Positions 1 through 64,000 of a DNA stretch of 64,000 nt are shown here, one piece after another. The notes beneath the pieces are model-generated. The model saw only the letters and a program-made list of their open reading frames with translations. It had not been told where the DNA came from and did not search any database. The position numbers and the translations under genes are program-made. Source of the DNA: Aromatoleum aromaticum EbN1 (GTDB lineage: Bacteria; Pseudomonadota; Gammaproteobacteria; Burkholderiales; Rhodocyclaceae); NCBI RefSeq assembly GCF_000025965.1, contig NC_006513.1, positions 372,001 through 436,000 on the forward strand. Reading direction: 5' to 3'. The stretch's first letter is position 1; each line of letters begins with the position of its first letter.

Positions 1-131
1 CTGGTCTGACAAGGCGATCGTTCCTTATAGCCGGTTTCGCCCTTCACCTGGTGGCCGCGTCGCGTGTGACCACAGCGGGAGGATCAGGTCGGCTAAACGC
101 TTTTTCTTTGATGGGCCGGTTGATGGGTGCA

Positions 132-157
132 AGAAAAAAGCGGCCCGGAGGCCGCTT
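132..157 (-). terminator. Rho-independent terminator of tRNA-Ser(GCU)
   Basis: On the - strand a 7-bp stem (AGCGGCC / GGCCGCT, 139-145 with 150-156) and a 4-nt loop are followed by a run of T. It lies just downstream of the tRNA and would end its transcript. The first 130 bases of the window show nothing else I can support. Confidence 0.8.
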
Positions 158-171
158 GTTTCTTCATCGAT

Positions 172-265
172 TGGCGGAGAGTGAGGGATTCGAACCCTCG
201 ATGCGAGTTTTAGCCCGCATGCTCCCTTAGCAGGGGAGTGCCTTCGACCTCTCGGCCAACTCTCC
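172..265 (-). tRNA. tRNA-Ser (anticodon GCU)
   Basis: Read on the - strand, the 5' acceptor arm GGAGAGU pairs with ACUCUCC before an encoded CCA end (172-174). The anticodon loop reads CUGCUAA, giving GCU. The T arm holds GGUUCGAAUCC and there is a long variable arm as expected for serine tRNAs. Length is 94 nt including CCA. A terminator follows directly. Confidence 0.95.
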
Positions 266-325
266 AACCTTTAGAGGCCGTGATCATAACGATTCTGCGG
301 CCACCGGTCAAACTTCGGCAGCAAT

Positions 326-1549
326 TCAGGCGGATTCGAGACCGAAAGCCTTGTGCAGCACGCGCACGGCGAGTTCGAGATACTTATCCTCGATCACCAC
401 TGAGATCTTGATCTCGGACGTCGAAATCATCTGGATGTTGATGCCCTCTTCGGCGAGCGTGCGGAACATTTTCGATGCGACACCCGGATGCGAGCGCATC
501 CCGACGCCGACAACCGACACCTTCGCCATCGCCTTGTCGGCCTCGATCGCCCGCGCACCGATGTGCGCCTTGACGCCCTCGAGGACCTTCGCCGTCTTGT
601 CGAGCTCGCCGCGCGGAATCGTGAACGAGAAGTCCGTCGTGCCGTCATGGCCGATATTCTGGATGATCATGTCGACGTCGATGTTGGCGTCGGCGACCGG
701 CCCGAGGATCTGATAAGCGATGCCGGGCTTGTCGGGCACGCCGAGTACCGTGAGCTTGGCCTCGTCGCGCGTGAAGGCGATGCCGGAGATGACGGGTTGT
801 TCCATGTTCTGATCTTCCTCAACTGTGATGAGCGTGCCCTCACCTTCCTCCTGGAAGCTCGACAGGACGCGCAACTTGACCTTGTACTTGCCGGCGAATT
901 CGACTGAGCGGATCTGCAGGACCTTCGAGCCGAGGCTCGCGAGTTCGAGCATTTCCTCGAAGGTGATCGTATCGAGCTTGCGGGCTTCCGGGACGACGCG
1001 CGGGTCGGTCGTATAGACGCCGTCGACGTCGGTGTAGATCTGGCATTCGTCGGCCTTCAGCGCCGCAGCGAGCGCCACGCCGGTGGTATCCGAACCGCCT
1101 CGGCCGAGCGTGGTGATGTTGCCGTGCTCATCCACGCCCTGGAAGCCCGCGACGACGACGATATTGCCTTCGTCCAGGTCCTTCTTGATCGGGGCTTCGT
1201 CGATATTGAGGATCCGCGCCTTGGTATGGGCGCTGTCGGTGAGGATGCGGACCTGGCCACCGGTATAGCTCTTCGCCTTGACGCCGATGTCGTGCAGGGC
1301 CATGCACAGCAGCCCGATCGTGACCTGCTCGCCGGTCGATACGACGACGTCGAGTTCGCGGGCATCGGGGTGCGTCGCGACCTCCTTGGTCAGCGCGATC
1401 AGACGGTTCGTCTCGCCGCTCATCGCCGACACCACCACCACGACCTTGTGCCCCTGCGCCTGGAACTTCGCCACTTTGCGGGCGACGTTCTTGATGCGCT
1501 CCGGGTTACCCACCGAAGTGCCGCCGTATTTCTGAACTATCAGTGCCAT
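326..1549 (-). CDS. lysC: Aspartate kinase
   Basis: Phosphorylates L-aspartate at the first step of the lysine, threonine and methionine pathways in the cytoplasm. The protein (407 aa) opens with the kinase motif KYGGTS at residues 6-11 and carries the [19 protein letters not shown] region in the amino-acid kinase domain. The C-terminal third holds two ACT-type regulatory domains (around [16 protein letters not shown] and [16 protein letters not shown]), which normally bind lysine and/or threonine. I chose ATG at 1549; a TTG four codons upstream is also open but lacks a better ribosome site. It is monofunctional, with no homoserine dehydrogenase domain. The gene stands alone between the tRNA and the HTH gene. 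Confidence 0.95.
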
Positions 1550-1685
1550 CGTCGTATCCAAGTGCCTGTGGATAAAGGGAGGAATTCTATCGAATGCGGC
1601 GAAAATTTGCAGGCCGGCGTCGTGCCCCCTCCCGATCGCACGATTTATTTATTTTGACTAGGTTAGGATGCGCCGGCTTTTTTCA

Positions 1686-1743
1686 TTGTATGTGGAAAGA
1701 ATAGTGATCTATACTTCGGCCATCCTACAACTTAAGTCGTAGG
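1686..1743 (+). promoter_or_regulatory. Promoter with 20-bp palindromic operator before the HTH gene
   Basis: A TATACT -10 element at 1710-1715 has a weak TTGTAT -35 at 1686-1691. Immediately downstream lies the near-perfect palindrome CCTACAACTTAAGTCGTAGG (1724-1743, one mismatched pair). Its place over the expected transcription start fits a repressor site, most simply autoregulation by the HTH protein encoded at 1805. This assignment is an inference. Confidence 0.55.
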
Positions 1744-1804
1744 AACTCGGCTACGTACCGCGTTGTCTTATAAGCGGGCTGGATACCCTACAGAGGATGT
1801 GAGC

Positions 1805-2107
1805 ATGAAAAACACCGACACCATCGACGTTCGCGAGATCCGGCGCAAGCTGGGTCTGAACCAATCGCAGTTCTGGTCGAAAATCGGGGTCACGCAGAGC
1901 GGCGGCTCGCGCTACGAGAGCGGACGCAACATTCCGCGCCCCGTGCAGGCCCTGCTGCGCCTCGTGCATATCGAGCAGATCGACATCAACAAGGTCAAGA
2001 AGGAAGACGTGGAAGTCGCGGAATTCCTGAAGACTTCGAACCCCGAGCTGTACAAGTCGCTAAAGAAGGAAGCGCGTGCCAAGCGCAAGGAACGCACGAC
2101 GCGCTGA
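1805..2107 (+). CDS. Small helix-turn-helix transcriptional regulator
   Basis: A 100-residue DNA-binding protein of the XRE-like HTH type. The helix-turn-helix lies at about residues 9-45 (IRRKLGLNQSQFWSKIGVTQ followed by GGSRYESGR), and the C-terminus is a basic, lysine/arginine-rich tail. ATG at 1805 is preceded by GAGGA at 7 nt spacing; an upstream TTG at 1763 is open but has no ribosome site. Proteins of this shape are common single-gene regulators in betaproteobacteria; the target is unknown, but a palindrome directly upstream suggests autoregulation. A strong terminator follows. The gene stands alone, convergent with the radical SAM gene. Confidence 0.8.
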   Translation: MKNTDTIDVREIRRKLGLNQSQFWSKIGVTQSGGSRYESGRNIPRPVQALLRLVHIEQIDINKVKKEDVEVAEFLKTSNPELYKSLKKEARAKRKERTTR

Positions 2108-2132
2108 CCCGGTTGTCACTTCCCGCCGCGGA

Positions 2133-2987
2133 TCAGGGGCTGATGCGAACCATCAGCCCTTTTTTTCGCACCTTCGCTGCAATCGCCTCGAGCTCGACCT
2201 CATCGAGCGGCGCCAGATGCACGGCCTCGGGCTGCATCGACGGCCGCGCGATTCCATATAGCAGCACGCCGGCAATGCGCTCAGGCCCTGCACGCATAAG
2301 CAACTCGATATAAGCATCGATATCTTCACCGGGCGGTGAGGCGCCATCCCAGCGGAACATGCAGGTCTGGACCCACGTTGTGCAAAGGCCCGCGCTGACT
2401 GTGAGGTTGCGCGCCACGACGTCGGGATCGAGCGACACGCCGTTGATGCGTTCGATCGACGCCTGCGTTCCCGCATCGACCTTGAACCAGACTTCTCCGC
2501 CTGCCTCGCCGAGACGCCTTAGCCCTTCTCTCACCCTCGCCTGTCCGATCAGACTGCCGTTCGTGATCAGGCGCAGCGGCACCTCGCGACCGAGGCCGAC
2601 GGCGTCGCGCAACCGCACGACGAGCGACACCACTTCCGGGAACGCGGCCGCGCTGGTCGGCTCGCCGTTGCCGGAGAATGCGATGTCGCGCACGACGCGC
2701 AAGCCTTCCGGGACATGGCGCTCGAGGTAATCGCCTTCGACCAGCGCATGGAGGAAATCCGACAGTTCGGCTTCGAGCAGCGACAGGTCGATCTCGGGCG
2801 CCCGGCCCCGCACGAGACCAGGCACCTGGCAATACGCGCAGTGCCAGTTGCAGGCGTTGTTCGGATTGAGATTGATGCCGACCGAGACTCCGCCCGCGCG
2901 CCGGGACAGCACCGGGTAAACATAGGTCAGCCCCGCCAGGTCGCGGTCGTGGTTGCGTATGGAAAGGGTCTGGTCGCGTGCAGTCAT
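2133..2987 (-). CDS. Radical SAM protein of unknown substrate
   Basis: A 284-aa cytoplasmic radical S-adenosylmethionine enzyme. The cluster motif is CNWHCAYC with cysteines at about 46, 50 and 53 (CX3CX2C, the canonical 4Fe-4S ligands), followed by the GNGEPT motif near residue 110 that normally contacts SAM. ATG at 2987 was chosen because the conserved part begins a few residues later; the ribosome site is weak. The gene is divergent from queD, but the sequence does not look like QueE (it is longer and its N-terminus differs), so a role in deazaguanine synthesis is only a neighbourhood guess. I do not recognise the substrate. Confidence 0.75.
   Translation of the reverse strand: MTARDQTLSIRNHDRDLAGLTYVYPVLSRRAGGVSVGINLNPNNACNWHCAYCQVPGLVRGRAPEIDLSLLEAELSDFLHALVEGDYLERHVPEGLRVVRDIAFSGNGEPTSAAAFPEVVSLVVRLRDAVGLGREVPLRLITNGSLIGQARVREGLRRLGEAGGEVWFKVDAGTQASIERINGVSLDPDVVARNLTVSAGLCTTWVQTCMFRWDGASPPGEDIDAYIELLMRAGPERIAGVLLYGIARPSMQPEAVHLAPLDEVELEAIAAKVRKKGLMVRISP
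2137..2166 (+). terminator. Rho-independent terminator of the HTH gene
   Basis: A perfect 9-bp stem GGGCTGATG / CATCAGCCC with a 5-nt loop is followed by seven T on the + strand. It overlaps the last codons of the convergent radical SAM gene, so that gene's C-terminus is encoded inside the hairpin. Confidence 0.9.
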
Positions 2988-3051
2988 GGGTCGAAGCCGG
3001 TAAATGAAAAGGTGCCCGAAGGGCACGCCGGGAAGAGCATCGGGAAGCAGC

Positions 3052-3057
3052 TATAAT
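3052..3057 (+). promoter_or_regulatory. -10 element of queD
   Basis: A consensus TATAAT lies 27 nt before the queD ATG at 3085, which would give a short leader of about 20 nt. No clear -35 is visible. A GTGCCC/GGGCAC hairpin at 3012-3026 lies upstream. Confidence 0.5.
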
Positions 3058-3084
3058 TCGAGCCTGTTTTCCCCCGGATCAATC

Positions 3085-3534
3085 ATGCGCATCACTCGCC
3101 GACTGGAATTCGACGCCGGGCACCGGATTCCCGATCATGCCAGCCAGTGCCGTCACCTGCACGGTCATCGCTACGCGATCGAGATCACGCTGTCGGGCGA
3201 TATCATTGACGCCGCCGGCGAGGCCGTCAACGGCATGGTGATGGATTTCGGCGACATCAAGCTGATCGCCAGGACGCACGTCATCGATCGCTGGGATCAC
3301 GCGTTCCTCGTGTACCGCGGCGACAGCGCTGTCGTCGATTTCCTGGCGACGATGCCGGCTCACAAGACAGTCGTGCTCGACACCGTACCGACCGCTGAAA
3401 ACCTCGCCAGCGAAGCGTTCCGCATCCTCGACTCGTGCTATCGCGACCTCTACGGCAATCACCTGCGACTCGAACGCGTCCGCCTTTACGAAACCCCCAA
3501 TTGCTGGGCCGACGCACTGCGCCCCGGGGAGTGA
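3085..3534 (+). CDS. queD: 6-carboxytetrahydropterin synthase (6-pyruvoyltetrahydropterin synthase family)
   Basis: Converts 7,8-dihydroneopterin triphosphate to 6-carboxy-5,6,7,8-tetrahydropterin in the pathway to queuosine. The 149-aa protein shows the zinc-binding histidines of the family: H in FDAGHRIPDH near residue 12 and the pair in CRHLHGHRY (about residues 27-33), with the nearby cysteine that serves catalysis. The DAGH, HGH and late YETP motifs are all present. ATG at 3085 follows a good -10 box; longer upstream starts would add 27 residues not seen in the family. The gene ends shortly before the convergent desaturase gene. Confidence 0.9.
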   Translation: MRITRRLEFDAGHRIPDHASQCRHLHGHRYAIEITLSGDIIDAAGEAVNGMVMDFGDIKLIARTHVIDRWDHAFLVYRGDSAVVDFLATMPAHKTVVLDTVPTAENLASEAFRILDSCYRDLYGNHLRLERVRLYETPNCWADALRPGE

Positions 3535-3587
3535 GCCCTTTCCGGCTCCCGTGACGTTTGGCCGGCGGGCGTGCGGGCCAGCGGAAA

Positions 3588-4757
3588 TCAGGCGGTATAC
3601 TGGCGCAAGCGGAACGAAAACTCCTGCAATTGCGCGATGCCGCTCTGCTCGGCGCGCGCGATCCAGTCGTGCAACTGCTTGAGCAGCTGCTCGCGGGAAG
3701 CTGTCGAACGCCCCCAGATCGCGACGAGGTCCCGTCGCATCGACGCAATCGTCGATAGCGCGGCGCTGTCGACGATCACGAGCTCGAGCGTGCGCCGGTC
3801 GTCCGGCGCGAGATTCCTGTCCTCTCCCGACAGCACCCAGCGGCGCAGCGCGCGCGGGTTGAAGCTCCTGCCGTGGGTCGCGGCGAGCCGCTCGATCTCG
3901 TCGCCGCAGAGGCGCTTGAGCGACGCGACATAGCGCGTCATCACGTCGTAGCGGTGGGTGATGATCGCCTGCAGCGTGTCGAGGTCGGGAACATTCTTGG
4001 CCTCGCCGAACTTCGGCGACGGAATGACTTTCCGCACTTTAGCGAGGCCGAGCAACGCGAGCATGCGGATATACATCCAGCCGATGTCGAACTCGTACCA
4101 CTTCGCCGAAAGCTTGGCCGAAGTCGCGAAGCTGTGATGATTGTTGTGCAGCTCCTCGCCGCCGATGAGGATGCCCCACGGCACGAGATTCGTCGCCGCG
4201 TCGCTGCAATCGAAGTTGCGATAGCCGATGTAATGCCCCAGTCCATTGACGACGCCAGCCGCCCAGATCGGGATCCACATCATCTGCACCGCCCAGATCG
4301 TCAGCCCGAGCGGGCCGAACAGCACGAGGTCCGTGATCAGCATGATCGAGATGCCGACGATCGAATGCCGGTAGATATGGCGCTCCAGCCAGTCGTCCGG
4401 TGTGCCGTGGCCGTAGCGTGCGAGGGTTTCCTTGTTGCCCGCTTCGGCGCGGTAGAGTTCCGCGCCCTCGAACAGGACCTTGCGAATCCCCAGCACTTGC
4501 GGGCTGTGCGGATCGTCGGCGGTTTCACACTTGGCGTGGTGCTTGCGGTGCACCGCAGCCCATTCCTTCGTCACCATGCCCGTCGTGAGCCACAGCCAGG
4601 CGCGAAAGAAATGACTCGCGATCGGGTGCAGTTCGAGCGCGCGGTGGGCCTGATGCCGGTGCAGGAAGATCGTCACCGAGGCAATGGTCACGTGAGTGAG
4701 TCCCAGCGCGACGAGAATGTAACCCCACCACGGAAGATCGATAAGTCCTGCAAGCAT
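3588..4757 (-). CDS. Acyl-CoA/acyl-lipid fatty-acid desaturase
   Basis: A membrane di-iron desaturase (389 aa), probably introducing a double bond into saturated acyl chains. The three histidine boxes are intact: HRHQAHR at about 33-39, HRKHH at 70-74 and HNNHH at 204-208. Hydrophobic segments flank them (residues 10-30, 50-62, 131-175). The soluble C-terminal extension, from about residue 265, is longer than in minimal family members and contains no motif I recognise. The MscS channel gene follows upstream on the same strand with 14 bases between, so the two may be cotranscribed and both concern the membrane. Regiospecificity cannot be read from sequence. Confidence 0.88.
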   Translation of the reverse strand: MLAGLIDLPWWGYILVALGLTHVTIASVTIFLHRHQAHRALELHPIASHFFRAWLWLTTGMVTKEWAAVHRKHHAKCETADDPHSPQVLGIRKVLFEGAELYRAEAGNKETLARYGHGTPDDWLERHIYRHSIVGISIMLITDLVLFGPLGLTIWAVQMMWIPIWAAGVVNGLGHYIGYRNFDCSDAATNLVPWGILIGGEELHNNHHSFATSAKLSAKWYEFDIGWMYIRMLALLGLAKVRKVIPSPKFGEAKNVPDLDTLQAIITHRYDVMTRYVASLKRLCGDEIERLAATHGRSFNPRALRRWVLSGEDRNLAPDDRRTLELVIVDSAALSTIASMRRDLVAIWGRSTASREQLLKQLHDWIARAEQSGIAQLQEFSFRLRQYTA

Positions 4758-4771
4758 ATGGAACCCGTTCC

Positions 4772-6184
4772 TTAAATGTCGATATCCTCCGAATCATCGC
4801 GGAGGAGTGCTGTGCGCGATCCTGCCGCCCTACTCGCGCGGGTCGGCTCGTCGATCGCATGGCCTGCACCCGAAACCTTTCCCGTTTCCGCAAAAACGAC
4901 CGAAGGCAGCGGTGACAGCAGCCGCACTTCGCGTTGCGGGAACGGAAACTCGATTCCTTCTGCGCGGAAGCGATGCCATACCGCGAGATTGATGTCCGAA
5001 CTCACGCGGAGCGAGCCTTCCTGGGGGTCCGCAATCCATAGTCCGAGGCGCAGGTTGATTCCGTTATCGGCAAATCCCGTCAGGAAGACGTTCGGAGCCG
5101 GTTGGTCGAGCACTCGGGGCTGAACCTGGGCAACCTCCACGAGGATTGCCATTGCACGCTCGACATCAGAACCGTAACTCACCTGAAAGTTCAGGGGCAC
5201 GGCGACCCGTGTGTCGGTGTACGTTTCGTTCTGCACCACCGAGCCGACCAGCACTTCGTTCGGCACCAGCGATTCGACGCCGCTGGGCGCGCGGATGACG
5301 GTGTATCGGGTGTTGATCTGCGTGACGATGCCGCGCTCGGCGCCGACGCTGATCATGTTGCCGATGCGCAGCGAGCGGTCGAGCAGGATGATGAAGCCGG
5401 AAACATAGTTCGCAGCGATCTTCTGCAGGCCGAAGCCGAGACCGACACCGAGCGCGCCGCCGAACACCGACAGCGTCGTCAGGTCGATGCCGACCATCGG
5501 CAGCGCGACGAGCACTGCCACCAGCACCAGCGCGGCCTTCGCGACGCGCAGCATCACGATGCGCACGTTCTCGTCGAGCCCGGCCGTCGTCGCCAAGCGG
5601 CGCTCCAGCAGCCCGGCTGCCCACAGCGCGACGAGCAGCGTCAACAGCACCATCGCGATGCCCTGCAGCACGGTCCACAGGGAAAGCCGCTGGCTGCCGA
5701 GCGTGAACGAAACCGAGTCCAGCCCGCCAATGACCTGTGGCAACCAGCCGACGATGTGCAGCGCGACGACCGACCATGCGACGGCAGCGAAGATCCGCTC
5801 GAAACTTGCGATCCAGCTCGACCGGGCGACGGCCTGCCGCACCGCGAACATGACGAGGCGGATCAGCGCGAGCGAGATCAGCAACGGCACCGCGACATTG
5901 AGCAGGCTCACGTTGTGAAACTCTTCCAGCACGGCACGCGCGCCGATGACCAACACCAGCGCCGCAAGCGGAAACAGCACGCGGCGCAATCCGCTGCGCC
6001 CGAATCGGTAAGCCGGGGTGTCGGCGTGGTTGCCCGCCGCGACCCGCAGCAGCGTCGAGCGCGCGAACAGCCACGCCAGCAGCAGGCAGCCGGCGAGCGC
6101 CGCAAGCTGCCACAGCACGGCAGGGCTTTGCAGATCGCGCCAGGTTTCGGTCAGCAGCAGTGCAAACTGCGAGTCACCACGCAC
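4772..6184 (-). CDS. MscS-family mechanosensitive ion channel
   Basis: A 470-aa inner-membrane protein of the small-conductance mechanosensitive channel superfamily. Several hydrophobic helices occupy the first 250 residues. The pore-lining helix is glycine and alanine rich (VFGGALGVGLGFGLQK, about residues 239-254), followed directly by the beta domain with the family signature FIILLDRSLRIGNMI and a cytoplasmic alpha/beta domain. It is longer than E. coli MscS because of extra N-terminal helices. It would protect the cell against hypo-osmotic shock. The desaturase gene follows 14 nt downstream and the PLD gene ends 2 nt upstream, suggesting a run of cotranscribed genes. Confidence 0.88.
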   Translation of the reverse strand: MRGDSQFALLLTETWRDLQSPAVLWQLAALAGCLLLAWLFARSTLLRVAAGNHADTPAYRFGRSGLRRVLFPLAALVLVIGARAVLEEFHNVSLLNVAVPLLISLALIRLVMFAVRQAVARSSWIASFERIFAAVAWSVVALHIVGWLPQVIGGLDSVSFTLGSQRLSLWTVLQGIAMVLLTLLVALWAAGLLERRLATTAGLDENVRIVMLRVAKAALVLVAVLVALPMVGIDLTTLSVFGGALGVGLGFGLQKIAANYVSGFIILLDRSLRIGNMISVGAERGIVTQINTRYTVIRAPSGVESLVPNEVLVGSVVQNETYTDTRVAVPLNFQVSYGSDVERAMAILVEVAQVQPRVLDQPAPNVFLTGFADNGINLRLGLWIADPQEGSLRVSSDINLAVWHRFRAEGIEFPFPQREVRLLSPLPSVVFAETGKVSGAGHAIDEPTRASRAAGSRTALLRDDSEDIDI

Positions 6185-6186
6185 GT

Positions 6187-6762
6187 TCAGGGCTTCCAGG
6201 GCAGACGGGTGACGGGGGTCGCGTCCTCGCGATGGCGACGCCAGTTGTCGAGATAGGCGGCGGCGAGCGGACAGTTGTCACGCAGCACGAGCAAGTTTTC
6301 GGCATTGCGCTTGTTCGCCGACCACGTGAAATTGTACGAACCGGTCGCGACCACGCACGCCGGTCCGCCGCCGTCGGCGATCAGCACCTTGTTGTGGGCC
6401 GCGGCGTAACGCGTCTCCAGCGCCACCGGCACGCCGGCGGCGAGGAGCCTGGGCAGCGCATTGCCTTTGCCGCGCCGGTTCATCTGGGCATCGGCGAGCA
6501 CCTGGACCTGCACGCCGCGCCGATGAGCCTTGACGAGCGCATCGGCGATCGGACGGCTGGTGAATACGTACGCCTGCACATGCAGCGTTTCGCGTGCCGC
6601 GCCGATGACGCGCAGCAGCGCCTCTTCGCCACCATCCTCGGGCGAGAACACGACTTCGATGGAACCGCGCGCCGGCAGCGTGCGCCCGCCGGAAGCGGAC
6701 GCGAGCGCCGGCGCCGCAAGCGCCACGAGCAGCAGCAACGCACGGCACAGATGTTCACGCAT
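6187..6762 (-). CDS. Phospholipase D-family protein, single HKD motif, exported
   Basis: A 191-aa protein with an N-terminal signal peptide (hydrophobic core LLLLVALAAPALA, cleavage near ASA). One HxK(x)4D motif is visible, HNKVLIADG at about residues 119-127, followed by GSYNFTWSA. A single HKD motif and short length match the Nuc-type endonuclease branch, which acts as a homodimer, rather than two-motif phospholipases. Substrate may be nucleic acid or phospholipid; the sequence does not decide. Its start overlaps the end of the rRNA methyltransferase gene by 8 nt, so translation is probably coupled. Confidence 0.82.
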   Translation of the reverse strand: MREHLCRALLLLVALAAPALASASGGRTLPARGSIEVVFSPEDGGEEALLRVIGAARETLHVQAYVFTSRPIADALVKAHRRGVQVQVLADAQMNRRGKGNALPRLLAAGVPVALETRYAAAHNKVLIADGGGPACVVATGSYNFTWSANKRNAENLLVLRDNCPLAAAYLDNWRRHREDATPVTRLPWKP

Positions 6763-8038
6763 CGGCCGGCGCCCGCTCCAGCACCGCGGCGAAGAAGCCG
6801 TCGGTATCGTGCTTGCGCGGCGACAGGCGCAGGCGTGCGCCGGTATCGAGCGCGATGCCCTGTTTCTTCAGCACCTCGGTCGCGTCGATCTCGCGGAACT
6901 CCGGGTGCGCCGCCAGGAATGCGTCGACGACGGCGTCGTTTTCCTCGACGAGCAGGCTGCAGGTCGCATAGACGAGCCGTCCTGCGGGCTTCACGAGGCG
7001 CGCCGCCGATTCGAGGATCGCGCCCTGCTTGGCGACCATTTCGGCGACCGATTCCGGCGTCTGGCGCCATTTCAGGTCCGGGTTGCGGCGCAAGGTGCCG
7101 AGGCCGCTGCACGGCGCATCGACGAACACCCGGTCGGCCTTGCCGGCGAGGCGCTTGACCTTCGCGTCGCGCTCGTGCGCAATCAGCACTGGATGCACGT
7201 TCGACAGCCCGGCGCGCGCGACGCGCGGCTTGAGTTTCGCGAGCCGCTTCTCCGACACGTCGAATGCGTACAGCCGGCCGGTCGAGCGCATCATCGCGCC
7301 CAGCTGCAGCGTCTTGCCGCCGGCGCCGGCGCAGAAATCGACGACCAGTTCGCCCCGCTTGGGCTGCACGAGGAAGCCGAGCAACTGGCTGCCTTCGTCC
7401 TGCACCTCGAACGCACCTTCGAGAAACAGCGGATGCTTCTGCAGCGCGGGCTTGGCGCCGAGGCGGATGCCGTGCGGCGAGAACGGGCACGGCTTCGCCT
7501 CGATGCCGGCGAATTTCAGCTTTTCGAGCACTTCGCCGCGATCGGCCTTCAGCACGTTGACGCGCAGGTCAAGCGGCGCCGGCCGGTTCAGGCTGTGCGC
7601 GAGTTCGAGCACCTCCGCTTCGCCGTGCGTGGCGAGCAGCCGCTCCGCGAGCCAGTCGGGCAGGTCGGCGCGCTCGGCGAACGAGCCTTCGTCGAGTTCG
7701 CGTGCCTTGATACCGGAGATCCAGTCGCGCTCGGTCGCCGACGCGAGCCCTTCGAAATGGCGCATCGGCCAGCCTTCGCCGCGCGCAAGCCACGCGAGCA
7801 GCAGCGTGCGCGGCCGCACATCCTCGCCGACCAGGCGACGCAGCCAGCGCAGGCGGCGCACGATGCCATACACCGCCTCGGCGATGAAGCCGCGGTCGCG
7901 GTGCCCGATTTCGCGGTTCTCGCGGAAGTAGCGCGACAGCACCACGTCAGCCGGGTGTTCGAAAGTGAGCACCATCCCGAGAACGCGGGCGGCATGGATC
8001 AGCAGGCTGCGCGAGGCAGCCTCGTCGTGTTTGGACAT
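6755..8038 (-). CDS. RsmB/NOP-family RNA (cytosine-5) methyltransferase
   Basis: A 427-aa SAM-dependent methyltransferase of the Sun/RsmB/NOP2 type that makes 5-methylcytosine in rRNA. The SAM-binding segment VVDFCAGAGGKTLQLGAM lies near residue 240, the catalytic motif DAPCSGLGTLRRNP near 310, and the second family cysteine in YATCSLL near 365. The N-terminal part resembles a reduced NusB-like domain. ATG at 8038 (MSKHDEA) was taken; the open frame continues upstream for 44 codons without family resemblance. The gene lies between the DUF3108 and PLD genes on the same strand. I would not assign the precise target base. Confidence 0.88.
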   Translation of the reverse strand: MSKHDEAASRSLLIHAARVLGMVLTFEHPADVVLSRYFRENREIGHRDRGFIAEAVYGIVRRLRWLRRLVGEDVRPRTLLLAWLARGEGWPMRHFEGLASATERDWISGIKARELDEGSFAERADLPDWLAERLLATHGEAEVLELAHSLNRPAPLDLRVNVLKADRGEVLEKLKFAGIEAKPCPFSPHGIRLGAKPALQKHPLFLEGAFEVQDEGSQLLGFLVQPKRGELVVDFCAGAGGKTLQLGAMMRSTGRLYAFDVSEKRLAKLKPRVARAGLSNVHPVLIAHERDAKVKRLAGKADRVFVDAPCSGLGTLRRNPDLKWRQTPESVAEMVAKQGAILESAARLVKPAGRLVYATCSLLVEENDAVVDAFLAAHPEFREIDATEVLKKQGIALDTGARLRLSPRKHDTDGFFAAVLERAPADA

Positions 8039-8051
8039 CGTCAATCGGTTC

Positions 8052-9029
8052 TCACTCGTGGTTGGATGCGGCGGCGCGGTCGTCCGCCCGTAATTCGATC
8101 TTTTCCTGCGCTGCGGCGAGTGTGCCGACCGGCCCAGGCGAAGCGCCTTTGCCATCGTCGGACCCAACAAGCTTCACCGCGGCCTGGCCCGGGGGCGCCA
8201 GGCGCACTTCCACCGCCTGCTGATCGAGCACGTCGCCCTTGTCGTCGGTGATGCGGATGCGCACCGGCAACGTGCCGTATTCCCGCGCCAACCACACGTC
8301 GATCGAGAGTTTCCCGCTCAGCGCACGGGCGCGCAGGCGTTGCGTGTCGAGCCTGCCGATCGGCAGCACCAGCTGTTCGGCGCCGACCCGCTCGAGCACC
8401 GAAGGCGTCGCCGACTTGCCGCTGACGACCTTGAGTTCATCCGGCAGGGCGGCGGCGTCGGTCAGACCGATCTGGTGCCACAGGCTCAGCAGGTCCTGGT
8501 CGCCGCGTTCGACGGGCGCGGTACGAGTGCGGCTGCCGCGTCGCATCGTCACCTGTCCGGTGTTCCAGTCGAACTCCGCCGTCTCGGGTTTCTTGCCCGA
8601 CTGCTCGACGCGGAAATGCTCGGGGACGAGCCCTTTCGGGCCGATTCGCCCCTCGCTGCGCTGCTCGTACTGCAGCGAGCGCAGCAGATCCATGACGCCG
8701 GTGGTCTTGAGGCTGACCGTCATCCGGTAGCGCTTGTCGTCGTGCGTCCAGTCGTGCAGCGCCTCGCCGACTTCGAAACCGCCTTCGCCGTACATCACGC
8801 GATAGCGGATGCTGCCCTGCGCGGGCCATGCAGCAACACCCGGTTTACTCGGAGCGGCCGACGGCACGGCGGCGAGCTGCAGCGGCCGTGCCGCCGCCGA
8901 TGGCGCGGCCAGCGGCTGCATCCGGACAGCCGCCTGCGGCGGCGCGGCGAGACTCTCAGCCGCCCCCGCCAGCGCGGCATGGACCAACAGGGATGCGCCG
9001 ACCGCGGCGATCAGGAGTCGGTGCCGCAT
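8052..9029 (-). CDS. DUF3108 domain-containing exported protein
   Basis: A 325-aa protein with an N-terminal signal peptide, an alanine/proline-rich linker (about residues 25-70) and a DUF3108 domain from about residue 75 (start YRVMYGEGGFEVG, later LKTTGVMDLLRSLQ). DUF3108 proteins are predicted periplasmic beta-rich proteins of unknown role. In betaproteobacteria they are often found, as here, directly after purN: the start overlaps the purN end by 19 nt, so the two are translationally coupled. Function unknown. Confidence 0.82.
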   Translation of the reverse strand: MRHRLLIAAVGASLLVHAALAGAAESLAAPPQAAVRMQPLAAPSAAARPLQLAAVPSAAPSKPGVAAWPAQGSIRYRVMYGEGGFEVGEALHDWTHDDKRYRMTVSLKTTGVMDLLRSLQYEQRSEGRIGPKGLVPEHFRVEQSGKKPETAEFDWNTGQVTMRRGSRTRTAPVERGDQDLLSLWHQIGLTDAAALPDELKVVSGKSATPSVLERVGAEQLVLPIGRLDTQRLRARALSGKLSIDVWLAREYGTLPVRIRITDDKGDVLDQQAVEVRLAPPGQAAVKLVGSDDGKGASPGPVGTLAAAQEKIELRADDRAAASNHE

Positions 9030-9694
9030 GCTCCGCTCGCGCTTGTCGGCGTCGCTTCGAGCGCCGGGACGGTCCAGCCGGCGTCCGGCCGTGCTTCACC
9101 CTGCACCGACACCCTGCCTTCGGGGGAAAGCGCCAGGCGGCCTTCGACGAACCAGCGCACCGCCTGCGGATAGATGCGGTGTTCCTGCACCAGCACCCGC
9201 GCGGCGAGAGCTTCCTCGTCGTCGCCGCACAACACCGGCACGGCCGCCTGGATGACCACCGGGCCGCAATCGAGCGCCGCGGTGACGAAATGCACTGTCG
9301 CGCCATGGATCCGGATGCCCGCTTCGAGCGCGCGGCGATGAGTGTGCAGGCCCGGGAATGCGGGCAGCAGCGACGGATGGATGTTGAGCAGACGGCCTTC
9401 GTAATGCCGCACGAAATCGTCGCTCAGCACGCGCATGAAGCCGGCGAGGACGACCAGGTCCGGCCGATGCATGTCGATCGCTTCGGCCAGCGCCTTGTCG
9501 AACGCTTCGCGGGTCGCGAACGCCTTGTGATCGACGACGCCCGTCGCGATACTGCGGGCAGCGGCGAACTCGAGGCCCTTTGCGTCCGGCCGGTTGCTGA
9601 TCACCGCGCTGATGATCGCACCGGGGATGGCGGCGCGCACGATGGCTTCCATGTTGCTGCCGCGGCCGGAAACGAGAATGACGATCGACTTCAT
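9011..9694 (-). CDS. purN: Phosphoribosylglycinamide formyltransferase
   Basis: Transfers a formyl group from 10-formyltetrahydrofolate to GAR in purine synthesis. The 227-aa protein has the N-terminal nucleotide-binding loop SGRGSNMEAI (residues 9-18) and the folate-site signature LLNIHPSLLPAFPGLHTH (about residues 106-123), including the catalytic Asn-His-Asp set (N and H here, D in TAALDCGP near 146). Length is slightly over the usual 210 aa. It is divergent from mutL; the 240 bases between them hold both promoters but no element I can define. Confidence 0.94.
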   Translation of the reverse strand: MKSIVILVSGRGSNMEAIVRAAIPGAIISAVISNRPDAKGLEFAAARSIATGVVDHKAFATREAFDKALAEAIDMHRPDLVVLAGFMRVLSDDFVRHYEGRLLNIHPSLLPAFPGLHTHRRALEAGIRIHGATVHFVTAALDCGPVVIQAAVPVLCGDDEEALAARVLVQEHRIYPQAVRWFVEGRLALSPEGRVSVQGEARPDAGWTVPALEATPTSASGACGTDS

Positions 9695-9934
9695 AGGTGG
9701 ATTCTTGAGGTTTGAATCGGGCGCGCCTTAACGCGCCGGCGGGAAAAACGGCGGCCCATGCCCTGCAGCGCCGCGGAGCCGGCCGGGATGATGCGCGCGA
9801 GGCTCCGCCGGCATGATACCGGAAGGCCGTCGAAGCTTCAGGCCGGCGGGGCAAATGAGCGCCCCTGGCTGCAGCGGCCGGTGCGGGCGCGCGGGCCCGT
9901 ATAATCGTCGCTCCCCGAGCTTCCCGCTGCCCGC

Positions 9935-11836
9935 ATGTCCGCCCATCGCCCCGCCGCCATCCGACCGCTCGCCGATGTCCTCGTCAACCAGATCGCTGCC
10001 GGCGAAGTCGTCGAGCGGCCGGCGTCCGTCCTGAAGGAAGTGCTCGAGAACGCGCTCGACGCCGGCGCACGCGCGATCGACGTGCAGCTCGAACAGGGCG
10101 GCGTGCGCCGCATCCGGGTGGCCGACGACGGCTGCGGCATCGCACGCGACGATCTCGCGCTGGCGCTCGAACGCCACGCGACGAGCAAGATCGCGACGCT
10201 CGAAGATCTCGAACAGGTCGGCACGATGGGCTTCCGCGGCGAAGCGCTCGCGGCGATCGCGGCGGTCGCGCGCCTGACGCTGACGAGCCGCGCCGAAGGC
10301 AGCGCACACGCATGGCGCATCGACGGCACCGACCGCAGCCTCGCGCCGGCCGCGCTGAACCAGGGCACTGTCGTCGACGTTGCCGATCTCTTCTACAGCA
10401 CACCAGCGCGGCGCAAGTTTCTCAAATCCGAGGCAACCGAATATGCGCACTGCGACGAAGTGTTCCGCCGCATTGCGCTCGCCCGCCCCGACATCGGCCT
10501 GCAGCTTGCGCACAACGGCCGCGTCGTCCATCGCCTGCCCGCCGGGGACCCGCTGCGGCGCGTCGCGGCGCTGATGGGCGACGATTTCCTGCAGCACGCG
10601 CGCAACCTCGATGCCGATGCCGGGCCGCTGCGCCTCGCCGGCGTCGCCGCGCTGCCGGCATATTCGCGCACGAGCCGCGACGCGCAGTATCTCTTCGTCA
10701 ACGGCCGCTTCGTGCGCGACAAGCTGCTGACGCACGCAGTGCGCCAGGCGTACGCCGACATCCTGCACGGCAGCCGTCATCCGGCCTACGTGCTGTTCCT
10801 CGAGCTCGACCCGGCCGGCGTCGACGTCAACGTGCATCCGGCGAAAATCGAGGTGCGCTTCCGCGAGGCGCGGGCGGTTCATCAGTTCGTGTTCCACGCA
10901 CTGACGCGCAGCCTCGCTGCCTCCGGCGCCGGCATCGGCGTCACGGGCGACAATGCCAATGCGGCTGCGGTGGCTGCGGAAGCCGATCCGGGCGGTTCCA
11001 CCGCGCCGGCACGCGCTGCGAATCCGCTTCGGTACGCGAACGCTGCCGGCCACGACGCGGCACCGGTGCAGGGCCGCCTCGCGATGGAGGCGGCGAGCCG
11101 CAGCTATTACGATTTCGCCGCGAGCGCCCGCCCGGCCGAAAGCCCCTCTTCGCCGGCCGACGCCAGCGGATTTCGCCCGACGGCTTTCGCCCCGTCCGCG
11201 GGTCGGGGGGCGGCTACGGCCGCTGAAGCACCAATGCCGCCCATTGAGGCTGCGAGCGCTCCGCTCGGCTACGCGATCGCACAGCTCCATGGCATCTACA
11301 TCCTCGCGCAGAACGCCGCCGGCCTCGTCCTCGTCGACATGCATGCGGCGCACGAGCGCATTCTCTACGAGAAGCTCAAGACGGTGCTCGACGGCCAGCC
11401 CGCGGTGCAGCGCCTGCTGATCCCGGCGGTGCTGTCGATTAGCGCGAAGGACATGGCAGCCGCCGAAGAATGCGCCGAAGTCCTCGCCCGCATGGGCTTC
11501 GAAGTCGCACCCGTCGGGCCGGCCGAACTCGCGGTGCGCAGCGTGCCGGCGCTGCTCGCGTCCGCACCGATCGGCGAGCTGCTGAGGAAGCTCCTCGAGG
11601 AACTGCGCGAATTCCCGGCCTCCGAAGTCGTCACCGCACGGCGCAACGAGCTGCTCGCGACGATGGCGTGCCACGGCGCGGTGCGGGCGCACCGCAGTCT
11701 GACGATCCCGGAGATGAACGCGCTGTTGCGCGACATGGAAGCCACCGAGCGCGCCGACCAGTGCAACCACGGCCGCCCGACCTGGACGCAGCTGACGATG
11801 GGCGAGCTCGACCGCTTCTTCATGCGCGGGCAATGA
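9935..11836 (+). CDS. mutL: DNA mismatch repair protein MutL
   Basis: A 633-aa GHKL ATPase that couples MutS mismatch recognition to strand incision. N-terminal motifs are clear: IAAGEVVERPASVLKEVLEN (Asn/Glu of motif I), DDGCGI (motif II) and MGFRGEAL (motif III). The middle is an alanine/proline-rich linker. The C-terminal domain contains DMHAAHERILYE, close to the DQHAx2Ex4E metal-binding motif of endonuclease-type MutL, which fits betaproteobacteria that lack MutH. Cys and GRP motifs (ACHGAVRAH and CNHGRPT) near the end also fit the nicking type. parE follows 100 bases downstream. Confidence 0.94.
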   Translation: MSAHRPAAIRPLADVLVNQIAAGEVVERPASVLKEVLENALDAGARAIDVQLEQGGVRRIRVADDGCGIARDDLALALERHATSKIATLEDLEQVGTMGFRGEALAAIAAVARLTLTSRAEGSAHAWRIDGTDRSLAPAALNQGTVVDVADLFYSTPARRKFLKSEATEYAHCDEVFRRIALARPDIGLQLAHNGRVVHRLPAGDPLRRVAALMGDDFLQHARNLDADAGPLRLAGVAALPAYSRTSRDAQYLFVNGRFVRDKLLTHAVRQAYADILHGSRHPAYVLFLELDPAGVDVNVHPAKIEVRFREARAVHQFVFHALTRSLAASGAGIGVTGDNANAAAVAAEADPGGSTAPARAANPLRYANAAGHDAAPVQGRLAMEAASRSYYDFAASARPAESPSSPADASGFRPTAFAPSAGRGAATAAEAPMPPIEAASAPLGYAIAQLHGIYILAQNAAGLVLVDMHAAHERILYEKLKTVLDGQPAVQRLLIPAVLSISAKDMAAAEECAEVLARMGFEVAPVGPAELAVRSVPALLASAPIGELLRKLLEELREFPASEVVTARRNELLATMACHGAVRAHRSLTIPEMNALLRDMEATERADQCNHGRPTWTQLTMGELDRFFMRGQ

Positions 11837-11936
11837 ACCGGGCGGCCCGCTGCCGCGTGTCCGATCCCCGTTCAACGAGTATCCTTGCACCCCCCGGCCT
11901 TTCGCCGAGCGGCCACGAAGCGCAGATCACACACTC

Positions 11937-13913
11937 ATGACAGGCAAGCAGCACTACGACGAATCCTCCTTTCGCGTCCTCAAAGGGCTCGAACCGGTGC
12001 GCGAGCGCCCCGGGATGTACACCCGCACCGACTCGCCCGCCCACATCATCCAGGAAGTCATCGACAACGCTGCCGACGAGGCGCTCGGCGGCTTCGCGAA
12101 GAAGATCCACGTGACGCTGCACCTCGACGGCTCGATCAGCGTCGCCGACGATGGCCGCGGCATCCCGGTCGGCCTGCATCCGGACGAACGCGTGCCGGTC
12201 GTCGTGCTCGCCTTCACGCGCCTGCACGCCGGGGGCAAGTTCGACAAGCGCGACGGCAACGGCGCGTACGCGTTTTCCGGCGGCCTGCACGGCGTCGGCG
12301 TCGCGGTGACGAACGCGCTGTCGACGCGCGTTGAAGTCGAAGTCAGGCGCGAGGGCAAGATCCATCGCATCGAGTTCAGTGACGGCGGCGAGAAAGTCGG
12401 CGCGATCACTGTGGCCGGCGACTGCGGCCGGCAGAGCGGCACGCGCGTTCGCGTGTGGCCGGACGCGAAATATTTCGAGGCGCCGCGCGTGCCGCAGGGC
12501 GAGCTCGAGCGCCTGCTGCGCTCGAAAGCGGTGCTGCTGCCGGGCGTGTCGGTACGGCTCGACATCGAGCAGGCGGGCGGCGCAGCGCTGACGAAGACCT
12601 GGACCTACCCCGAAGGCCTGGCCGGCTATCTGCGCGAGCAGGCCGGCGACATCGAAGCGGTTGCGCCGCTCTATACCGGCGAAAAGTACGCCGGCAAGGA
12701 CGACCCTGCCTACGCGCCCGGCGAGGGCGCGGCCTGGGCGCTGGCGTGGTTCGAGCACACGGTGCCGAGCGAGTCCTTCGTCAACCTGATCCCGACCGTC
12801 GCCGGCGGCACGCACGAAAGCGGCCTGCGCGCCGGCGTGTTCGACGCAGTGAAGAGCTTCATCGAACACCACGCGCTGTTGCCGCGCGGCGTCAAGCTGC
12901 AGCAAGAGGACGTCTGCGGCCGCATGAGCTTCGTGCTGTCGGCGCGGCTGCTGGACCCGCAGTTCCAGGGCCAGGTGAAGGAAAAATTGAACTCGCGCGA
13001 AGCGGTGAAGCTTGTGTCGTCGATGATCCGCGACCCGTTCGAGATCTGGCTCAACAACCACGTCGAAGCCGGCCGTGCGATCGCGGAACTGTCGATCCGG
13101 CAGGCGCTCGCGCGGCAGAAAAGCGCGCAGAAAGTCGAGAAGAGAAAGACCTCCGGCGTCGCGGTGCTGCCGGGCAAGCTCTCCGACTGCGAATCCGAGG
13201 ACCTTGCCGACAACGAGCTTTTCCTCGTCGAGGGCGACTCGGCCGGGGGCTCGGCGAAGATGGCGCGCAACAAGGAAACCCAGGCGATCCTGCCGCTGCG
13301 CGGCAAGGTGCAGAACTCGTGGGAGATCGACCCCGACCGCCTGCTCGCGAACGCCGAGATTCACGACATCGCAGTCGCGCTCGGCGTCGATGCGCATGCG
13401 GCTGGAAGCACCCCGGATCTGTCCGGCCTGCGCTACGGCAAGGTCGTCATCATGTCCGACGCCGACGTCGACGGCGCGCACATCCAGACGCTGCTCCTGA
13501 CGCTGTTCTTCCGCCACTTCCCGGAACTGATCGCGCGCGGCCACATCCATGTCGCGCAGCCGCCGCTGTACCGCGTCGATGTACCTGCGCAGGGCAAGAA
13601 ACGCCCGGCGCGCAGGCTTTATGCGCTCGACGACGGCGAGCTCGCCGCGATCCGCGACCGCCTAGAAAAGGAAGGCTTCAAGCCCGACGCGATCGAAGTC
13701 GGCCGCTTCAAGGGCCTCGGCGAGATGAACCCGGACCAGCTGCGCGAGACGACGATGGACCCCGCGACGCGGCGCGTGCTGCCGGTCGAAGTGCGCGCGG
13801 ACGCGCTCGACGACACGCTGAAGATGTTCACGCTACTGATGGGCAAGGGCGAAGCGTCCGGGCGGCGCGCGTGGATGGAAGCGAAGGGCGACAGCGTCGA
13901 AGCGGACGTCTGA
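11937..13913 (+). CDS. parE: DNA topoisomerase IV subunit B
   Basis: ATPase subunit of topoisomerase IV, which decatenates daughter chromosomes. The 658-aa protein shows the GHKL site (EVIDNAADEAL and DDGRGIPVG), the GGLHGVGVAVTNAL lid, and the Toprim metal motifs EGDSAGGSAKMARN and the DADVDGAHI acidic set. Its length and the absence of the GyrB insert identify it as ParE. ATG at 11937 follows a short 100-base gap after mutL. Unusually, its partner parC does not follow directly; a vapBC pair lies between (14082-14749). Confidence 0.94.
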   Translation: MTGKQHYDESSFRVLKGLEPVRERPGMYTRTDSPAHIIQEVIDNAADEALGGFAKKIHVTLHLDGSISVADDGRGIPVGLHPDERVPVVVLAFTRLHAGGKFDKRDGNGAYAFSGGLHGVGVAVTNALSTRVEVEVRREGKIHRIEFSDGGEKVGAITVAGDCGRQSGTRVRVWPDAKYFEAPRVPQGELERLLRSKAVLLPGVSVRLDIEQAGGAALTKTWTYPEGLAGYLREQAGDIEAVAPLYTGEKYAGKDDPAYAPGEGAAWALAWFEHTVPSESFVNLIPTVAGGTHESGLRAGVFDAVKSFIEHHALLPRGVKLQQEDVCGRMSFVLSARLLDPQFQGQVKEKLNSREAVKLVSSMIRDPFEIWLNNHVEAGRAIAELSIRQALARQKSAQKVEKRKTSGVAVLPGKLSDCESEDLADNELFLVEGDSAGGSAKMARNKETQAILPLRGKVQNSWEIDPDRLLANAEIHDIAVALGVDAHAAGSTPDLSGLRYGKVVIMSDADVDGAHIQTLLLTLFFRHFPELIARGHIHVAQPPLYRVDVPAQGKKRPARRLYALDDGELAAIRDRLEKEGFKPDAIEVGRFKGLGEMNPDQLRETTMDPATRRVLPVEVRADALDDTLKMFTLLMGKGEASGRRAWMEAKGDSVEADV

Positions 13914-14040
13914 CGCAGTCCGCGCCACGTGCGTGGCCTCGCGACTTCGCCGCCGTGATGGTCGGATCCGCTGCTCACGTGCGACTCACTGTGCCCCTCC
14001 GCAGCGATGTTGCCGGGGGATAGCTGCTCGATGCACGTGA

Positions 14041-14060
14041 TGATATATACTGATGATAGA
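14041..14060 (+). promoter_or_regulatory. Likely promoter region of vapBC
   Basis: An AT-rich stretch contains TATACT at about 14046-14051 within repeated TGATGATA units, 30 bases before the vapB start. It stands out from the GC-rich surroundings and is the best candidate for the vapBC promoter and VapBC binding site. No exact operator dyad could be fixed by eye. Confidence 0.4.
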
Positions 14061-14081
14061 TTCCACAAGTCCGGAGCCGCC

Positions 14082-14312
14082 ATGGATACCGCCAAACTTT
14101 TCACGAACGGCCGCAGCCAGGCGGTACGCCTGCCCAAGGAGTTCCGCTTCGAGGGCGACGAAGTGTTCATCAAGCGCGTCGGCGACGCCGTCGTGCTGCT
14201 GCCGCGCCACGGCTGGGGTACGCTGTTCGGGGCGCTGGAGGCCTTCGAGCCGGGATTCACGATCGAGCGCGGCGCGCCGGAACAAGCGGAACGCGAGGCG
14301 CTGTTGCCGTGA
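14082..14312 (+). CDS. vapB: VapB-type antitoxin (AbrB/SpoVT fold)
   Basis: A 76-aa antitoxin. The N-terminal half is a swapped-hairpin AbrB domain ([20 protein letters not shown]), which binds the operator, and the C-terminal half should wrap around the VapC toxin. ATG at 14082 was chosen over an upstream in-frame start at 14007 because the domain begins here. The TGA stop overlaps the GTG start of vapC by 4 nt. The pair sits between parE and parC. Confidence 0.9.
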
Positions 14313-14749
14313 AGTACATGCTCGATACCAACATCTGCATCTACCTCATCAATCATCGCCCAGCCCACGTGCGCGCCCACTTCGATGGGCACCCGATCGG
14401 CGACATCGGCGTATCGGTCATCACCGCGGCGGAACTCGCGTATGGCGTAACGAAAAGCGCTTCACCCCGCAACCGTGCAGCGCTGGAAACCTTTCTGCTG
14501 CCGCTGGAGGTGGCCCCTTTTGACGACAGGGCGATCTGGCGCTATGCCGAACTGCGTACGCAACTGATGCGACGCGGCACGCCGATCGGCGCGCTCGACA
14601 CCCAGATTGCGGCGCATGCGCTTGCGCTCGACTGCACGCTGGTCACCAACAACACACGCGAATTCGAACGGGTGGACGGCCTGCGCCTGGAAAACTGGGT
14701 CGACCAGCGCCTGATGGAATCCCCTGCCGCTTACTTCACCGCTCCATGA
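14309..14749 (+). CDS. vapC: VapC-type toxin, PIN-domain ribonuclease
   Basis: A 146-aa PIN-domain RNase that would cleave tRNA or rRNA when freed from VapB. The acidic metal ligands are visible: D in MLDTN (residue 6), E in TAAELAYG near 46 and D in [11 protein letters not shown] near 98. It starts with GTG at 14309 overlapping the vapB stop, and its own TGA overlaps the ATG of parC by 4 nt. Thus vapC and parC look translationally coupled. The tail after residue 130 is a short variable extension. Confidence 0.92.
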
Positions 14750-17106
14750 CTACCGAATCCCTGGACCTTTTCAGCAGTCTCCCGCCAGCGCCGCCCTCTC
14801 CACCCGCTTCCGCCGGCAACGAGGCTTTGCCCCCCGGCGACGGCCCGCTGCCACTCGACCGCCACGCCGAGCGCGCCTACCTCGCGTACGCGATGAGCGT
14901 CGTCAAGTCACGCGCGCTGCCGCAGGTCGAGGACGGCATGAAGCCGGTGCAGCGGCGCATCCTCTACGCGATGAACGAGATGCGCCTGTCGGCGGCGTCG
15001 AAGCACGTCAAGTCGGCGCGCGTTGTCGGCGATGTCATCGGCAAGTACCACCCGCACGGCGACACCAGCGTCTATGACGCGATGGTGCGCGTCGCGCAGG
15101 ACTTCTCGCTGCGCTACCCGCTCGTCGACGGCCAGGGCAACTTCGGCTCGCGTGACGGCGACTCGGCCGCGGCGATGCGCTACACCGAATGCCGGCTGAC
15201 GCCGATCGCGGAACTCCTGCTTGCCGAGATCGACCGCGGCACCGTCGACTTCGTACCGAACTACGACGGCGCGTTTCATGAGCCGCAGCTCTTGCCGGCC
15301 CGCCTGCCGTTCGTGCTGCTCAACGGCGCCTCGGGGATTGCCGTCGGCATGGCGACCGAGATCCCGCCGCACAACCTGCGCGAAGTCGCCGACGCCGTCT
15401 GCCACCTGATCCGGCATCCCGACGCCGGGCTCGACGACGTCCTGCCGCTGCTGCCCGGTCCGGATTTCCCCGGCGGCGGCCAGCTGATCTCGTCGGCCGA
15501 CGCGATCCGCGACGCTTACGCCGGCGGGCGCGGCAGCCTGCGCATGCGCGCTCGCTGGCACGTCGAGGAACTCGCCCGCGGGCAGTGGCGCGTGATCATC
15601 GACGAATTGCCGCACGGCGTGTCGGCCGCCAGCGTGCTCGCGGGAATCGAGACGCTCACCAACCCGCAGCCGCGCGGCGGCAAGAAGGACGTCAGCCAGG
15701 AGCAGAAGAACCTCAAGCAGCTCGTGCTCGGCGTGCTCGAGACGGTGCGCGACGAGTCGAGCGACAAGTCGCCGGTGCGCATCGTGCTGGAGCCGCGCTC
15801 GTCGCGCCAGAGCCGCGACGAGTTCATGGCGGTGCTGCTCGCGCACACCAGCCTCGAAAACTCGGTGTCGGTGAACATGACGATGATCGGCCATGGTCCC
15901 GTGCATGGCGGCCGGCCGCAGCAGAAGAACCTCGTGCAGATCCTGCGCGAGTGGATCGACTTCCGCTATGTCACCGTCGAGCGGCGCACGCGTCACCGCC
16001 TCGACGAAGTCGACCGGCGCCTGCACATCCTCGCAGGCCGGATGATCGCGTTCCTGCACATCGAGGACGTGATCCGCGTGATCCGCGAATCCGACGAGCC
16101 GAAGCCGGCGCTGATCGATGCGTTCGGCCTGTCCGAGATCCAGGCCGAGGACATCCTCGAGATCCGCCTGCGCCAGCTCGCGCGCCTCGAAGGCTTCCGC
16201 ATCGAGAAGGAGCTCGCCGAACTCAAGGAAGAGCGCGAGAAGCTGCAGCACCTGCTCGACAGCCGCGCGGCGATGACGAAGCTGATCCTCAAGGAGATCA
16301 CCGACGACGCGAAGAAATACGGCGACGAGCGGCGTACGCTGATCGAGAGCGTCGCCGCCGTCGCTCCCGCCGAAATCAGCGTGCCCGACGAGCCGGTGAC
16401 GGTGATCGTGTCGAAGAACGGCTGGGTACGCGCGCGCCAGGGCCACGGCATCGACGCCGCGGCCGTCACGTACAAGGCGGGCGACTTCGCGTTCGCGCTC
16501 GTCGAGACGCGCAGCACGTGGCCGCTCGTCGTCCTCGACACGCACGGCCGCGCTTACACGATACGCGTCGCCGAGCTGCCGGGCGGGCGCGGCGACGGCG
16601 TGCCGATCGCAACACTGGTCGACTTCCAGAACGGCGCCAAGCTCGCGCAGGTCGTCTCTGCCGAACCCGAGTCGGCCTGGATGTTCGCCAACTCCGGCGG
16701 CTACGGTTTCATCTGCACGCTCCTCGAGGCGACGAGCCGCCAGCGCGCCGGCAAGGCGTTCATGACCGTCGAGAAAGGCGAAAAAGTGCTGGCGCCGGCG
16801 CGCGTGCTCGGCGAGCGCATCGCCGCGGTGTCGGAGAACGGCCGCCTGCTGGTGTTCCCGCGCAGCGAGATGAAAGTGCAGGCCGGCGGCCGGGGCGTCA
16901 TCGTCATGGCGCTCGACGAGGGCGAATCGATGGTCGCGGTCGCGGCGCCGGCCGATGAAGCGGTGCTGAAAGTCGCAGGCATCGGCCGCGGCAACAAGGC
17001 GACGAGCGTCGACCTGAAACCGGCGCAGCTCGCGACGCTGGTCCACCGCCGCGCGCGCAAGGGCTCGCCGCTGGCGATCAGGATCAAGCCGCTAACGCTG
17101 GGCTGA
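14746..17106 (+). CDS. parC: DNA topoisomerase IV subunit A
   Basis: DNA-cleaving subunit of topoisomerase IV (786 aa). The catalytic tyrosine is Y146 in [13 protein letters not shown]. The quinolone-resistance region reads [15 protein letters not shown], with Thr107 at the position of E. coli Ser80 and Asp111 at Glu84, both chemically similar. A conserved tower and coiled-coil region follows ([18 protein letters not shown] in this protein with E for D), then beta-pinwheel repeats at the C-terminus. The first 35 residues are a proline-rich lead not conserved in the family. The ATG overlaps the vapC stop, an unusual coupling. Confidence 0.94.
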
Positions 17107-17141
17107 TCTTTCGGCCATGACGCCCTTCAAGTATTGACGGC

Positions 17142-17176
17142 GTAAGCACCCGGTTTTCTAAGAACCGGGTGCTTAC
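17142..17176. repeat. Perfect 14-bp inverted repeat after parC
   Basis: GTAAGCACCCGGTT and AACCGGGTGCTTAC are separated by 7 bases. There is no T-run on either side, so it is not a classical terminator, but it lies 36 bases after the parC stop at the left edge of the defence-like island. It may be a Rho-assisted terminator or a small palindromic repeat. Confidence 0.6.
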
Positions 17177-17310
17177 AGATCTGAAACGGCTGCTGCGACG
17201 TTTCACTTCCCCCCATTTTCGATAGGACTCCTGCATTTTCCGCACATGCTTTTGCTACGATGCACTGACACGGGCACGCCGCTTCGCGCAGGCCTACAAG
17301 AGTGAGGCCA

Positions 17311-20208
17311 ATGTTCAATGCCGAATGCCTGACACCGCATCATGCGAAGTATTACGCTTGGGAGCTGACTCGTCGCCACGCGGCTAGTGAGGAGGGCCGT
17401 CTCTCCCAATCGCTGTTCGACGCCAGCGTCGACCTCAACCCTCACCAGATCGACGCGGCCCTCTTTGCCCTGGAGAACCCCCTCAGCAAGGGAGTCATGC
17501 TTGCCGACGAAGTCGGTCTGGGCAAGACCATCGAAGCGGCGCTCGTCATGTGCCAGCTGTGGGCGGAACGGCGCCGGAGGCTGCTGGTAATCTGCCCCGC
17601 CGCACTGCGCAAACAATGGGCGCAGGAGCTTTCCGACAAATTCAACGTTCCCGCACAGGTGCTCGACGCACGGACCTGGCTCCGGCTCCGCCAGGAGGGC
17701 ATCTACGAACCGCTCGATCGCGACGTCATCAGCATCATGTCGCTGAACTTCGCGGCCCGCATGGAAGCGCAGCTAGGCTCCGTTCCGTGGGATCTCGTGG
17801 TCATCGACGAGGCGCACAAGCTGCGCAACGCACACCGCAAGAGCCACGAGACCGGCCAGTCGCTCAAGCGCTCGCTGGCGGGGCGACGCAAACTGCTGCT
17901 GACGGCGACGCCGCTGCAGAACTCCTTGCTGGAGCTCTACGGACTCAGCTCCCTGATCGACGAAGACATCTTCGGCGACGAACGCAGCTTCCGCGCCCAA
18001 TACGGCAACAGCGGCGGCGACCTGATCGCCCTGCGCCGCCGCCTGCAGCCCTTCGTCAAGCGCACCTTGCGCAAGGACGTCCTCGAATACGTGCCCTACA
18101 CCCGGCGCCATGCGCTCACGACGCCGTTCACGCCCAGCGACGACGAACAAAGGCTGTACGACCTCATCTCGGCCTATCTCCAATGCGACTTCAGCTACGG
18201 TTTTCCGCAACGTCAGAAGCACCTCGTCGCGCTCATCCTGCGCAAACTGCTGGCCTCTTCGACCGAAGCCGTCGTCACGACACTGGAAGCCATTCGCGAT
18301 CGCCTGCAGAAGCTGTTCGAACGCCAGAGCATCGGCGCGGATTGGTTCGAGCACCTTGTCGAGGGCGACGAGCTCGACGAGGAGCTGCTCGAGGCCGCGG
18401 CAGAAGACGCCGAGGCCGCGGCCGCGGCCGGCGAAAACCCGGCTGGCATCGACTTCGACCTGCTGCGCAGCGAGATGGTCGAGCTCGACACCTACATCTC
18501 GATCGCCCATGGCATCCGGGAAGACCAGAAATCCCATGCCCTGCTGAACGCACTGGAACAGGGCTTCGCCCGCCTGGCCGACATGGGCGCGCCGCGGAAG
18601 GCAGTGATCTTCACCGAATCCCGCCGCACACAGGAATACCTCGCCCGCTTCCTCGAAGCCCACGGCCACGCTGGAAAGGTCGTCACCTTCAGCGGTGGCA
18701 ACCAGGGCACCGGCGCTACCGGCATCTACCAACGCTGGCTCGCGCGCTACGCCGGAAGCGACCGGGCCACCGGTTCTCCGGCGGTGGACCGCCGCACCGC
18801 GCTCATCGACTACTTCCGCGAGCACGCCGAAATCCTGATCGCCACCGAAGCGGCTGCCGAGGGCGTGAACCTCCAGTTCTGCTCGCTCGTCGTAAACTAC
18901 GACCTCCCCTGGAATCCTCAGCGCGTCGAGCAGCGCATCGGCCGCTGCCACCGCTACGGCCAGCGCTTCGACGTGGTGGTCATCAATTTCCTCAACCAGC
19001 GCAACGAAGCGGACCGGCGCGTGCTGGAACTGCTGCAGGACAAATTCCGGCTGTTCGACGGCGTCTTCGGCGCCTCCGACGAAATTCTCGGGCGCATCGA
19101 AGCCGGCATCGATTTCGAGAAGCGCATCGCCGAGATCTACGACCGCTGCCGCACGCCTCAGGAAATCGACGCCGCCTTCGCCGACCTGCGCGCCGAACTC
19201 GATGCCGACATCCAGGCCCGCATGCAGGAAACCGAAAAACTCCTGCTCGAACACTTCGACGCCGACATCCACAACCTGCTGAAAACCCACCGCGAGCGCG
19301 CCGAAACGCAGATCGACCGCATCTCCCGGCTGTTCTGGCTGCTCACCCGCCACGTCCTGGCCGGCAAGGCGCGCTTCGACGCCCGGCAGCTCGCCTTCGA
19401 CCTCGCCCTGCCGCCCCTGCCGCATATCCCGGCCGGGCACTACCAGCTCATCCGCAAGGGCGAATCCGCCAGGCAGGCGCCGCCCGAACACACGCGGATC
19501 TACCGCCTCACCCATCCCCTCGGCGAATACGTACTCGACCAGGGGCGCAACGCCGCAGCCGCCGACGCCACCCTGCAGTTCGACTATGCCCGCTGGCTCG
19601 AAGCACGCAATCCCCGCATCAGCGTCATCGAACGACTCGTCGGGCAGAACGGCTGGTTGCAGCTCAACCTGCTCGAACTCGACAGTTTCCAGCGTGAAGA
19701 ACATCTGGTCTTCACTGCGCAGGCCGACAGTGGCGAACTCCTCGACCAGGAAACCTGCGAAAAACTGTTCCAGCTCATGGCATCCGTCCAGCCCGCCGCC
19801 GGTGCAGCGCCGGAAGCCTTGCACGGCAACGCCCGCCGCCAGCTCGACGCCGCCCTGAGCCGCGCACTGGAGCAGAACGACAAGTACTTCCAGCAGGAAC
19901 GCGAAAAGCTCGACGCCTGGGCCGACGACCGCATCCTCGCCGCCGAACAGGCGCTGCAGGACACCAAGCTCAGGCTCAAAGGCCTCAAACGGCAGGCCCG
20001 CCTGGCCCAGAGCATGGACGAAGCCCGACGCATGCAGGACGAAATCCGCAGGGCCGAAGGCGAACAGCGCCGGCAGCGCCAGGAGATCTTCGCGGTGGAA
20101 GACGAGATCGAAACCCGCCGCGACGCCCTCATCGAGGCACTCGAAAAGCGGCTGCACCGCGCCAGCCGCACCCACACGCTGTTCACCGTGCGCTGGACGG
20201 TGCGCTGA
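17311..20208 (+). CDS. SNF2/RapA-type helicase of a defence-like island
   Basis: A 965-aa superfamily 2 ATPase. Motif I ADEVGLGKT is at 65-73, motif II DEAH at 146-149, motif III TATPLQNS from 178 and motif VI QRIGRCHRYG at 541-550, so both RecA lobes are complete. A charged coiled-coil tail covers about residues 830-940. RapA/DrmD-like enzymes of this form translocate on double-stranded DNA and occur in phage-defence loci such as class 1 DISARM, but no drmA or drmB is present here. ATG at 17311 follows GTGAGG; a GTG three codons upstream is also open. It is separated from the fic gene by a 190-base repeat array. Confidence 0.85.
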   Translation: MFNAECLTPHHAKYYAWELTRRHAASEEGRLSQSLFDASVDLNPHQIDAALFALENPLSKGVMLADEVGLGKTIEAALVMCQLWAERRRRLLVICPAALRKQWAQELSDKFNVPAQVLDARTWLRLRQEGIYEPLDRDVISIMSLNFAARMEAQLGSVPWDLVVIDEAHKLRNAHRKSHETGQSLKRSLAGRRKLLLTATPLQNSLLELYGLSSLIDEDIFGDERSFRAQYGNSGGDLIALRRRLQPFVKRTLRKDVLEYVPYTRRHALTTPFTPSDDEQRLYDLISAYLQCDFSYGFPQRQKHLVALILRKLLASSTEAVVTTLEAIRDRLQKLFERQSIGADWFEHLVEGDELDEELLEAAAEDAEAAAAAGENPAGIDFDLLRSEMVELDTYISIAHGIREDQKSHALLNALEQGFARLADMGAPRKAVIFTESRRTQEYLARFLEAHGHAGKVVTFSGGNQGTGATGIYQRWLARYAGSDRATGSPAVDRRTALIDYFREHAEILIATEAAAEGVNLQFCSLVVNYDLPWNPQRVEQRIGRCHRYGQRFDVVVINFLNQRNEADRRVLELLQDKFRLFDGVFGASDEILGRIEAGIDFEKRIAEIYDRCRTPQEIDAAFADLRAELDADIQARMQETEKLLLEHFDADIHNLLKTHRERAETQIDRISRLFWLLTRHVLAGKARFDARQLAFDLALPPLPHIPAGHYQLIRKGESARQAPPEHTRIYRLTHPLGEYVLDQGRNAAAADATLQFDYARWLEARNPRISVIERLVGQNGWLQLNLLELDSFQREEHLVFTAQADSGELLDQETCEKLFQLMASVQPAAGAAPEALHGNARRQLDAALSRALEQNDKYFQQEREKLDAWADDRILAAEQALQDTKLRLKGLKRQARLAQSMDEARRMQDEIRRAEGEQRRQRQEIFAVEDEIETRRDALIEALEKRLHRASRTHTLFTVRWTVR

Positions 20209-20336
20209 CGTGTCGCCGAAAACACGTTTCGACGACATGTTTTCGGGTCATGTCGTCGCCGGCGACACGTTGCACAAACGTGTCGCCAAAACGCGAGAAC
20301 AGCGACACGTTATCGCGACATGTTTACACTGACGAC
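20208..20336. repeat. Array of CGACAYGTT repeats between helicase and fic genes
   Basis: At least seven copies of a unit close to GCGACAYGTT, in both orientations, lie within about 125 bases. Inverted pairs are CGACGACATG/CATGTCGTCG (20230-20239 with 20249-20258) and GGCGACACGTT/AACGTGTCGCC (20261-20271 with 20277-20287). Direct copies are at 20302-20311 and 20315-20324. The first copy overlaps the helicase stop codon. It looks like a multi-site operator or a protein-binding array. Confidence 0.8.
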
Positions 20337-20340
20337 ACGA

Positions 20341-20367
20341 GACGGCGCGCCCCAACGGCGCGCCGTC
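20341..20367. repeat. Perfect 11-bp hairpin before fic
   Basis: GACGGCGCGCC and GGCGCGCCGTC flank a 5-nt loop. No T-run follows. It lies between the CGACAYGTT array and the fic ATG and could act in the leader as an RNA structure or partial terminator. Confidence 0.65.
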
Positions 20368-20398
20368 TGTCATCGCGCACTGCAACAGGACCACCTTC

Positions 20399-21520
20399 AT
20401 GACCATCACTCCTCCCCGCTGGCAGGCAGACGTCCCCTACAACGCCCTGCCGCCGATCCCGCCGGGAGTCGAACTCGAAACGAAGGCCGTGCTCAAGCGC
20501 TGCATCGACGCGCGCAGCGCGCTGGCTGAGCTCAAACAGGCGGCCGGGCTGATCCCGAACCAGACCGTGCTCATCAACACCATCCCGCTGCTCGAAGCCA
20601 AGGACAGCTCCGAGATCGAGAGCATCGTCACCACCACCGACCTGCTTTTCCGGCATGCTCAGGACGGCGACAACCAGGCCGACCCCGCCACGAAGGAAGC
20701 CTTGCGCTACCGCACGGCCCTGCACCGCGGCTTTCACTCCCTGACAGAACGCCCCCTGTGCACCGGCACGGCAGTCGAGATCTGCCGCATGCTCAAGGGC
20801 GTCGACATGGACATTCGTCGCACCCCGGGCACGCAACTCGCGAACGACCGCAGCGGCGAGATCATCTACACCCCGCCGGAAGGCGAAACCCGCCTGCGCG
20901 AGCTCCTCGCCAACTGGGAACGCTTCCTGCACAACGAAACCGGCCTCGACCCGCTCGTCCGCATGGCCGTCGGACACTACCAGTTCGAAGCCATCCACCC
21001 GTTTTCCGACGGCAACGGCCGCACCGGGCGCGTGATCAACATCCTCTACCTGATCCACGAAGGCCTGCTCACGCTCCCCATCCTGTATCTCAGCCGCTAC
21101 ATCATCGCGCACAAGGCCGATTACTACCGCCTGCTGCTGGACGTGACCCGCGAACAGGCGTGGGAGCCCTGGCTGCTGTACATGCTCACCGCGGTGGAAG
21201 AGACAGCACGCTGGACGGGCGCGAAAATCGCCGCCATCCGTGCGCTCGCCGAACACACCACGGGCTTCGTGCGCGAGCGACTGCCCAAGACCTACTCGCG
21301 CGAACTGGTGGACGTGATCTTCGAGCAACCCTATTGCCGCATCGGCAACGTCGTCGACAAGCAGATCGCCCAACGTCAGGCGGCCTCACGCCACCTCAAG
21401 GAACTCGTCGCGATCGGTGTGCTGCGCGAAGTCCAGGTCGGCAAGGAAAAGCTCTTCATCCATCCCAAACTGATGCAGTTGCTCATCCGCGACAGCAACG
21501 ACTTCACGCCCTACGCCTGA
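20399..21520 (+). CDS. Fic-domain protein (probable AMP-transferase) in the island
   Basis: A 373-aa Fic protein. The active-site loop HPFSDGNGRTGR is at residues 200-211, with the catalytic His200 and complete anion-binding residues. The N-terminal Fic_N region has SSEIESIVTT (70-79), whose Glu74 corresponds to the inhibitory glutamate that blocks ATP in class II Fic proteins. The C-terminal 90 residues resemble a winged helix, so it may also bind DNA. Fic enzymes usually AMPylate protein hydroxyls. ATG at 20399 has AGGA upstream. The mod gene starts 15 bases downstream, so it belongs to the same operon. Confidence 0.88.
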   Translation: MTITPPRWQADVPYNALPPIPPGVELETKAVLKRCIDARSALAELKQAAGLIPNQTVLINTIPLLEAKDSSEIESIVTTTDLLFRHAQDGDNQADPATKEALRYRTALHRGFHSLTERPLCTGTAVEICRMLKGVDMDIRRTPGTQLANDRSGEIIYTPPEGETRLRELLANWERFLHNETGLDPLVRMAVGHYQFEAIHPFSDGNGRTGRVINILYLIHEGLLTLPILYLSRYIIAHKADYYRLLLDVTREQAWEPWLLYMLTAVEETARWTGAKIAAIRALAEHTTGFVRERLPKTYSRELVDVIFEQPYCRIGNVVDKQIAQRQAASRHLKELVAIGVLREVQVGKEKLFIHPKLMQLLIRDSNDFTPYA

Positions 21521-21535
21521 AGCAACCCGGAACGC

Positions 21536-24500
21536 ATGACCATGAGCAAGCACAAAGAACGATTCATCGAACTGCTGAACGAGCTCTTCCAGCTCAACCA
21601 GCCCGAGCTCGACTTCGGCCTCTACCGCATCCTTCACGCCCGCAGCGCGCAGATCAAGGCCTTCATCGACACCGAACTGGGTGCCGAAATCGACGCGCAG
21701 TTCGCCGGCGAATCGCAGGCCGGCGCGCACGACGCGTTGGAAGCCGCCCGCGTGCGCGTGGCCGAAACCCTCGGCGAAGACGTCTTCCTGCCCACCGGCC
21801 AGCTCAAGCCCGAATACCGCGTCACCAAGGTCGGCAAGGAATTCGAGCTCGCGCAGCAGCGCGCACGCGAAGGCGGCGGCGTGCTGGCAGACGACGCGCA
21901 GGTGTACGACCACCTCTACCGCTTCTTCAGCCGCTACTACGACAAGGGCGACTTCATGTCGAAGCGCTACTTCGTCGCCGAGAACGACAGTCGCGCCGCC
22001 CCCTACGCCATCCCCTACGACGGCCGCGAAGTGATGCTGCACTGGGCCAACAAGGACCAGTACTACATCAAGTCCAGCGAAACCCTGACGAATTTCAGCT
22101 TCGATCTCGCCACGGCGCAGGCGCGGGCGCAGGGCGCGCAGGCCGGTTTCGACTTCGACATGCGCAGCGATGCACCGCTCAAGGTGCACTTCCGCCTCGC
22201 CGCTGCCACCGAAGGCGAACACGACAACGTCAAGGAAGGGCAGGAGCGCTTCTTCATCCTGCATGCCGCGGAACCGCTGCGCCTCGAAACCGGCGCCACC
22301 GGCCAGCCCGAACTGGTGATCCAGTTCGACTACCGCCCGGACCCCGAAAAGACCGGGCAGGCCGGCACCTGGCAGCAAAGACGCCTCGCCGAAGCCGAAC
22401 AGGCCGTGCGCGAACGGCTCCCAGCCTTCGCTACGGAACACCCGCTGGCGCGCGCCTTCGAACAGCCCCTGTTCGCCCCCGCCCCCACCGAGAAGCAGCC
22501 GAACCGCACGCTGCTGGCCAAGTACCTCGGCCAGTTCACCGCGCGCAACACCATGGACTACTTCATCCACAGGAACCTGGGCGGCTTCCTGCGGCGCGAG
22601 CTGGATTTCTACATCAAGAACGAAATCATGCGCCTCGACGACATCGAGGCCGCCGACGCGCCGCGCGTCGAGGACTACCTGACGAAGCTGCGCGTGCTGC
22701 GCCGCATCGCCCGCCGCATCATCGACTTCCTCGCCCAGCTCGAGGACTTCCAGAAGAAGCTGTGGCTGAAGAAGAAGTTCGTCGTCGACACCCAGTACTG
22801 CATCACGCTGGACCGCATCCCCGAATCCTTCTACCCGGAGATCGCCGCCAACGAGCGGCAGCGCGAGGAGTGGGTGAAGCTGTTCGCGATCGACGAGATC
22901 GAGGGGGATATGGCGCAGCCGGGGTACAGCGTGCCGCTGGCGGTGGAGTTCCTCAAGGCGAACCCTTTTCTACAAATCGACACGAGCTTTTACGACGCCA
23001 ATACAAAATCACGGATACTTGCGAGCCAAGAAAATCTTGATCAATCCTGCGACGGTGTTTTGCTTCACGCCGAAAATTTCCAGGCACTGAATTTCGCACA
23101 TAGCCGACTCAACAGGCAGATCAAAGCAGTTTACATTGACCCCCCCTACAATACTGACGCAGGGCCAATCGCTTATAAAAATGGCTACCGGAGCTCTTCA
23201 TGGTGCGCGCTAATTGCAGATCGTTTGGCTGCGACGCCCCCCTTGATGAGCATTGACGGCGTACTGTGCGCAACGATCGATGATTACCAGCAGCGAGAAT
23301 TAAGCTACCTGCTTGAGCAACAATTTGGGCAAGACAGTTTACTTGGAACAATTGCCATTCGAATTAATCCATCTGGCCGGCCTGTTCCGAGTGGATTAGC
23401 TCAGGCGCACGAGTATGCCATTTTTGCCAGAGCGACTTATCTTGGCGAATTGGATAAACTTCCACGCAGCGATAAGCAGGCCGCACGATACAAGCACGAG
23501 GACGGCGATGGAAATTTCATGTGGGAGTTATTCAGAAAGCGCGGATCCGGTTCTGAGCGAAAAGATCGCCCTTCTTTATTCTATCCACTTTATGTCAAAG
23601 GCGAGACGATCCGAGTACCTCAAATGCGATGGGACGATGATCGACGCATCTGGACCGACATCACCCCACCGGAAAACGGAGAGCTAGTTGCCTACCCACT
23701 TGACGAAATTGGAACCGAACGTCGGTGGCGCGGAAAACCAGAAAGCATTAGAACCTCACCCGAAAATTACAAGGCAAAGGTAGATACAAACGGATCAATC
23801 ACGATTTATTACAAGTTCAGACCGGGCTCCGAAGGAGTTCTTCCCCCTACGAACTGGATCGATGCAAAATACTCCGCGACCGAGCATGGGACGGGGGTAT
23901 TGAAACACTTTTTCATCGGAACATGTCCATTCACCTATCCGAAATCGATCTACGCTGTAGAGGATTGTCTTCGCGTTTCTGGAATGGGCAAATCGCATTT
24001 TGTACTGGACTATTTCGGGGGCTCCGGCACAACTGGGCATGCGGTGATTAACCTCAATCGAGAGGACGGTGGGAGACGAAAATATGTACTTATCGAAATG
24101 GGAGCGTACTTCGATACAGTTCTTAGACCGCGCATTCAAAAAATTGCGTACTCCAAGACTTGGAAGGACGGAAAACCGGTTTCGCGCGACGGTATCAGCC
24201 ACTGCTTCAAATACCTCCGCCTCGAATCCTTCGAAGACACGCTGAACAACCTGCAACTGCCCGAGCAGCCGCCGCTCGACCTCGGCTCGCCCGAGACCCG
24301 CGACATGGCGCGCGACTACCTGCTGAAGTACTGGCTGGACTTCGAGACCGCCGGCAGCCCCAGCCTGCTCAATGTGCGCGAGTTCGCCGACCCCACCGCC
24401 TACCGGCTCAAGGTGAAGCAGCCCGGCAGTGACGCGCAGGTCGAGCGCGCCGTCGACCTCGTCGAGACCTTCAACTGGCTGATCGGCCTGCATGTGGCGC

Positions 24501-24901
24501 TGCTCGACCAGCCGCGCCGCTACGCCGTCGAGCTGGTGCGCGAGCCCGACCCCGACCTGCCGAAGGACCAGCGCACGCGCTGGCGCGCCACCTCGATCAA
24601 GGAACGCGAAGACGGCGAATTCTGGTTCCGCTGCGTCGAAGGCCATGTGCTGGCCGTGCCTGGCGACGAGCGCTCGCGCGAGCGCGTGCTGGTGATCTGG
24701 CGCAAGCTCGGCGGCGACCCCGGCCGCGACCAGGCCGCGCTGGAGGCGTGGCTCGGCAAGCGCGGCATCAACCCGCGCGACAGCGAGTTCGACTGGATCT
24801 ACGTGAACGGCAGCCACGCGCTCCCCAGCGACGGCACTGCCGCCACACGCGTGCGCCTGATCGAGGACACTTTCGCGCAGTGCATGTGGGAGGACGCCTG
24901 A
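21536..24901 (+). CDS. Type III-like DNA methyltransferase (Mod), mosaic
   Basis: An 1121-aa site-specific DNA methyltransferase. Motif IV DPPYNT is at 535-540 and motif I FGGSGTTG at 827-834; this order is that of beta-class N6-adenine/N4-cytosine enzymes with the target-recognition part between them. A large N-terminal domain (residues 1-470) has no motif I recognise and makes the protein much longer than classical Mod subunits. DNA from about 22968 to 24180 is clearly lower in GC than its surroundings: 23161-23220 counts 30/60 G+C, while 22681-22740 counts 42/60. This block holds motif IV, the recognition region and motif I, pointing to module exchange. The AAA gene starts 1 base after the stop. 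Confidence 0.88.
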   Translation: MTMSKHKERFIELLNELFQLNQPELDFGLYRILHARSAQIKAFIDTELGAEIDAQFAGESQAGAHDALEAARVRVAETLGEDVFLPTGQLKPEYRVTKVGKEFELAQQRAREGGGVLADDAQVYDHLYRFFSRYYDKGDFMSKRYFVAENDSRAAPYAIPYDGREVMLHWANKDQYYIKSSETLTNFSFDLATAQARAQGAQAGFDFDMRSDAPLKVHFRLAAATEGEHDNVKEGQERFFILHAAEPLRLETGATGQPELVIQFDYRPDPEKTGQAGTWQQRRLAEAEQAVRERLPAFATEHPLARAFEQPLFAPAPTEKQPNRTLLAKYLGQFTARNTMDYFIHRNLGGFLRRELDFYIKNEIMRLDDIEAADAPRVEDYLTKLRVLRRIARRIIDFLAQLEDFQKKLWLKKKFVVDTQYCITLDRIPESFYPEIAANERQREEWVKLFAIDEIEGDMAQPGYSVPLAVEFLKANPFLQIDTSFYDANTKSRILASQENLDQSCDGVLLHAENFQALNFAHSRLNRQIKAVYIDPPYNTDAGPIAYKNGYRSSSWCALIADRLAATPPLMSIDGVLCATIDDYQQRELSYLLEQQFGQDSLLGTIAIRINPSGRPVPSGLAQAHEYAIFARATYLGELDKLPRSDKQAARYKHEDGDGNFMWELFRKRGSGSERKDRPSLFYPLYVKGETIRVPQMRWDDDRRIWTDITPPENGELVAYPLDEIGTERRWRGKPESIRTSPENYKAKVDTNGSITIYYKFRPGSEGVLPPTNWIDAKYSATEHGTGVLKHFFIGTCPFTYPKSIYAVEDCLRVSGMGKSHFVLDYFGGSGTTGHAVINLNREDGGRRKYVLIEMGAYFDTVLRPRIQKIAYSKTWKDGKPVSRDGISHCFKYLRLESFEDTLNNLQLPEQPPLDLGSPETRDMARDYLLKYWLDFETAGSPSLLNVREFADPTAYRLKVKQPGSDAQVERAVDLVETFNWLIGLHVALLDQPRRYAVELVREPDPDLPKDQRTRWRATSIKEREDGEFWFRCVEGHVLAVPGDERSRERVLVIWRKLGGDPGRDQAALEAWLGKRGINPRDSEFDWIYVNGSHALPSDGTAATRVRLIEDTFAQCMWEDA

Positions 24902-24902
24902 C

Positions 24903-26009
24903 ATGGACCAGCCGCCTAGCCTGCAGCGCGTGGCCCTGCGGGGGTTCCGCTCGATCCGCGCGATGGATCTCGAACTCGGGCCACTGAATGTGCTGATCGG
25001 CGCCAACGGCGCCGGCAAGTCGAATTTCATCAGCTTTTTCAGGTTCATGAACAAGCTGCTGGACAAGGATCTGCAGTTCTACGCCCAGCAGCAGGGGGGG
25101 GCGGACCGGATTTTGCATTTCGGCCGCAAAACGACCGATAAGCTGGAAATTGAACTCCGCTTTACCCTCAACGGTTACGCGGCCGTCCTCGCTCCCACGC
25201 CGGATAACCGTCTGGTGTTCAGGGACGAGTTCCATGCCCCGCCCGGCCTGAAGCCGCCGGCAAAGGGCGGTGACGGCGCCTATCGCAAGCGACGGACGCG
25301 CCTGGGGCGCACCGGCGCGGAAGAATCGGCACTCCCCAAGCCGGACATCACGACGGAACGCGGGCGCCTCGCCGCCTTTCTTGCGGACTGGAAGACCTAT
25401 CATTTCCACGACACCAGCGACACCGCCAAAGTGAAGGGCACTTGCAGCGTGCACGACACGACACGTCTGCGATCCCAGGGCGAAAACCTCGCAGCCTTCC
25501 TTTACGGCATCCGCGACACCGACGCCTACGCACGCATCGTCCGGACCGTCCAGCGCGTGGCACCCTTTTTCCATGACTTCGTGCTGCAACCGGACAACAG
25601 CGACTGGATCCGCCTGCGCTGGAAGCACAAGGGCAGCGACGACTATTTCGACGCGTCCATGCTGTCGGACGGCACGCTGCGCTTCATCTGCCTCGCCACG
25701 CTGCTGCTGCAACCGCGCCTCCCGACCATCATCCTGCTCGACGAGCCGGAGCTTGGCCTGCATCCCTACGCCCTGCAGTTGCTGGGCGCCATGATGCGCA
25801 TGGCCAGCACGCGGACCCAGATCGTCGCAACGACCCAGTCCGTAACGCTGGCCAACGAATTCGGCTGGCAGGACATCGTGGTCGTCGACCAGATCGACAA
25901 CGCATCGCGTTTCCGGCGCCTTGAGGAACAGGCGGTCGGGCACTGGCTGGAGGATTACCGCGTCGGCGAGATCTGGGAGATGAACCTTCTCGGGGGCAAC
26001 CCGGCATGA
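24903..26009 (+). CDS. AAA/ABC-type ATPase paired with DUF4276
   Basis: A 368-aa ATPase of the AAA_15/AAA_21 (SMC/OLD-like) kind. Walker A is GANGAGKS at 33-40, the signature-like LSDGTLRF at 254-261 and Walker B LLDEPELGLHP from 278, followed by the TTQSV switch. The N-terminus SLQRVALRGFRSI is typical of these defence ATPases. Pairs of such an ATPase with a Toprim-like DUF4276 or DUF4435 partner occur as independent defence modules (PARIS is one such pair, with DUF4435). Here the pair lies inside the mod-res operon, overlapping the next gene by 4 nt. The role as sensor or trigger is inferred. Confidence 0.85.
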   Translation: MDQPPSLQRVALRGFRSIRAMDLELGPLNVLIGANGAGKSNFISFFRFMNKLLDKDLQFYAQQQGGADRILHFGRKTTDKLEIELRFTLNGYAAVLAPTPDNRLVFRDEFHAPPGLKPPAKGGDGAYRKRRTRLGRTGAEESALPKPDITTERGRLAAFLADWKTYHFHDTSDTAKVKGTCSVHDTTRLRSQGENLAAFLYGIRDTDAYARIVRTVQRVAPFFHDFVLQPDNSDWIRLRWKHKGSDDYFDASMLSDGTLRFICLATLLLQPRLPTIILLDEPELGLHPYALQLLGAMMRMASTRTQIVATTQSVTLANEFGWQDIVVVDQIDNASRFRRLEEQAVGHWLEDYRVGEIWEMNLLGGNPA

Positions 26010-26614
26010 TCCGTCTCGGCATCAGCGTCGAAGGGGCGACCGAGCGCGAATTCATCCTGCAGGTGCTGGCCCCGCACCTGGCTCGTTACGGCGTGTTCGC
26101 AAGCCCGGTGGACATGCGCGGCAACGTCAGCCGCGACCGCATTCGCGGCGCACTACCGCACCTGATCGCCAGTTTCGACCACGTCAGCACCCTGTACGAC
26201 TATTACCGCTTCAAGCAGCGGGAAACGCTCTCGGTCGACGCGTTGCAGGCGACCATGCTCGAACTGGTCGCCCCTGCGCAGCGCCGGCATTTCACGCCCT
26301 ATATCCAGCTGCACGAGTTCGAGGCCCTGCTATTCGCAGTCCCCGAACTGACCGTGCAGACACTGGGCGGAACCGAAAGGCAACTGCACGCCCTGCGGGC
26401 CGCTGTGGAAGCTTGCGGCTCGCCGGAAGCGGTTAATGACAGGCCCGAAACCAGCCCATCCCACCGGCTGCTTGCCCTGTTCGGCAGGGATTACGAAAAG
26501 CCGTTCCACGGGCCGGAAGTTCTGCGCATCGCCGGCTTGCCCGCCATACGGGCTCAATGCCCGCGCTTCGACGCCTGGGTGACCCGACTCGAAAACCTGG
26601 GAGGCCGAGCATGA
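26006..26614 (+). CDS. DUF4276 family protein, probable Toprim-like effector
   Basis: A 202-aa protein of the DUF4276 family. The start MIRLGISVEGATEREFI carries the conserved glutamates (E9, E13), and HEFEALLF at 103-110 is the second family signature. Known or predicted relatives are Toprim-like and are often encoded after an AAA ATPase. The middle segment HVSTLYDYYRF contains the single Asp where Toprim folds have DxD, so metal ligands may be reduced. It overlaps the ATPase gene by 4 nt and res by 4 nt. Enzymatic activity is not established by sequence. Confidence 0.82.
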   Translation: MIRLGISVEGATEREFILQVLAPHLARYGVFASPVDMRGNVSRDRIRGALPHLIASFDHVSTLYDYYRFKQRETLSVDALQATMLELVAPAQRRHFTPYIQLHEFEALLFAVPELTVQTLGGTERQLHALRAAVEACGSPEAVNDRPETSPSHRLLALFGRDYEKPFHGPEVLRIAGLPAIRAQCPRFDAWVTRLENLGGRA

Positions 26615-29600
26615 GCCGCGCCCCACGCCGCACCAGGACGCAGCCGCCGCTCGTCGCCAGCCACTTCCAGGACGCGCTGGTGCTGAACCAGTACCTGCTC
26701 AGCCTGTTCGGCATCGACCCGCTGGCGCCGCACCGCGACGGCGGCCGCCCAGCGCGCCCGCTGGAACTGATCGCCAAGACGCTGCGCGATGCCGAACCGG
26801 GCATCGGCCCCGACGGCCGGCACCGCTTCCTCGCCGAGCTGATCTCGCATCTGCCGAAGAACTCGACCCTGACGCCGGCGGCGCTGGCGCGCTTCGACGC
26901 CAATCTCGTCGCACATACGCAGGCGATCAACGCCCGGCGCCGGCACAAGGGCGAGATCGCGTGGAAATACTTCCAGTGGCTGACGCTGCTGTTCGTGGAG
27001 ATCTACCTCGACCGCTACTTCAACGACCGCCAGGGCCTGTGCGCGGCGCTCAACGACTTCGTCGAACGCTTCAACCGCCACCATCTGGCGCAGGGGCGCG
27101 AGACGGGCCTGACGCCGTATGCCGTCGAGGACCTGAACAAGCTGTGCCTGCAGAACGCCACCGGCAGCGGCAAGACCCTGCTGATGCACGTGAACCTGCG
27201 CCAGTTCGCCCATCACGCGCGCGCCACCGGCCAGGCCGACAGCTACAGCCGGGTGATCGTGCTGTCACCGAACGAGCGCCTGACCGCACAGCACGAACGC
27301 GAGCTGCGCGACAACGGTTTCTACCCGGAAGCGCTGCGCCAGGAAAGCGACCTGGTGTCGCGCGGCCAGAGTGCCCTCGACATTCCGCTGCTGACCGAGA
27401 TCACCAAGCTCGCCGAAGAGCAGAAGGTGAAACAGATGGCCGTCGACAGCTTCGGCGATGCCAATCTGCTGCTGGTCGACGAGGGCCACCGCGGCATGAG
27501 CGGCAGCGACTGGAAGGGCAAGCGCGACAAGCTGGCCGCGAAGGGCTTCACCTTCGAGTATTCCGCCACCTTCAAGCAGGCGGTGCGCGCCGCCAACGAC
27601 CGCGTGCTGGCCGAGAACTATGCCAAGGCGGTGCTGTTCGATTACAGCTACCGCTATTTCTACGCCGACGGCTACGGCAAGGACTACCGCATCTTCAACC
27701 TGCCGGGCGACGAGCTGGCATACAAGGACACCTACCTGACCGCGGCCCTGCTGGCCTTCTACCAGCAGTTGCGGATGTTCGCCGAAGCAGGCAGCCGCTA
27801 TGCCGGCTACAACCTTGAAAAGCCACTGTGGGTGTTCGTCGGCGCCAGCGTGACCGGGCGCAAGGTGGACGAGGAAAGCGTGTCGCCGTCCGACGTGGCG
27901 CAGATCCTCGATTTCCTCGCACGCTTCCTCGCCCGGCGCGAGGAATTCATCGGCCTCGTCCGCAGCGTGCTCACCGGCGACAGCCAGCAGACCGGCCTGC
28001 TCGACGCGCACGGGCGCGACATCTTCGTGCGCTCCTTCCCGTATCTGAAGGGGCTGAAACAGGATGCCGCGCAGATTTACGCGGATATCTGCGTGCGCCT
28101 GTTCCACGCGCCGGGCGGCGGCCATCTCGTCGTCGAACGCGTCAAGGGCGACAGCGGCGAACTGCTGCTGAAGGTGGGCGAGTCCGACACGCCGTTCGGG
28201 GTCATCAACGTCGGCGACGCCGCGGCGCTCGCCAAGCACGTGCAGGAGGCGCTCGAGCACAAGCAGTCCCTGACCGAAGTGCGCCCGAGCGAGTTCGGCG
28301 AACCGGTTTTCGGCGACGTGCATAAACCGACCTCGCCGATCCACCTGCTCGTCGGTTCGAAGAAGTTCATCGAAGGCTGGGATTGCTGGCGTGTATCAAG
28401 CTTGGGGCTGATGCGCATGGGCCAGAGCGAGGGCGCCCAGATCATCCAGCTCTTCGGGCGCGGGGTGCGGCTGAAGGGCAAGGACATGAGCCTGATGCGC
28501 ACCAGCCGCTATCAGCCGGTGAACCCGCCGCGGGATATCCACTTCCTGGAGACGCTGAACGTGTTCGGCGTGCAGGCGGACTTCATGGCGACCTTCCGCG
28601 ACTTCCTCGAAAGCGAAGGCTTGCCGCCGAACGATGTGCCCCACGTCGAGGAGATCACGCTCAACGTCACCCACGATTTCGGCCAGAAGCTGAAGATCCT
28701 GCGGGCGAAGCTCCGCAGGGACACGCTGGAGCAGTACGACTTCCGCAAGCATGGTCCGGTAGTCGAATTCGGCCTCGCGGCACTGCCGCCGAGCCTGACG
28801 ATAGGAGGGGTGCCGCTGGTGGTGGATCGCTTCCCGCGTTTGCAGGTGATCCAGGCTGCGGAGATTACCGGGGAGGCTGTCGACGCCCCGGTGTCGGGAC
28901 CTCGCCATTTCGACGCCTTGCGCCTCGTGATGCTGGACTGGGACAAGCTGTGGTTCGATCTGGAGCGTTTCCGCCGCCAAAGACACTTGGAGAACGCCAT
29001 CGTGCCCCGCGATGCGCTCCGCCCTCTGCTGGAAAAGCCGGACTGGTACTGCGTCCTGGTGCCCACGCAGTGGTGGGCGCCGTCGATGGGGAACGTTCGG
29101 CACTGGCAGTCGATTGCCGTTGAACTGCTGAGCGCCGCCCTCGAGCGCAGCTTCAATTACCAGAAGCGCAAGTATCTTGACCCGCGCATGGAGCTGGTAC
29201 CGCTGACCTGCGACCATGAGAACCTGCCCGCGGACGGCACAGACTATCAGCTCATCGTCGAGGCAAACGAGCAGTACCTGATCGACGACATCAAGGCGCT
29301 GAAGGAAGAGCTCGCGCAAGTAGGCTGGCGCGACCACGGCCACGTCCAGGGCGTGCGGTTGGCGATGCACCTGTATGAGCCGCTGCTATCGAGCGAGAAA
29401 GTGAAGATCCAGCCGGTCGGCCTAAACAAGTCCGAGTTCCGCTTCGTCGAAGACCTCCGGCTTTGGCTGCAGACCAACGCGGCGGACGTAGAGACGCGCG
29501 GGGAGCGCCTGTTCCTGCTGCGAAACCTCGCCAAGCAAGGCGTGGGCTTCTTCGAGGCCGGAAACTTCTACCCGGACTTTATCCTGTGGTGCCTGAAAGC

Positions 29601-29889
29601 CGACGGCAGCCAGCGAATCTGCTTCATCGACCCTCATGGGCTGGAGCATGAAGGACCGGGCAGCGACAAGATTCAGCTCGCCGAGAACATCAAGGATCTT
29701 CAGGCGCGCCTGAACGACAAGACTGTCACGCTCGAATCCATCATCTTGTCGCCTAATACCAACCGCATGCGCATCGAGCATCTGTGGACACAAAAAGGCC
29801 TTCCTCGGCCCGACCTCGACGCGCTTCACGTGTACTTCATCGGCGAAGGCGACTACCTGGCCAAAGTCATGAAGGTAGTTATCGAGTAG
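26611..29889 (+). CDS. Type III-like restriction subunit (Res), helicase-nuclease
   Basis: A 1092-aa DEAD/DEAH-type enzyme of the type III restriction Res family. Walker A ATGSGKT is at 183-189, the DEGH box at 290-293, then EYSATF, and the second RecA lobe includes [14 protein letters not shown]-terminal nuclease-like stretch reads YPDFILW (Asp989) followed by CFIDPHGL (Asp1007, His1009), which matches PD-(D/E)xK spacing but has His where Lys is usual. ATG at 26611 overlaps the DUF4276 stop; a longer upstream start would run inside that gene. With Mod it would form a restriction-modification pair. Confidence 0.87.
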
Positions 29890-29912
29890 CCCCTGTTCGC
29901 AATCATTACCTC

Positions 29913-30330
29913 ATGAAAACGCAAAAATACGCCGTTAATCAGTACCTTATTGAAAGCATGCTCGCCAAAGTGAAAGAAGGCGAGATTGCCATCCCGGAAA
30001 TCCAGCGCCCCTTCGTCTGGGACGGCACCCAAGTGCGGGATCTTCTGGACTCGCTGTACCAGGGCTTCCCCGTCGGATATCTGATCGCTTGGCGGAATCC
30101 GGATGTGAAGCTGAAGGACGGTTCGACCGCATCCGGGAAGATGATCCTGATCGATGGCCAGCAGCGGGTAACTGCGCTGACTGCCGCGGTGCTCGGTGAG
30201 CAGGTGGTGAACAAGGACTACAAGAAGACGCGTATCACCATCGCCTTTCATCCGGTCAACGAACGTTTCGAGGTATGCAACACAGCGATTCGCAAAGACA
30301 GCGCGTGGATTCCTGACGTTGCGCCGGTGG
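29913..30330 (+). pseudogene. DUF262 protein gene, 3' truncated
   Basis: The N-terminal part of a DUF262 (GmrSD/ParB-like NTPase) protein starts at ATG 29913, 23 bases after res. The family signature [20 protein letters not shown] and the DGQQR motif (in [16 protein letters not shown]) are intact, so the first 130 or so residues are normal. Resemblance ends near IPDVAPVV at about 30330, and the frame then runs backwards through the motD remnant to a stop at 30365. DUF262 proteins are usually 350-700 aa, so most of the gene is missing. It would have been the last member of the island operon. Confidence 0.8.
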
Positions 30331-30786
30331 TCGCGCCCGGCCTTCTTCGTTCGTATTGTCGGTGAGCGGCCGCTGGTCGGCATAGCCGGCGGCGGTGAGG
30401 CGATCACCGCGCACCCCGGCGTCGATGAACAGGCGCACGACCGACGACGCACGCACCGTCGACAACTCCCAGTTCGACGGGAAGCGTTCGGTGCTGATCG
30501 GCACGCTGTCGGTGTGGCCTTCGACGGTGATCGGGAAATCCGCACCGGCGAGCACCTGCGCGACAGCTCGCAGCACCGCGACCGCCGGCGCGCCGAGCGT
30601 CGCGTCACCGGGCGCGAACAGCACGCTGGCGTTGATCTCGACGGTGATTCCATGCACGCCTTCGGCAACGCTGACCTGTCCGCCTGCGGTGAGCGGCTGC
30701 AGTACGCGGCGTATTTCGTCCGCCATGCTGTTGATGCGCTGCATTTCGGCTTCGCGCCGGGCGTCAGGGGTGCGACGACGCGACAT
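30330..30786 (-). pseudogene. motD: motD remnant (flagellar motor OmpA-like domain), both ends damaged
   Basis: The OmpA-like peptidoglycan-binding domain of a MotB/MotD stator protein is recognisable: INASVLFAPGDATLG, VEGHTDSVPIST and RFPSNWELSTVRASSVVRLF. The N-terminal membrane helix and plug that MotD must have are absent: the frame begins MSRRRTPDARREAEMQRINS 16 bases outside the IS1182 end. The C-terminus stops resembling MotD after NEEGRAR, where the sequence passes into the DUF262 fragment. It cannot encode a working stator subunit. Confidence 0.75.
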
Positions 30787-30936
30787 GGGCGGGGCTTGCG
30801 GCTAGCAGCGTGTCGGACTTGAGCACCGCCGGCGCTGTATCCGGGGGCTTGATTTCACAATGTGAGAAACGGTCGGCATTTCAGGTTCCAATCAGCGGTT
30901 TCCTGTCCGAAATCGCAATGCCCCTGTCCTTTTTTC

Positions 30937-31942
30937 TCACTGCGGACGCAATACGGCCATGCGCTTCAAGTTCCACGCCAAGCACACCAGGGTCCACTCG
31001 GCGCGCACGTTGTCGAGCCCGCGCAGCAGGAACTGGCGAAATCCCATCACCGACTTGATGATGCCGAACACCGGTTCCACGGTCTGTTTCCGGAGCGCGT
31101 AGGCGGCGCGGCCGGCCCGGGTCTTGAGGGCGTGCTTCATCTGTTCGACGGGGCTGGCGGGCTGCTCGAGCGGGGCGGGCTCTTCGAAGCGGCGGCGCCA
31201 ATCCGGATGGTGCTCGTCGCGCCCGACCGCGATCAGCGGTTCGATCCCGGCGGCCTGGCAGCGCTCGACGTTGCGCTCGCTGAAGAAACCGGTGTCGGCC
31301 AGCAGTTGGTCGGGCTGATTGAGCCCTTCGGGCAGGGCCGCGATGCGGGCCAGCATCGGCTCGACCTGCTCCTTGTCGTTGCCCGCCTGGGTAAGGTGGG
31401 GCACCATCACCAGCATCGACTCCGTATCGACCAGCGCCTGCGCGTTGTAGCACTGCTCGAAGCCGCCGCCGGTCACTTTCATGATGCGCGAGTCTTCGTC
31501 GGTCAGATTGAGCTGGTCGTCCGCGCGCGGACCGGGGGCAGGCGGGGTCGGCGGCTTGCCGCCGGGCTTCTTGCCGGTGGCCGCCGCCTTGGCCTGACGC
31601 TTGGCCAGCTTGGCATCAAACTCGGCCTGTTCGCGCTCGAAGCGCTCCTTGGCGCGCGCTTCGATCTTGGCCTTGGCGGCCGCGATGGCGGCCAGCCGGT
31701 CTTCTCGGCGCTGGATCTCCGCGGGCAGATCCACGCCCTCGGGCACGCAGCTCCGATCGGCCGCTTCGGCCAGCGCGAGCATCTCCTGCACTTCGGCCTT
31801 GAGCTGGGCCTCGATCTTCTCGGCGTGCCCATACGAGAGCGCGCTGTGTCGGCTGGCGTTGGCGTGGATCTTGGTACCGTCCAGGCTCACGGTGCCAAAG
31901 CGCGAGAGCTGGTTCTCGCGGGCGACTTGCAGCACCTGCACG
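30937..31942 (-). pseudogene. IS1182-family transposase, C-terminal part
   Basis: The C-terminal 332 residues of a DDE transposase, including LSRFGTVSLDGTKIHANASRH, LLADTGFFSERNVE and the final EPVFGIIKSVMGFRQFLLRG block that carries the catalytic glutamate. Removing the IS66 element and one CGTGCAGG copy joins it in frame to the N-terminal part at 34366-34726 (DAFVQ joined to VLQVAREN), giving an intact 452-aa protein. A proline/glycine-rich stretch lies in the middle. Confidence 0.88.
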
Positions 31943-31970
31943 GTAAGCGGTAACTGACGAGCGTTCTTGA

Positions 31971-33587
31971 CTACTTCGAGATCCCGAAGAGATCGGATCG
32001 CAGCGGGTTGGCAGCGAAGTGCTGCTTCCACAGACGGGGGGTGAGTTGCGCGACGTCGGCAGCGGGGTGTTGGCCGACACGCTGCAGCACATCGACCAGA
32101 TAGTCGTACGGATCGATGTCGTGCAGCCGGCAGGTGGCGATCAGGCTCTGCGCGATACCGACGTATTTGGCGCCGACCTCGGTCCAGCAAAAGAGCCAGT
32201 TGCGACGACCCATCGGCACCACGCGTAGCGCCCGCTCGAGATGGTTTGTGTCGATCGCCACTTCAGGATCGCGCAGGTACACCTCGAGGGCGGCCCGGCG
32301 CTCCCGCACATAAGCCATGGCGGTGGTGAGCGGCGAGCTGGGCAACAGGCCGTGGGTGTCGAACTGGGCATCGACCCAGGCGAAGAACTCGTGGACCACG
32401 GGCTGTGCATGCTCGATCCGGTACGCCCGGCACGCCTCGCCGACGAGCGTGGCCTCGCGGATGCGTTTTTCGACCGCATAGAGCTTGCCGATCATCTCCA
32501 GCGCCCGGCCCGCGCGCTCGGGCTCGACCGACTGGGCGTCGAAGAACTTCCTCCTCGAGTGCGCCCAGCATTGCGCGTGCGTGAGCCCGCACTTCTCGGC
32601 ATAGCGTTCGTAGGCGCCATAGCCATCGGTGAGCAGCACCGCCCCCTCGGGCGGCGGGTCGGTGCCCAGGATCTGCTCGATGTGCTGCGCCTTGCGGCTC
32701 TCGCGATAGACGAAACAGATCTCGTCACGTTCGCCATAGACCGGCCAGAAGTAGCCGCCCTTCATCTTGCCGGGGCCCGCACGGCCGGCCTTGATCGGGG
32801 TCTCGTCCATCGCCTTGATGCGGCTCGCGCGGATCGAGTCGAGTTGGGCCGTAAAGATCGGTTCGAGCAGCGCGAGCGCCCCGTGGGTGAGCTGCGTGAG
32901 CCACGGGCGCGACACCCTGATGCCATTGTCGCCGAGCCGCTGGTGCTGGCGGTAGAGCGGCTGGTGGTAGCAGAACTTGTCGGTGATGAGCCCGGCGACG
33001 AAGCTCACATCGGCGCGGCTGCCGCGAATCACCCCCCCGGGTGCCGCCGGGCAGGAAATCGCCTGGGTGTCGAGGCGCTTGATCACCGGACGCACGTACT
33101 TGAGGATCACGTAGCTGCCCGGGCGCTGCGCCAGGCGGTGACTGACCTTTTCGCCGATCACCTCGAACTGGTCGGGGGCGAGCCCCTCGGCCTCGGGGTT
33201 GGGCACCTCGATGGTCTCGACCGGCACGCGGGCCTCGTCGAAGAACAGCGCCGATGCGTCGCCCTTGGCGCAGTCGCTGGTGCGGGCCCGGCGGGTGTGG
33301 GCGGCAATGTCCTGACCGGGGGGCGGCGGCGAGGATTCGGGCACCGGCAACTCGCCCAGGCTCATCTGATGCGGGTTGGCGTCCACGAGGCGCTTCTCGC
33401 TCTTCGCCCCGAAGAGCTGGCGCCGGAACCAGTCGAGCTGGTGGCGCATCGCCTCGCATTCGCCTTTGATGACCTCGAACTGGCGCTGCTGCGCCAGATG
33501 CGCGCCCGCCAGTTCGACGACCTGATCGGCCGTCCACCGGGCGGCTTCTTCACGGGTCGGCAGCTGCGTCAAAGGCGTCGGAGGCAT
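31971..33587 (-). CDS. tnpC: IS66 transposase TnpC
   Basis: The 538-aa DDE transposase of IS66. The N-terminal region has the leucine-zipper-like coiled coil and LFGAKSEK motif, then the zinc-finger-like cysteine/histidine segment around SCPA, and the catalytic core with ALKAMDETPIK-like sequence (here RIKAMDETPIK) carrying the first Asp, LLTDGYGAYERY carrying the second, and the late Glu in DTNHLERALR. The IS66 C-terminal signature is present near the end. It ends 28 bp inside the left end of the element. Length is normal for the family. Confidence 0.94.
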   Translation of the reverse strand: MPPTPLTQLPTREEAARWTADQVVELAGAHLAQQRQFEVIKGECEAMRHQLDWFRRQLFGAKSEKRLVDANPHQMSLGELPVPESSPPPPGQDIAAHTRRARTSDCAKGDASALFFDEARVPVETIEVPNPEAEGLAPDQFEVIGEKVSHRLAQRPGSYVILKYVRPVIKRLDTQAISCPAAPGGVIRGSRADVSFVAGLITDKFCYHQPLYRQHQRLGDNGIRVSRPWLTQLTHGALALLEPIFTAQLDSIRASRIKAMDETPIKAGRAGPGKMKGGYFWPVYGERDEICFVYRESRKAQHIEQILGTDPPPEGAVLLTDGYGAYERYAEKCGLTHAQCWAHSRRKFFDAQSVEPERAGRALEMIGKLYAVEKRIREATLVGEACRAYRIEHAQPVVHEFFAWVDAQFDTHGLLPSSPLTTAMAYVRERRAALEVYLRDPEVAIDTNHLERALRVVPMGRRNWLFCWTEVGAKYVGIAQSLIATCRLHDIDPYDYLVDVLQRVGQHPAADVAQLTPRLWKQHFAANPLRSDLFGISK

Positions 33588-33615
33588 GGCGTCATTTTAC
33601 CAAAAAAGCCAGCAT

Positions 33616-33975
33616 TCATGCGGGTTTGCGGTGACTTGCGGGCAGCGCGAAGCGCTTTTTGAAGCGTGCCGGCTCGATGCCTTCGAGCAACAGCTTCAGC
33701 CCCGTCCAGTCCATCTCGCGGCTCGTCGCCCGCGACCAGTCCGACACGAAGCGACCCGACTCGAGCCGCTTGGCCCAGATGCAAAACCCGCTGCGGTCCC
33801 AGTACAACACCTTCATCTGGGTCGCGCGCCGGTTGATGAACACGAACAGATGCCCCGACAACGGATCCTGTCCCACGCCGTGGCGCGCCAGCGCATACAA
33901 GCCGTCGAAGGATTTGCGCATGTCGACCGGGCGCCCGTACAGATGCACCCGCACCGCGCCTTCGGGAAAGAACAT
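33616..33975 (-). CDS. tnpB: IS66 accessory protein TnpB
   Basis: The 119-aa IS66 Orf2 protein. The family sequence begins MFFPEGAVRVHLYGRPVDMRKSF and continues with GHLFVFINRR and MKVLYWDRSGFCIW, all highly characteristic. Its ATG overlaps the tnpA stop, as usual in this family, which implies translational coupling. The precise role in transposition is not settled, but most IS66 members require it. Confidence 0.94.
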   Translation of the reverse strand: MFFPEGAVRVHLYGRPVDMRKSFDGLYALARHGVGQDPLSGHLFVFINRRATQMKVLYWDRSGFCIWAKRLESGRFVSDWSRATSREMDWTGLKLLLEGIEPARFKKRFALPASHRKPA

Positions 33976-34280
33976 CAGCCGCGCACCAGGTGCAGCACCA
34001 CGCCGTCACCCAGGTCAAGCTTCAACTCCCAGCGCGAAGCGCCGCCCGAACCCAGCACTCCCAGATCGACGAACGCCTCTTGCCGAGCCGGCCCCACCGC
34101 GACGGCCTTGCCGCACACCGGCCCGACGATCGCACGCCAGCGCTGAAAGCTCGAGACGCTGATCGACTCGTGCGCGCAGAATGCCGTGACGCTCAGCCCG
34201 CTCGAACCGTGGCGGGCGAACACCTCCTGCCACTCCTCTCGGCTGCGCCGGCGCCATTTGCGCTTGAGCACCCCTGCCAT
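33975..34280 (-). CDS. tnpA: IS66 accessory protein TnpA
   Basis: The 101-aa IS66 Orf1 protein, with an HTH-like segment (SREEWQEVFARHGSSGLSVTAFC). ATG at 34280 was chosen because GGAGGG lies 7 nt before it; upstream in-frame starts at 34295 and 34313 are possible. The C-terminus LDLGDGVVLHLVRG overlaps the tnpB start. It probably binds the element ends. Confidence 0.88.
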   Translation of the reverse strand: MAGVLKRKWRRRSREEWQEVFARHGSSGLSVTAFCAHESISVSSFQRWRAIVGPVCGKAVAVGPARQEAFVDLGVLGSGGASRWELKLDLGDGVVLHLVRG

Positions 34281-34365
34281 GAACGATCCCTCCATTGTTG
34301 ACCCTGGAGGCAATTGTCCACGTCGATCACGTGCCCTGGAATAACGCCGGTCAGTTACCGCTTAC

Positions 34366-34726
34366 CCTGCACGAAGGCATCGGCGAACTGATCGCCGAAA
34401 CGGCGGCGGAACGTCGCCAGCGTGTCGTGGTCCGGATGCTGGTCGCACGCGATGAAGCGGAAGGCCAGCGAGTCGTACGTGGCCCGCTCGATCTTGCGGC
34501 TCGAATGGGTTCCCGTCGCGTAGCCGTAGATCAGCAGCGACAGCAGCAGCGCCGGGTGGTAGGCATCGCTACCGCGACCCGCGTAGGCGCGCTCCAATGC
34601 CGACAGGTCCAGCCCTTCCACCACATCGACCACGTAGCGCGCCAAGTGCGATTCGGGCAGCCAGTCCTGCACCGACGGTGGTAGCAGGTAGTCCGTTTGG
34701 CGATCGATCGGGCGGAAGCGGCTCAT
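34366..34726 (-). pseudogene. IS1182-family transposase, N-terminal part
   Basis: The first 120 residues of the IS1182 transposase, starting MSRFRPIDRQTDYLLPPSVQ and including YHPALLLSLLIYGYATG and the HDTLATFRRRF motif. The frame is cut after DAFVQ by the IS66 end and reaches a stop four codons later inside IS66. See the C-terminal part at 30937. Confidence 0.88.
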
Positions 34727-34825
34727 GCTCTCGGGTTCCAGGGGCGACGCGTCATTTTACAGGGGATAGTCCGACACGCTGCTAGGGCCGAGCGGCGCGC
34801 GGCAGGAGGAATTCCATCACCGGCT

Positions 34826-35566
34826 TCAGCTCACATAGCCCTGCATGCGACTCTCGATGATGCGCGGGTTGTCGCCGCTGGCGATGCCGACGAGTCCGTC
34901 CACCAGCATCTCGCGCTGCGAGACGCCACTCGCGACATGCGCCAGGAGCTTCTTCGAGATCGGCAGGAAAATCAGGTTCGCGAAGGCGACGCCATAGATC
35001 GTCGCGGCGAATGCGACCGCGATGCCCGAGCCGAGCCGCGACGGATCGGAGAGGTTTTCCATCACGTGGATCAGGCCCATGACCGCGCCGAGAATGCCGA
35101 TCGTCGGCGCGTAGCCCCCAGCCGCTTCCCAGATCTTCGCGCCGAGCCGCATCTGCGCGCTCCAGGCGTCGATTTCGACTTCGAGCACGTCGCGCAGGTG
35201 CTGCGGCTCCACACCATCGATGAGCAGTTGCAGCCCCTTGCGCACGAACGGATCGGGCAGCGTTTCGATGCGCTCTTCGAGCGCGAGCAGGCCTTCCTTG
35301 CGCGCGATGTGGCTCCAGTCGGTGGTCTGCGCGATGAGGTCGGTGTGGTTCGAGGACGGCGGCACGAACACCCATTTCGCCATCCGCATGCCATCGCGGA
35401 ATACCGGCAGCGGGCTCTGCAGCATCACCGCGCCGAGCGTCCCGCCGACGACGATCAGGAACGCGGTCGGCTGCACCAGCGAGGAAATATGGCCGCCCTC
35501 GAGCACCTGTCCCGACAGGATCGCGGCGATTCCGAGCGTGATGCCGATGAGACTGGTCTTGTCCAT
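34826..35566 (-). CDS. motC: Flagellar motor stator protein MotC (MotA family)
   Basis: A 246-aa inner-membrane protein of the MotA/PomA family with four hydrophobic segments (about 7-24, 30-50, 152-172 and 184-204). The family motif GGYAPTIGILGAVMGLIHVMENLSDP is intact, including the prolines that line the proton path. It is the only flagellar gene of this locus that looks whole, but its partner motD is broken and separated by the IS1182/IS66 insertion. It is therefore unlikely to work with the local MotD; another stator set may exist elsewhere. Confidence 0.87.
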   Translation of the reverse strand: MDKTSLIGITLGIAAILSGQVLEGGHISSLVQPTAFLIVVGGTLGAVMLQSPLPVFRDGMRMAKWVFVPPSSNHTDLIAQTTDWSHIARKEGLLALEERIETLPDPFVRKGLQLLIDGVEPQHLRDVLEVEIDAWSAQMRLGAKIWEAAGGYAPTIGILGAVMGLIHVMENLSDPSRLGSGIAVAFAATIYGVAFANLIFLPISKKLLAHVASGVSQREMLVDGLVGIASGDNPRIIESRMQGYVS

Positions 35567-35587
35567 GCGAGAGAGCCGGTGAAACCC

Positions 35588-35688
35588 CGTTCAGGCCGCG
35601 GCCGGAGGGGTCTTTCGCGGTCGGCCGCGCCGCGCGCCGCCGGCCTCGCCAGCACCGAGGATGCGCGCCCGCAGCCGATGTCGGCGCG
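35588..35688 (-). pseudogene. Possible C-terminal tail of a lost flagellar gene (fliA?)
   Basis: Between the truncated flhF and motC one frame reads LRARILGAGEAGGARRGRPR and ends at a TGA at 35591-35593. In related genomes fliA usually lies between flhF/flhG and motC, so this could be its 3' end left after a deletion. The stretch is too short for a firm identification. Confidence 0.25.
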
Positions 35689-36375
35689 CGCCGGCGCGTT
35701 GCGCCGCGCTTCGCCCCATGCGAAGCCGGAGAGCTGGCGCTCGATCAGTTCGCGGATGCCGGTCAGCTCGTCCATCAGCCGCGCATTCGCCTGCTGCAGG
35801 TCGCGGATACGCATGTCCTCTGCGCGCGGTGAGGCGTCATGCGCCGCGCCCGGAGCCGCCGCGGCGGGACGTGCTTCCACTGCGACCCGAGCCGGCGATG
35901 GTTCGGCAGGCATCGCGTGCGCGCGGGGCTCGGCGTACCAGTCGCCCCCGAGCGGATCCGTGCCGCGCGGCATTGCCGGCGTGCGCATCATGTAGTCCGG
36001 CGCTTCGACTCGCGGCGGCTGGAACGGCCTGACGACCGGTGCGGAGGCTTGACGCTCCACGGGCGGGCTTGCGGGCGCTGGACGTCGGCCGGACAGGCTG
36101 ACGTGAAAATCGTCGTCGATATCCGGCGGGGAAGCCGGGAACGGGGCCCGGGCGGGAGCGGCCGCGGCCGCGACCGGGGCGGCGGGGGCCGGAGCTGGAG
36201 ACGCCGGACGTGTCGCGCTCTGCAGTGCACCGACCGCGTCGGCCGGCAGCGCGAGGATCTCGACGCCGCCTTCGACGGTGCGGTTCGCCAGCACGATCGC
36301 ATCGGCGCCGAGTTCGGCCTTGAGTGCACGCAGTGCCTCGCGGGCGGTCTGGGCGAAATGGCGCTTCACGTTCAT
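35685..36375 (-). pseudogene. flhF: flhF, truncated (GTPase domain lost)
   Basis: The N-terminal region of the SRP-like GTPase FlhF, which places the polar flagellum. The start MNVKRHFAQTAREALRALKAELG matches the family, followed by a long alanine/proline-rich B-domain linker and the helical end of the N domain (LIERQLSGFAWGEARRNAPA). The sequence stops resembling FlhF at about residue 230, before the G domain with its P-loop, and runs into unrelated sequence before motC. About half of the usual 430-500 aa is missing, together with whatever lay between (typically flhG and fliA). Confidence 0.8.
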
Positions 36376-36487
36376 TTGAGTGTCCCCCGGCTACGCACTC
36401 GGCGCAGGATGGTTCCGATTATCGTCGGCGCCGCGGACCCCGATAGGGTGGAATAAAAGCGGTTTCCCCCGCCTATTCGGGCATGCG

Positions 36488-37108
36488 TCAGCGCGCCGCG
36501 CCGCCGACCATCGCGGTGACACGAATCGTGCGCGTCTCGGGCACTTCGGAATTCGCGATGACCTTGAGCGAAGGCACCGCCCGCCGCAGGAAGCGCGACA
36601 GCAGCCAGCGCAGTTGCGGCGGCACCAGCAGCACCGGCGGCAGCCCGATGTCCTCCTGGCGTTGCGCCACTTCCGCGGCGTGGCGCAACAGGCCATCGGC
36701 GAGGCTCGGCTCGATGACACCGCCCTCGCCGCCGCCGGCGCCGACCGCCTGGCCGAGGATGCGCTCGAGCGAAGGATCGAGCGCCATGACCTTGCCCGCG
36801 GCATCCGGACCGGTGTGGCCTTCGAGCAGCACGATGCGCGTCGAGGCGACGTTCAGCGCGAGGCGCAGGAGTGTGGTCACCAGCAGCACGGTCGGGAACA
36901 CCGAGAACTCCAGCGGCTTCTTCGTGTACATCGCCACCAGCATCACCATCACCGAGATCGCGATGTTGAACGTGAAGAACACGTCGAGCGCGAACGCCGG
37001 CAGCGGCAGCACCATCATCGACAGCACCATGATGATGAAGACCGGCGCGCCGAGCATCCGCAGGTTCGCCGGCGCCATCAGCGCGCGCAGGTTCAGGGCT
37101 TCGAACAT
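36488..37108 (-). pseudogene. flhA: flhA with large in-frame internal deletion
   Basis: A 206-aa frame made of the N-terminal membrane part of FlhA, the export gate protein (residues 1-107, up to LLEGHTGPDAAGKV), joined directly to its C-terminal domain (MALDPSLERILGQA onward, including LPPVLLVPPQLRWLLSRFL and VIANSEVPE). Full FlhA is about 690 aa, so roughly 480 residues covering the remaining membrane helices and most of the cytoplasmic ring are missing. The frame is still open, which suggests a clean deletion rather than slow decay. Confidence 0.88.
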
Positions 37109-37140
37109 TGCCTACCTCAAGAGAGTCGGAGCGCGGCGCA

Positions 37141-38278
37141 TCAGGCCGGTGCGCCCGGGTCCATGTCTTCGGGCACCGGCAGCTTGCCCGGCACGACAGG
37201 CGGGACATCGCCGCCGGCCATCCAGCGGTTGAGCTGGTACACGTAGGCCATGACTTCGGCCACCGCGGTGTAGAGCGCGCCCGGCACCGCCTGCTCGAGT
37301 TCGCAGTGCTTGTACAGCGCGCGCGAGCGGCGGCGCCTCGAGCAGCGGCACCTTGTGCTCCTTCGCCAGCTCGCGGATCTTCAGCGCGATCTCGCCACGC
37401 CCTTTCGCGACGACGACCGGCGCGCCCATCTTCTGCGCGTCGTATTTCAGCGCGACCGAGAAATGCGTCGGGTTCGTCACGACGACGTCGGCTTTCGGCA
37501 CTTCGGCCATCATCCGCCGGCGCGCCATCTCGCGCTGCATGCTCCGGATGCGGCCCTTGACGTGGGGGTCGCCTTCCTGCTCCTTGCCCTCGCGCTTGAC
37601 CTCTTCCTTCGTCATGCGCAGGCGCTTGTGGTATTGCCACAGCTGGAACGGCACGTCGATCAGCGCCAGCAGCGCGAGTCCCATGATGATCAGCAGCGCA
37701 GAAAACAGCACCGCCTGCAGAAAATCCGGCACCGCGCGCTCCACCGCCTCGGAAGTCAGCGCGAAGATGTGATCGCGTTCGCGCCACATCGCGAAAACGC
37801 CGATGCCGCCGACGACCGCCGCCTTGAGCAGCGACTTCAGCATTTCGACCAGCCCGTGCAGCAAGAACATCCGCCCGATGCCCTTGAGCGGATCCATGCG
37901 GTCGAGCTCGAGCCCGAGCGCCTTCGGCGAGAACACGAAGCCGCCGAGCAGGATCGGCGCACCGACCGCGGCCACCATCAGCACGCCGAACAGCGGCAGC
38001 ATCGTCAGCAAGGCTTGCGTGAACAAGTCGCCGAAATCCTGCAGCATCAGCTGCGGGTCGAAGGCGAGCGCGCGCTCGAAACGGAAGCCGTGGCGCAGCA
38101 TGCCGAGCATGCGCTCGCCGATCCAGCCGCCCATCAGCCACAGGCCGCTGGCGCCGGTGATCAGGACGAGGAAAGTCGACAGCTCGCGCGACTGCGGAAC
38201 CTGCCCTTCCTCGCGGGCCTGCTCCAGCCGCCGTGGCGATGCCTGTTCCGTTTTCTCGAGATCGCTGTCTTCGGCCAT
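37141..38278 (-). pseudogene. flhB: flhB with frameshift in a GC run
   Basis: FlhB, the flagellar export switch protein. The start MAEDSDLEKTEQASPRRLEQ, the membrane helices and the autocleavage site NPTH (in VVVTNPTHFSVALKYD) are intact. After EAPPLARA the frame breaks: the expected LYKHCELEQAVPGALYTAVA continues in another frame to a TGA at 37141. The break lies in a GCGCGCGC run at about 37320, consistent with loss of one GC pair. The last 60 or so residues would be replaced by out-of-frame sequence. A sequencing error there is possible, but the neighbouring deletions make inactivation credible. Confidence 0.82.
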
Positions 38279-38444
38279 CGCCGGCTCCTTGCCTGCGCCG
38301 CGCCGCAAGTCGCCCGCGCGATGTGGGCGAACGACGAGCTGCGGGGATTATCGCGGCGCGACGACAGGCGACAGCGGGCGATAAGCGGCGGGAAAGACCC
38401 TTAATTCAGGAGCCGGAAGGCGAAACCGGGACGAACCGCGCTGC

Positions 38445-38897
38445 TCAGCGCGCCGCGGGGAGCTTGTCGACACCGCGGATCCGGGCGCCGGGAGCGATAT
38501 TGCGTCCCGCAAACCAGTCCCGGTTCATTTCCAGCGCGAAGCGTGCCGGGCCGGCGGCACAGTGGCTGTCCTCGCTTCGCGGCTGCATCTGCTCGATGTT
38601 GAGGATGCGCCCTTCGTGGTCGAGAAACGCGACCGACAGCGGGATCAGCGTGTTCTTCATCCACATGCAGTGGCGGGCGTCGTGGGCGAAGACGAAGATC
38701 ATGCCGCGGTGCGCCGGCATGGCGGGCCTGTTCATCAGGCCGGTCTGGCGCGCTTCGTCGGTGTGCGCGAGCTCCGCCTCGATGCGGTACATCCCCGCTC
38801 CCAGTTCGACGAGCGGCAAGTCGGCCTGCGCGGCCGGAACCTGGAGCAGACAGCTCGCGAGAAACAGCGCGGCGTGACGGACGAAACAACGTTTCAT
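38445..38897 (-). CDS. DUF192 family exported protein
   Basis: A 150-aa protein with a signal peptide (MKRCFVRHAALFLASCLLQVPAAQA). The DUF192 signature is clear: TGLMNRPAMPAHRGMIFVF followed by CMWMKNTLIPLSVAFLD and the late EMNRDWFAGRNI. DUF192 proteins are small periplasmic or lipoprotein-like domains of unknown biochemical role. Either of two close starts (38903 or 38897) is possible; I took the one that begins MKR. It is transcribed away from flhB and followed by nothing in frame. Confidence 0.85.
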   Translation of the reverse strand: MKRCFVRHAALFLASCLLQVPAAQADLPLVELGAGMYRIEAELAHTDEARQTGLMNRPAMPAHRGMIFVFAHDARHCMWMKNTLIPLSVAFLDHEGRILNIEQMQPRSEDSHCAAGPARFALEMNRDWFAGRNIAPGARIRGVDKLPAAR

Positions 38898-38937
38898 GAA
38901 CATGGCAGCAGCCCGGGTGCGGTTTCGACGCGGAATT

Positions 38938-39549
38938 CTACTCTTGGCCGCCTCTGCGCCGTCCGTCCGCGCCCGCGAATCGCTTCGCACCGGACATTAC
39001 CGGGCTTTGCACCTGCTCGCTGCGCCACTGGCCGGGAGCGAGCCCGGCCAGCGACCAGTCGCCGATCGCCACCCGAATCAGCCGCAGCGTCGGGAAACCG
39101 GCTTTCGCCGTCATCCGTCGTACCTGGCGGTTCTTCCCCTCGTGCAGCACGATCTCGAGCCACGAGGTCGGCACGTTCTTGCGGAACCGCACCGGCGGAT
39201 CGCGCGGCCACAACCAGTCCGGCTCGGCGACGCGGCGTGCACTGCATGGACGAGTGACGAAGTCCCCCAGATCGAGCCCGCCACGCAGCGCGGTCAGCGC
39301 CGTCTCGCCGGGCTCGCCCTCGACCTGCGCCAGATAGGTTTTCGGCAGCTTGTGGCGCGGATCGGCGATGCGGTGCTGCAGCGCGCCATCGTCGGTGAGC
39401 AGCAACAGGCCTTCGCTGTCGGTGTCGAGCCGCCCGGCAGGATAGACGCCGGGCACCGGGACGAAGGCCTTGAGCGTGACGTGCACGCCGTCGCCGGAAA
39501 ACTGGCAGATCACGCCATACGGCTTGTTGAGGAGGATCAGGCGGGACAT
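38938..39549 (-). CDS. rluE: 23S rRNA pseudouridine synthase, RluE type
   Basis: A 203-aa RsuA/RluB-family pseudouridine synthase without an S4 domain, which fits RluE (U2457 in E. coli 23S rRNA). It opens [18 protein letters not shown], with the catalytic segment [21 protein letters not shown] carrying the essential Asp, and the late motif [21 protein letters not shown]. The ATG at 39549 was chosen over an upstream start that adds 27 unrelated residues. A short charged tail follows the domain. Confidence 0.88.
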
Positions 39550-39635
39550 CGGATCGCTGCTTTGGCCGGTCCCCGACGGCGCGGCGCGCGTTGCTTCGCG
39601 TCCCGCGGCCCGGCTCTCGAGGGCCGCCACCGCGT

Positions 39636-40385
39636 TCAGTCGTTGGACGATTTCGCGTCAGCGGCGGCTGTGGTCGTGACCCTCGCGGCGGTGGCGGAAG
39701 GTTCCTCCGCCGCTTCCGCTGCCTCCGCCGCGCTCTGCCGGATTCGCGCCAGCACCGTCTTGCCCTTGGTCGTGAGGAAAGGTTCGACCATCAGCTGGAG
39801 GCCTTCATCGACGTATTCGGCGAGCGTGTAGCGATCGCGGAACGCCCAGTACTTCAGCGCCCACGCATGCGCGAACGTGACGCACTGATAAGACAGGAGA
39901 TGCTCGTTGATCGGGCGCATGAAACCCCCCGTGGTGCACGCGCGAATCGCCTTCTCGATCAGGCGGTTGGTACGGGTTTCGCCGTCCATGATCAGACCGC
40001 GCCGATCGGCACGCAACGACTTCGTCGAGCGATAGGCGAGCACCGTCGCGTCGCGCTGCGCGTCGACGATCGCGCAATACGCCCAGATCGCCCGGCACAG
40101 GCGCTCGACCGGGTGCGTCAGGCCTTCGATCTGGCGCGGAATCTCGTTCTCGTAGGTATCGAGCACCTGCTTCAGCGTCAGGAACAGGATATCGTCCTTG
40201 TCGCCGAAGTACTGGTAGATCAGCCCGGTGCTCACCTTGGCCTCGCGGGCGATCTGCAGAATGGTCGTCGTGTAGTAGCCTTCTTCGGAAAAAAGCTTCG
40301 TCGCCGCACGGATGATCTGGTGACGGCGCTCCTCGACCAGTTTCGGGTCGGAAACCACGCTCTTGACGCTTTCTGCTGAACTCAT
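39636..40385 (-). CDS. TetR-family transcriptional regulator of the catabolic island
   Basis: A 249-aa TetR-type regulator. The N-terminal HTH ([20 protein letters not shown] with the recognition helix [17 protein letters not shown]) is at about residues 20-65, and the C-terminal ligand domain is helical with a low-complexity alanine tail. It is next to an enoyl-CoA hydratase gene and is the only dedicated regulator in the island. Relatives in aromatic pathways are repressors released by aryl-CoA or acyl-CoA. Four TGAnTGA-N4-TCAnTCA palindromes at three promoters of the island are the obvious candidates for its sites; no copy lies before its own gene. Confidence 0.87.
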
Positions 40386-40568
40386 GATCGTTCCTCGGGG
40401 ATGTTCTGTTGCTGCCGCCGGCCGGCGCCGGAATCGCGTCGGACGTCGTATTGTGCCATCACTGCGTGCGTGTTTCCGCGCCCGCGGTCATGAGGGCCCG
40501 CCTCGACAGCGCTGGCGGAACCGCCTCGCGCAGCGCTCCCGGCAGCGGCGCCGCCACACATGGCACTT

Positions 40569-41330
40569 TTACTGCCGCTGCTTGTCGAGGAATCGCTGCA
40601 CGCGCCGCTGCGTCTCGGCGTCGGCGAGCAGCGCCGCGCTGCCGGAGAGTTCCACTTCGAATCCATTTTCCTCGGCGGCGACCGCGACATCGATGCAGCG
40701 CTTGCATTCGGCAAGCGCCGTACCCGGCAGCGCCGCAATGCGTTCGACCACGGCCCGCGCGACCGATTCCAGCTCGGCAGCCGGCGCGACCCAGTGCGCA
40801 CAGCCGAGTGCGACCGCTTCCGCGCCGCCGATCACTTCGGCGCCGAGGATCAGCCGCCTTGCGACCGCTTCGCCGCAGATGCGCGTCATGCGCTGTGTGC
40901 CGCCCGCCGCCGGCAGAAGCCCGAGCCGCGCTTCGGGCAGGCCGATCCTGGCGGAGTCGGCGACGACGCGCAGATCGCACGCGAGCGCGAGTTCGAAGCC
41001 CCCGCCCATCGCCGCCCCGCCAATCTCGACGACCGACACCTGCGGGAGACGTTCGAGGCGCGCATACACTTCCTGCATCCGGCGGGTCATCGCGATCATC
41101 TGCCTGCGCCCGGTCTCGCTGTCGAACAACGAGCGGATCAGCTCCAGATCCGCACCGGCGCAAAACACCCGCTCGCCGCTGCGGATCCACAGCACGTTGA
41201 CGCGCGGCGTGCGTTCGATCTCGGCGAGGATGCGGTCGAGCTGCTCGATCCATTCCTCGTTGATCGCATTGACCGGGGACCGGCACAGTGTCACGGTCGC
41301 GACCGAAGCTTCAATAGTTAGCGAAATCAT
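40569..41330 (-). CDS. Enoyl-CoA hydratase
   Basis: A 253-aa crotonase-fold enzyme. Both catalytic glutamates of true hydratases are present: in GGAAMGGGFELALACDLRV and in ARIGLPEARLGLLPAAGGTQR, and the oxyanion-hole segment RVFCAGADLELI is intact. It should hydrate a 2-enoyl-CoA in the beta-oxidation-like part of the pathway. ATG at 41330 follows GAGGGATTT; a longer start at 41363 lacks family similarity. It lies downstream of the second crotonase gene, with 317 bases between the two, and upstream of tetR on the same strand. Confidence 0.86.
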   Translation of the reverse strand: MISLTIEASVATVTLCRSPVNAINEEWIEQLDRILAEIERTPRVNVLWIRSGERVFCAGADLELIRSLFDSETGRRQMIAMTRRMQEVYARLERLPQVSVVEIGGAAMGGGFELALACDLRVVADSARIGLPEARLGLLPAAGGTQRMTRICGEAVARRLILGAEVIGGAEAVALGCAHWVAPAAELESVARAVVERIAALPGTALAECKRCIDVAVAAEENGFEVELSGSAALLADAETQRRVQRFLDKQRQ

Positions 41331-41647
41331 AAATCCCTCGATGGAGCCCGATTCCCGGCCCACGGCGCCGCTACGGCGCCCGCTGAAAGGGGAATCGGCA
41401 CGGCGCGATCAAGTATAAAAAGGGGCATCGCCGGCGTTTGCGGACGTCGGAGGAGATGAGCAGCGTGGTATCACGCAAGCCGTTCGATGCGATGCCCCGA
41501 AAGCGGATCGCCAGAGCCCGTGTTCCGACGAAAACCGCGGCGGCGCAAGGGACGCCCTCGGGCGCCGGCTCCCTCTGGCCGCGCGGCCATGTTTTTCCCT
41601 CTCCCGCCCCGACGCCGTACCGACACCGGGGCGTTGCCGTTTCCGGC

Positions 41648-42466
41648 TCAGTTGCCTTCGAACTTCGGCACCTGCTTGTTCACGAACGCGTTGTAGGCGC
41701 GCGTGAAGTCCTGTGTCTGCATGCAGATCGCCTGGGCTTCGGCCTCGGTCTCGAGCGCCTGCTCGATCGTCTGGTTCCATTCCTGGTGCAGGCACTTCTT
41801 CGTCATCGAATGCGCGAACGCCGGGCCGTTGGCGAGCGACAGCGCCATCTCCTGCGCGCGTCCGAGCACCTTCTCGGCCGGCACGATGTCGTTGAAATAA
41901 CCCCAGGCGCGGCCCTCCTCGGCACTCATCGAGCGGCCGGTGTAGAGGAGCTCGGACGCGCGGCCGTGGCCGATGATGCGCGGCAGGATGCTGCACGCGC
42001 CCATGTCGCAGCCAGCGAGGCCGACGCGCACGAACAGGAATGCAGTCTTCGCTTCCGGCGTTGCGTAGCGCAGGTCCGAGGCCATCGACACGATCGCGCC
42101 GGCACCGGCGCAGATGCCGTCGACCGCCGAGATGATCGGCTGCGGGCAGTTGCGCATTTCCTTGACGAGGTTGCCGGTCATGCGCGTGAAAGTCAGCAGG
42201 CCGTTCATGTCCATCTTGGTCAGCGGCCCGATGATGTCGTGCACGTCGCCGCCCGAGCAGAAGTTGCCGCCGGCGCCGGTGATGACCACGGTGCGCACGT
42301 CATCGACATACTGCAGCTTGTGGAAGGTGTCGCGCAGCTCGGCGTAGCTCTCGAACGTGAGCGGGTTCTTGCGCTCGGGACGGTTCAGGGTGATCGTCGC
42401 AACGCGGTCGGCGACTTCCAGCTTGAAATGCTCGGGGCGCCATTCGGCGGCTTTCAGCTTGTACAT
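41648..42466 (-). CDS. Crotonase-family protein lacking both hydratase glutamates
   Basis: A 272-aa enoyl-CoA hydratase/isomerase-fold protein. The oxyanion-hole segment [14 protein letters not shown] is present, but the two hydratase glutamates are not: the aligned positions read [14 protein letters not shown] and [18 protein letters not shown]. The Asp in GCDMG recalls ring-opening and isomerase members of the superfamily (BadI, Oah, dienoyl-CoA isomerases), so hydrolysis of a cyclic oxo-CoA or isomerisation is more likely than hydration. The SDR gene upstream ends 72 bases away and points the same way, so they are probably cotranscribed from the promoter near 43400. Confidence 0.83.
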
Positions 42467-42538
42467 AACATTCTCCTGATGATCGACTGTTGGGAAAGAG
42501 TGGGGGTCGGGTTGGGGTTGGAACTGGCAGGGAACCGG

Positions 42539-43285
42539 TCAGCCCGCGAGCGTCAGCCCGCCGCTCACGCTGATGACCTGGCCGGTGATGAAACTCGCCC
42601 GGTCGCTGGCGAAGAACAGCACCGCATCGGCAAGTTCGGACGGCTTGGCAAGGCGCCGCATCGGCGTCGCCTTGACGAAAGCTTCGCGGTGCTTCTCCGG
42701 CACTGCCTGCAACAGCGGTGTGTCGGTCGGTCCCGGGCAGACACAATTGACGTTGATGTTGTAACGCGCGACTTCACGGGCAAGCGACTTGGTGAACGCG
42801 ATCGCACCGCCTTTCGCTCCCGAATACACGGTCTCGCCGAGGCTGCCGACGCGCCCCGCGTCGCTCGCGACGGTGACGATCTTGCCGGCGCCGCGCTCGA
42901 TCATCTGCGGCAGGAACGCGTGCGAAACCGCGACCGGCCCGAGGAGGTTGAGGTCGATGACCTTGCGCCAGAAGTCCGGTGTGTTCTCCATGAACGGCTG
43001 GATCTTGCCCCACCCCGCGACGTTCGCGACGATGTCGATCTGGGGGCGGCGGCGGTAGGCTTCGTCCTTGAACGCAGCGATCGAATCGAGATCGGTGACG
43101 TCGAGGCGGATGAAGTCCACACCCAGTTGCTGTTCGCACAGCGCGCCGGCGACGGCGGCGCCCTTCTGCTCGTCGATGTCACCGATCAGCACATAAGCTC
43201 CGGCGCGCGCCAGCGTTTCCGCCGTCGCCAGGCCGATTCCCGATGCTCCGCCCGTGACTACTGCCGTTTTTCCGTCAAGCCGCAT
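42539..43285 (-). CDS. SDR-family 3-hydroxyacyl-CoA dehydrogenase candidate
   Basis: A 248-aa short-chain dehydrogenase. The nucleotide loop TGGASGIG is at 13-20, the acidic residue of IGDIDEQ after the second strand favours NAD, and the catalytic Tyr-x3-Lys is in VYSGAKGG with the partner serine in VTVASDAG. Its place beside crotonase genes suggests oxidation of a 3-hydroxyacyl-CoA or a ring hydroxyl, as in BadH. ATG at 43285 was chosen over an extension from 43354. It is the first gene of the leftward unit whose promoter region carries the palindrome at 43410. Confidence 0.86.
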   Translation of the reverse strand: MRLDGKTAVVTGGASGIGLATAETLARAGAYVLIGDIDEQKGAAVAGALCEQQLGVDFIRLDVTDLDSIAAFKDEAYRRRPQIDIVANVAGWGKIQPFMENTPDFWRKVIDLNLLGPVAVSHAFLPQMIERGAGKIVTVASDAGRVGSLGETVYSGAKGGAIAFTKSLAREVARYNINVNCVCPGPTDTPLLQAVPEKHREAFVKATPMRRLAKPSELADAVLFFASDRASFITGQVISVSGGLTLAG

Positions 43286-43409
43286 TTTGTTCTCGCCTCC
43301 TGATTCACAAAGTTTTGCCTGGTCGGGTGTCCGGATGCCGGCCTTGCCGCTCACGAACCCCTTTTGTCACACGCCGCGCCTGGTTCCGTATCGAAGTGCA
43401 GCTGGTGTA

Positions 43410-43427
43410 TGAATGATTGTTCAGTCA
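43410..43427. promoter_or_regulatory. TetR-type operator candidate, copy 1
   Basis: TGAATGATTGTTCAGTCA, an inverted repeat of the form TGAnTGA-N4-TCAnTCA, 125 bases before the SDR start. Three further copies lie at 43693, 52162 and 57372. Confidence 0.7.
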
Positions 43428-43692
43428 GTCGATCAAGTCAACCCCCCTGATGCAGGATTCCTCTCGTCTACGCGACAAAGCTCTCCGGGCGAGCGCTGGC
43501 CCAGCCCGGATCAGGCGGGCGTCATCGCGGCGGGAACAGGGAATATCCCGTTGCATGATGTAACACGACAGGGACCCACCGCTCGTCCGCGACGCGCGCA
43601 AGTGCCGGCTATCGATCGACGTGTGCCGCCCCGGGAAGCCACGTGTTCGAGAGCCTCGGCAACGGCTTCGCATGTCGCACAGTTGACTGTTG

Positions 43693-43710
43693 TGACTGAG
43701 CACTCAATCA
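43693..43710. promoter_or_regulatory. TetR-type operator candidate, copy 2
   Basis: TGACTGAGCACTCAATCA, the same pattern, directly after a TTGACT -35-like box (43683) and 26 bases before the MFS start. This overlaps the expected core promoter, fitting repression. Confidence 0.72.
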
Positions 43711-43735
43711 TTCATCCATATTCCAGGGGAAAGCA

Positions 43736-44980
43736 ATGCAGAAGACTTCATGGGCGGCAGTGGGCATCGCGATCTTTTCAGGCATGGTGGCGGCAGCGGC
43801 CATCGGCAAGGTCCCGCCCGCGCTGCCGGCAATGCGCGACCAGCTGGGGCTGACGATGGTCGAGGCGGGCTGGGTGATGTCGACGTTCGCGACGCTCGGG
43901 GGCTGTTGCGCGCTGTTTTTCGGTGGTGCGAGCGCACGTGTCGGCGAGCTTCGGCTGGCACTGCTCGGGCTCGCGATGATGGTGTTCGGCGCGCTCCTCG
44001 GCGCCTTCGCGCAGAGTTACACGCTGCTGCTCTTGTCCCGCGTGCTCGAGGGCAGCGGCTTCATCGCCGTCGTCGTCACCCTCCCCTCGCTGATCACGCG
44101 CAGCACGGCGCCACGCGACTATCGCCTCACGCTCGGCCTGTGGAGCATCTACCTGCCGTTCGGCAGCAGCGTCGCGATGCTGACGGCACCGTTCCTGCTC
44201 CCGTCACTCGGCTGGCGGGGACTGTGGCTCGTTCTCGCCGGCGCGACGCTCGCCTGCGCGACACTGCTCTACCGCATGCGCCAGCGCTTCGTCGCGCCGG
44301 CGAACGCCCCCAGCGGCCCCGCTTCGGACGTGATCCTGGAAACCCTGCGCAGTCCGGGCGCGTGGTGCCTGACCGCCGCGTTTTTCACGTATACGCTGCA
44401 GTGGTTCACGCTGATGGTGTGGCTGCCGAGCTTCCTCGTCGACCACCGCGGCCTTTCGGTGTCGCTCGCCGGCGCGCTGACCGCAGGGGTGGTCGCGGCA
44501 AACGTGCCCGGCAACATAGTCGGCGGCTGGCTCGTCCACCGCGATATCCGCCGTGGCACGCTGATCTGCGGAACGTCGCTGTTCATGCTGGCGTGCGCGT
44601 TCGGCATTTTCGACGAGCGCCTGCCGGACGCACTGCGCTACGGCCTGTGCCTGCTGTTTACCTCTGTCGGCGGCATTCTCCCGGCTGCCGCGTTCTCGGG
44701 CCTGACGGCTCATGCGCCGTCGCCCCGGCACATCGGGGCGGTCAATGGACTGCTCGTGCAGGGCTCGAACCTCGGCCAGTTCATCGGACCACCGGCGATT
44801 GCCGCAGCCGTTACTGCGGGAGGCGGGGACTGGCGCGCCGCGACCGGTCTCATGGCGGGGGCCGCTGTGGCAGGCGTCGCCGCCGGGCTGTTGCTGCTGG
44901 TGATCGAACGCACGCCGCCGGACACGCGCAGCGCTCCTGCCGGACATGCGGTGGCGGAAGGGGGCGGCTCGAACTGCTAG
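43736..44980 (+). CDS. Major facilitator superfamily transporter
   Basis: A 414-aa inner-membrane protein with twelve predicted hydrophobic helices in two halves. The MFS loop between helices 2 and 3 is recognisable (FFGGASARVGELRLALLGL), and the central cytoplasmic loop is short. The fold resembles cyanate/nitrate or organic-acid transporters, but no substrate motif is visible. ATG at 43736 has GGGGAAA upstream. It is divergently transcribed from the SDR gene with an operator of the island in its promoter, so it probably carries the pathway substrate or an intermediate. Confidence 0.87.
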   Translation: MQKTSWAAVGIAIFSGMVAAAAIGKVPPALPAMRDQLGLTMVEAGWVMSTFATLGGCCALFFGGASARVGELRLALLGLAMMVFGALLGAFAQSYTLLLLSRVLEGSGFIAVVVTLPSLITRSTAPRDYRLTLGLWSIYLPFGSSVAMLTAPFLLPSLGWRGLWLVLAGATLACATLLYRMRQRFVAPANAPSGPASDVILETLRSPGAWCLTAAFFTYTLQWFTLMVWLPSFLVDHRGLSVSLAGALTAGVVAANVPGNIVGGWLVHRDIRRGTLICGTSLFMLACAFGIFDERLPDALRYGLCLLFTSVGGILPAAAFSGLTAHAPSPRHIGAVNGLLVQGSNLGQFIGPPAIAAAVTAGGGDWRAATGLMAGAAVAGVAAGLLLLVIERTPPDTRSAPAGHAVAEGGGSNC

Positions 44981-44996
44981 GAACGCGGAACGAAAC

Positions 44997-45020
44997 AACG
45001 GCGGTCTTCGAACCGCCGTT
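44997..45020. terminator. Hairpin after the MFS gene
   Basis: A perfect 9-bp stem AACGGCGGT / ACCGCCGTT with a 6-nt loop, followed on the + strand by a short T-containing stretch. It lies between the convergent MFS and ligase genes. Confidence 0.65.
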
Positions 45021-45044
45021 TGTGTGCTTGCTGCTGCAAGGCGG

Positions 45045-45089
45045 CGTCGGAGGTGGCCGAGCCGAGACTTTGCCCGGCCACCTCCGACG
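45045..45089. terminator. Perfect 15-bp hairpin between convergent genes
   Basis: CGTCGGAGGTGGCCG and CGGCCACCTCCGACG form a perfect 15-bp stem with a 15-nt loop, 9 bases after the end of the leftward ligase gene. No long T-run follows; it may stop transcription from both sides or protect mRNA ends. Confidence 0.6.
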
Positions 45090-45098
45090 CGGCTCACA

Positions 45099-46670
45099 TC
45101 ATGCGGCCGTTTTCATCATTTCCCGCAAACGGTATTTCTGGATCTTGCCGGTGGCAGTGCGCGGCAGCTCTTCGACGAAGCGTATCGTGCGCGGGCACTT
45201 GTAGATCGACAGGTTCGCTTTCAGCGTGTCGAGCACTTCCTCGGACAGCCGCGCCTCGTTGGCCGTCGGGTCCTTCGCCACGGCGATCAGCGCAAGACGC
45301 ATCAGCCCGTCGTCCTGCTGGATGCCGACGACCGCGGCCTCGGAGATCCCCGGCGCAGTCATTGCACAGGATTCGATCTCCGACGGGCTCACCCATTGCC
45401 CGGAAATTTTCAGCATGTCGTCGGCGCGCCCGTTGTGGTACCAGTACCCGTCGCGGTCGAAACTGAACATGTCGCCCGGGTAGTACCAGCCGTCCCGCAG
45501 CGCCTTCGCGGTCAGCTCAGGCTGCTTCCAGTAACCGGCGAACTGTGACGGTGTCCTGATCGCGATCAGCCCCGGCACGTCGGGCGTGACGATCTCTTCG
45601 CCGGCCTCATCGACGAGGCGGACTTCGGCCCACGGCACCTTCTTGCCGCACGAACCCGGCCGCTGCTCGTGCCCCTCATTGACGAGAAACAGGAAAATCG
45701 TCTCGGACGCGCCGATGCCGTCGATGATCGGCTTGCCACAGACTTCGAGCCAGCGCTGGTAAAGCGTCTCGGGCAGCTTCTCGCCGGCCGACAGGAAATG
45801 GCGGATCTGGCGGCAGGCGGACGTTTCGGCGACGCCTTCGCGCAGCAGGTTGCGGTACATCACCGGTGTGCTGAAAAAAAGCGTCGGCTTGTGGCGCTCG
45901 ATGATCTCGGCCATCAGCGTCGGGTCCGGCCAGCCGGGCGCGATGATCACGGTCGCCCCGCAACGCAGCCCCCCCATCAGCGAATGGCCGAGCGCCCAGC
46001 CGAAGAACATCTTGGATGTGGTGAAGATGCGGTCTCCCGGCACGACGCCGAAATACTCGCGCTCCATCCGGTCCGCGATCAGCACGCATTCGTGGGTATG
46101 CATCACTGCCTTTGGCCGGCCCGTCGTGCCCGAGGAGTAAACCCAGAACGCGACGTCGTTCGGTGCCGCCGGCTCCGATTCGAGCGCGTCGGAGCAGCCC
46201 GCGACGAAGCTCTCGAGCGATACGCAACCCGCAGGAAGTGCGGGGCCGCGGACCACGACCAGCGGCCGGGATGCGAGCTCGCCGGCAATTTCCTCGTACA
46301 GGTGCACGAACTCGGCGTCGATCATCAGCACCCGGCACTCGCTGTCCTCGATCACGTAGCGCACATCGCGCGGCGCGAGGCGGACGTTGAGCGCGACCGA
46401 GACGGCGCCGATACGCAGCGTGCCGAGGTAGGCCGCGACCATTTCGGGCGAGTCGTCCATGAGGAAAAGCACTCGCTCTCCCCTGGCGACGCCGTGCTCC
46501 TTCAGCGCGTTACCGGTGCGATTGACCATCGCGTTCAGTTCACGATAGCTCACCGAGCGTTCGCCACTGACGATCGCGGCCTGCTCGCCGAGACCCAGGG
46601 AAAGGGGGCGACCGATGATTTCGTCGGCCGCGTTCATCGTTCCGTATCGCGCGGTATTGTCAAAGCTCAT
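45099..46670 (-). CDS. Benzoate-CoA ligase-like acyl/aryl-CoA synthetase
   Basis: A 523-aa AMP-forming CoA ligase. The AMP-binding motif YSSGTTGRPKAVMHTH lies near residue 176, the A5-like motif GIGASETIFLFLVN near 325, the hinge region GRADDMLKISGQWVSP near 430 and the catalytic lysine in RTATGKIQKYRLRE close to the end. Length and motifs are those of the benzoate-CoA ligase family (BclA/BadA), although the acceptor-site segment differs from the usual GSTEMLHIF. It would activate the imported acid to its CoA thioester. A terminator separates it from the TRAP genes upstream, so it has its own promoter. Confidence 0.87.
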   Translation of the reverse strand: MSFDNTARYGTMNAADEIIGRPLSLGLGEQAAIVSGERSVSYRELNAMVNRTGNALKEHGVARGERVLFLMDDSPEMVAAYLGTLRIGAVSVALNVRLAPRDVRYVIEDSECRVLMIDAEFVHLYEEIAGELASRPLVVVRGPALPAGCVSLESFVAGCSDALESEPAAPNDVAFWVYSSGTTGRPKAVMHTHECVLIADRMEREYFGVVPGDRIFTTSKMFFGWALGHSLMGGLRCGATVIIAPGWPDPTLMAEIIERHKPTLFFSTPVMYRNLLREGVAETSACRQIRHFLSAGEKLPETLYQRWLEVCGKPIIDGIGASETIFLFLVNEGHEQRPGSCGKKVPWAEVRLVDEAGEEIVTPDVPGLIAIRTPSQFAGYWKQPELTAKALRDGWYYPGDMFSFDRDGYWYHNGRADDMLKISGQWVSPSEIESCAMTAPGISEAAVVGIQQDDGLMRLALIAVAKDPTANEARLSEEVLDTLKANLSIYKCPRTIRFVEELPRTATGKIQKYRLREMMKTAA

Positions 46671-46689
46671 GTCTACTCCACAACGACAG

Positions 46690-46718
46690 AAAAAAATCCC
46701 CGGTGCGAGGACCGGGGA
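46690..46718 (-). terminator. Rho-independent terminator of the TRAP operon
   Basis: On the - strand an 8-bp stem TCCCCGGT / ACCGGGGA (46697-46704 with 46711-46718) is followed by seven T. It lies 17 bases after the dctP stop and before the ligase start. Confidence 0.88.
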
Positions 46719-46735
46719 ACGAGACGACTTTGCGC

Positions 46736-47770
46736 TCAGTTACTCAGCAGCGCCTGGGCTTCGGCGAGCAGTTTCTGTCCGTCATGCCCCTTCGCAGTCA
46801 CCTCCTTGACCCACTCGGCAGTCACCGACTCGGAGGCTTTCTGCCACTTCTTCACTTCCTCTGCAGGCACCATGTAGAACGTGTTCTTGTGGTCGACACC
46901 GGACTGGCGCCCCGTGAGCGTCGCATCGTCCCAGACCTTGCCGGCCCACGCCGACACTTCAGCGCCGCTGTTCGCGTCGATGACCTTCTTCAGCTCCGGC
47001 GGCAGGCTGTCGTATTTGGCCGGGTTCATCGCCAGCACGAAAGCCGAGGTCGACAGCAGCGGCATGCTCGGGTCGGTCTCGGTGTGGTATTTCACGACGT
47101 CCTGCACCTTCATCGCCGGCACCACTTCCCACGGGATCATCGCTCCGTCGATGACCCCCTTGGCGAGGCTCTCGGTGACCAGCGGCACCGGCATCGGCAC
47201 GGGCGTCGCGCCCAGCGCAGTGAGCATCCGCGTCGCCAGGCGCGTCGGCGCCCGCACTTTCAGGCCGCGCAGGTCGTCCATCGTCTTGACCTGCTTCTTC
47301 GAGGTATGCAACGCCATGCCAGAGATCACGTGGAAAACGAGCGGCCGCACCCCCTTGTATTCGTCGGTCGCATTTTTGGTCGCGTAGGTCCACAACGCCC
47401 GGCTCGATTTCTCGCCGGAGATGCCCATGAACGGCAGCTCGAACGCTTCCGTCACGAGGAAGCGACCCGCCTGGTAGCCGGGCAAGGCCCAGACGATGTC
47501 GGCGATGCCGTCCTTGGCCTGGTCGAAGAGCTGCGGCGGCGTGCCGCCCATCTGCATCGCCGGGTAGATCTGGCATTTCAGCCGGCCCGCGGATTCCGCG
47601 CTGATCTTCGCGCACCACGGTTCGAGAAATTTCAGCTGCGTGTTCGACGACGGCGGCAGGAAGTGATGTACACGCAGCGTGACGACATCGTCTGCCGCCT
47701 GGACCGGGGCTGCGCCGAGCGTCATCAGCACGGAAGCGCAAAGCGGAGTGAGCAGGTTGCGGGTTTTCAT
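46736..47770 (-). CDS. dctP: TRAP transporter solute-binding protein
   Basis: A 344-aa periplasmic binding protein of the DctP family with a signal peptide (MKTRNLLTPLCASVLMTLGA, cleavage near VQA). Family features are the VHHFLPPSSNTQLKFLEPWC start, RLKCQIYPAMQMGG and the helix around LKVRAPTRLATRMLTALGA, whose arginine normally pairs with a substrate carboxylate. This supports a carboxylic acid ligand, in line with the CoA ligase next to it. It is the last gene of the TRAP unit and ends at a terminator. Confidence 0.9.
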   Translation of the reverse strand: MKTRNLLTPLCASVLMTLGAAPVQAADDVVTLRVHHFLPPSSNTQLKFLEPWCAKISAESAGRLKCQIYPAMQMGGTPPQLFDQAKDGIADIVWALPGYQAGRFLVTEAFELPFMGISGEKSSRALWTYATKNATDEYKGVRPLVFHVISGMALHTSKKQVKTMDDLRGLKVRAPTRLATRMLTALGATPVPMPVPLVTESLAKGVIDGAMIPWEVVPAMKVQDVVKYHTETDPSMPLLSTSAFVLAMNPAKYDSLPPELKKVIDANSGAEVSAWAGKVWDDATLTGRQSGVDHKNTFYMVPAEEVKKWQKASESVTAEWVKEVTAKGHDGQKLLAEAQALLSN

Positions 47771-47809
47771 CGTTTTTTCCTTTGAACAGATCGAATGAAC
47801 CGGCTCCGG

Positions 47810-49141
47810 CTAGCCGCCGAAAGTCCGTACCAGGTACAGAGTGATGACCGGGAAGAACATCAACAACATGATGCGCGCGAGGTCGGAGGCGAGGAACGGC
47901 ATCACCCCCTTGAAGGTGTCGCTGAGCGGGACGTCCTTGGCGAGACGGTTGATGATGTAGATGTTCATCCCGACCGGCGGATGCACGAGGCCGATCTCGA
48001 CGACCATCAGCACGAGGATGCCGAACCAGATCGACTTGTCCGCCTGGCTCAGGTCCCAGAACTCCAGGCCCATCACCACCGGATAGAAGATCGGGATGGT
48101 CAGCAGGATCATCGCCAGCGCATCCATGACGCAGCCGAGGAAGACGTAGATCAGCAGGATCGCGGTCAGTACCAGCAGCGGCGACAGCCCGCTGTCCTTG
48201 ACCCAGTTCGCGAGCTCGGCCGGCATCTGCGTGAGCGCGAGGCCCGTGTTGAGCATGTCCGCGCCGAGCAGCACGAGAAAGATCATCGCCGTCGCTTCGG
48301 CTGCGCCGAGGATGCTGTCCTTGACGCCTTCGAGGCGCATCCCGCCCGAGACGACCGCGAGGATGCCGCACGCGGCCGCACCGACCGACGCCGCCTCGGT
48401 CGGGTTCGCCCAGCCACCGTAGATGCCGACGATCACGACCAGGAAGATCAGCGCGACCGGCATCACGCTCACCACCGAACGCAGCTTCTCGGCGAGCGGC
48501 ACGTGCGGTCCGGCAGGGCCGGCTTCCGGCTTGAGCGTGACGATGATGCGGATCACGAGCATGTAGCCGAGCATCGCGATGAGGCCCGGCAGCACCGCCG
48601 CCATGAACAGCTTGCCGATCGATTCCTGCGTCAGCACGGCGTAGATCACGAGCGGCACCGACGGCGGGATCAGGATGCCGAGCGTGCCGCCGGCCGCCAG
48701 CGCGCCCGTCGATAGCGAGCCGGAATACTTGTAGCGCTTGAGTTCCGGCAACGCGACCTGGCCCATCGTGGCTGCCGTCGCCAGCGACGAGCCGCAGATC
48801 GCGCCAAAGCCGGCACAGGCACCCGTCGAAGCCATCGCAACACCGCCGCGCCAGTGGCCGACCAGGGAACTGACACAGCGGAACAGCGCTCGCGACAGCC
48901 CCCCGTGCGTCGCGAACTGCCCCATCAGCAAGAACATCGGGATGACGGCGAGGTCGTAGTTCGAGAGCCGCGCATACGCGAGATTCTTCAGCATGTTGAG
49001 GAAAGGCGACCAGTCGCCGCCGGTCATCGTCAGGAAGCCGCCGGCCCCTACCGTGAACATCGTGATGCCGATATGCACGCGCAGCACGAGCATCACGAGC
49101 AGGAGGCCGAACATCGTGACGCCGATTTCGATGCCGCTCAT
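47810..49141 (-). CDS. dctM: TRAP transporter large permease
   Basis: A 443-aa inner-membrane protein of the DctM/TRAP large-subunit family with about twelve hydrophobic segments. Conserved parts include IPMFLLMGQFATHGG, the glycine-rich ASTGACAGFGAICGSSLATAATMG region and GILIPPSVPLVIYA. ATG at 49141 overlaps the dctQ stop by 4 nt; the frame extends upstream inside dctQ but without similarity. It works with DctQ and DctP in sodium- or proton-driven uptake of a carboxylate. Confidence 0.92.
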   Translation of the reverse strand: MSGIEIGVTMFGLLLVMLVLRVHIGITMFTVGAGGFLTMTGGDWSPFLNMLKNLAYARLSNYDLAVIPMFLLMGQFATHGGLSRALFRCVSSLVGHWRGGVAMASTGACAGFGAICGSSLATAATMGQVALPELKRYKYSGSLSTGALAAGGTLGILIPPSVPLVIYAVLTQESIGKLFMAAVLPGLIAMLGYMLVIRIIVTLKPEAGPAGPHVPLAEKLRSVVSVMPVALIFLVVIVGIYGGWANPTEAASVGAAACGILAVVSGGMRLEGVKDSILGAAEATAMIFLVLLGADMLNTGLALTQMPAELANWVKDSGLSPLLVLTAILLIYVFLGCVMDALAMILLTIPIFYPVVMGLEFWDLSQADKSIWFGILVLMVVEIGLVHPPVGMNIYIINRLAKDVPLSDTFKGVMPFLASDLARIMLLMFFPVITLYLVRTFGG

Positions 49142-49782
49142 TTCGCTTCTCCCAGGGCATGACGGAAGCGCCGCCCGGCAATGTACAGGCCGGTGAGCGC
49201 GAACAGGATGAAACTCGGCACGATCAGCGCGATCGCGATCCATCCAGGCCATCCCAGCATCAGCGATGCCTCGCCCGACTCGAACGACGACACGGCGCCG
49301 ACTGCCGTGCGCCACGAAATCAGCAGCGCGACGGCACACATCAAGAGTGCAGCGAGGCCATCGAGGAAGGCGCGCAGGCGCTCCGGCATCCAGGTCGTGA
49401 AGAAATCGACTTTCACGTGTCCGTCAGTCATCTGGCAGTACGCGAAGAACGTCGCCGCGGCCACGGCCGCGCCCATCTGCAGGAGCTCGAAATCACCGGG
49501 AACCGGCATCGAAAACAGCTTGCGCCCGACGATCGAAACCAGCGACATCGCGATCAGCACGATGAACAGGCCTCCGCCCGCGAGCGCGAGGGCGCGGCTC
49601 GCCGTATGCAGCCGCATCCCCCACGGTCCGTGCGGCAGCGCTTCGGGATGGGCGACGTGTTCGACGGAACCGGGCTCGAGCTGGATTCCATCCTCGTCTG
49701 CGGGCACCTTGGACCGAACAGGAAACTCTTCGACGCTGCGCGGCGTAGTCGTCGCATCGTAGCTCGCAATGCTTGCATGCAT
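49138..49782 (-). CDS. dctQ: TRAP transporter small permease
   Basis: A 214-aa inner-membrane protein of the DctQ family with four hydrophobic helices (about 64-86, 100-118, 138-158 and 182-204). The family motif SIVGRKLFSMPVPGDFELLQM is intact. The first 55 residues are an unusual charged extension without membrane segments. ATG at 49782 has GAGGAG 7-8 nt upstream. It overlaps dctM by 4 nt and follows the acyl-CoA dehydrogenase gene with 158 bases between. Confidence 0.88.
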   Translation of the reverse strand: MHASIASYDATTTPRSVEEFPVRSKVPADEDGIQLEPGSVEHVAHPEALPHGPWGMRLHTASRALALAGGGLFIVLIAMSLVSIVGRKLFSMPVPGDFELLQMGAAVAAATFFAYCQMTDGHVKVDFFTTWMPERLRAFLDGLAALLMCAVALLISWRTAVGAVSSFESGEASLMLGWPGWIAIALIVPSFILFALTGLYIAGRRFRHALGEAK

Positions 49783-49940
49783 GTTCTGTCTCCTCTTATA
49801 TGGACTGCATGAACAGGCAGTCACACAGGAACGGGTATTTTCCCGGTTGATCCCGGCCCGCGCCGCCAAACTCGTGGCCGTGGCGGGCACCGGACGCGAG
49901 TGCGAAACGATCTCCGATCGCTCGCACTGGACGGCCGGCG

Positions 49941-51119
49941 TCAGTGCTCCTGTTGCCGTTCGTACGCTGAAAGCGTCTGCCGGGCGATGATGAGTTGCTG
50001 GACTTCGGTCGCGCCTTCGTAGATGCGCAGCGACCGGATCTCGCGGTACAGGCGCTCGACGGGGTGATCGCTGACGACTCCGCAGCCGCCCCACATCTGC
50101 ACCGCGGCATCGATGACTTGTTGCGCGGTCTCGGTGGAAGTCATCTTCGCCATCGCGGCGGCGCCCGTGATGGTCTGCCCCTGGTCGCGCAGCCACGCAG
50201 CGCGGTAGGTCAGCAGCGCCGAGGTGTCGACGGCAGTGGCCATCTGCGCGAGCTTCGCCTGCGTGATCTGGAAATCGGCGAGCTTCTGGCCGAACATGTC
50301 GCGCGTCGTCGCGCGCTTGAGCGCTTCGTCGAGCGCGCGCCGCGCAAAACCCAGCGCCGCGGCAGCAACCGACGTGCGGAAGATGTCGAGCGTCTGCATC
50401 GCGACCTTGAAGCCCTGGCCGGGCACGCCGAGGAGGCAGGACTTCGGCACGCGGCACTCGCGAAAGCGCAGGCGGGCGAGCGGATGCGGTGCGATGACGT
50501 CGATGCGTTCGGCGATCTCGAGCCCGGGTCGGTCGGCGTCGACGATGAAAGCCGAAAGCCCGCGGGAGCCGGCCGCTTCCCCAGTGCGGGCGAAGACGAC
50601 GTAAAAATCGGCAATGCCGCCGTTCGAGATCCACGTCTTCTCGCCGTCGATCACGTACTCGTCGCCGTCCTGGCGCGCGCTGCATGCCATCGCGGCGACG
50701 TCCGAGCCCGAGCCCGGTTCCGACAGCGCGAAGGCGGCGATCGCCCGGCCCGACGCGACGCGCGGCAGGTAATCGCGTTTCTGCGCGTCCGTTCCATGCA
50801 GCGTGATCGCGCCGGAACCGAGCCCCTGCATGCCGAATGCGAAGTCGGCGAGCCCGGAGTGACGTCCCAGCGTCTCGCGCAGCAGGCACACCGCACGAGT
50901 GTCGATGACATCGTGGCAACCTCCGTACGCGGTGCCGCCGACGACGTAGCGCAGCCAGCCGGCAGCGCCGAACTTTGCCACCAGTTCGCGGCATGCGGTG
51001 TCGAGATCGCTGCCATGATGTTCGGTCACATTCGCCGACGCCCAGGCCTCGAGTTCGATCTGCAGTTGACGGTGGGGCTCGTCGAAGAACGGCCACTCGA
51101 GATAGGTCTGATCACTCAT
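49941..51119 (-). CDS. Acyl-CoA dehydrogenase
   Basis: A 392-aa FAD-dependent enzyme of the acyl-CoA dehydrogenase family. Visible signatures are [17 protein letters not shown] (flavin and substrate binding), TWISNGG, and the C-terminal [17 protein letters not shown], whose Glu is the catalytic base in the usual position. It would introduce a 2,3 double bond into an acyl- or alicyclic-CoA and pass electrons to ETF. It lies between the SDR gene upstream and the TRAP genes, on the same strand, so it is probably in one unit starting near 52160. Confidence 0.9.
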
Positions 51120-51260
51120 CTACTTCTCCTCCTGCAAACGGGAAGGTGAGCCGATGTCACCTCCTCCTCTGGTTCATTGTCCTGGTCCGCGCTGCCCGCA
51201 GCCGTGGTCTTCAGCCGGATCGGGGCGGCGATTCCCGCACCGCCCGTGCTCCGCGCAACC

Positions 51261-52055
51261 TCACATCACTTCGCCGCCGGACACCGAGATCGCCTGGCCG
51301 GTGATCGCTTCAGCTCCCGGCAGGCAAAGCCACAGCACGGCGTTCGCGACTTCGTCGGGACGGACCAGACGACCCTGCGGGTTGTGCTTCGCCAGCTCCC
51401 CTTGTGCTTCGGCTTCGCTGCGGCCGGTCTTGGCACGGATATTCGTGATCGCCTCGCGCACGATGTCGGTGTCGGTGTAACCGGGACAGACCGCATTCAC
51501 CGTGATGTTCTTCTGCGCCAGTTCGAGCGCCAGCGCGCGCGTCATGCCGATGACGCCGTGCTTGGCGGCGCAATAGGCCGAAACGTAGGGATAGCCTTTC
51601 TGCCCGGCGGTGCTCGCGACATTGACGATGCGGCCCCAGCCGGCGGCGAGCATCCCGGACAGCACGGCCTTCGTCCCGAGATAGGTGCCGGTGAGGTTGA
51701 CATCGAGCATCCGCTGCCACAACGCGAGATCGGTCTTGACGAACGGCGCGCTCGACGCCTGACCGGCGTTGTTGACCAGAATCGAGACCGGCCCGAACCG
51801 GCGTGCGGCAGCATCGAAAGCGGCTGCGACGGAGGCCGGATCGGCGACGTCGACAGCTTCGCAATGCATGTCGCAATGCACGCCGATGAGTGCGCGCAAC
51901 GCGTCCGCCCGCTCTTCGAGCGGTTCGCGCCTGCGTCCCATCAGCGTGACGCAGGCGCCCTGTTCGGCCAGGCGCTGTGCGATCGCGGCACCGATGCCGC
52001 GGCCGCCTCCGGTGACCACTGCGTGCTTGCCGGAAAGTTCGCGCACCGTACTCAT
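51261..52055 (-). CDS. SDR-family dehydrogenase, second copy
   Basis: A 264-aa short-chain dehydrogenase with nucleotide loop TGGGRGIG (15-22), NNAG motif in ILVNNAGQAS, the catalytic Ser in VNVASTAGQ and Tyr-x3-Lys in SAYCAAKHG. The basic residues after the second strand (LMGRRREPLEER) suggest preference for NADP, unlike the SDR at 42539. It is the first gene of the leftward unit that includes the acyl-CoA dehydrogenase and TRAP genes; an operator copy (52162-52179) lies 107 bases before its start. Probably oxidises or reduces a hydroxyacyl-CoA of the pathway. Confidence 0.86.
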   Translation of the reverse strand: MSTVRELSGKHAVVTGGGRGIGAAIAQRLAEQGACVTLMGRRREPLEERADALRALIGVHCDMHCEAVDVADPASVAAAFDAAARRFGPVSILVNNAGQASSAPFVKTDLALWQRMLDVNLTGTYLGTKAVLSGMLAAGWGRIVNVASTAGQKGYPYVSAYCAAKHGVIGMTRALALELAQKNITVNAVCPGYTDTDIVREAITNIRAKTGRSEAEAQGELAKHNPQGRLVRPDEVANAVLWLCLPGAEAITGQAISVSGGEVM

Positions 52056-52389
52056 TTCATCATCTCCTTCCTTGACCGGAACCCGCCGCCATCTGCCTGG
52101 GGCTCCGCTTGCTGCCCCACGAGCCGCGCATCCCGTAAAGGTGTGGCTGCCTCTAAATCGATGAATGAATGGTCACTCATTCATGTCGGCACGTCAAGCC
52201 ATATTCCACATTGAAAGGACAATTCTTCCGGTCCCCGGCTGGTGTCGATGAAGCTCGTCTCTTTCGGAGGCGATAAGGACGGAGGCGGTGTCAATGCGGA
52301 CCTGGAGCGCCTTGGCGCGCTCCTGGTTGACTACAGGCAGTCCCGCGTTGGCGCGGCAGACCTTGACGGTCGCCGCGCCAGTTGCCCGG
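52056..52389. other. Intergenic region with operator; possible gene remnant
   Basis: 334 bases between the SDR gene and the GNAT gene. It holds the third operator copy. A short + strand frame (52242-52433, starting MKLVSFGGDKDGG) faintly resembles the N-terminus of FAA-hydrolase proteins and could be a remnant, but it is too short to support as a gene. Confidence 0.5.
52162..52179. promoter_or_regulatory. TetR-type operator candidate, copy 3
   Basis: TGAATGAATGGTCACTCA, pattern TGAnTGA-N4-TCAnTCA, lying 107 bases before the SDR start at 52055. Confidence 0.7.
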
Positions 52390-52842
52390 TCAGGGCAGCT
52401 GATATTCCAGATTCACCCGCTTGGACGGCGTGAACTTCTGTCGCGAGAAGAATTTCTCCAGCGCGAAATCGTCCCAGTTCACCAACGTGTAGACTTTCTT
52501 CACGCCCGCCGCCTTCATGTTCATCATGAACTGGTCGAGCATTTCACTCGCGATGCCGTGGTTCTGGAACTCGGGATGAACGCCGATGGTGTCGATCGTC
52601 GCCGACGTTTCCGGGACTCCGAATTCGCCGAAATAAACGTCACCCATGACGAAGCCCACGATCCTGCCGTCGACTTCGCAGACGATCGACGAGTTGATGT
52701 TGTGAGCCGAATTGAGGATCGTCTCGAACTTGCGTTCGTAGTAATCGTGACGGGAGCGCTTCGCACCGATTTCGTCGATTGCGACGATTGCGCCGAGATC
52801 ATCCTTCTTCAGTACGCGCATTACACGGTTCTTTTCGGGCAT
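52390..52842 (-). CDS. GNAT-family N-acetyltransferase
   Basis: A 150-aa GNAT-fold protein. The acetyl-CoA binding segment IGVHPEFQNHGIASEML (about residues 86-102) contains the QxxGxA pyrophosphate loop, preceded by IVCEVDGRIVGFVMGDVYFGE as strands 2-4. ATG at 52842 follows GAGGAG. It is the last gene of the reductase operon, 62 bases after the Q subunit. Acetyltransferases of this type are not part of the classical benzoyl-CoA pathway; here it may modify a pathway protein (for example the CoA ligase, as BadL does in Rhodopseudomonas) or a small molecule. That role is a guess. Confidence 0.85.
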   Translation of the reverse strand: MPEKNRVMRVLKKDDLGAIVAIDEIGAKRSRHDYYERKFETILNSAHNINSSIVCEVDGRIVGFVMGDVYFGEFGVPETSATIDTIGVHPEFQNHGIASEMLDQFMMNMKAAGVKKVYTLVNWDDFALEKFFSRQKFTPSKRVNLEYQLP

Positions 52843-52904
52843 TTCCCCTTCTCCTCGATAAATGCAGCGTCGGCCGGGATGCCGGCGCTGCTTCAGCCCG
52901 GACT

Positions 52905-53816
52905 TCAGGCCGCTTTCGCCTGCTTCTGCATCAGCGTGTAGCCAAAGAGCGCTGCGCCCAGCGCGCCGGCGATCTGGCTGTCGACCTTGGTGTCGACCGC
53001 CTTGATGCCGAGGATGCGCTCGATGCGCTTGACGACACCCGGGTTCTTCGCAATGCCGCCGGTGATGAAGAAGCCTTCCTCGACGCCGATGCGCTCGAGC
53101 AGGCTCACGACGCGCTCGGCCATCGCCTGGCAGTAGGCCGCGATCACCATGTTCTTGGTGTAGCCGGCTTTCAGCAGGCCCAGCGCTTCGGACTTGGCGA
53201 ACACGACGCAGATCGACGACACGGCTTCGGGCTCGACTTCGACGTCGAACGAACGCGGACCGAGGTCGGCGATGGGGATCTGCATCAGGTCGGAGATGAC
53301 TTCCATGCCGCGCCCGGTACCGGCCGCGCACTTGTCGTTCATCAGGAAGTTCGTGACCTTGCCCTTCTCGTCGCAGTGGATCGCCTTGCAGTCCTGGCCG
53401 CCCATGTCGAGAATCGTGCGCACGGCGTTGCCGCCCATGTAGTTCGCGCCGCGGGCGTGGCACGCGATCTCGGTGATCGCCTTGTGGGCGAACGGCACGT
53501 TCACCCGGCCATAGCCGGTGCCGACGACGTAGTTGATGTCCTCGAGCTTCATGCCGATCTTGTCCATGATGCCCTGCAGCGCGTTGCGCGCCGAGTCCGG
53601 CGAGTTGTTGCCGGTGCGCATGCTGTTGTAGCCGTAGAGCTCGCCGTCACAGACCAGCACCGCCTGCGAGGACACCGAGCCGACGTCGATGCCGCAGGTG
53701 ATGATCTTCGCGTCGCGCCAGTCCTTGTTCTCGTCCCAGACGGTGTTTTCCTGCCAGCGCCAGAATTCCTTCTTCTCGGGTGCGGTGGCCGCAGCAGCAG
53801 CAACTTCTGCATTCAT
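52905..53816 (-). CDS. bzdQ: Benzoyl-CoA reductase, Bzd-type, subunit Q (ATPase/activator)
   Basis: A 303-aa ASKHA-fold ATPase of the BcrA/BcrD/BadF/BadG family, which hydrolyses ATP to drive electrons onto the aromatic ring. Motifs are CGIDVGSVSSQAVLV (phosphate 1), the cysteine Cys119 in EIACHARGA, DMGGQDCKAI (phosphate 2) and Cys163 in NDKCAAGTG. The two cysteines match the ligands of the bridging 4Fe-4S cluster. An N-terminal extension of about 35 residues fits BzdQ. It follows the P subunit with 39 bases between. Letter assignment follows gene order and length. Confidence 0.86.
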   Translation of the reverse strand: MNAEVAAAAATAPEKKEFWRWQENTVWDENKDWRDAKIITCGIDVGSVSSQAVLVCDGELYGYNSMRTGNNSPDSARNALQGIMDKIGMKLEDINYVVGTGYGRVNVPFAHKAITEIACHARGANYMGGNAVRTILDMGGQDCKAIHCDEKGKVTNFLMNDKCAAGTGRGMEVISDLMQIPIADLGPRSFDVEVEPEAVSSICVVFAKSEALGLLKAGYTKNMVIAAYCQAMAERVVSLLERIGVEEGFFITGGIAKNPGVVKRIERILGIKAVDTKVDSQIAGALGAALFGYTLMQKQAKAA

Positions 53817-53855
53817 TTGATTGCTCCTATTATCCGTATCTGTTCGCGTGTCGGT

Positions 53856-54659
53856 TCAGTGCACTCGTTCGGCCGCAATCAGCGCGCAACCGAGCGCGCT
53901 GACGAATTCGGGCAGCTCGGGCAGCAGCACTTCATCGACGTCCATCGCGTTCTTGAGCGATTGCACGAAGCCCGGGTTGTGCGCCATACCGCCGATCAGC
54001 ACGACGTTGCCTTCGATACCGACGCGACGCACCATCGCGCACACCCGGCTCGCCACCGCGTCGAGCACCGCCTTGGCGATGTCTTCCTTGGGCGTCGAGG
54101 AGTGGATCAGCGACACCACTTCGGACTCGGCGAACACCGTGCATTGCGCGTTCATCGGGATCGACTTGTCCGACTTCAGGCTCGCTTCGCCGAATTCCTG
54201 CAGCGTGAGCTGCAGCGCGCGGCTCATCGCCTCGGCGAACGATCCGGCCCCGGCAGCGCACTTCTCGTTGCCGGCGAAGTCGATCGCCTTGCCGTCCGAG
54301 TCGGTCTTGATGCCGCGGCCTTCCTCGGCACCGACGTCGACCACGGTGCGCGCCTGCGGGTACATGTACACCGCGCCGCGCGCCCCGGCCGTCATCTCGG
54401 TGACGCCTTCGGTGGCGAACTCGACCTGTTTGCGCCCGGCACCGGTCGCGAACACCGACTTCACCTGGTCACGCGACACGCCGGCTGCGGCCAGCGCTTG
54501 GGTGAAAGCCGCCTCGGCGGCCTGGTCGGCGTCGATGTCGCCCGGCATCATCAGGTGCGTCTTCTTGATCGCCAGCTGCGGCTTGCCTTCCACATCGATC
54601 TCTTCGAGCAGCACCACCTTCACGCTGCGCGAGCCCATGTCGATTCCTGCAGTAATCAT
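53856..54659 (-). CDS. bzdP: Benzoyl-CoA reductase, Bzd-type, subunit P (ATPase/activator)
   Basis: A 267-aa ASKHA-fold activator subunit. It starts MITAGIDMGSRSVKVVLLEE (phosphate 1), has DVGAEEGRGI in place of the usual DIGGQD, and carries Cys124 in NEKCAAGAG. The position that is Cys in CHARG of other activators reads TAGARGA here, so only one of the two expected cluster cysteines is obvious. Together with the Q subunit it forms the ATP-hydrolysing electron-activation module. The gene lies between the O and Q genes, the order of bzdNOPQ. A BcrD-like name would be an alternative. Confidence 0.83.
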   Translation of the reverse strand: MITAGIDMGSRSVKVVLLEEIDVEGKPQLAIKKTHLMMPGDIDADQAAEAAFTQALAAAGVSRDQVKSVFATGAGRKQVEFATEGVTEMTAGARGAVYMYPQARTVVDVGAEEGRGIKTDSDGKAIDFAGNEKCAAGAGSFAEAMSRALQLTLQEFGEASLKSDKSIPMNAQCTVFAESEVVSLIHSSTPKEDIAKAVLDAVASRVCAMVRRVGIEGNVVLIGGMAHNPGFVQSLKNAMDVDEVLLPELPEFVSALGCALIAAERVH

Positions 54660-54787
54660 TCTCGTGTCCTCGTTCGAATTCTATTCTGATATGCCCGCGA
54701 ATCGGACGCATCGACGCGGCGCCCGCCGTACGCAAGGTAGGGCGGGCGCCATCGGGAGCGGAACGGCGCGCAGGCGGCGCGAAAAAA

Positions 54788-56092
54788 TCAGGCGGCGAGA
54801 CGGCGCAGGCCGAGCTGCTCCATGAATGCATCGACGCGGGCCTGGGTGCGCACTTCGTCGAACTCGCGCTCGTCGCCCATGTTTCCTTCGTACGTCATGA
54901 TCGGGATGCCCGCCTTCGCGATGGCCTGCCGGTTCTCCATGATGCCGACCGACAGACCTTCGCAGCCGCGGTTCAGGTGCATCATGCAACCGTCGACATT
55001 CCAGTCGCGCGCGATGTTGAGCATCATCTCGGACTTCACCGACGGATCGAAGAACTGCTGCCACAGCGGCTTCGACAGGTTCCAGTCGGCATACAGACGC
55101 AGCGCCGTATCGCGATCGTTCATCTCGATGCCCTTTTCCCACGGCAGCGTGCGCGCACCCCACGAACCGTCTTCCTTGTACTCCCACGTGCCTTCGAGGC
55201 CGAAGGTGTAGAGCGAGCCGATCGACACCGCACCGTAGGTCTCGAGGTAGCGGAAGATCTTCAGGAAAGGCCACGGCGGTTGCGTGTCCGACATCAGCCG
55301 GCAGCGCTCGTTGGGCACTGCCGCTATGCCGCGCGCGACGCGGTCCTTCACTTCCTCGTACAGCTCGTCGTAGAAGTCGGCACACCACTGCGAGGACTTG
55401 TGCAGGATCGCCAGCACGTACAGCGAGTACATCGTCTTTTCATCCAGCGGCGCGGGCACCGCTTTCTGCAGCTCGCAGATCTGCGCCCAGCGCGCGGTCG
55501 AGCGCATCTCGTTCTTGATCGCGCGGATCAGGAGCTCGTCATCGCACTTGCGTCCGGTCGCCTTCTCGACGAACTCGATCGAGTCGTGCAGCTGGCTCGT
55601 CACGTAGTCGAGGCTGTCGGACGTCAGGTCCTTGTACGCGCCGACCGACACGTCGACGTAGAAGTCCGGGATCTTCTTCGTGCGCGAGACGTGCTGATAC
55701 CACTTTGCATGCGAGCAGCAGATCTGCGTCTGGAAAATGAAGTCCGACGTCGGCCACTTGCCGCCGTAGAAGTACTCGTCCAGATGCATGCTGCCCCAGT
55801 AGATGCGCATGTAGGAGCACATGTCGCGCGCGAAGCCGTACGATTCGGCCGCGTCGAGGCAGCGCTGCGTGAATTTGCGGTCGAGCGACACGCCAGCCGA
55901 ATACGGCTCGCCGGTCAGCGGATAGACGTCGTCGCCGAGCGAGGTCGGGATCGCGTCGAACGACCAGCCGGCCGCCGACCAGCGGATGCCGCCGTTGTCC
56001 TTCGCGCGCGCGAAGTTCTGGTAGTACTGCTCGCGCAGCTGCTTGGCCTTGCCCCACAGCTTGAGCGGTTCGGTCGGGTACAGGTTCGTCAT
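54788..56092 (-). CDS. bzdO: Benzoyl-CoA reductase, Bzd-type, subunit O
   Basis: A 434-aa subunit of the substrate-binding, ring-reducing module (BcrB/HgdB family). The family sequence [11 protein letters not shown] (here [11 protein letters not shown], near residue 372) and several conserved cysteines (for example in [12 protein letters not shown] near 123) are present; these bind a 4Fe-4S cluster close to the aryl-CoA. Length matches BzdO. It begins 19 bases after the N subunit gene and is followed after 128 bases by the P gene. Homologues also act on methylbenzoyl-CoA or halobenzoyl-CoA, so the natural substrate is open. Confidence 0.88.
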
Positions 56093-56111
56093 GGTTGGTC
56101 TCCTTGAGGGC

Positions 56112-57251
56112 TCAGAACAGCTCTTCTTCGCTCAGCGTCTCGAGCATCGCTTCGATGCGGATACGGAACGGGCCGATCGGGTTCGTGATGTCGAATTCCA
56201 GGAACAGCGTCGGGACGCCATTCGCTTCGAGGTGACGCTTCAGGTCCGGATAATCGCCCTCGTGGGGGTCGCAGAACTTCTGCTGCAGGAAGATCGCGCC
56301 CTGGACGTTGTATTCCTTAGCCAGATTGAGCACGTGGTCGTAGCGCGTGTGGACCGGATAATCCTTCGTCGGGCATGCCGGGCGGTCGCAGTAGCGCTCT
56401 GCGATCGCGCGGATGACGTCGTCGCCGGGTTTCGAGGCGTTCCAGAAGTAACGGGTACCCGAGCACTGGTCGTCGATGACGATCGTCGCGCCGACCGATT
56501 CGACCATCGCCATGAACGCGACGTCGTCGTTTTCCGAACCGATGGTCATGAAGCGGGCACCGGTCTTGCGCTCGACCTTGCGCGACGGCAGCGCCGCCAG
56601 CACTTTCTTCAGCTGTTCGTTGTGCTCACGCTTATCGATGAACTGAGCGGTGATCGACGCGTACAGCGCTTCGACGCCCGTCACCTTCGGATCCGCTTCC
56701 TTGCGGTAGTCGAACAGCTGGCGCAGCAGGCGGCGGTTCTCGTCGCACACGGCGAGCGCGTCGCGCAGCATGTCGTCGGTGATTTCCTTGCCGGTCAGCG
56801 TCTGCAGGAACACGCGGAAGCGCTGCACTTCGGCGACATGCGCCTTGCGAGCATGCGGCGACTGCACATCGTTCGGCATCGCGACGTAGTAGTCCCACTT
56901 CACCGTCGGGACATTCTGACGCCACGAACTGTAGGTCTGGCGGTACTGGATGCACGACTGCGTCAGCGTCACGCCTTCGGCGTAGTCGTAGCGGCCGAGC
57001 AGCCCCTGCGCGAGCGAATCGCGACAGAACGGGCAGAACATGCCGAAGATGTGCGGCTCGGTCACGTTTTGCGGTTCATGGGCACCGAGCACGCGCACCG
57101 GCAGCATCCCGAAGGCAATCAGCAGTTCCTCCGGCGAATAGGTACACATCGTCGCCACCACCTGCCCGCCCGTACGCGCCTTCCATGCCCGCGCGTAGTC
57201 GTGACGCTTCTCGTACCACTCCTTGAACTGGTCAAACAATCCGTCGTTCAT
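56112..57251 (-). CDS. bzdN: Benzoyl-CoA reductase, Bzd-type, subunit N
   Basis: A 379-aa subunit (BcrC/HgdB family) that pairs with subunit O to bind aryl-CoA and its 4Fe-4S cluster. Cysteines occur at [10 protein letters not shown] (residue 36) and [12 protein letters not shown] (73 and 76), and the late segment [21 protein letters not shown] is typical of the family. ATG at 57251 follows AAGGAGG at good spacing. It is the first gene of the operon N-O-P-Q-GNAT. The upstream region carries an FNR/AcpR-type box and a TetR-type operator, so expression should need anoxia and release of a repressor. Confidence 0.88.
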
Positions 57252-57352
57252 GAACCTGCCTCCTTAAGAATGTTCCGCTGCGCGGCGGATCCGGCCATCT
57301 GAAAAACTATCGAGCGATACAAATCCCATCCGCCCTGGGGGTTTTCACTTGT

Positions 57353-57366
57353 TTGATGCCAATCAA
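57353..57366. promoter_or_regulatory. FNR/AcpR-type box before the reductase operon
   Basis: TTGATGCCAATCAA is a perfect match to the FNR consensus TTGAT-N4-ATCAA, within a longer palindrome GTTTGAT-N4-ATCAAAC (57351-57368). It lies 102 bases before the N-subunit start. In Azoarcus the FNR-like AcpR activates benzoyl-CoA reductase genes through such a site. Confidence 0.85.
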
Positions 57367-57371
57367 ACGAC

Positions 57372-57389
57372 TGAATGAACACTCACTCT
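57372..57389. promoter_or_regulatory. TetR-type operator candidate, copy 4
   Basis: TGAATGAACACTCACTCT matches TGAnTGA-N4-TCAnTCA in all but the last base and lies just upstream of the FNR-type box. Confidence 0.6.
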
Positions 57390-57585
57390 ACTCCCGGTTT
57401 ATCGGGAATGCAAGCGTTCAGGGGAAATCGAATCTGCCGCCAAACAGGGGCGGCTCGGGAGTGTCGTCGGATGGGCGGAATGCCGCAGTCGTGGCTCAGC
57501 CAATCACGGCCGCATGACGAACCACAGCGGCGTCGCTTGACCCCGAGCTCGTTTCGGCTTCACTGCGGGCGTTGTGGGTGAACGG

Positions 57586-57612
57586 AAAAAGCGGCCGAAA
57601 AGGCCGCTTTTT
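57586..57612. terminator. Bidirectional terminator of tRNA-Ser fragment
   Basis: A perfect 11-bp stem AAAAAGCGGCC / GGCCGCTTTTT with a 5-nt loop. On the - strand it lies right after the tRNA-Ser 3' end and was presumably the tRNA terminator. Confidence 0.88.
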
Positions 57613-57621
57613 CTCGTGTTT

Positions 57622-57677
57622 TGGCGGAAGCGGTGAGATTCGAACTCACGAACGGTTGCCCGTTGCCGGTTTTCAAG
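57622..57677 (-). tRNA. 3' fragment of tRNA-Ser(UGA); attachment site of the element
   Basis: On the - strand the sequence from the anticodon loop (CUUGAAAA, anticodon UGA) through the variable arm and T arm (GAGUUCGAAUCUC) to the encoded CCA is present, but the 5' half of the tRNA is missing; AT-rich element DNA starts at 57678. This is the displaced 3' part left by integration into the tRNA gene. The intact tRNA should lie at the other end of the element, beyond the window. Confidence 0.85.
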
Positions 57678-57841
57678 TTTGCCGTAATTTAGCTTTCTGC
57701 AGCTTTACCTAAATTTCTCAAGCTGTACTTACCTTTATAATTCAAGCAATTAAAGCAGTGGCCAGCTTAACGTAGTTTGCTGTACCTTTCTCTAGCGTGC
57801 TTACATAGCGCTTACAATGCGCCTAGCCAGGGAGAGTGAAT

Positions 57842-59140
57842 ATGACAAAGCTGACGAAAACCTATATCGACAGGCTCGCATTGCCGGAAGGCAAGGACGG
57901 CGAGTTCCACTGGGACACCGAGGTCAAGGGCTTCGGGCTACGAGTCAGCCCTACCGGGAAGGTCAGCTACCTTATGCAGGGCCGCGTCCATGGACGGTCA
58001 GCCCGCATCACAATCGGACCACATGGGGTCTTCACTGTGGATCAGGCGCGGGAGGTTGCGCGCGAGCACTTGCGCAGCATGCGGATGGGCATCGACCCGC
58101 GCGAGGTCGCCAAACAGAAGAAGGCAACTGCAGAGGCCGAAGCGGTGGCGGGCGTCACGCTGCAGGAGGTATGCGACGCATATGTGAGCCGACCGGGCAA
58201 GCTGAAGGCCAGCACGCAGATCGAGATTAAACGGCACGTCGCCACGACCTTTGTCGCGTGGAAGGACAAGCCCATTGCTGCGATCACCGAGGACGACTGC
58301 CGGAAGCGTTACCGGGAGATGCTCACGAAGGGACTGCGCGGCGACCGCGACGGCGGTTCGCCGGGGCAAGCAAACCAAGGGTTCTCCGTCCTCCGCGCCC
58401 TCATCAACTATGCCGCTCGTCAATATAAGAAGGCGGACGGCTCGCCGCTCATCCTGCGCAACCCCGCCTCGGCGCTGAAAGACGATTGGGTCGCCCTCCC
58501 GGAGCGCAAGACCCGCATCCCCGAATCGAAGATCGGGGCGGTATGGAACGCGCTGCAGCAGTGGCGCAAGGTCGCCTACACGCGCGACACCGAATCCAGC
58601 ATCGACCTCGTTACCTTCCTCCTGCTCACCGGGGCTCGCATTGGCGAAGCGGCAGCACTGGAATGGGAGCGCGTGAATCTTGACGAGGGCTGGTGGCACC
58701 TGCCCGACCCGAAGAACCGGAACCCTGTGTGGTTACCGCTATCCACTCAGGCCGCCGAACTGCTCAAGACCCGGCGTCGCATCAAGGACAATCCTTTTGT
58801 ATTCACGTCGTGGGGGGAGTGTAAGCATATCTCCGACCCGCGCGACACGATGAAGAAGCTGTCCGCCGTCGCTGGGACCAAGATCACGCCCCACGACCTG
58901 CGGCGCACTTTCACCACATTTGGCATCGCACAGTGCAGCGTCGAACTTCACAAGATCGAGCTACTGACGAACCATGTGCCCAAGGGGGTCACTGCCCGGC
59001 ACTACCTTGAGACGTCGCACCTGCAGTACCTGAAGCCGGAAGTCCAGCGCATCGCTGATTGGATTGAGGAACAGGGACGGATCGCGAAGGGTGACAACGT
59101 CATTGCAATGGCTGCTAGGCAGGGCGACGCAGGTAGCTGA
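57842..59140 (+). CDS. Tyrosine-type integrase (P4-like)
   Basis: A 432-aa site-specific recombinase. The N-terminal DUF4102-type domain begins with MTKLTKTYIDRLALPEGKDG. Catalytic residues are Arg266 in TGARIGEAAA, His351 and Arg354 in HDLRRTF, and the nucleophile Tyr388 in ARHYLETSH. ATG at 57842 has GGGAGA upstream; a GTG two codons earlier is also open. It reads away from the tRNA fragment 165 bases to its left, the usual position for an integrase next to its attachment site. Confidence 0.93.
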   Translation: MTKLTKTYIDRLALPEGKDGEFHWDTEVKGFGLRVSPTGKVSYLMQGRVHGRSARITIGPHGVFTVDQAREVAREHLRSMRMGIDPREVAKQKKATAEAEAVAGVTLQEVCDAYVSRPGKLKASTQIEIKRHVATTFVAWKDKPIAAITEDDCRKRYREMLTKGLRGDRDGGSPGQANQGFSVLRALINYAARQYKKADGSPLILRNPASALKDDWVALPERKTRIPESKIGAVWNALQQWRKVAYTRDTESSIDLVTFLLLTGARIGEAAALEWERVNLDEGWWHLPDPKNRNPVWLPLSTQAAELLKTRRRIKDNPFVFTSWGECKHISDPRDTMKKLSAVAGTKITPHDLRRTFTTFGIAQCSVELHKIELLTNHVPKGVTARHYLETSHLQYLKPEVQRIADWIEEQGRIAKGDNVIAMAARQGDAGS

Positions 59141-59426
59141 AAACACTGCGTTTTTAATTTTAGTGCAGCCTGCATAAAGCTATGTTAATGTAGCACCACC
59201 TAAGCCTGTCCCGCGCAATGCGGGCCAGCACAGCGCCGCACTGGGGCACGCCCGCGAGGCAAATTCCAGAGCCATGAGCCGGTGGAGCAAGGGTGAAAGC
59301 CCCCCATGACCCGGACACCCCCGAATCCGTCTGGGGCAGGTGACCACACAAAACTCGACGGCAAGCATAGCCTTGCTGACGCATCCCTACACCGATCGCA
59401 GCAAGGCAAGTCGGAGACTTGTCACC
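59141..59426. other. GC-rich untranslated stretch before the AlpA gene
   Basis: 286 bases with several short complementary GC-rich segments and no supportable frame except possible upstream extensions of the AlpA gene. It could hold a leader RNA structure or excision sites. I see no defined motif. Confidence 0.4.
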
Positions 59427-59669
59427 ATGGCTGCTCACACCCCCGCTATCACCCTCCTCACCAACGACGAAACCGCCGCTCTGATCGGCATCAGCCCCGA
59501 AACGCTCCCCGTCTGGCGCGTCAAAGGCAAAGGGCCGGCTTTTCGCAAAATCGGCCGCTTGGTCCGCTACTCCGAAGCGGAGGTTCTCGCTTGGCTGGAC
59601 AGCAATTCCCACACCAGCACTAGCCAATACCCGACGCGCCTGAACCCGTCGCGTCTAGTGGCAGCTTGA
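59427..59669 (+). CDS. AlpA/MerR-like excisionase or regulator
   Basis: An 80-aa protein with a single winged HTH of the HTH_17/AlpA type: LLTNDETAALIGISPETLPVWRVKGKGPAFRKIGRLVRYSEAEVLAWLDSN in outline (start of helix at about residue 10). Such proteins regulate or direct excision in P4-like elements and often switch on the integrase gene. ATG at 59427 was chosen; a GTG at 59340 would add 29 residues outside the domain. It lies between integrase and primase genes on the same strand. Confidence 0.83.
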   Translation: MAAHTPAITLLTNDETAALIGISPETLPVWRVKGKGPAFRKIGRLVRYSEAEVLAWLDSNSHTSTSQYPTRLNPSRLVAA

Positions 59670-59814
59670 ACCTCCGCCAAACACCGAAAACGACGCGGAG
59701 CGCTCGGATTCGCACCTATTTCGCAGGGACCGGGCTTGCCGTTACCGAAACGGTGAGCCGCCTGTGAGCCCATCAGAGAGAAAGGTAAGCGGAACGCTTG
59801 CCGGAGGAGTAGAT

Positions 59815-61884
59815 ATGCAGGAAGCACAAAAAAGCAACGGCGAGGGGGCAATCCTCGCCGCTACCGGAGAACATACGCAAAGCTATACGGCAAGCATACC
59901 ACAGCCTACCCTGTGGGGCCAGATTCCGGCAGCGCTGCGCCAGCGCCCGCAATGGTGCCATACGATCCCCGACTCCAAAGCCCCGCACCAAGCGAATGGC
60001 CGGTCAGCGAGTCCGACAAACCCAGCGCACTGGTGCGACTTCGAGACCGCGTGCGACGCTGCTGCGCGGTGCGGCGGCGGAATCGGGTACGTGCTGACCG
60101 CCGACGACCCGTTTGCGTGCATCGACTTGGACGTGAAGGACGACACCACGCAGGAGCAGCGCGAACGCTTCGACAAGATCGTCAGCACCTTCGACAGCTA
60201 CACCGAGCGTTCGCGCAGCGGAAAAGGGATGCACGTATGGGTTGAGGGCGAGATCGGCAAAGGCGCACGTCGCGACAGCGTGGAGGTGTATTCGCAGGAA
60301 CGCTTCATCATCTGCACAGGGAACGTGATGGCGGACCGCCCCATCACCCCCCGCCACGACATGCTCGATGTCTTGGTGGCAGAGATGAGACGGGGCAGCG
60401 CACCGGAGGTCGAGCTTGAAGATGACCCGGACCCCGATTCCGGCTGGTACGTAGTCGAGCAGGCGCTTGATGAGAACGGAGCGTTCAAAGACGAGGAGTT
60501 TGGCAGACTGTTCGCTGGCGATTTGGAAGGGCGCAACTACCCGTCGCAATCCGAAGCAGACTTGGAGCTGGTCAAGCTACTCGCCCGCTGCACCGGTTCC
60601 AACGAAGCCTGCTGGTCGGCGTTTCGTATGTCGGCGCTGGGCAAACGCGAGAAGGCAAAACGCCCAAGCTACAAGCGCAGCACACTTGTGAAGGCACGGA
60701 CGCACCTCGCGAACGATGCGGTACAGGAGGCACACGGGAAGGAGATTGCTGACGCCCTGTTCTGGCGCCTTACCGGTGGCGCGTCGCTCCCCTCTACCGA
60801 CACCTCGCGCCACTTCCAGCTACTAACCGACGACGACCTGCAACGGCTCCCGCCCCAGCGCTGGCTGGTGAAAGACATCATCCCCGACGGAGGCTTTGGT
60901 ACGCTTTACGGTCAGTCGGGCACCTTCAAATCGTTCCTTGTGCTCGACCTGCTGGCACACATTTCCACAGGCTCCCCGTGGTTTGGGCACCGCGTCAAAG
61001 CTGCGCCCGCCGTCTATATCCCTTTCGAGGGTCAAGGTGGCATCCCGAAACGGGTCGCAGCGTGGAGGCTTGCTCGTTCCCGTCAAGCGGGCCTGGATGT
61101 AACAACCAACATGCGATTCATCACCGACCGAATGAACCTGCGCCTTCAAGCAGACCGCGAAAAGCTCGTGACGACGCTGATTGAGAAGGGATGGGCGGGC
61201 GGCGTGCTGTGCCTCGACACACTGGCACAGGCGGGCGGAGGCATCGACGAGAACGGCCCCGAAGGCATGGGCGAGATGATCGCTATCTTCCAAGAGCTAC
61301 AGCACAAGTTTGGCGGGACGGTCCTTGTCATCCACCACAGCGGCAAGGTTGAAGCGGCCGGGATGCGCGGATGGTCGGGTCTGCGCGGTGCGCTCGACTT
61401 CGCCATCAAGTGTCAAAAAGCGGTAGGCAAGAATGCTTCAAAGTTCGACGCCCAATTTGTGCTGGACAAGGTGAAGGACGGCGAGGACGGCAAGACCTTC
61501 GACTTTTCGATGCTGCGTGTCCATCTTGGATATGACGAAGAAGGCGACGAGGTTACTTCGCTCGCGGTGACTCCTCGCATCGCCCCACAGGTTGCGCCGC
61601 CGGTCTCCGATAGCATGCGGGATGTTGAGGATGATGAATTCATCTGGAATTGGATCAAGAACGAGGTGGCTGCTGGGCACTATCCAAGCAAGAACTCGCT
61701 GAAGGGCGATCTCAACGCGATGAAGGAACAGCGGCCGATCACACAGGTGCGAATTTCCCCTGCTGTTGATCGACTATTGGCGAGTGGCCGCCTTCAAAAA
61801 ATGTCTGACCCGAGCAGGGGGAACCCATGGCTCCGGGCAATTGAAACTACGCCGAGTGAGTGTCTCGCAGTGGGGGTTCGCTAG
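59815..61884 (+). CDS. Primase-helicase replication protein of the element
   Basis: A 689-aa protein. The N-terminal half is a PrimPol/NrS-1-like primase domain with a DxD pair at 104/106 (ACIDLDVKDD) and SRSGKGMHVWV. The C-terminal half is a RepA-like hexameric helicase: Walker A GQSGTFKS at 366-373, Walker B GVLCLDTLAQA near 462 and the HHSGK sensor segment near 512. ATG at 59815 has GGAGGAG just upstream; a GTG at 59764 is less likely. The last codons form the first iteron of the array that follows, so the gene probably acts on that origin. Confidence 0.85.
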   Translation: MQEAQKSNGEGAILAATGEHTQSYTASIPQPTLWGQIPAALRQRPQWCHTIPDSKAPHQANGRSASPTNPAHWCDFETACDAAARCGGGIGYVLTADDPFACIDLDVKDDTTQEQRERFDKIVSTFDSYTERSRSGKGMHVWVEGEIGKGARRDSVEVYSQERFIICTGNVMADRPITPRHDMLDVLVAEMRRGSAPEVELEDDPDPDSGWYVVEQALDENGAFKDEEFGRLFAGDLEGRNYPSQSEADLELVKLLARCTGSNEACWSAFRMSALGKREKAKRPSYKRSTLVKARTHLANDAVQEAHGKEIADALFWRLTGGASLPSTDTSRHFQLLTDDDLQRLPPQRWLVKDIIPDGGFGTLYGQSGTFKSFLVLDLLAHISTGSPWFGHRVKAAPAVYIPFEGQGGIPKRVAAWRLARSRQAGLDVTTNMRFITDRMNLRLQADREKLVTTLIEKGWAGGVLCLDTLAQAGGGIDENGPEGMGEMIAIFQELQHKFGGTVLVIHHSGKVEAAGMRGWSGLRGALDFAIKCQKAVGKNASKFDAQFVLDKVKDGEDGKTFDFSMLRVHLGYDEEGDEVTSLAVTPRIAPQVAPPVSDSMRDVEDDEFIWNWIKNEVAAGHYPSKNSLKGDLNAMKEQRPITQVRISPAVDRLLASGRLQKMSDPSRGNPWLRAIETTPSECLAVGVR

Positions 61885-62010
61885 CTTTGGGGGTTCGCTG
61901 GGGGTTCGCTGGGGGTTCGCTAGCCCTCACTTAGAGAACCCCCGACCGCACTTACCCCCCAGCGAACAGGGGTTCGCTAGGGAGGGGTAACCCTATAGCA
62001 GCGAACCCCC
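61872..62010. repeat. Iteron array GGGGGTTCGCT, possible replication origin
   Basis: Direct copies of GGGGGTTCGCT at 61872-61882, 61889-61899, 61900-61910 and 61911-61921, the last three in perfect tandem. A dyad AGCGAAC-AGGG-GTTCGCT is at 61961-61978, and an inverted copy AGCGAACCCCC at 62000-62010. The first copy overlaps the primase stop codon. Iterons beside a RepA/primase gene usually mark the origin. Confidence 0.8.
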
Positions 62011-62234
62011 CCCCAGCGACCCCCCCCCCCCTACCCCACCTGTGGAAATGCATGCGCTAGCCGCAACCGTACCCCAGCGCATACCGCCAGCACGCTGCCA
62101 TAGCGCTGCCGCTGCAGGAATGGTACCGACGCGCGGTTTTAGGGGGTGGGGGTATGGGTAGCTATGCCCCCGCTGTAAAAACCGCGCACAGCGCGTTTTA
62201 CGCGGTCGCGCTCGCGCACAGGTTGCTGACGACC
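62011..62234. other. Intergenic DNA with poly-C tracts and a long hairpin
   Basis: After the iterons come two long C runs (about 62006-62014 and 62020-62031) and, near 62133-62190, an imperfect hairpin with arms CGCGGTTTT and AAAACCGCG. No gene is supported. The C runs are a place where sequencing or replication slippage could occur. Confidence 0.5.
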
Positions 62235-62265
62235 AAAAGCAAAAGCCCCGCTCAGTGGCGGGGCT
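62235..62265 (-). terminator. Rho-independent terminator of the - strand hypothetical gene
   Basis: On the - strand an 8-bp stem AGCCCCGC / GCGGGGCT with a 6-nt loop (62244-62265) is followed by a T-rich stretch. Confidence 0.82.
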
Positions 62266-62292
62266 CGGTGACACGGGCTGCTTTGTGGGAGA

Positions 62293-62724
62293 TCAGGGCT
62301 TCGGCTGGCGCCCTGTCAGTCCATTGAACTGGCGCCAGCGGGCGTACTGCGTCCGCACCGTCGCCGGGTTGATGCCGCTGCTTTCGCTGATCGCGGCAAG
62401 GTGCTTGTTCTGTAGCTCCTCGTAGCCATCGAAGATCGACCACGCCTTCGCGCACAGGCCGCCCTCCTTCGGGCGCTTGATCCCGTTGCGCTCTTCAAGC
62501 TGGACCCTCGGCTTCGCCTGCTTCGGCTCGACCTGCTCGCTGTCCGCCTGCTGGCTGTCCGCCCCTGTGGTCGCACCCGGCTCGCCCGGCTCCATCGCCT
62601 TCCATCCAAAGCGCACCTCGTCGCCGTCTTTATGCACGGTGATTTCCACCAGCTCGACGGGCACCCCGGCAGCGACACCAGCTCGGCGGGCGTTCTCGCG
62701 CTTCGTGTAGGTCTTGGCTTCCAT
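62293..62724 (-). CDS. Hypothetical protein of the integrative element
   Basis: A 143-aa protein of unknown function. The middle (about residues 50-85) is rich in Gln, Ala, Glu and Pro. The C-terminal part, AISESSGINPATVRTQYARWRQF, looks like a helix-turn-helix, so a DNA-binding role is possible. ATG at 62724 has GGAG 8 nt upstream; an ATG 15 bases earlier is possible. It is the only - strand gene of the element here and ends before a strong terminator. Its divergent promoter would share the 265-base gap with the gene at 62990. Confidence 0.7.
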   Translation of the reverse strand: MEAKTYTKRENARRAGVAAGVPVELVEITVHKDGDEVRFGWKAMEPGEPGATTGADSQQADSEQVEPKQAKPRVQLEERNGIKRPKEGGLCAKAWSIFDGYEELQNKHLAAISESSGINPATVRTQYARWRQFNGLTGRQPKP

Positions 62725-62894
62725 GTCGTTCTCCTTCATCGGTTGTTGGCGTGATTGATGCTCAACATAAGCGCGATTCAAGGCAACGGCCGACAAACAG
62801 CGATATCAATTCCTTTTGAATATCGGAATTAACCTACACCAAATCTGTAATACGGCGTTCGTCATACTATCAACGTGAGCTAAGCTATTGTTTT

Positions 62895-62944
62895 TTACCT
62901 GTTATTTTACGAGAACAGTTGTGTTACCACCCCGTAACAGGTAA
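62895..62944. promoter_or_regulatory. Inverted repeat in the divergent promoter region
   Basis: TTACCTGTTA (62895-62904) and TAACAGGTAA (62935-62944) are perfect inverted copies separated by 30 bases, in an AT-rich stretch upstream of the gene at 62990. This is a likely binding site for a regulator of the element. Confidence 0.55.
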
Positions 62945-62989
62945 TTTGTAAGCACAAAACAAGCGCTAACCTATTTTGGGAGTCAAATC

Positions 62990-63694
62990 ATGTCCGTCTA
63001 TGCAGATGTCACACCAGCCCTCCACCCTGCCGTTATCGAAGAGCTCCCCGGCTACGAGGACCACAAGGGTTATGTTCAAGAGATCACCGAAGCTTTCTCG
63101 GTCGCGTACGAAGGGATTGCAGACCTGCACAAGGCACGGGCTGCGGTGGCGCGAAACCCGACGATGAACGAAGCAGCGCAATTGCTGATGGTGGCGAAAG
63201 AAGCCACTAAACGAATGGACGCTATGACGCGCAAGTTCGATTCGGCAACCGCCAACCTGAGCAAGGCGATTGACGCTATTGAAGGCGACCTGACCCGCCC
63301 GCTCGCCACCTCCGCCGCTGCAGGGCCAATCCCTACTGAAATTCGCGCCTACGTCCATTCTCTGGACAACGACAAGCGCAGCGCTTTCCTGAACGAGGCA
63401 ATGGCGAATAAGGACGAGCAAACCCTCGCCGCCGTGCTGGGCGCTCCCAGCTACCTGTCTGGCATCACCGAGGCGGACAAGGCATACCGGGTCCGCCGAT
63501 ACCACGAGCAGACCAAACCGGAACTCGCGCAGCGCTTGGACCTCATGAAGCGCGCCCGGGAGATGGCGCATAACCGAGCGGGGCTGATCTACATGCAAAT
63601 CGAGAAGGCTATGGGCGCGCCATGGAGCCGCGTGCAGGAATTGCGCGAGCAGACCGGCGCAGCGGAATCAGCGTTTAAGAGATTTGCCAGCTGA
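62990..63694 (+). CDS. Phage-like hypothetical protein
   Basis: A 234-aa protein without a domain I recognise. It is highly helical and charged, with a probable coiled coil at about residues 60-100 (EAAQLLMVAKEATKRMDAMT onward). It precedes a DUF5681 gene on the same strand, an arrangement seen near packaging genes of phages and satellites; that link is only contextual. ATG at 62990 begins MSVYADVTPALHP. Confidence 0.72.
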   Translation: MSVYADVTPALHPAVIEELPGYEDHKGYVQEITEAFSVAYEGIADLHKARAAVARNPTMNEAAQLLMVAKEATKRMDAMTRKFDSATANLSKAIDAIEGDLTRPLATSAAAGPIPTEIRAYVHSLDNDKRSAFLNEAMANKDEQTLAAVLGAPSYLSGITEADKAYRVRRYHEQTKPELAQRLDLMKRAREMAHNRAGLIYMQIEKAMGAPWSRVQELREQTGAAESAFKRFAS

Positions 63695-63772
63695 CCTGTA
63701 TCCCCCCTGCAGAAAACAGGACGGCGCGAGTTATCCATCGTCGTCGTCCTAGGTGACACATAGGAGTTGAAC

Positions 63773-64000
63773 ATGGCAAGACAGCTATTCAAGCCCGGCC
63801 AGTCCGGCAATCCGAAGGGACGCCCGAAAGGGTCGGTTAATAAGCAGACGCTGGTGTCGCAGGCGCTGATGCAAAACGCGGAGAAGGTGGCCCATGTGGT
63901 ATGCAAGGCAGCAATGAACGGCGACATGCAGGCCGCACAGCTTTTGATGAGCCGCGTTCTCCCGATGCTGCGTTCGACTAGCGCCACTGTGCAATTTGAA
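63773..64000 (+). CDS. DUF5681 domain protein, cut by the window end
   Basis: The first 76 codons of a gene that continues beyond the window. The DUF5681 signature FKPGQSGNPKGRPKGS is at residues 6-21. Such proteins are common in phages and integrative elements and are thought to bind DNA, often near terminase genes; the exact role is unknown. ATG at 63773 has GGAG 7 nt upstream. Confidence 0.82.
   Translation, partial: MARQLFKPGQSGNPKGRPKGSVNKQTLVSQALMQNAEKVAHVVCKAAMNGDMQAAQLLMSRVLPMLRSTSATVQFE

What the first reader, a model, noticed from the sequence alone, without database searches (positions are those of the whole stretch)
17311..30330. Candidate undescribed composite defence system: SNF2 helicase, Fic, Mod, AAA, DUF4276, Res, DUF262
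Seven + strand genes are packed with gaps of 15, 1, -4, -4 and 23 bases from fic onward. A type III-like Mod/Res pair is combined with an SNF2/RapA helicase, a Fic enzyme and an AAA/DUF4276 pair of the kind that works alone in other defence loci. DISARM class 1 shares only the helicase and methylase; drmA and drmB are absent. I know of no described system with this exact set. Mod/Res could be the restriction core, with Fic and AAA/DUF4276 as abortive back-up.
Basis: partly seen in the sequence, partly recalled or inferred. Interest (0 to 1): 0.78.

Follow-up and report, generated by a model that had tools for sequence, protein, structure and literature searches.

The report
Restriction system carrying swappable defence genes
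A bacterium carries a known three-gene phage-restriction system into which other, separate defence genes have been slotted like cargo, one of them apparently bringing its own genetic switch; it is a new arrangement of known kinds of parts rather than one new seven-gene machine.

Summary
The seven genes, strands and gaps are as described, but the last (DUF262/GmrSD) is a deletion remnant, about 140 of 598 codons. They are not one conserved system. Of the 80 best loci seeded by Mod alone, none has the seven-gene order. Conserved is a three-gene core: SNF2 ATPase 5' of Mod in 42 of 51 loci with at least 5 kb upstream, Res downstream in 74 of 74 evaluable. [quoted passage not shown] PMC8259958). 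The Mod-Res gap is 350 bases or more in 35 of 74 loci; 33 of these hold an ORF of 100 aa or more, among them AAA/DUF4276, RhuM, Gabija, DUF1016 and GmrSD proteins. DUF4276 is predicted to be an OLD-type Toprim domain. Mod's catalytic module is swapped between near-identical flanks. Fic carries an operator-like TGTCG/CGACA array that also precedes stand-alone SoFic genes; my searches showed no description of it. Verdict: new variant of a known kind.

The parts
17302..20208 (+). SNF2/RapA-like ATPase (968 aa), core component; start may be GTG 17302 or ATG 17311
   Evidence: PF00176/PF00271; 55% identical to the SNF2 5' of mod in E. coli B4103-1; Walker A, DEAH and motif VI residues conserved in at least 90% of 49 aligned sequences
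20209..20398 (+). SNF2-fic gap with operator-like array: 8 TGTCG/CGACA sites, six in the 22-18-12-18-22 register, then a TTTACACTGACG block and a hairpin
   Evidence: 0.84 sites expected per 190 bases at the window's own frequency
20399..21520 (+). SoFic-type Fic adenylyltransferase with C-terminal SoFic domain (373 aa), accessory module
   Evidence: NF046030 642.8 bits over a cut-off of 550; PF21248, PF13784, PF02661; HPFSDGNGR motif read in the sequence
21536..24901 (+). Long type III Mod (1121 aa), core component; residues ~478-822 (DNA) or ~481-880 (protein windows) are a swapped catalytic/recognition module
   Evidence: PDLC03646, PF01555; D535, P536, P537, D825 and G829 in 75 of 75 aligned sequences
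24903..26009 (+). OLD-like ABC ATPase, AAA_21 (368 aa), accessory module
   Evidence: PF13304, HEC-01A; Walker A, signature and Walker B residues conserved in at least 90% of 13 aligned
26006..26614 (+). DUF4276 protein (202 aa), predicted Toprim-fold partner of the ATPase
   Evidence: PF14103, HEC-01B; model pLDDT 91.3; nearest solved fold the OLD C-terminal region; E9, D65, E104, E106 in 13 of 13 aligned
26611..29889 (+). Type III Res helicase-nuclease (1092 aa), core component
   Evidence: PDLC03654, PF04851; P988-D989 and D/E1007 in 62 of 63, then H (37) or K (24) of 63 at 1009, H in the window
29913..30332 (+). 5' remnant of a DUF262/GmrSD-type gene (about 140 of 598 codons)
   Evidence: PF03235 112 of 199 positions; 598-aa homologue in L005; deletion junction 30322-30332
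30322..30805 (-). Remains of motB, right-hand neighbour of the insertion site
   Evidence: OmpA domain; DNA match to L005 motB in two pieces; motB lies close to parC in 7 of 16 other same-genus genomes

Best explanation
This is a chromosomal defence island between parC and motB, built on a three-gene type III restriction-modification core (SNF2 ATPase, long Mod, Res) of the Eco86II/BspHIV group, with separate defence modules lodged in its gaps. Mod marks host DNA at an asymmetric site set by its swappable central module; Mod-Res cuts unmarked invading DNA after ATP-driven sliding between sites (inferred from the characterised type III enzymes). The SNF2 role is unknown; most likely it clears proteins from DNA or strips the complex (inference). 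The embedded modules are (a) a SoFic AMPylase that acts as an infection-triggered toxin and, through its winged-helix domain, probably represses its own promoter at the array; (b) an OLD/PARIS-like ATPase plus Toprim nuclease pair as a fail-safe; (c) a broken GmrSD gene. Shown here: gene content, conserved core, variable cargo, specificity-module swap, array conservation, Toprim fold prediction. Inferred: restriction activity, toxicity, operator function.
For: 42 of 51 Mod-seeded loci with 5 kb or more upstream have the SNF2 5' of Mod; 74 of 74 evaluable have Res 3'. The 8 places with an SNF2 of 55% identity or more in 250 order genomes (own included) all lie 5' of a type III mod: 6, one at a contig edge and one with a short Mod/Res. 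E. coli B4103-1, listed in PMC8259958 Table 4 as EcoB4103II, has SNF2-Mod(1040 aa)-Res; window identities 55/32/34%. Cargo. The nearest core relatives L003/L004 (Mod 81%, Res 85%) have Mod and Res 1 base apart without AAA/DUF4276. 14 of 16 AAA places in the order have no Mod/Res in the 1.5-kb flanks held. parC next to motB without an island in 7 of 16 other same-genus genomes. Array: 21 of 24 close SoFic genes have 3 or more in-register sites, 0 of 5 distant Fics; 10 of 12 array-bearing genomes have SoFic beside it. Module swap.
Against: Nine of 51 loci lack the SNF2, among them A. anaerobium, so it is not obligatory. In Eco86II the helicase was not needed for methylation and was not detected in the cleaving preparation (PMC8259958). 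Window Res has H instead of K in the nuclease motif, as do 36 others of 63. At least one of the 14 AAA places (L198) lies 3.1 kb after an SNF2 relative, so may be cargo of another core. The 80 loci are the best-scoring of 365, so more distant relatives were not examined. No phage, methylation or expression data exist for this locus. The genes from fic to res are so tightly packed that a joint function cannot be excluded from sequence.
Confidence: 0.8

Rival explanations
1. One integrated, undescribed seven-gene defence system in which every gene is needed.
For: Tight packing with overlapping genes from AAA to res; six of the seven genes shared at the same site in A. anaerobium.
Against: 0 of 80 Mod-seeded loci have the seven-gene order; of these only A. 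anaerobium combines SoFic with AAA/DUF4276, and it lacks SNF2. DUF262 is truncated in the window.
Confidence: 0.05
2. Linked back-up system: the cargo modules are independent in origin but are wired to the restriction core and fire when it is inhibited or fails, as proposed for OLD/PARIS modules in BREX loci.
For: Effector-type modules recur inside the core's gaps; the same logic is argued for BREX (PMC12839542 section 35, part 1 read); in the window one promoter region before fic could serve fic to res.
Against: AAA/DUF4276 and SoFic also occur without the window's Mod/Res nearby, so dependence on it is not required; no functional data.
Confidence: 0.3
3. A derivative of DISARM class 1 or of MADS rather than type III restriction.
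For: SNF2 matches DrmD models (PADLOC E 1e-189) and, more weakly, a DrmA model (E 1e-42); AAA weakly matches MAD3.
Against: NCBIfam DrmD_b 639 bits against a cut-off of 950; MAD3 84 bits against 420. DrmA, DrmB or DrmC is the best match of none of the seven proteins; Mod and Res match type III models best.
Confidence: 0.03

Closest known systems
Type III restriction-modification, third group (Eco86II, BspHIV; EcoB4103II)
   Same: SNF2-like ATPase 5' of mod, long Mod with DPPY and AdoMet motifs, Res helicase-nuclease; near full-length homology to the E. coli B4103-1 locus
   Different: Window carries Fic between SNF2 and mod and AAA/DUF4276 between mod and res; Res has H in the PD-(D/E)XK lysine place; methylated base unknown
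Defence genes embedded in restriction systems (e.g. DarTG2 between hsdS and hsdR, PMC12255303)
   Same: Separate defence modules lodged between modification and restriction genes
   Different: Host here is a type III system with the cargo site between mod and res
SoFic (Sofic-AS1 toxin-antitoxin, PMC12249575) and CccR (PMC9755527)
   Same: Fic AMPylase with C-terminal winged-helix domain; CccR represses its own promoter through widely spaced inverted repeats
   Different: Multi-site TGTCG/CGACA array instead of CccR's two 10-base repeats 26 bases apart; no AS1-like gene directly after fic, since mod follows after 15 bases
OLD family / PARIS / Gabija
   Different: Toprim part is the separate DUF4276 family; the pair matches PADLOC's candidate HEC-01 best, not AriAB or GajAB

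Membership tests
Type III RM, third group (Eco86II/BspHIV) | Mod with catalytic motif IV DPPY and AdoMet motif I | tested here: met
   D535, P536, P537 in 75 of 75 and Y538 in 74 of 75; D825 and G829 in 75 of 75 aligned Mods
Type III RM, third group (Eco86II/BspHIV) | Res with Walker A, DExH and PD-(D/E)XK nuclease motif | tested here: inconclusive
   ATGSGKT and VDE.H conserved in at least 90% of 63; PD and D/E in 62 of 63, but window and 36 others have H where 24 have K
Type III RM, third group (Eco86II/BspHIV) | helicase-like ATPase 5' of mod | tested here: met
   42 of 51 loci; 55% identity to the SNF2 of the E. coli B4103-1 locus
Type III RM, third group (Eco86II/BspHIV) | methylation of one strand of an asymmetric site and cleavage near it | not testable with these tools
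   needs long-read methylome and cleavage assay
DISARM class 1 | DrmD at its curated cut-off | tested here: not met
   NF038318 639 bits, cut-off 950; NF038317 273.5, cut-off 610
DISARM class 1 | DrmA, DrmB and DrmC genes | tested here: not met
   none is the best match of any of the seven proteins; the rest of the genome was not searched for them
MADS | MAD3 ATPase at its curated cut-off | tested here: not met
   NF047739 83.6 bits, cut-off 420
SoFic | SoFic equivalog and its C-terminal domain | tested here: met
   NF046030 642.8 bits, cut-off 550; PF21248 E 5e-35
SoFic | AS1 antitoxin gene directly downstream (seen in E. coli H397; not shown to be general) | tested here: not met
   mod starts 15 bases after fic; AS1 in PMC12249575 (passages)
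OLD/PARIS-like ATPase-Toprim pair | Toprim fold in the nuclease part | tested here: met
OLD/PARIS-like ATPase-Toprim pair | nuclease activity on DNA or tRNA | not testable with these tools
   needs biochemistry
HEC-01 (PADLOC candidate) | both components as best matches | tested here: met
   HEC-01A E 7e-137, HEC-01B E 1e-54

The most novel reading that the evidence does not exclude
The SoFic AMPylase is the master switch of the island: its winged-helix domain binds the 22-18-12-18-22 TGTCG array and represses a promoter from which fic, mod, AAA, DUF4276 and res are read together, so that an infection that sequesters or titrates Fic releases toxin, restriction and OLD-type nuclease at once. 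A conserved SoFic operator would be new in itself.
Probability: 0.35. Interest if true: 0.72.

Novelty: new variant of a known kind. Interest (0 to 1): 0.5.

Why it matters
The mod-res gap of a widespread type III restriction group works as a cargo bay in nearly half of the loci seen (33 of 74 hold an ORF of 100 aa or more), so reading these gaps is a direct way to find new defence modules. The array gives a concrete, testable binding site for SoFic, for which a 2023 paper states that DNA binding had not been shown (PMC10628234, passages seen). The module swap in Mod shows how this group changes its recognition sequence while keeping its frame.

Tried and rejected
Seven-gene unity was rejected on 80 loci. 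DISARM and MADS membership were rejected on curated cut-offs and missing partners. A small HTH regulator gene before SNF2 (as in E. coli L212 and Klebsiella plasmid L214) was tested as the alternative regulator: leaving out those two loci, which gave the queries, it was found in 5 of 48 scored loci without SoFic and 0 of 8 with it, inconclusive. A sigma-70 consensus scan of 17050-21600 found no promoter-like site (0, shuffles 0.3), which neither supports nor excludes a promoter at the array. A DNA-level search for the window fic in E. coli found nothing, so the array could not be checked at an experimentally tested E. coli Sofic. Structure prediction of the long Mod was interrupted and could not be repeated. 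I did not find the Eco86II locus itself in NCTC86 and used E. coli B4103-1 instead. A weaker fold match absent from the lists is not excluded.

Counts and drops: the 80 loci are the best of 365 confirmed. In one search the Fic loci L113 (the window itself), L125, L128 and L134 (start cut or partial) were left out; L007 counts as a miss because its array lies more than 300 bases upstream (4 sites seen), L119 (2 sites) and L122 (0) are true misses; five of the 21 have exactly 3 sites. In one search, 14 loci were not evaluable for SNF2 and 6 for Res. Of the 35 gaps of 350 bases or more, L016 and L022 hold no + strand ORF of 100 aa, and those of L028 and L068 hold only ORFs of 114-118 aa that may not be genes. 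In one search the ORF picker missed a few genes hidden by antisense frames (e.g. SNF2 in L063), so counts of families are from tblastn.

Literature searches whose listings showed no description of cargo between type III mod and res, or of a SoFic operator; only listings were seen, apart from the papers named. The preprint by Payne and others on guilt-by-embedding is recalled, and the idea is cited through PMC12255303 passages; the expansion of HEC as Hma-embedded candidate is recalled, from no call.
Full report
Observation. Seven + strand genes lie at 17302-30365. Family scans confirm every gene name. One point fails: the last gene is broken. Its homologue in Aromatoleum anaerobium (L005) has 598 codons. 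In the window about 140 remain, and an 11-base overlap at 30322-30332 marks a deletion of 1.5 kb that runs into motB. The open frame then continues through motB remains to 30365.

Where it sits. parC was searched in 40 relatives, 16 of them of the same genus. In 7 of these 16, parC and an inverted motB are close neighbours without any island; in one (G008, whose locus L086 is 100% identical to L005 over 5358 bases) the island is there; in the other 8 no adjacent motB was seen within the 1.5-kb flanks held. In the window and in A. anaerobium the defence genes lie between parC and motB. DNA comparison of the two islands gives 93% in parC, 89% from the end of SNF2 to Mod codon ~477, no match from 22966 to 24001, and 95.6% from 24002 to 30332. 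SNF2 (17109-20205) has no match in the A. anaerobium locus.

The core. A genome-collection scan seeded by Mod alone confirmed 365 relatives and kept the best 80 loci, from several phyla by their record titles. SNF2 lies 5' of Mod on the same strand in 57 of 80; counting only loci with 5 kb or more upstream, 42 of 51. Res lies 3' in 74 of 74 evaluable loci; 6 contigs end too early. In the other direction, 8 places with an SNF2 of at least 55% identity, own included, were found in 250 genomes of the order; 6 have the long Mod next (in the window with fic between), one has it at a contig edge and one has a short Mod and Res. Two long Mods of the same scan (G118, G089:C107) have no such SNF2 listed beside them. 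This three-gene group is in print: Murray et al. 2021 (PMC8259958, whole text read) describe Eco86II and BspHIV with a conserved helicase-like ATPase 5' of mod, associated in more than 500 genomes, not needed for methylation and not detected in the cleaving preparation. E. coli B4103-1, which their Table 4 lists as EcoB4103II, holds SNF2-Mod(1040 aa)-Res(1126 aa), and the window proteins match these along most of their length at 55, 32 and 34%.

The cargo. The Mod-Res gap is under 350 bases in 39 of 74 loci and 511 to 4575 bases in 35; 33 of the 35 hold at least one + strand ORF of 100 aa or more. The SNF2-Mod gap is 350 or more in 23 of 57. AAA and DUF4276 occur in 12 of 74 Mod-Res gaps, always as a pair. 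Twenty representatives of the other tenants were scanned against Pfam and thirteen of them against PADLOC. In the Mod-Res gap: RhuM (PDC-S05; L025), GajA and GajB together (L037), an NsnA-like GmrSD_N protein (L035), DUF1016/YhcG nuclease (L044), a GmrSD pair (L058), Abi_C (L067). In the SNF2-Mod gap: Schlafen AlbA_2 (L043), PDC-M30A (L024), HNH (L062), a weak PLD match (L070), AAA_33 (L014), GmrSD (L037). Seven of the 20 had no Pfam match. Different Fic proteins (31% identical) sit in the Mod-Res gap of L032, L055 and L070; SoFic-type Fic lies directly 5' of Mod in 9 of 80 loci. No locus of the 80 has the window's seven-gene order, and only A. anaerobium combines SoFic with AAA/DUF4276. The nearest core relatives, L003 and L004, have Mod and Res 1 base apart with no AAA/DUF4276. 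In 250 order genomes 16 AAA places were found: 15 have DUF4276 beside them (the sixteenth is at a contig end) and 14 have no Mod or Res match in the 1.5-kb flanks held. One of these 14, L198, lies 3.1 kb after an SNF2 relative on the same contig, so it may be cargo of another core.

Specificity module. Against A. anaerobium, 40-residue windows of Mod are 90-100% identical over residues 1-480 and 85-100% over 881-1120, but 5-48% over 481-880. L003 and L004 share the window's module at 62-90% over 521-880; the other relatives compared differ there and are mostly, not always, 60-98% identical outside it. Three E. coli Mods show the same pattern: 98-100% over 1-360 and 961 to the end, 8-48% over 421-900, with intermediate edges. 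The module holds both catalytic motifs, so the methylated base may change with it (inference).

SoFic array. The SNF2-fic gap holds 8 TGTCG/CGACA sites where 0.84 is expected, six of them in alternating orientation at start-to-start spacings 22-18-12-18-22. Of 24 Fic genes at 62% identity or more, 21 have 3 or more sites in this register within 300 bases; of 5 Fics at 41-52% none does. In 200 shuffles of each of the 24 close regions the highest value was 2, and 3 in one distant region. Fourteen of the 24 come from the order scan and show no match to the window's Mod, Res, AAA or DUF4276 in the flanks held, up to 1.5 kb (L120 has a short SNF2 match). A scan of 369 class genomes for the five-site pattern with up to 3 mismatches, made without regard to genes, matched 12 genomes, and its reversed control matched 1. 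Ten of the 12, own included, have a SoFic homologue of 58% identity or more at the array; G408 has only a partial 47% match and G355 none. In the own genome the pattern occurs only here. CccR, a Fic of the same architecture, represses its own promoter through two 10-base inverted repeats 26 bases apart (PMC9755527, passages), a precedent for the mechanism with a different sequence. PMC10628234 (passages) says DNA binding by SoFic had not been shown.

Mechanism. Most likely: Mod-Res restriction by the type III scheme, with infection-triggered AMPylation by SoFic and fail-safe cleavage by the OLD-like pair as separate layers. Restriction, toxicity and operator function are inferred; nothing here measures activity. 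Results against a simple reading: the SNF2 is absent in 9 of 51 loci, Res has H where 24 of 63 relatives have K, and no sigma-70 consensus is seen at the array.

Novelty. Core known, modules known or candidate, embedding in restriction systems known (PMC12255303 abstract and passages; BREX parallels in PMC12839542, abstract, passages and section 35 part 1). The parts for which I saw no earlier description are the mod-res gap as a cargo bay, the module-swap map of this long Mod and the SoFic array; the searches are named in Tried and rejected.

Noticed in passing
L163:7857-18784 (own genome G000:C1, about 1443856-1454783): A second SNF2 island in the same genome: SNF2 (45% identical), SIR2, HerA, short type III Mod (601 aa) and Res (911 aa); a SIR2-HerA pair sits between SNF2 and Mod.
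   Followed up: partly
L212:9733-20278 and L219:7504-18309: E. coli loci with SNF2, then cargo (Abi plus AIPR; AAA ATPase plus S8 peptidase), then a short DNA methyltransferase and a helicase, by their annotation.
   Followed up: no
L214:5754-15506: Bare HTH-SNF2-Mod-Res core on a Klebsiella oxytoca plasmid typed as conjugative.
   Followed up: no
window 3588-4757 (-): One ORF matches both a fatty acid desaturase and an ISL3 transposase domain, as if two genes were fused.
   Followed up: no
window 30800-33590: Long minus-strand ORFs directly right of the island look like transposases; the names IS1182-like and IS66-like are recalled, not from a call (ORFs).
   Followed up: no
window 57836-61884: Tyrosine integrase followed by an AAA_25 protein, possibly a separate mobile element.
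   Followed up: no
L025, L036, L037, L041, L064, L066, L072: RhuM-family proteins (PADLOC PDC-S05) recur in the Mod-Res gap; L025 and L041 were scanned, the others cluster with them by BLAST.
   Followed up: partly
window 20340-20370: A strong hairpin follows the array; Pseudomonas relatives have an inverted repeat of different sequence at the same place (read by eye in the sequences; not folded).
   Followed up: no
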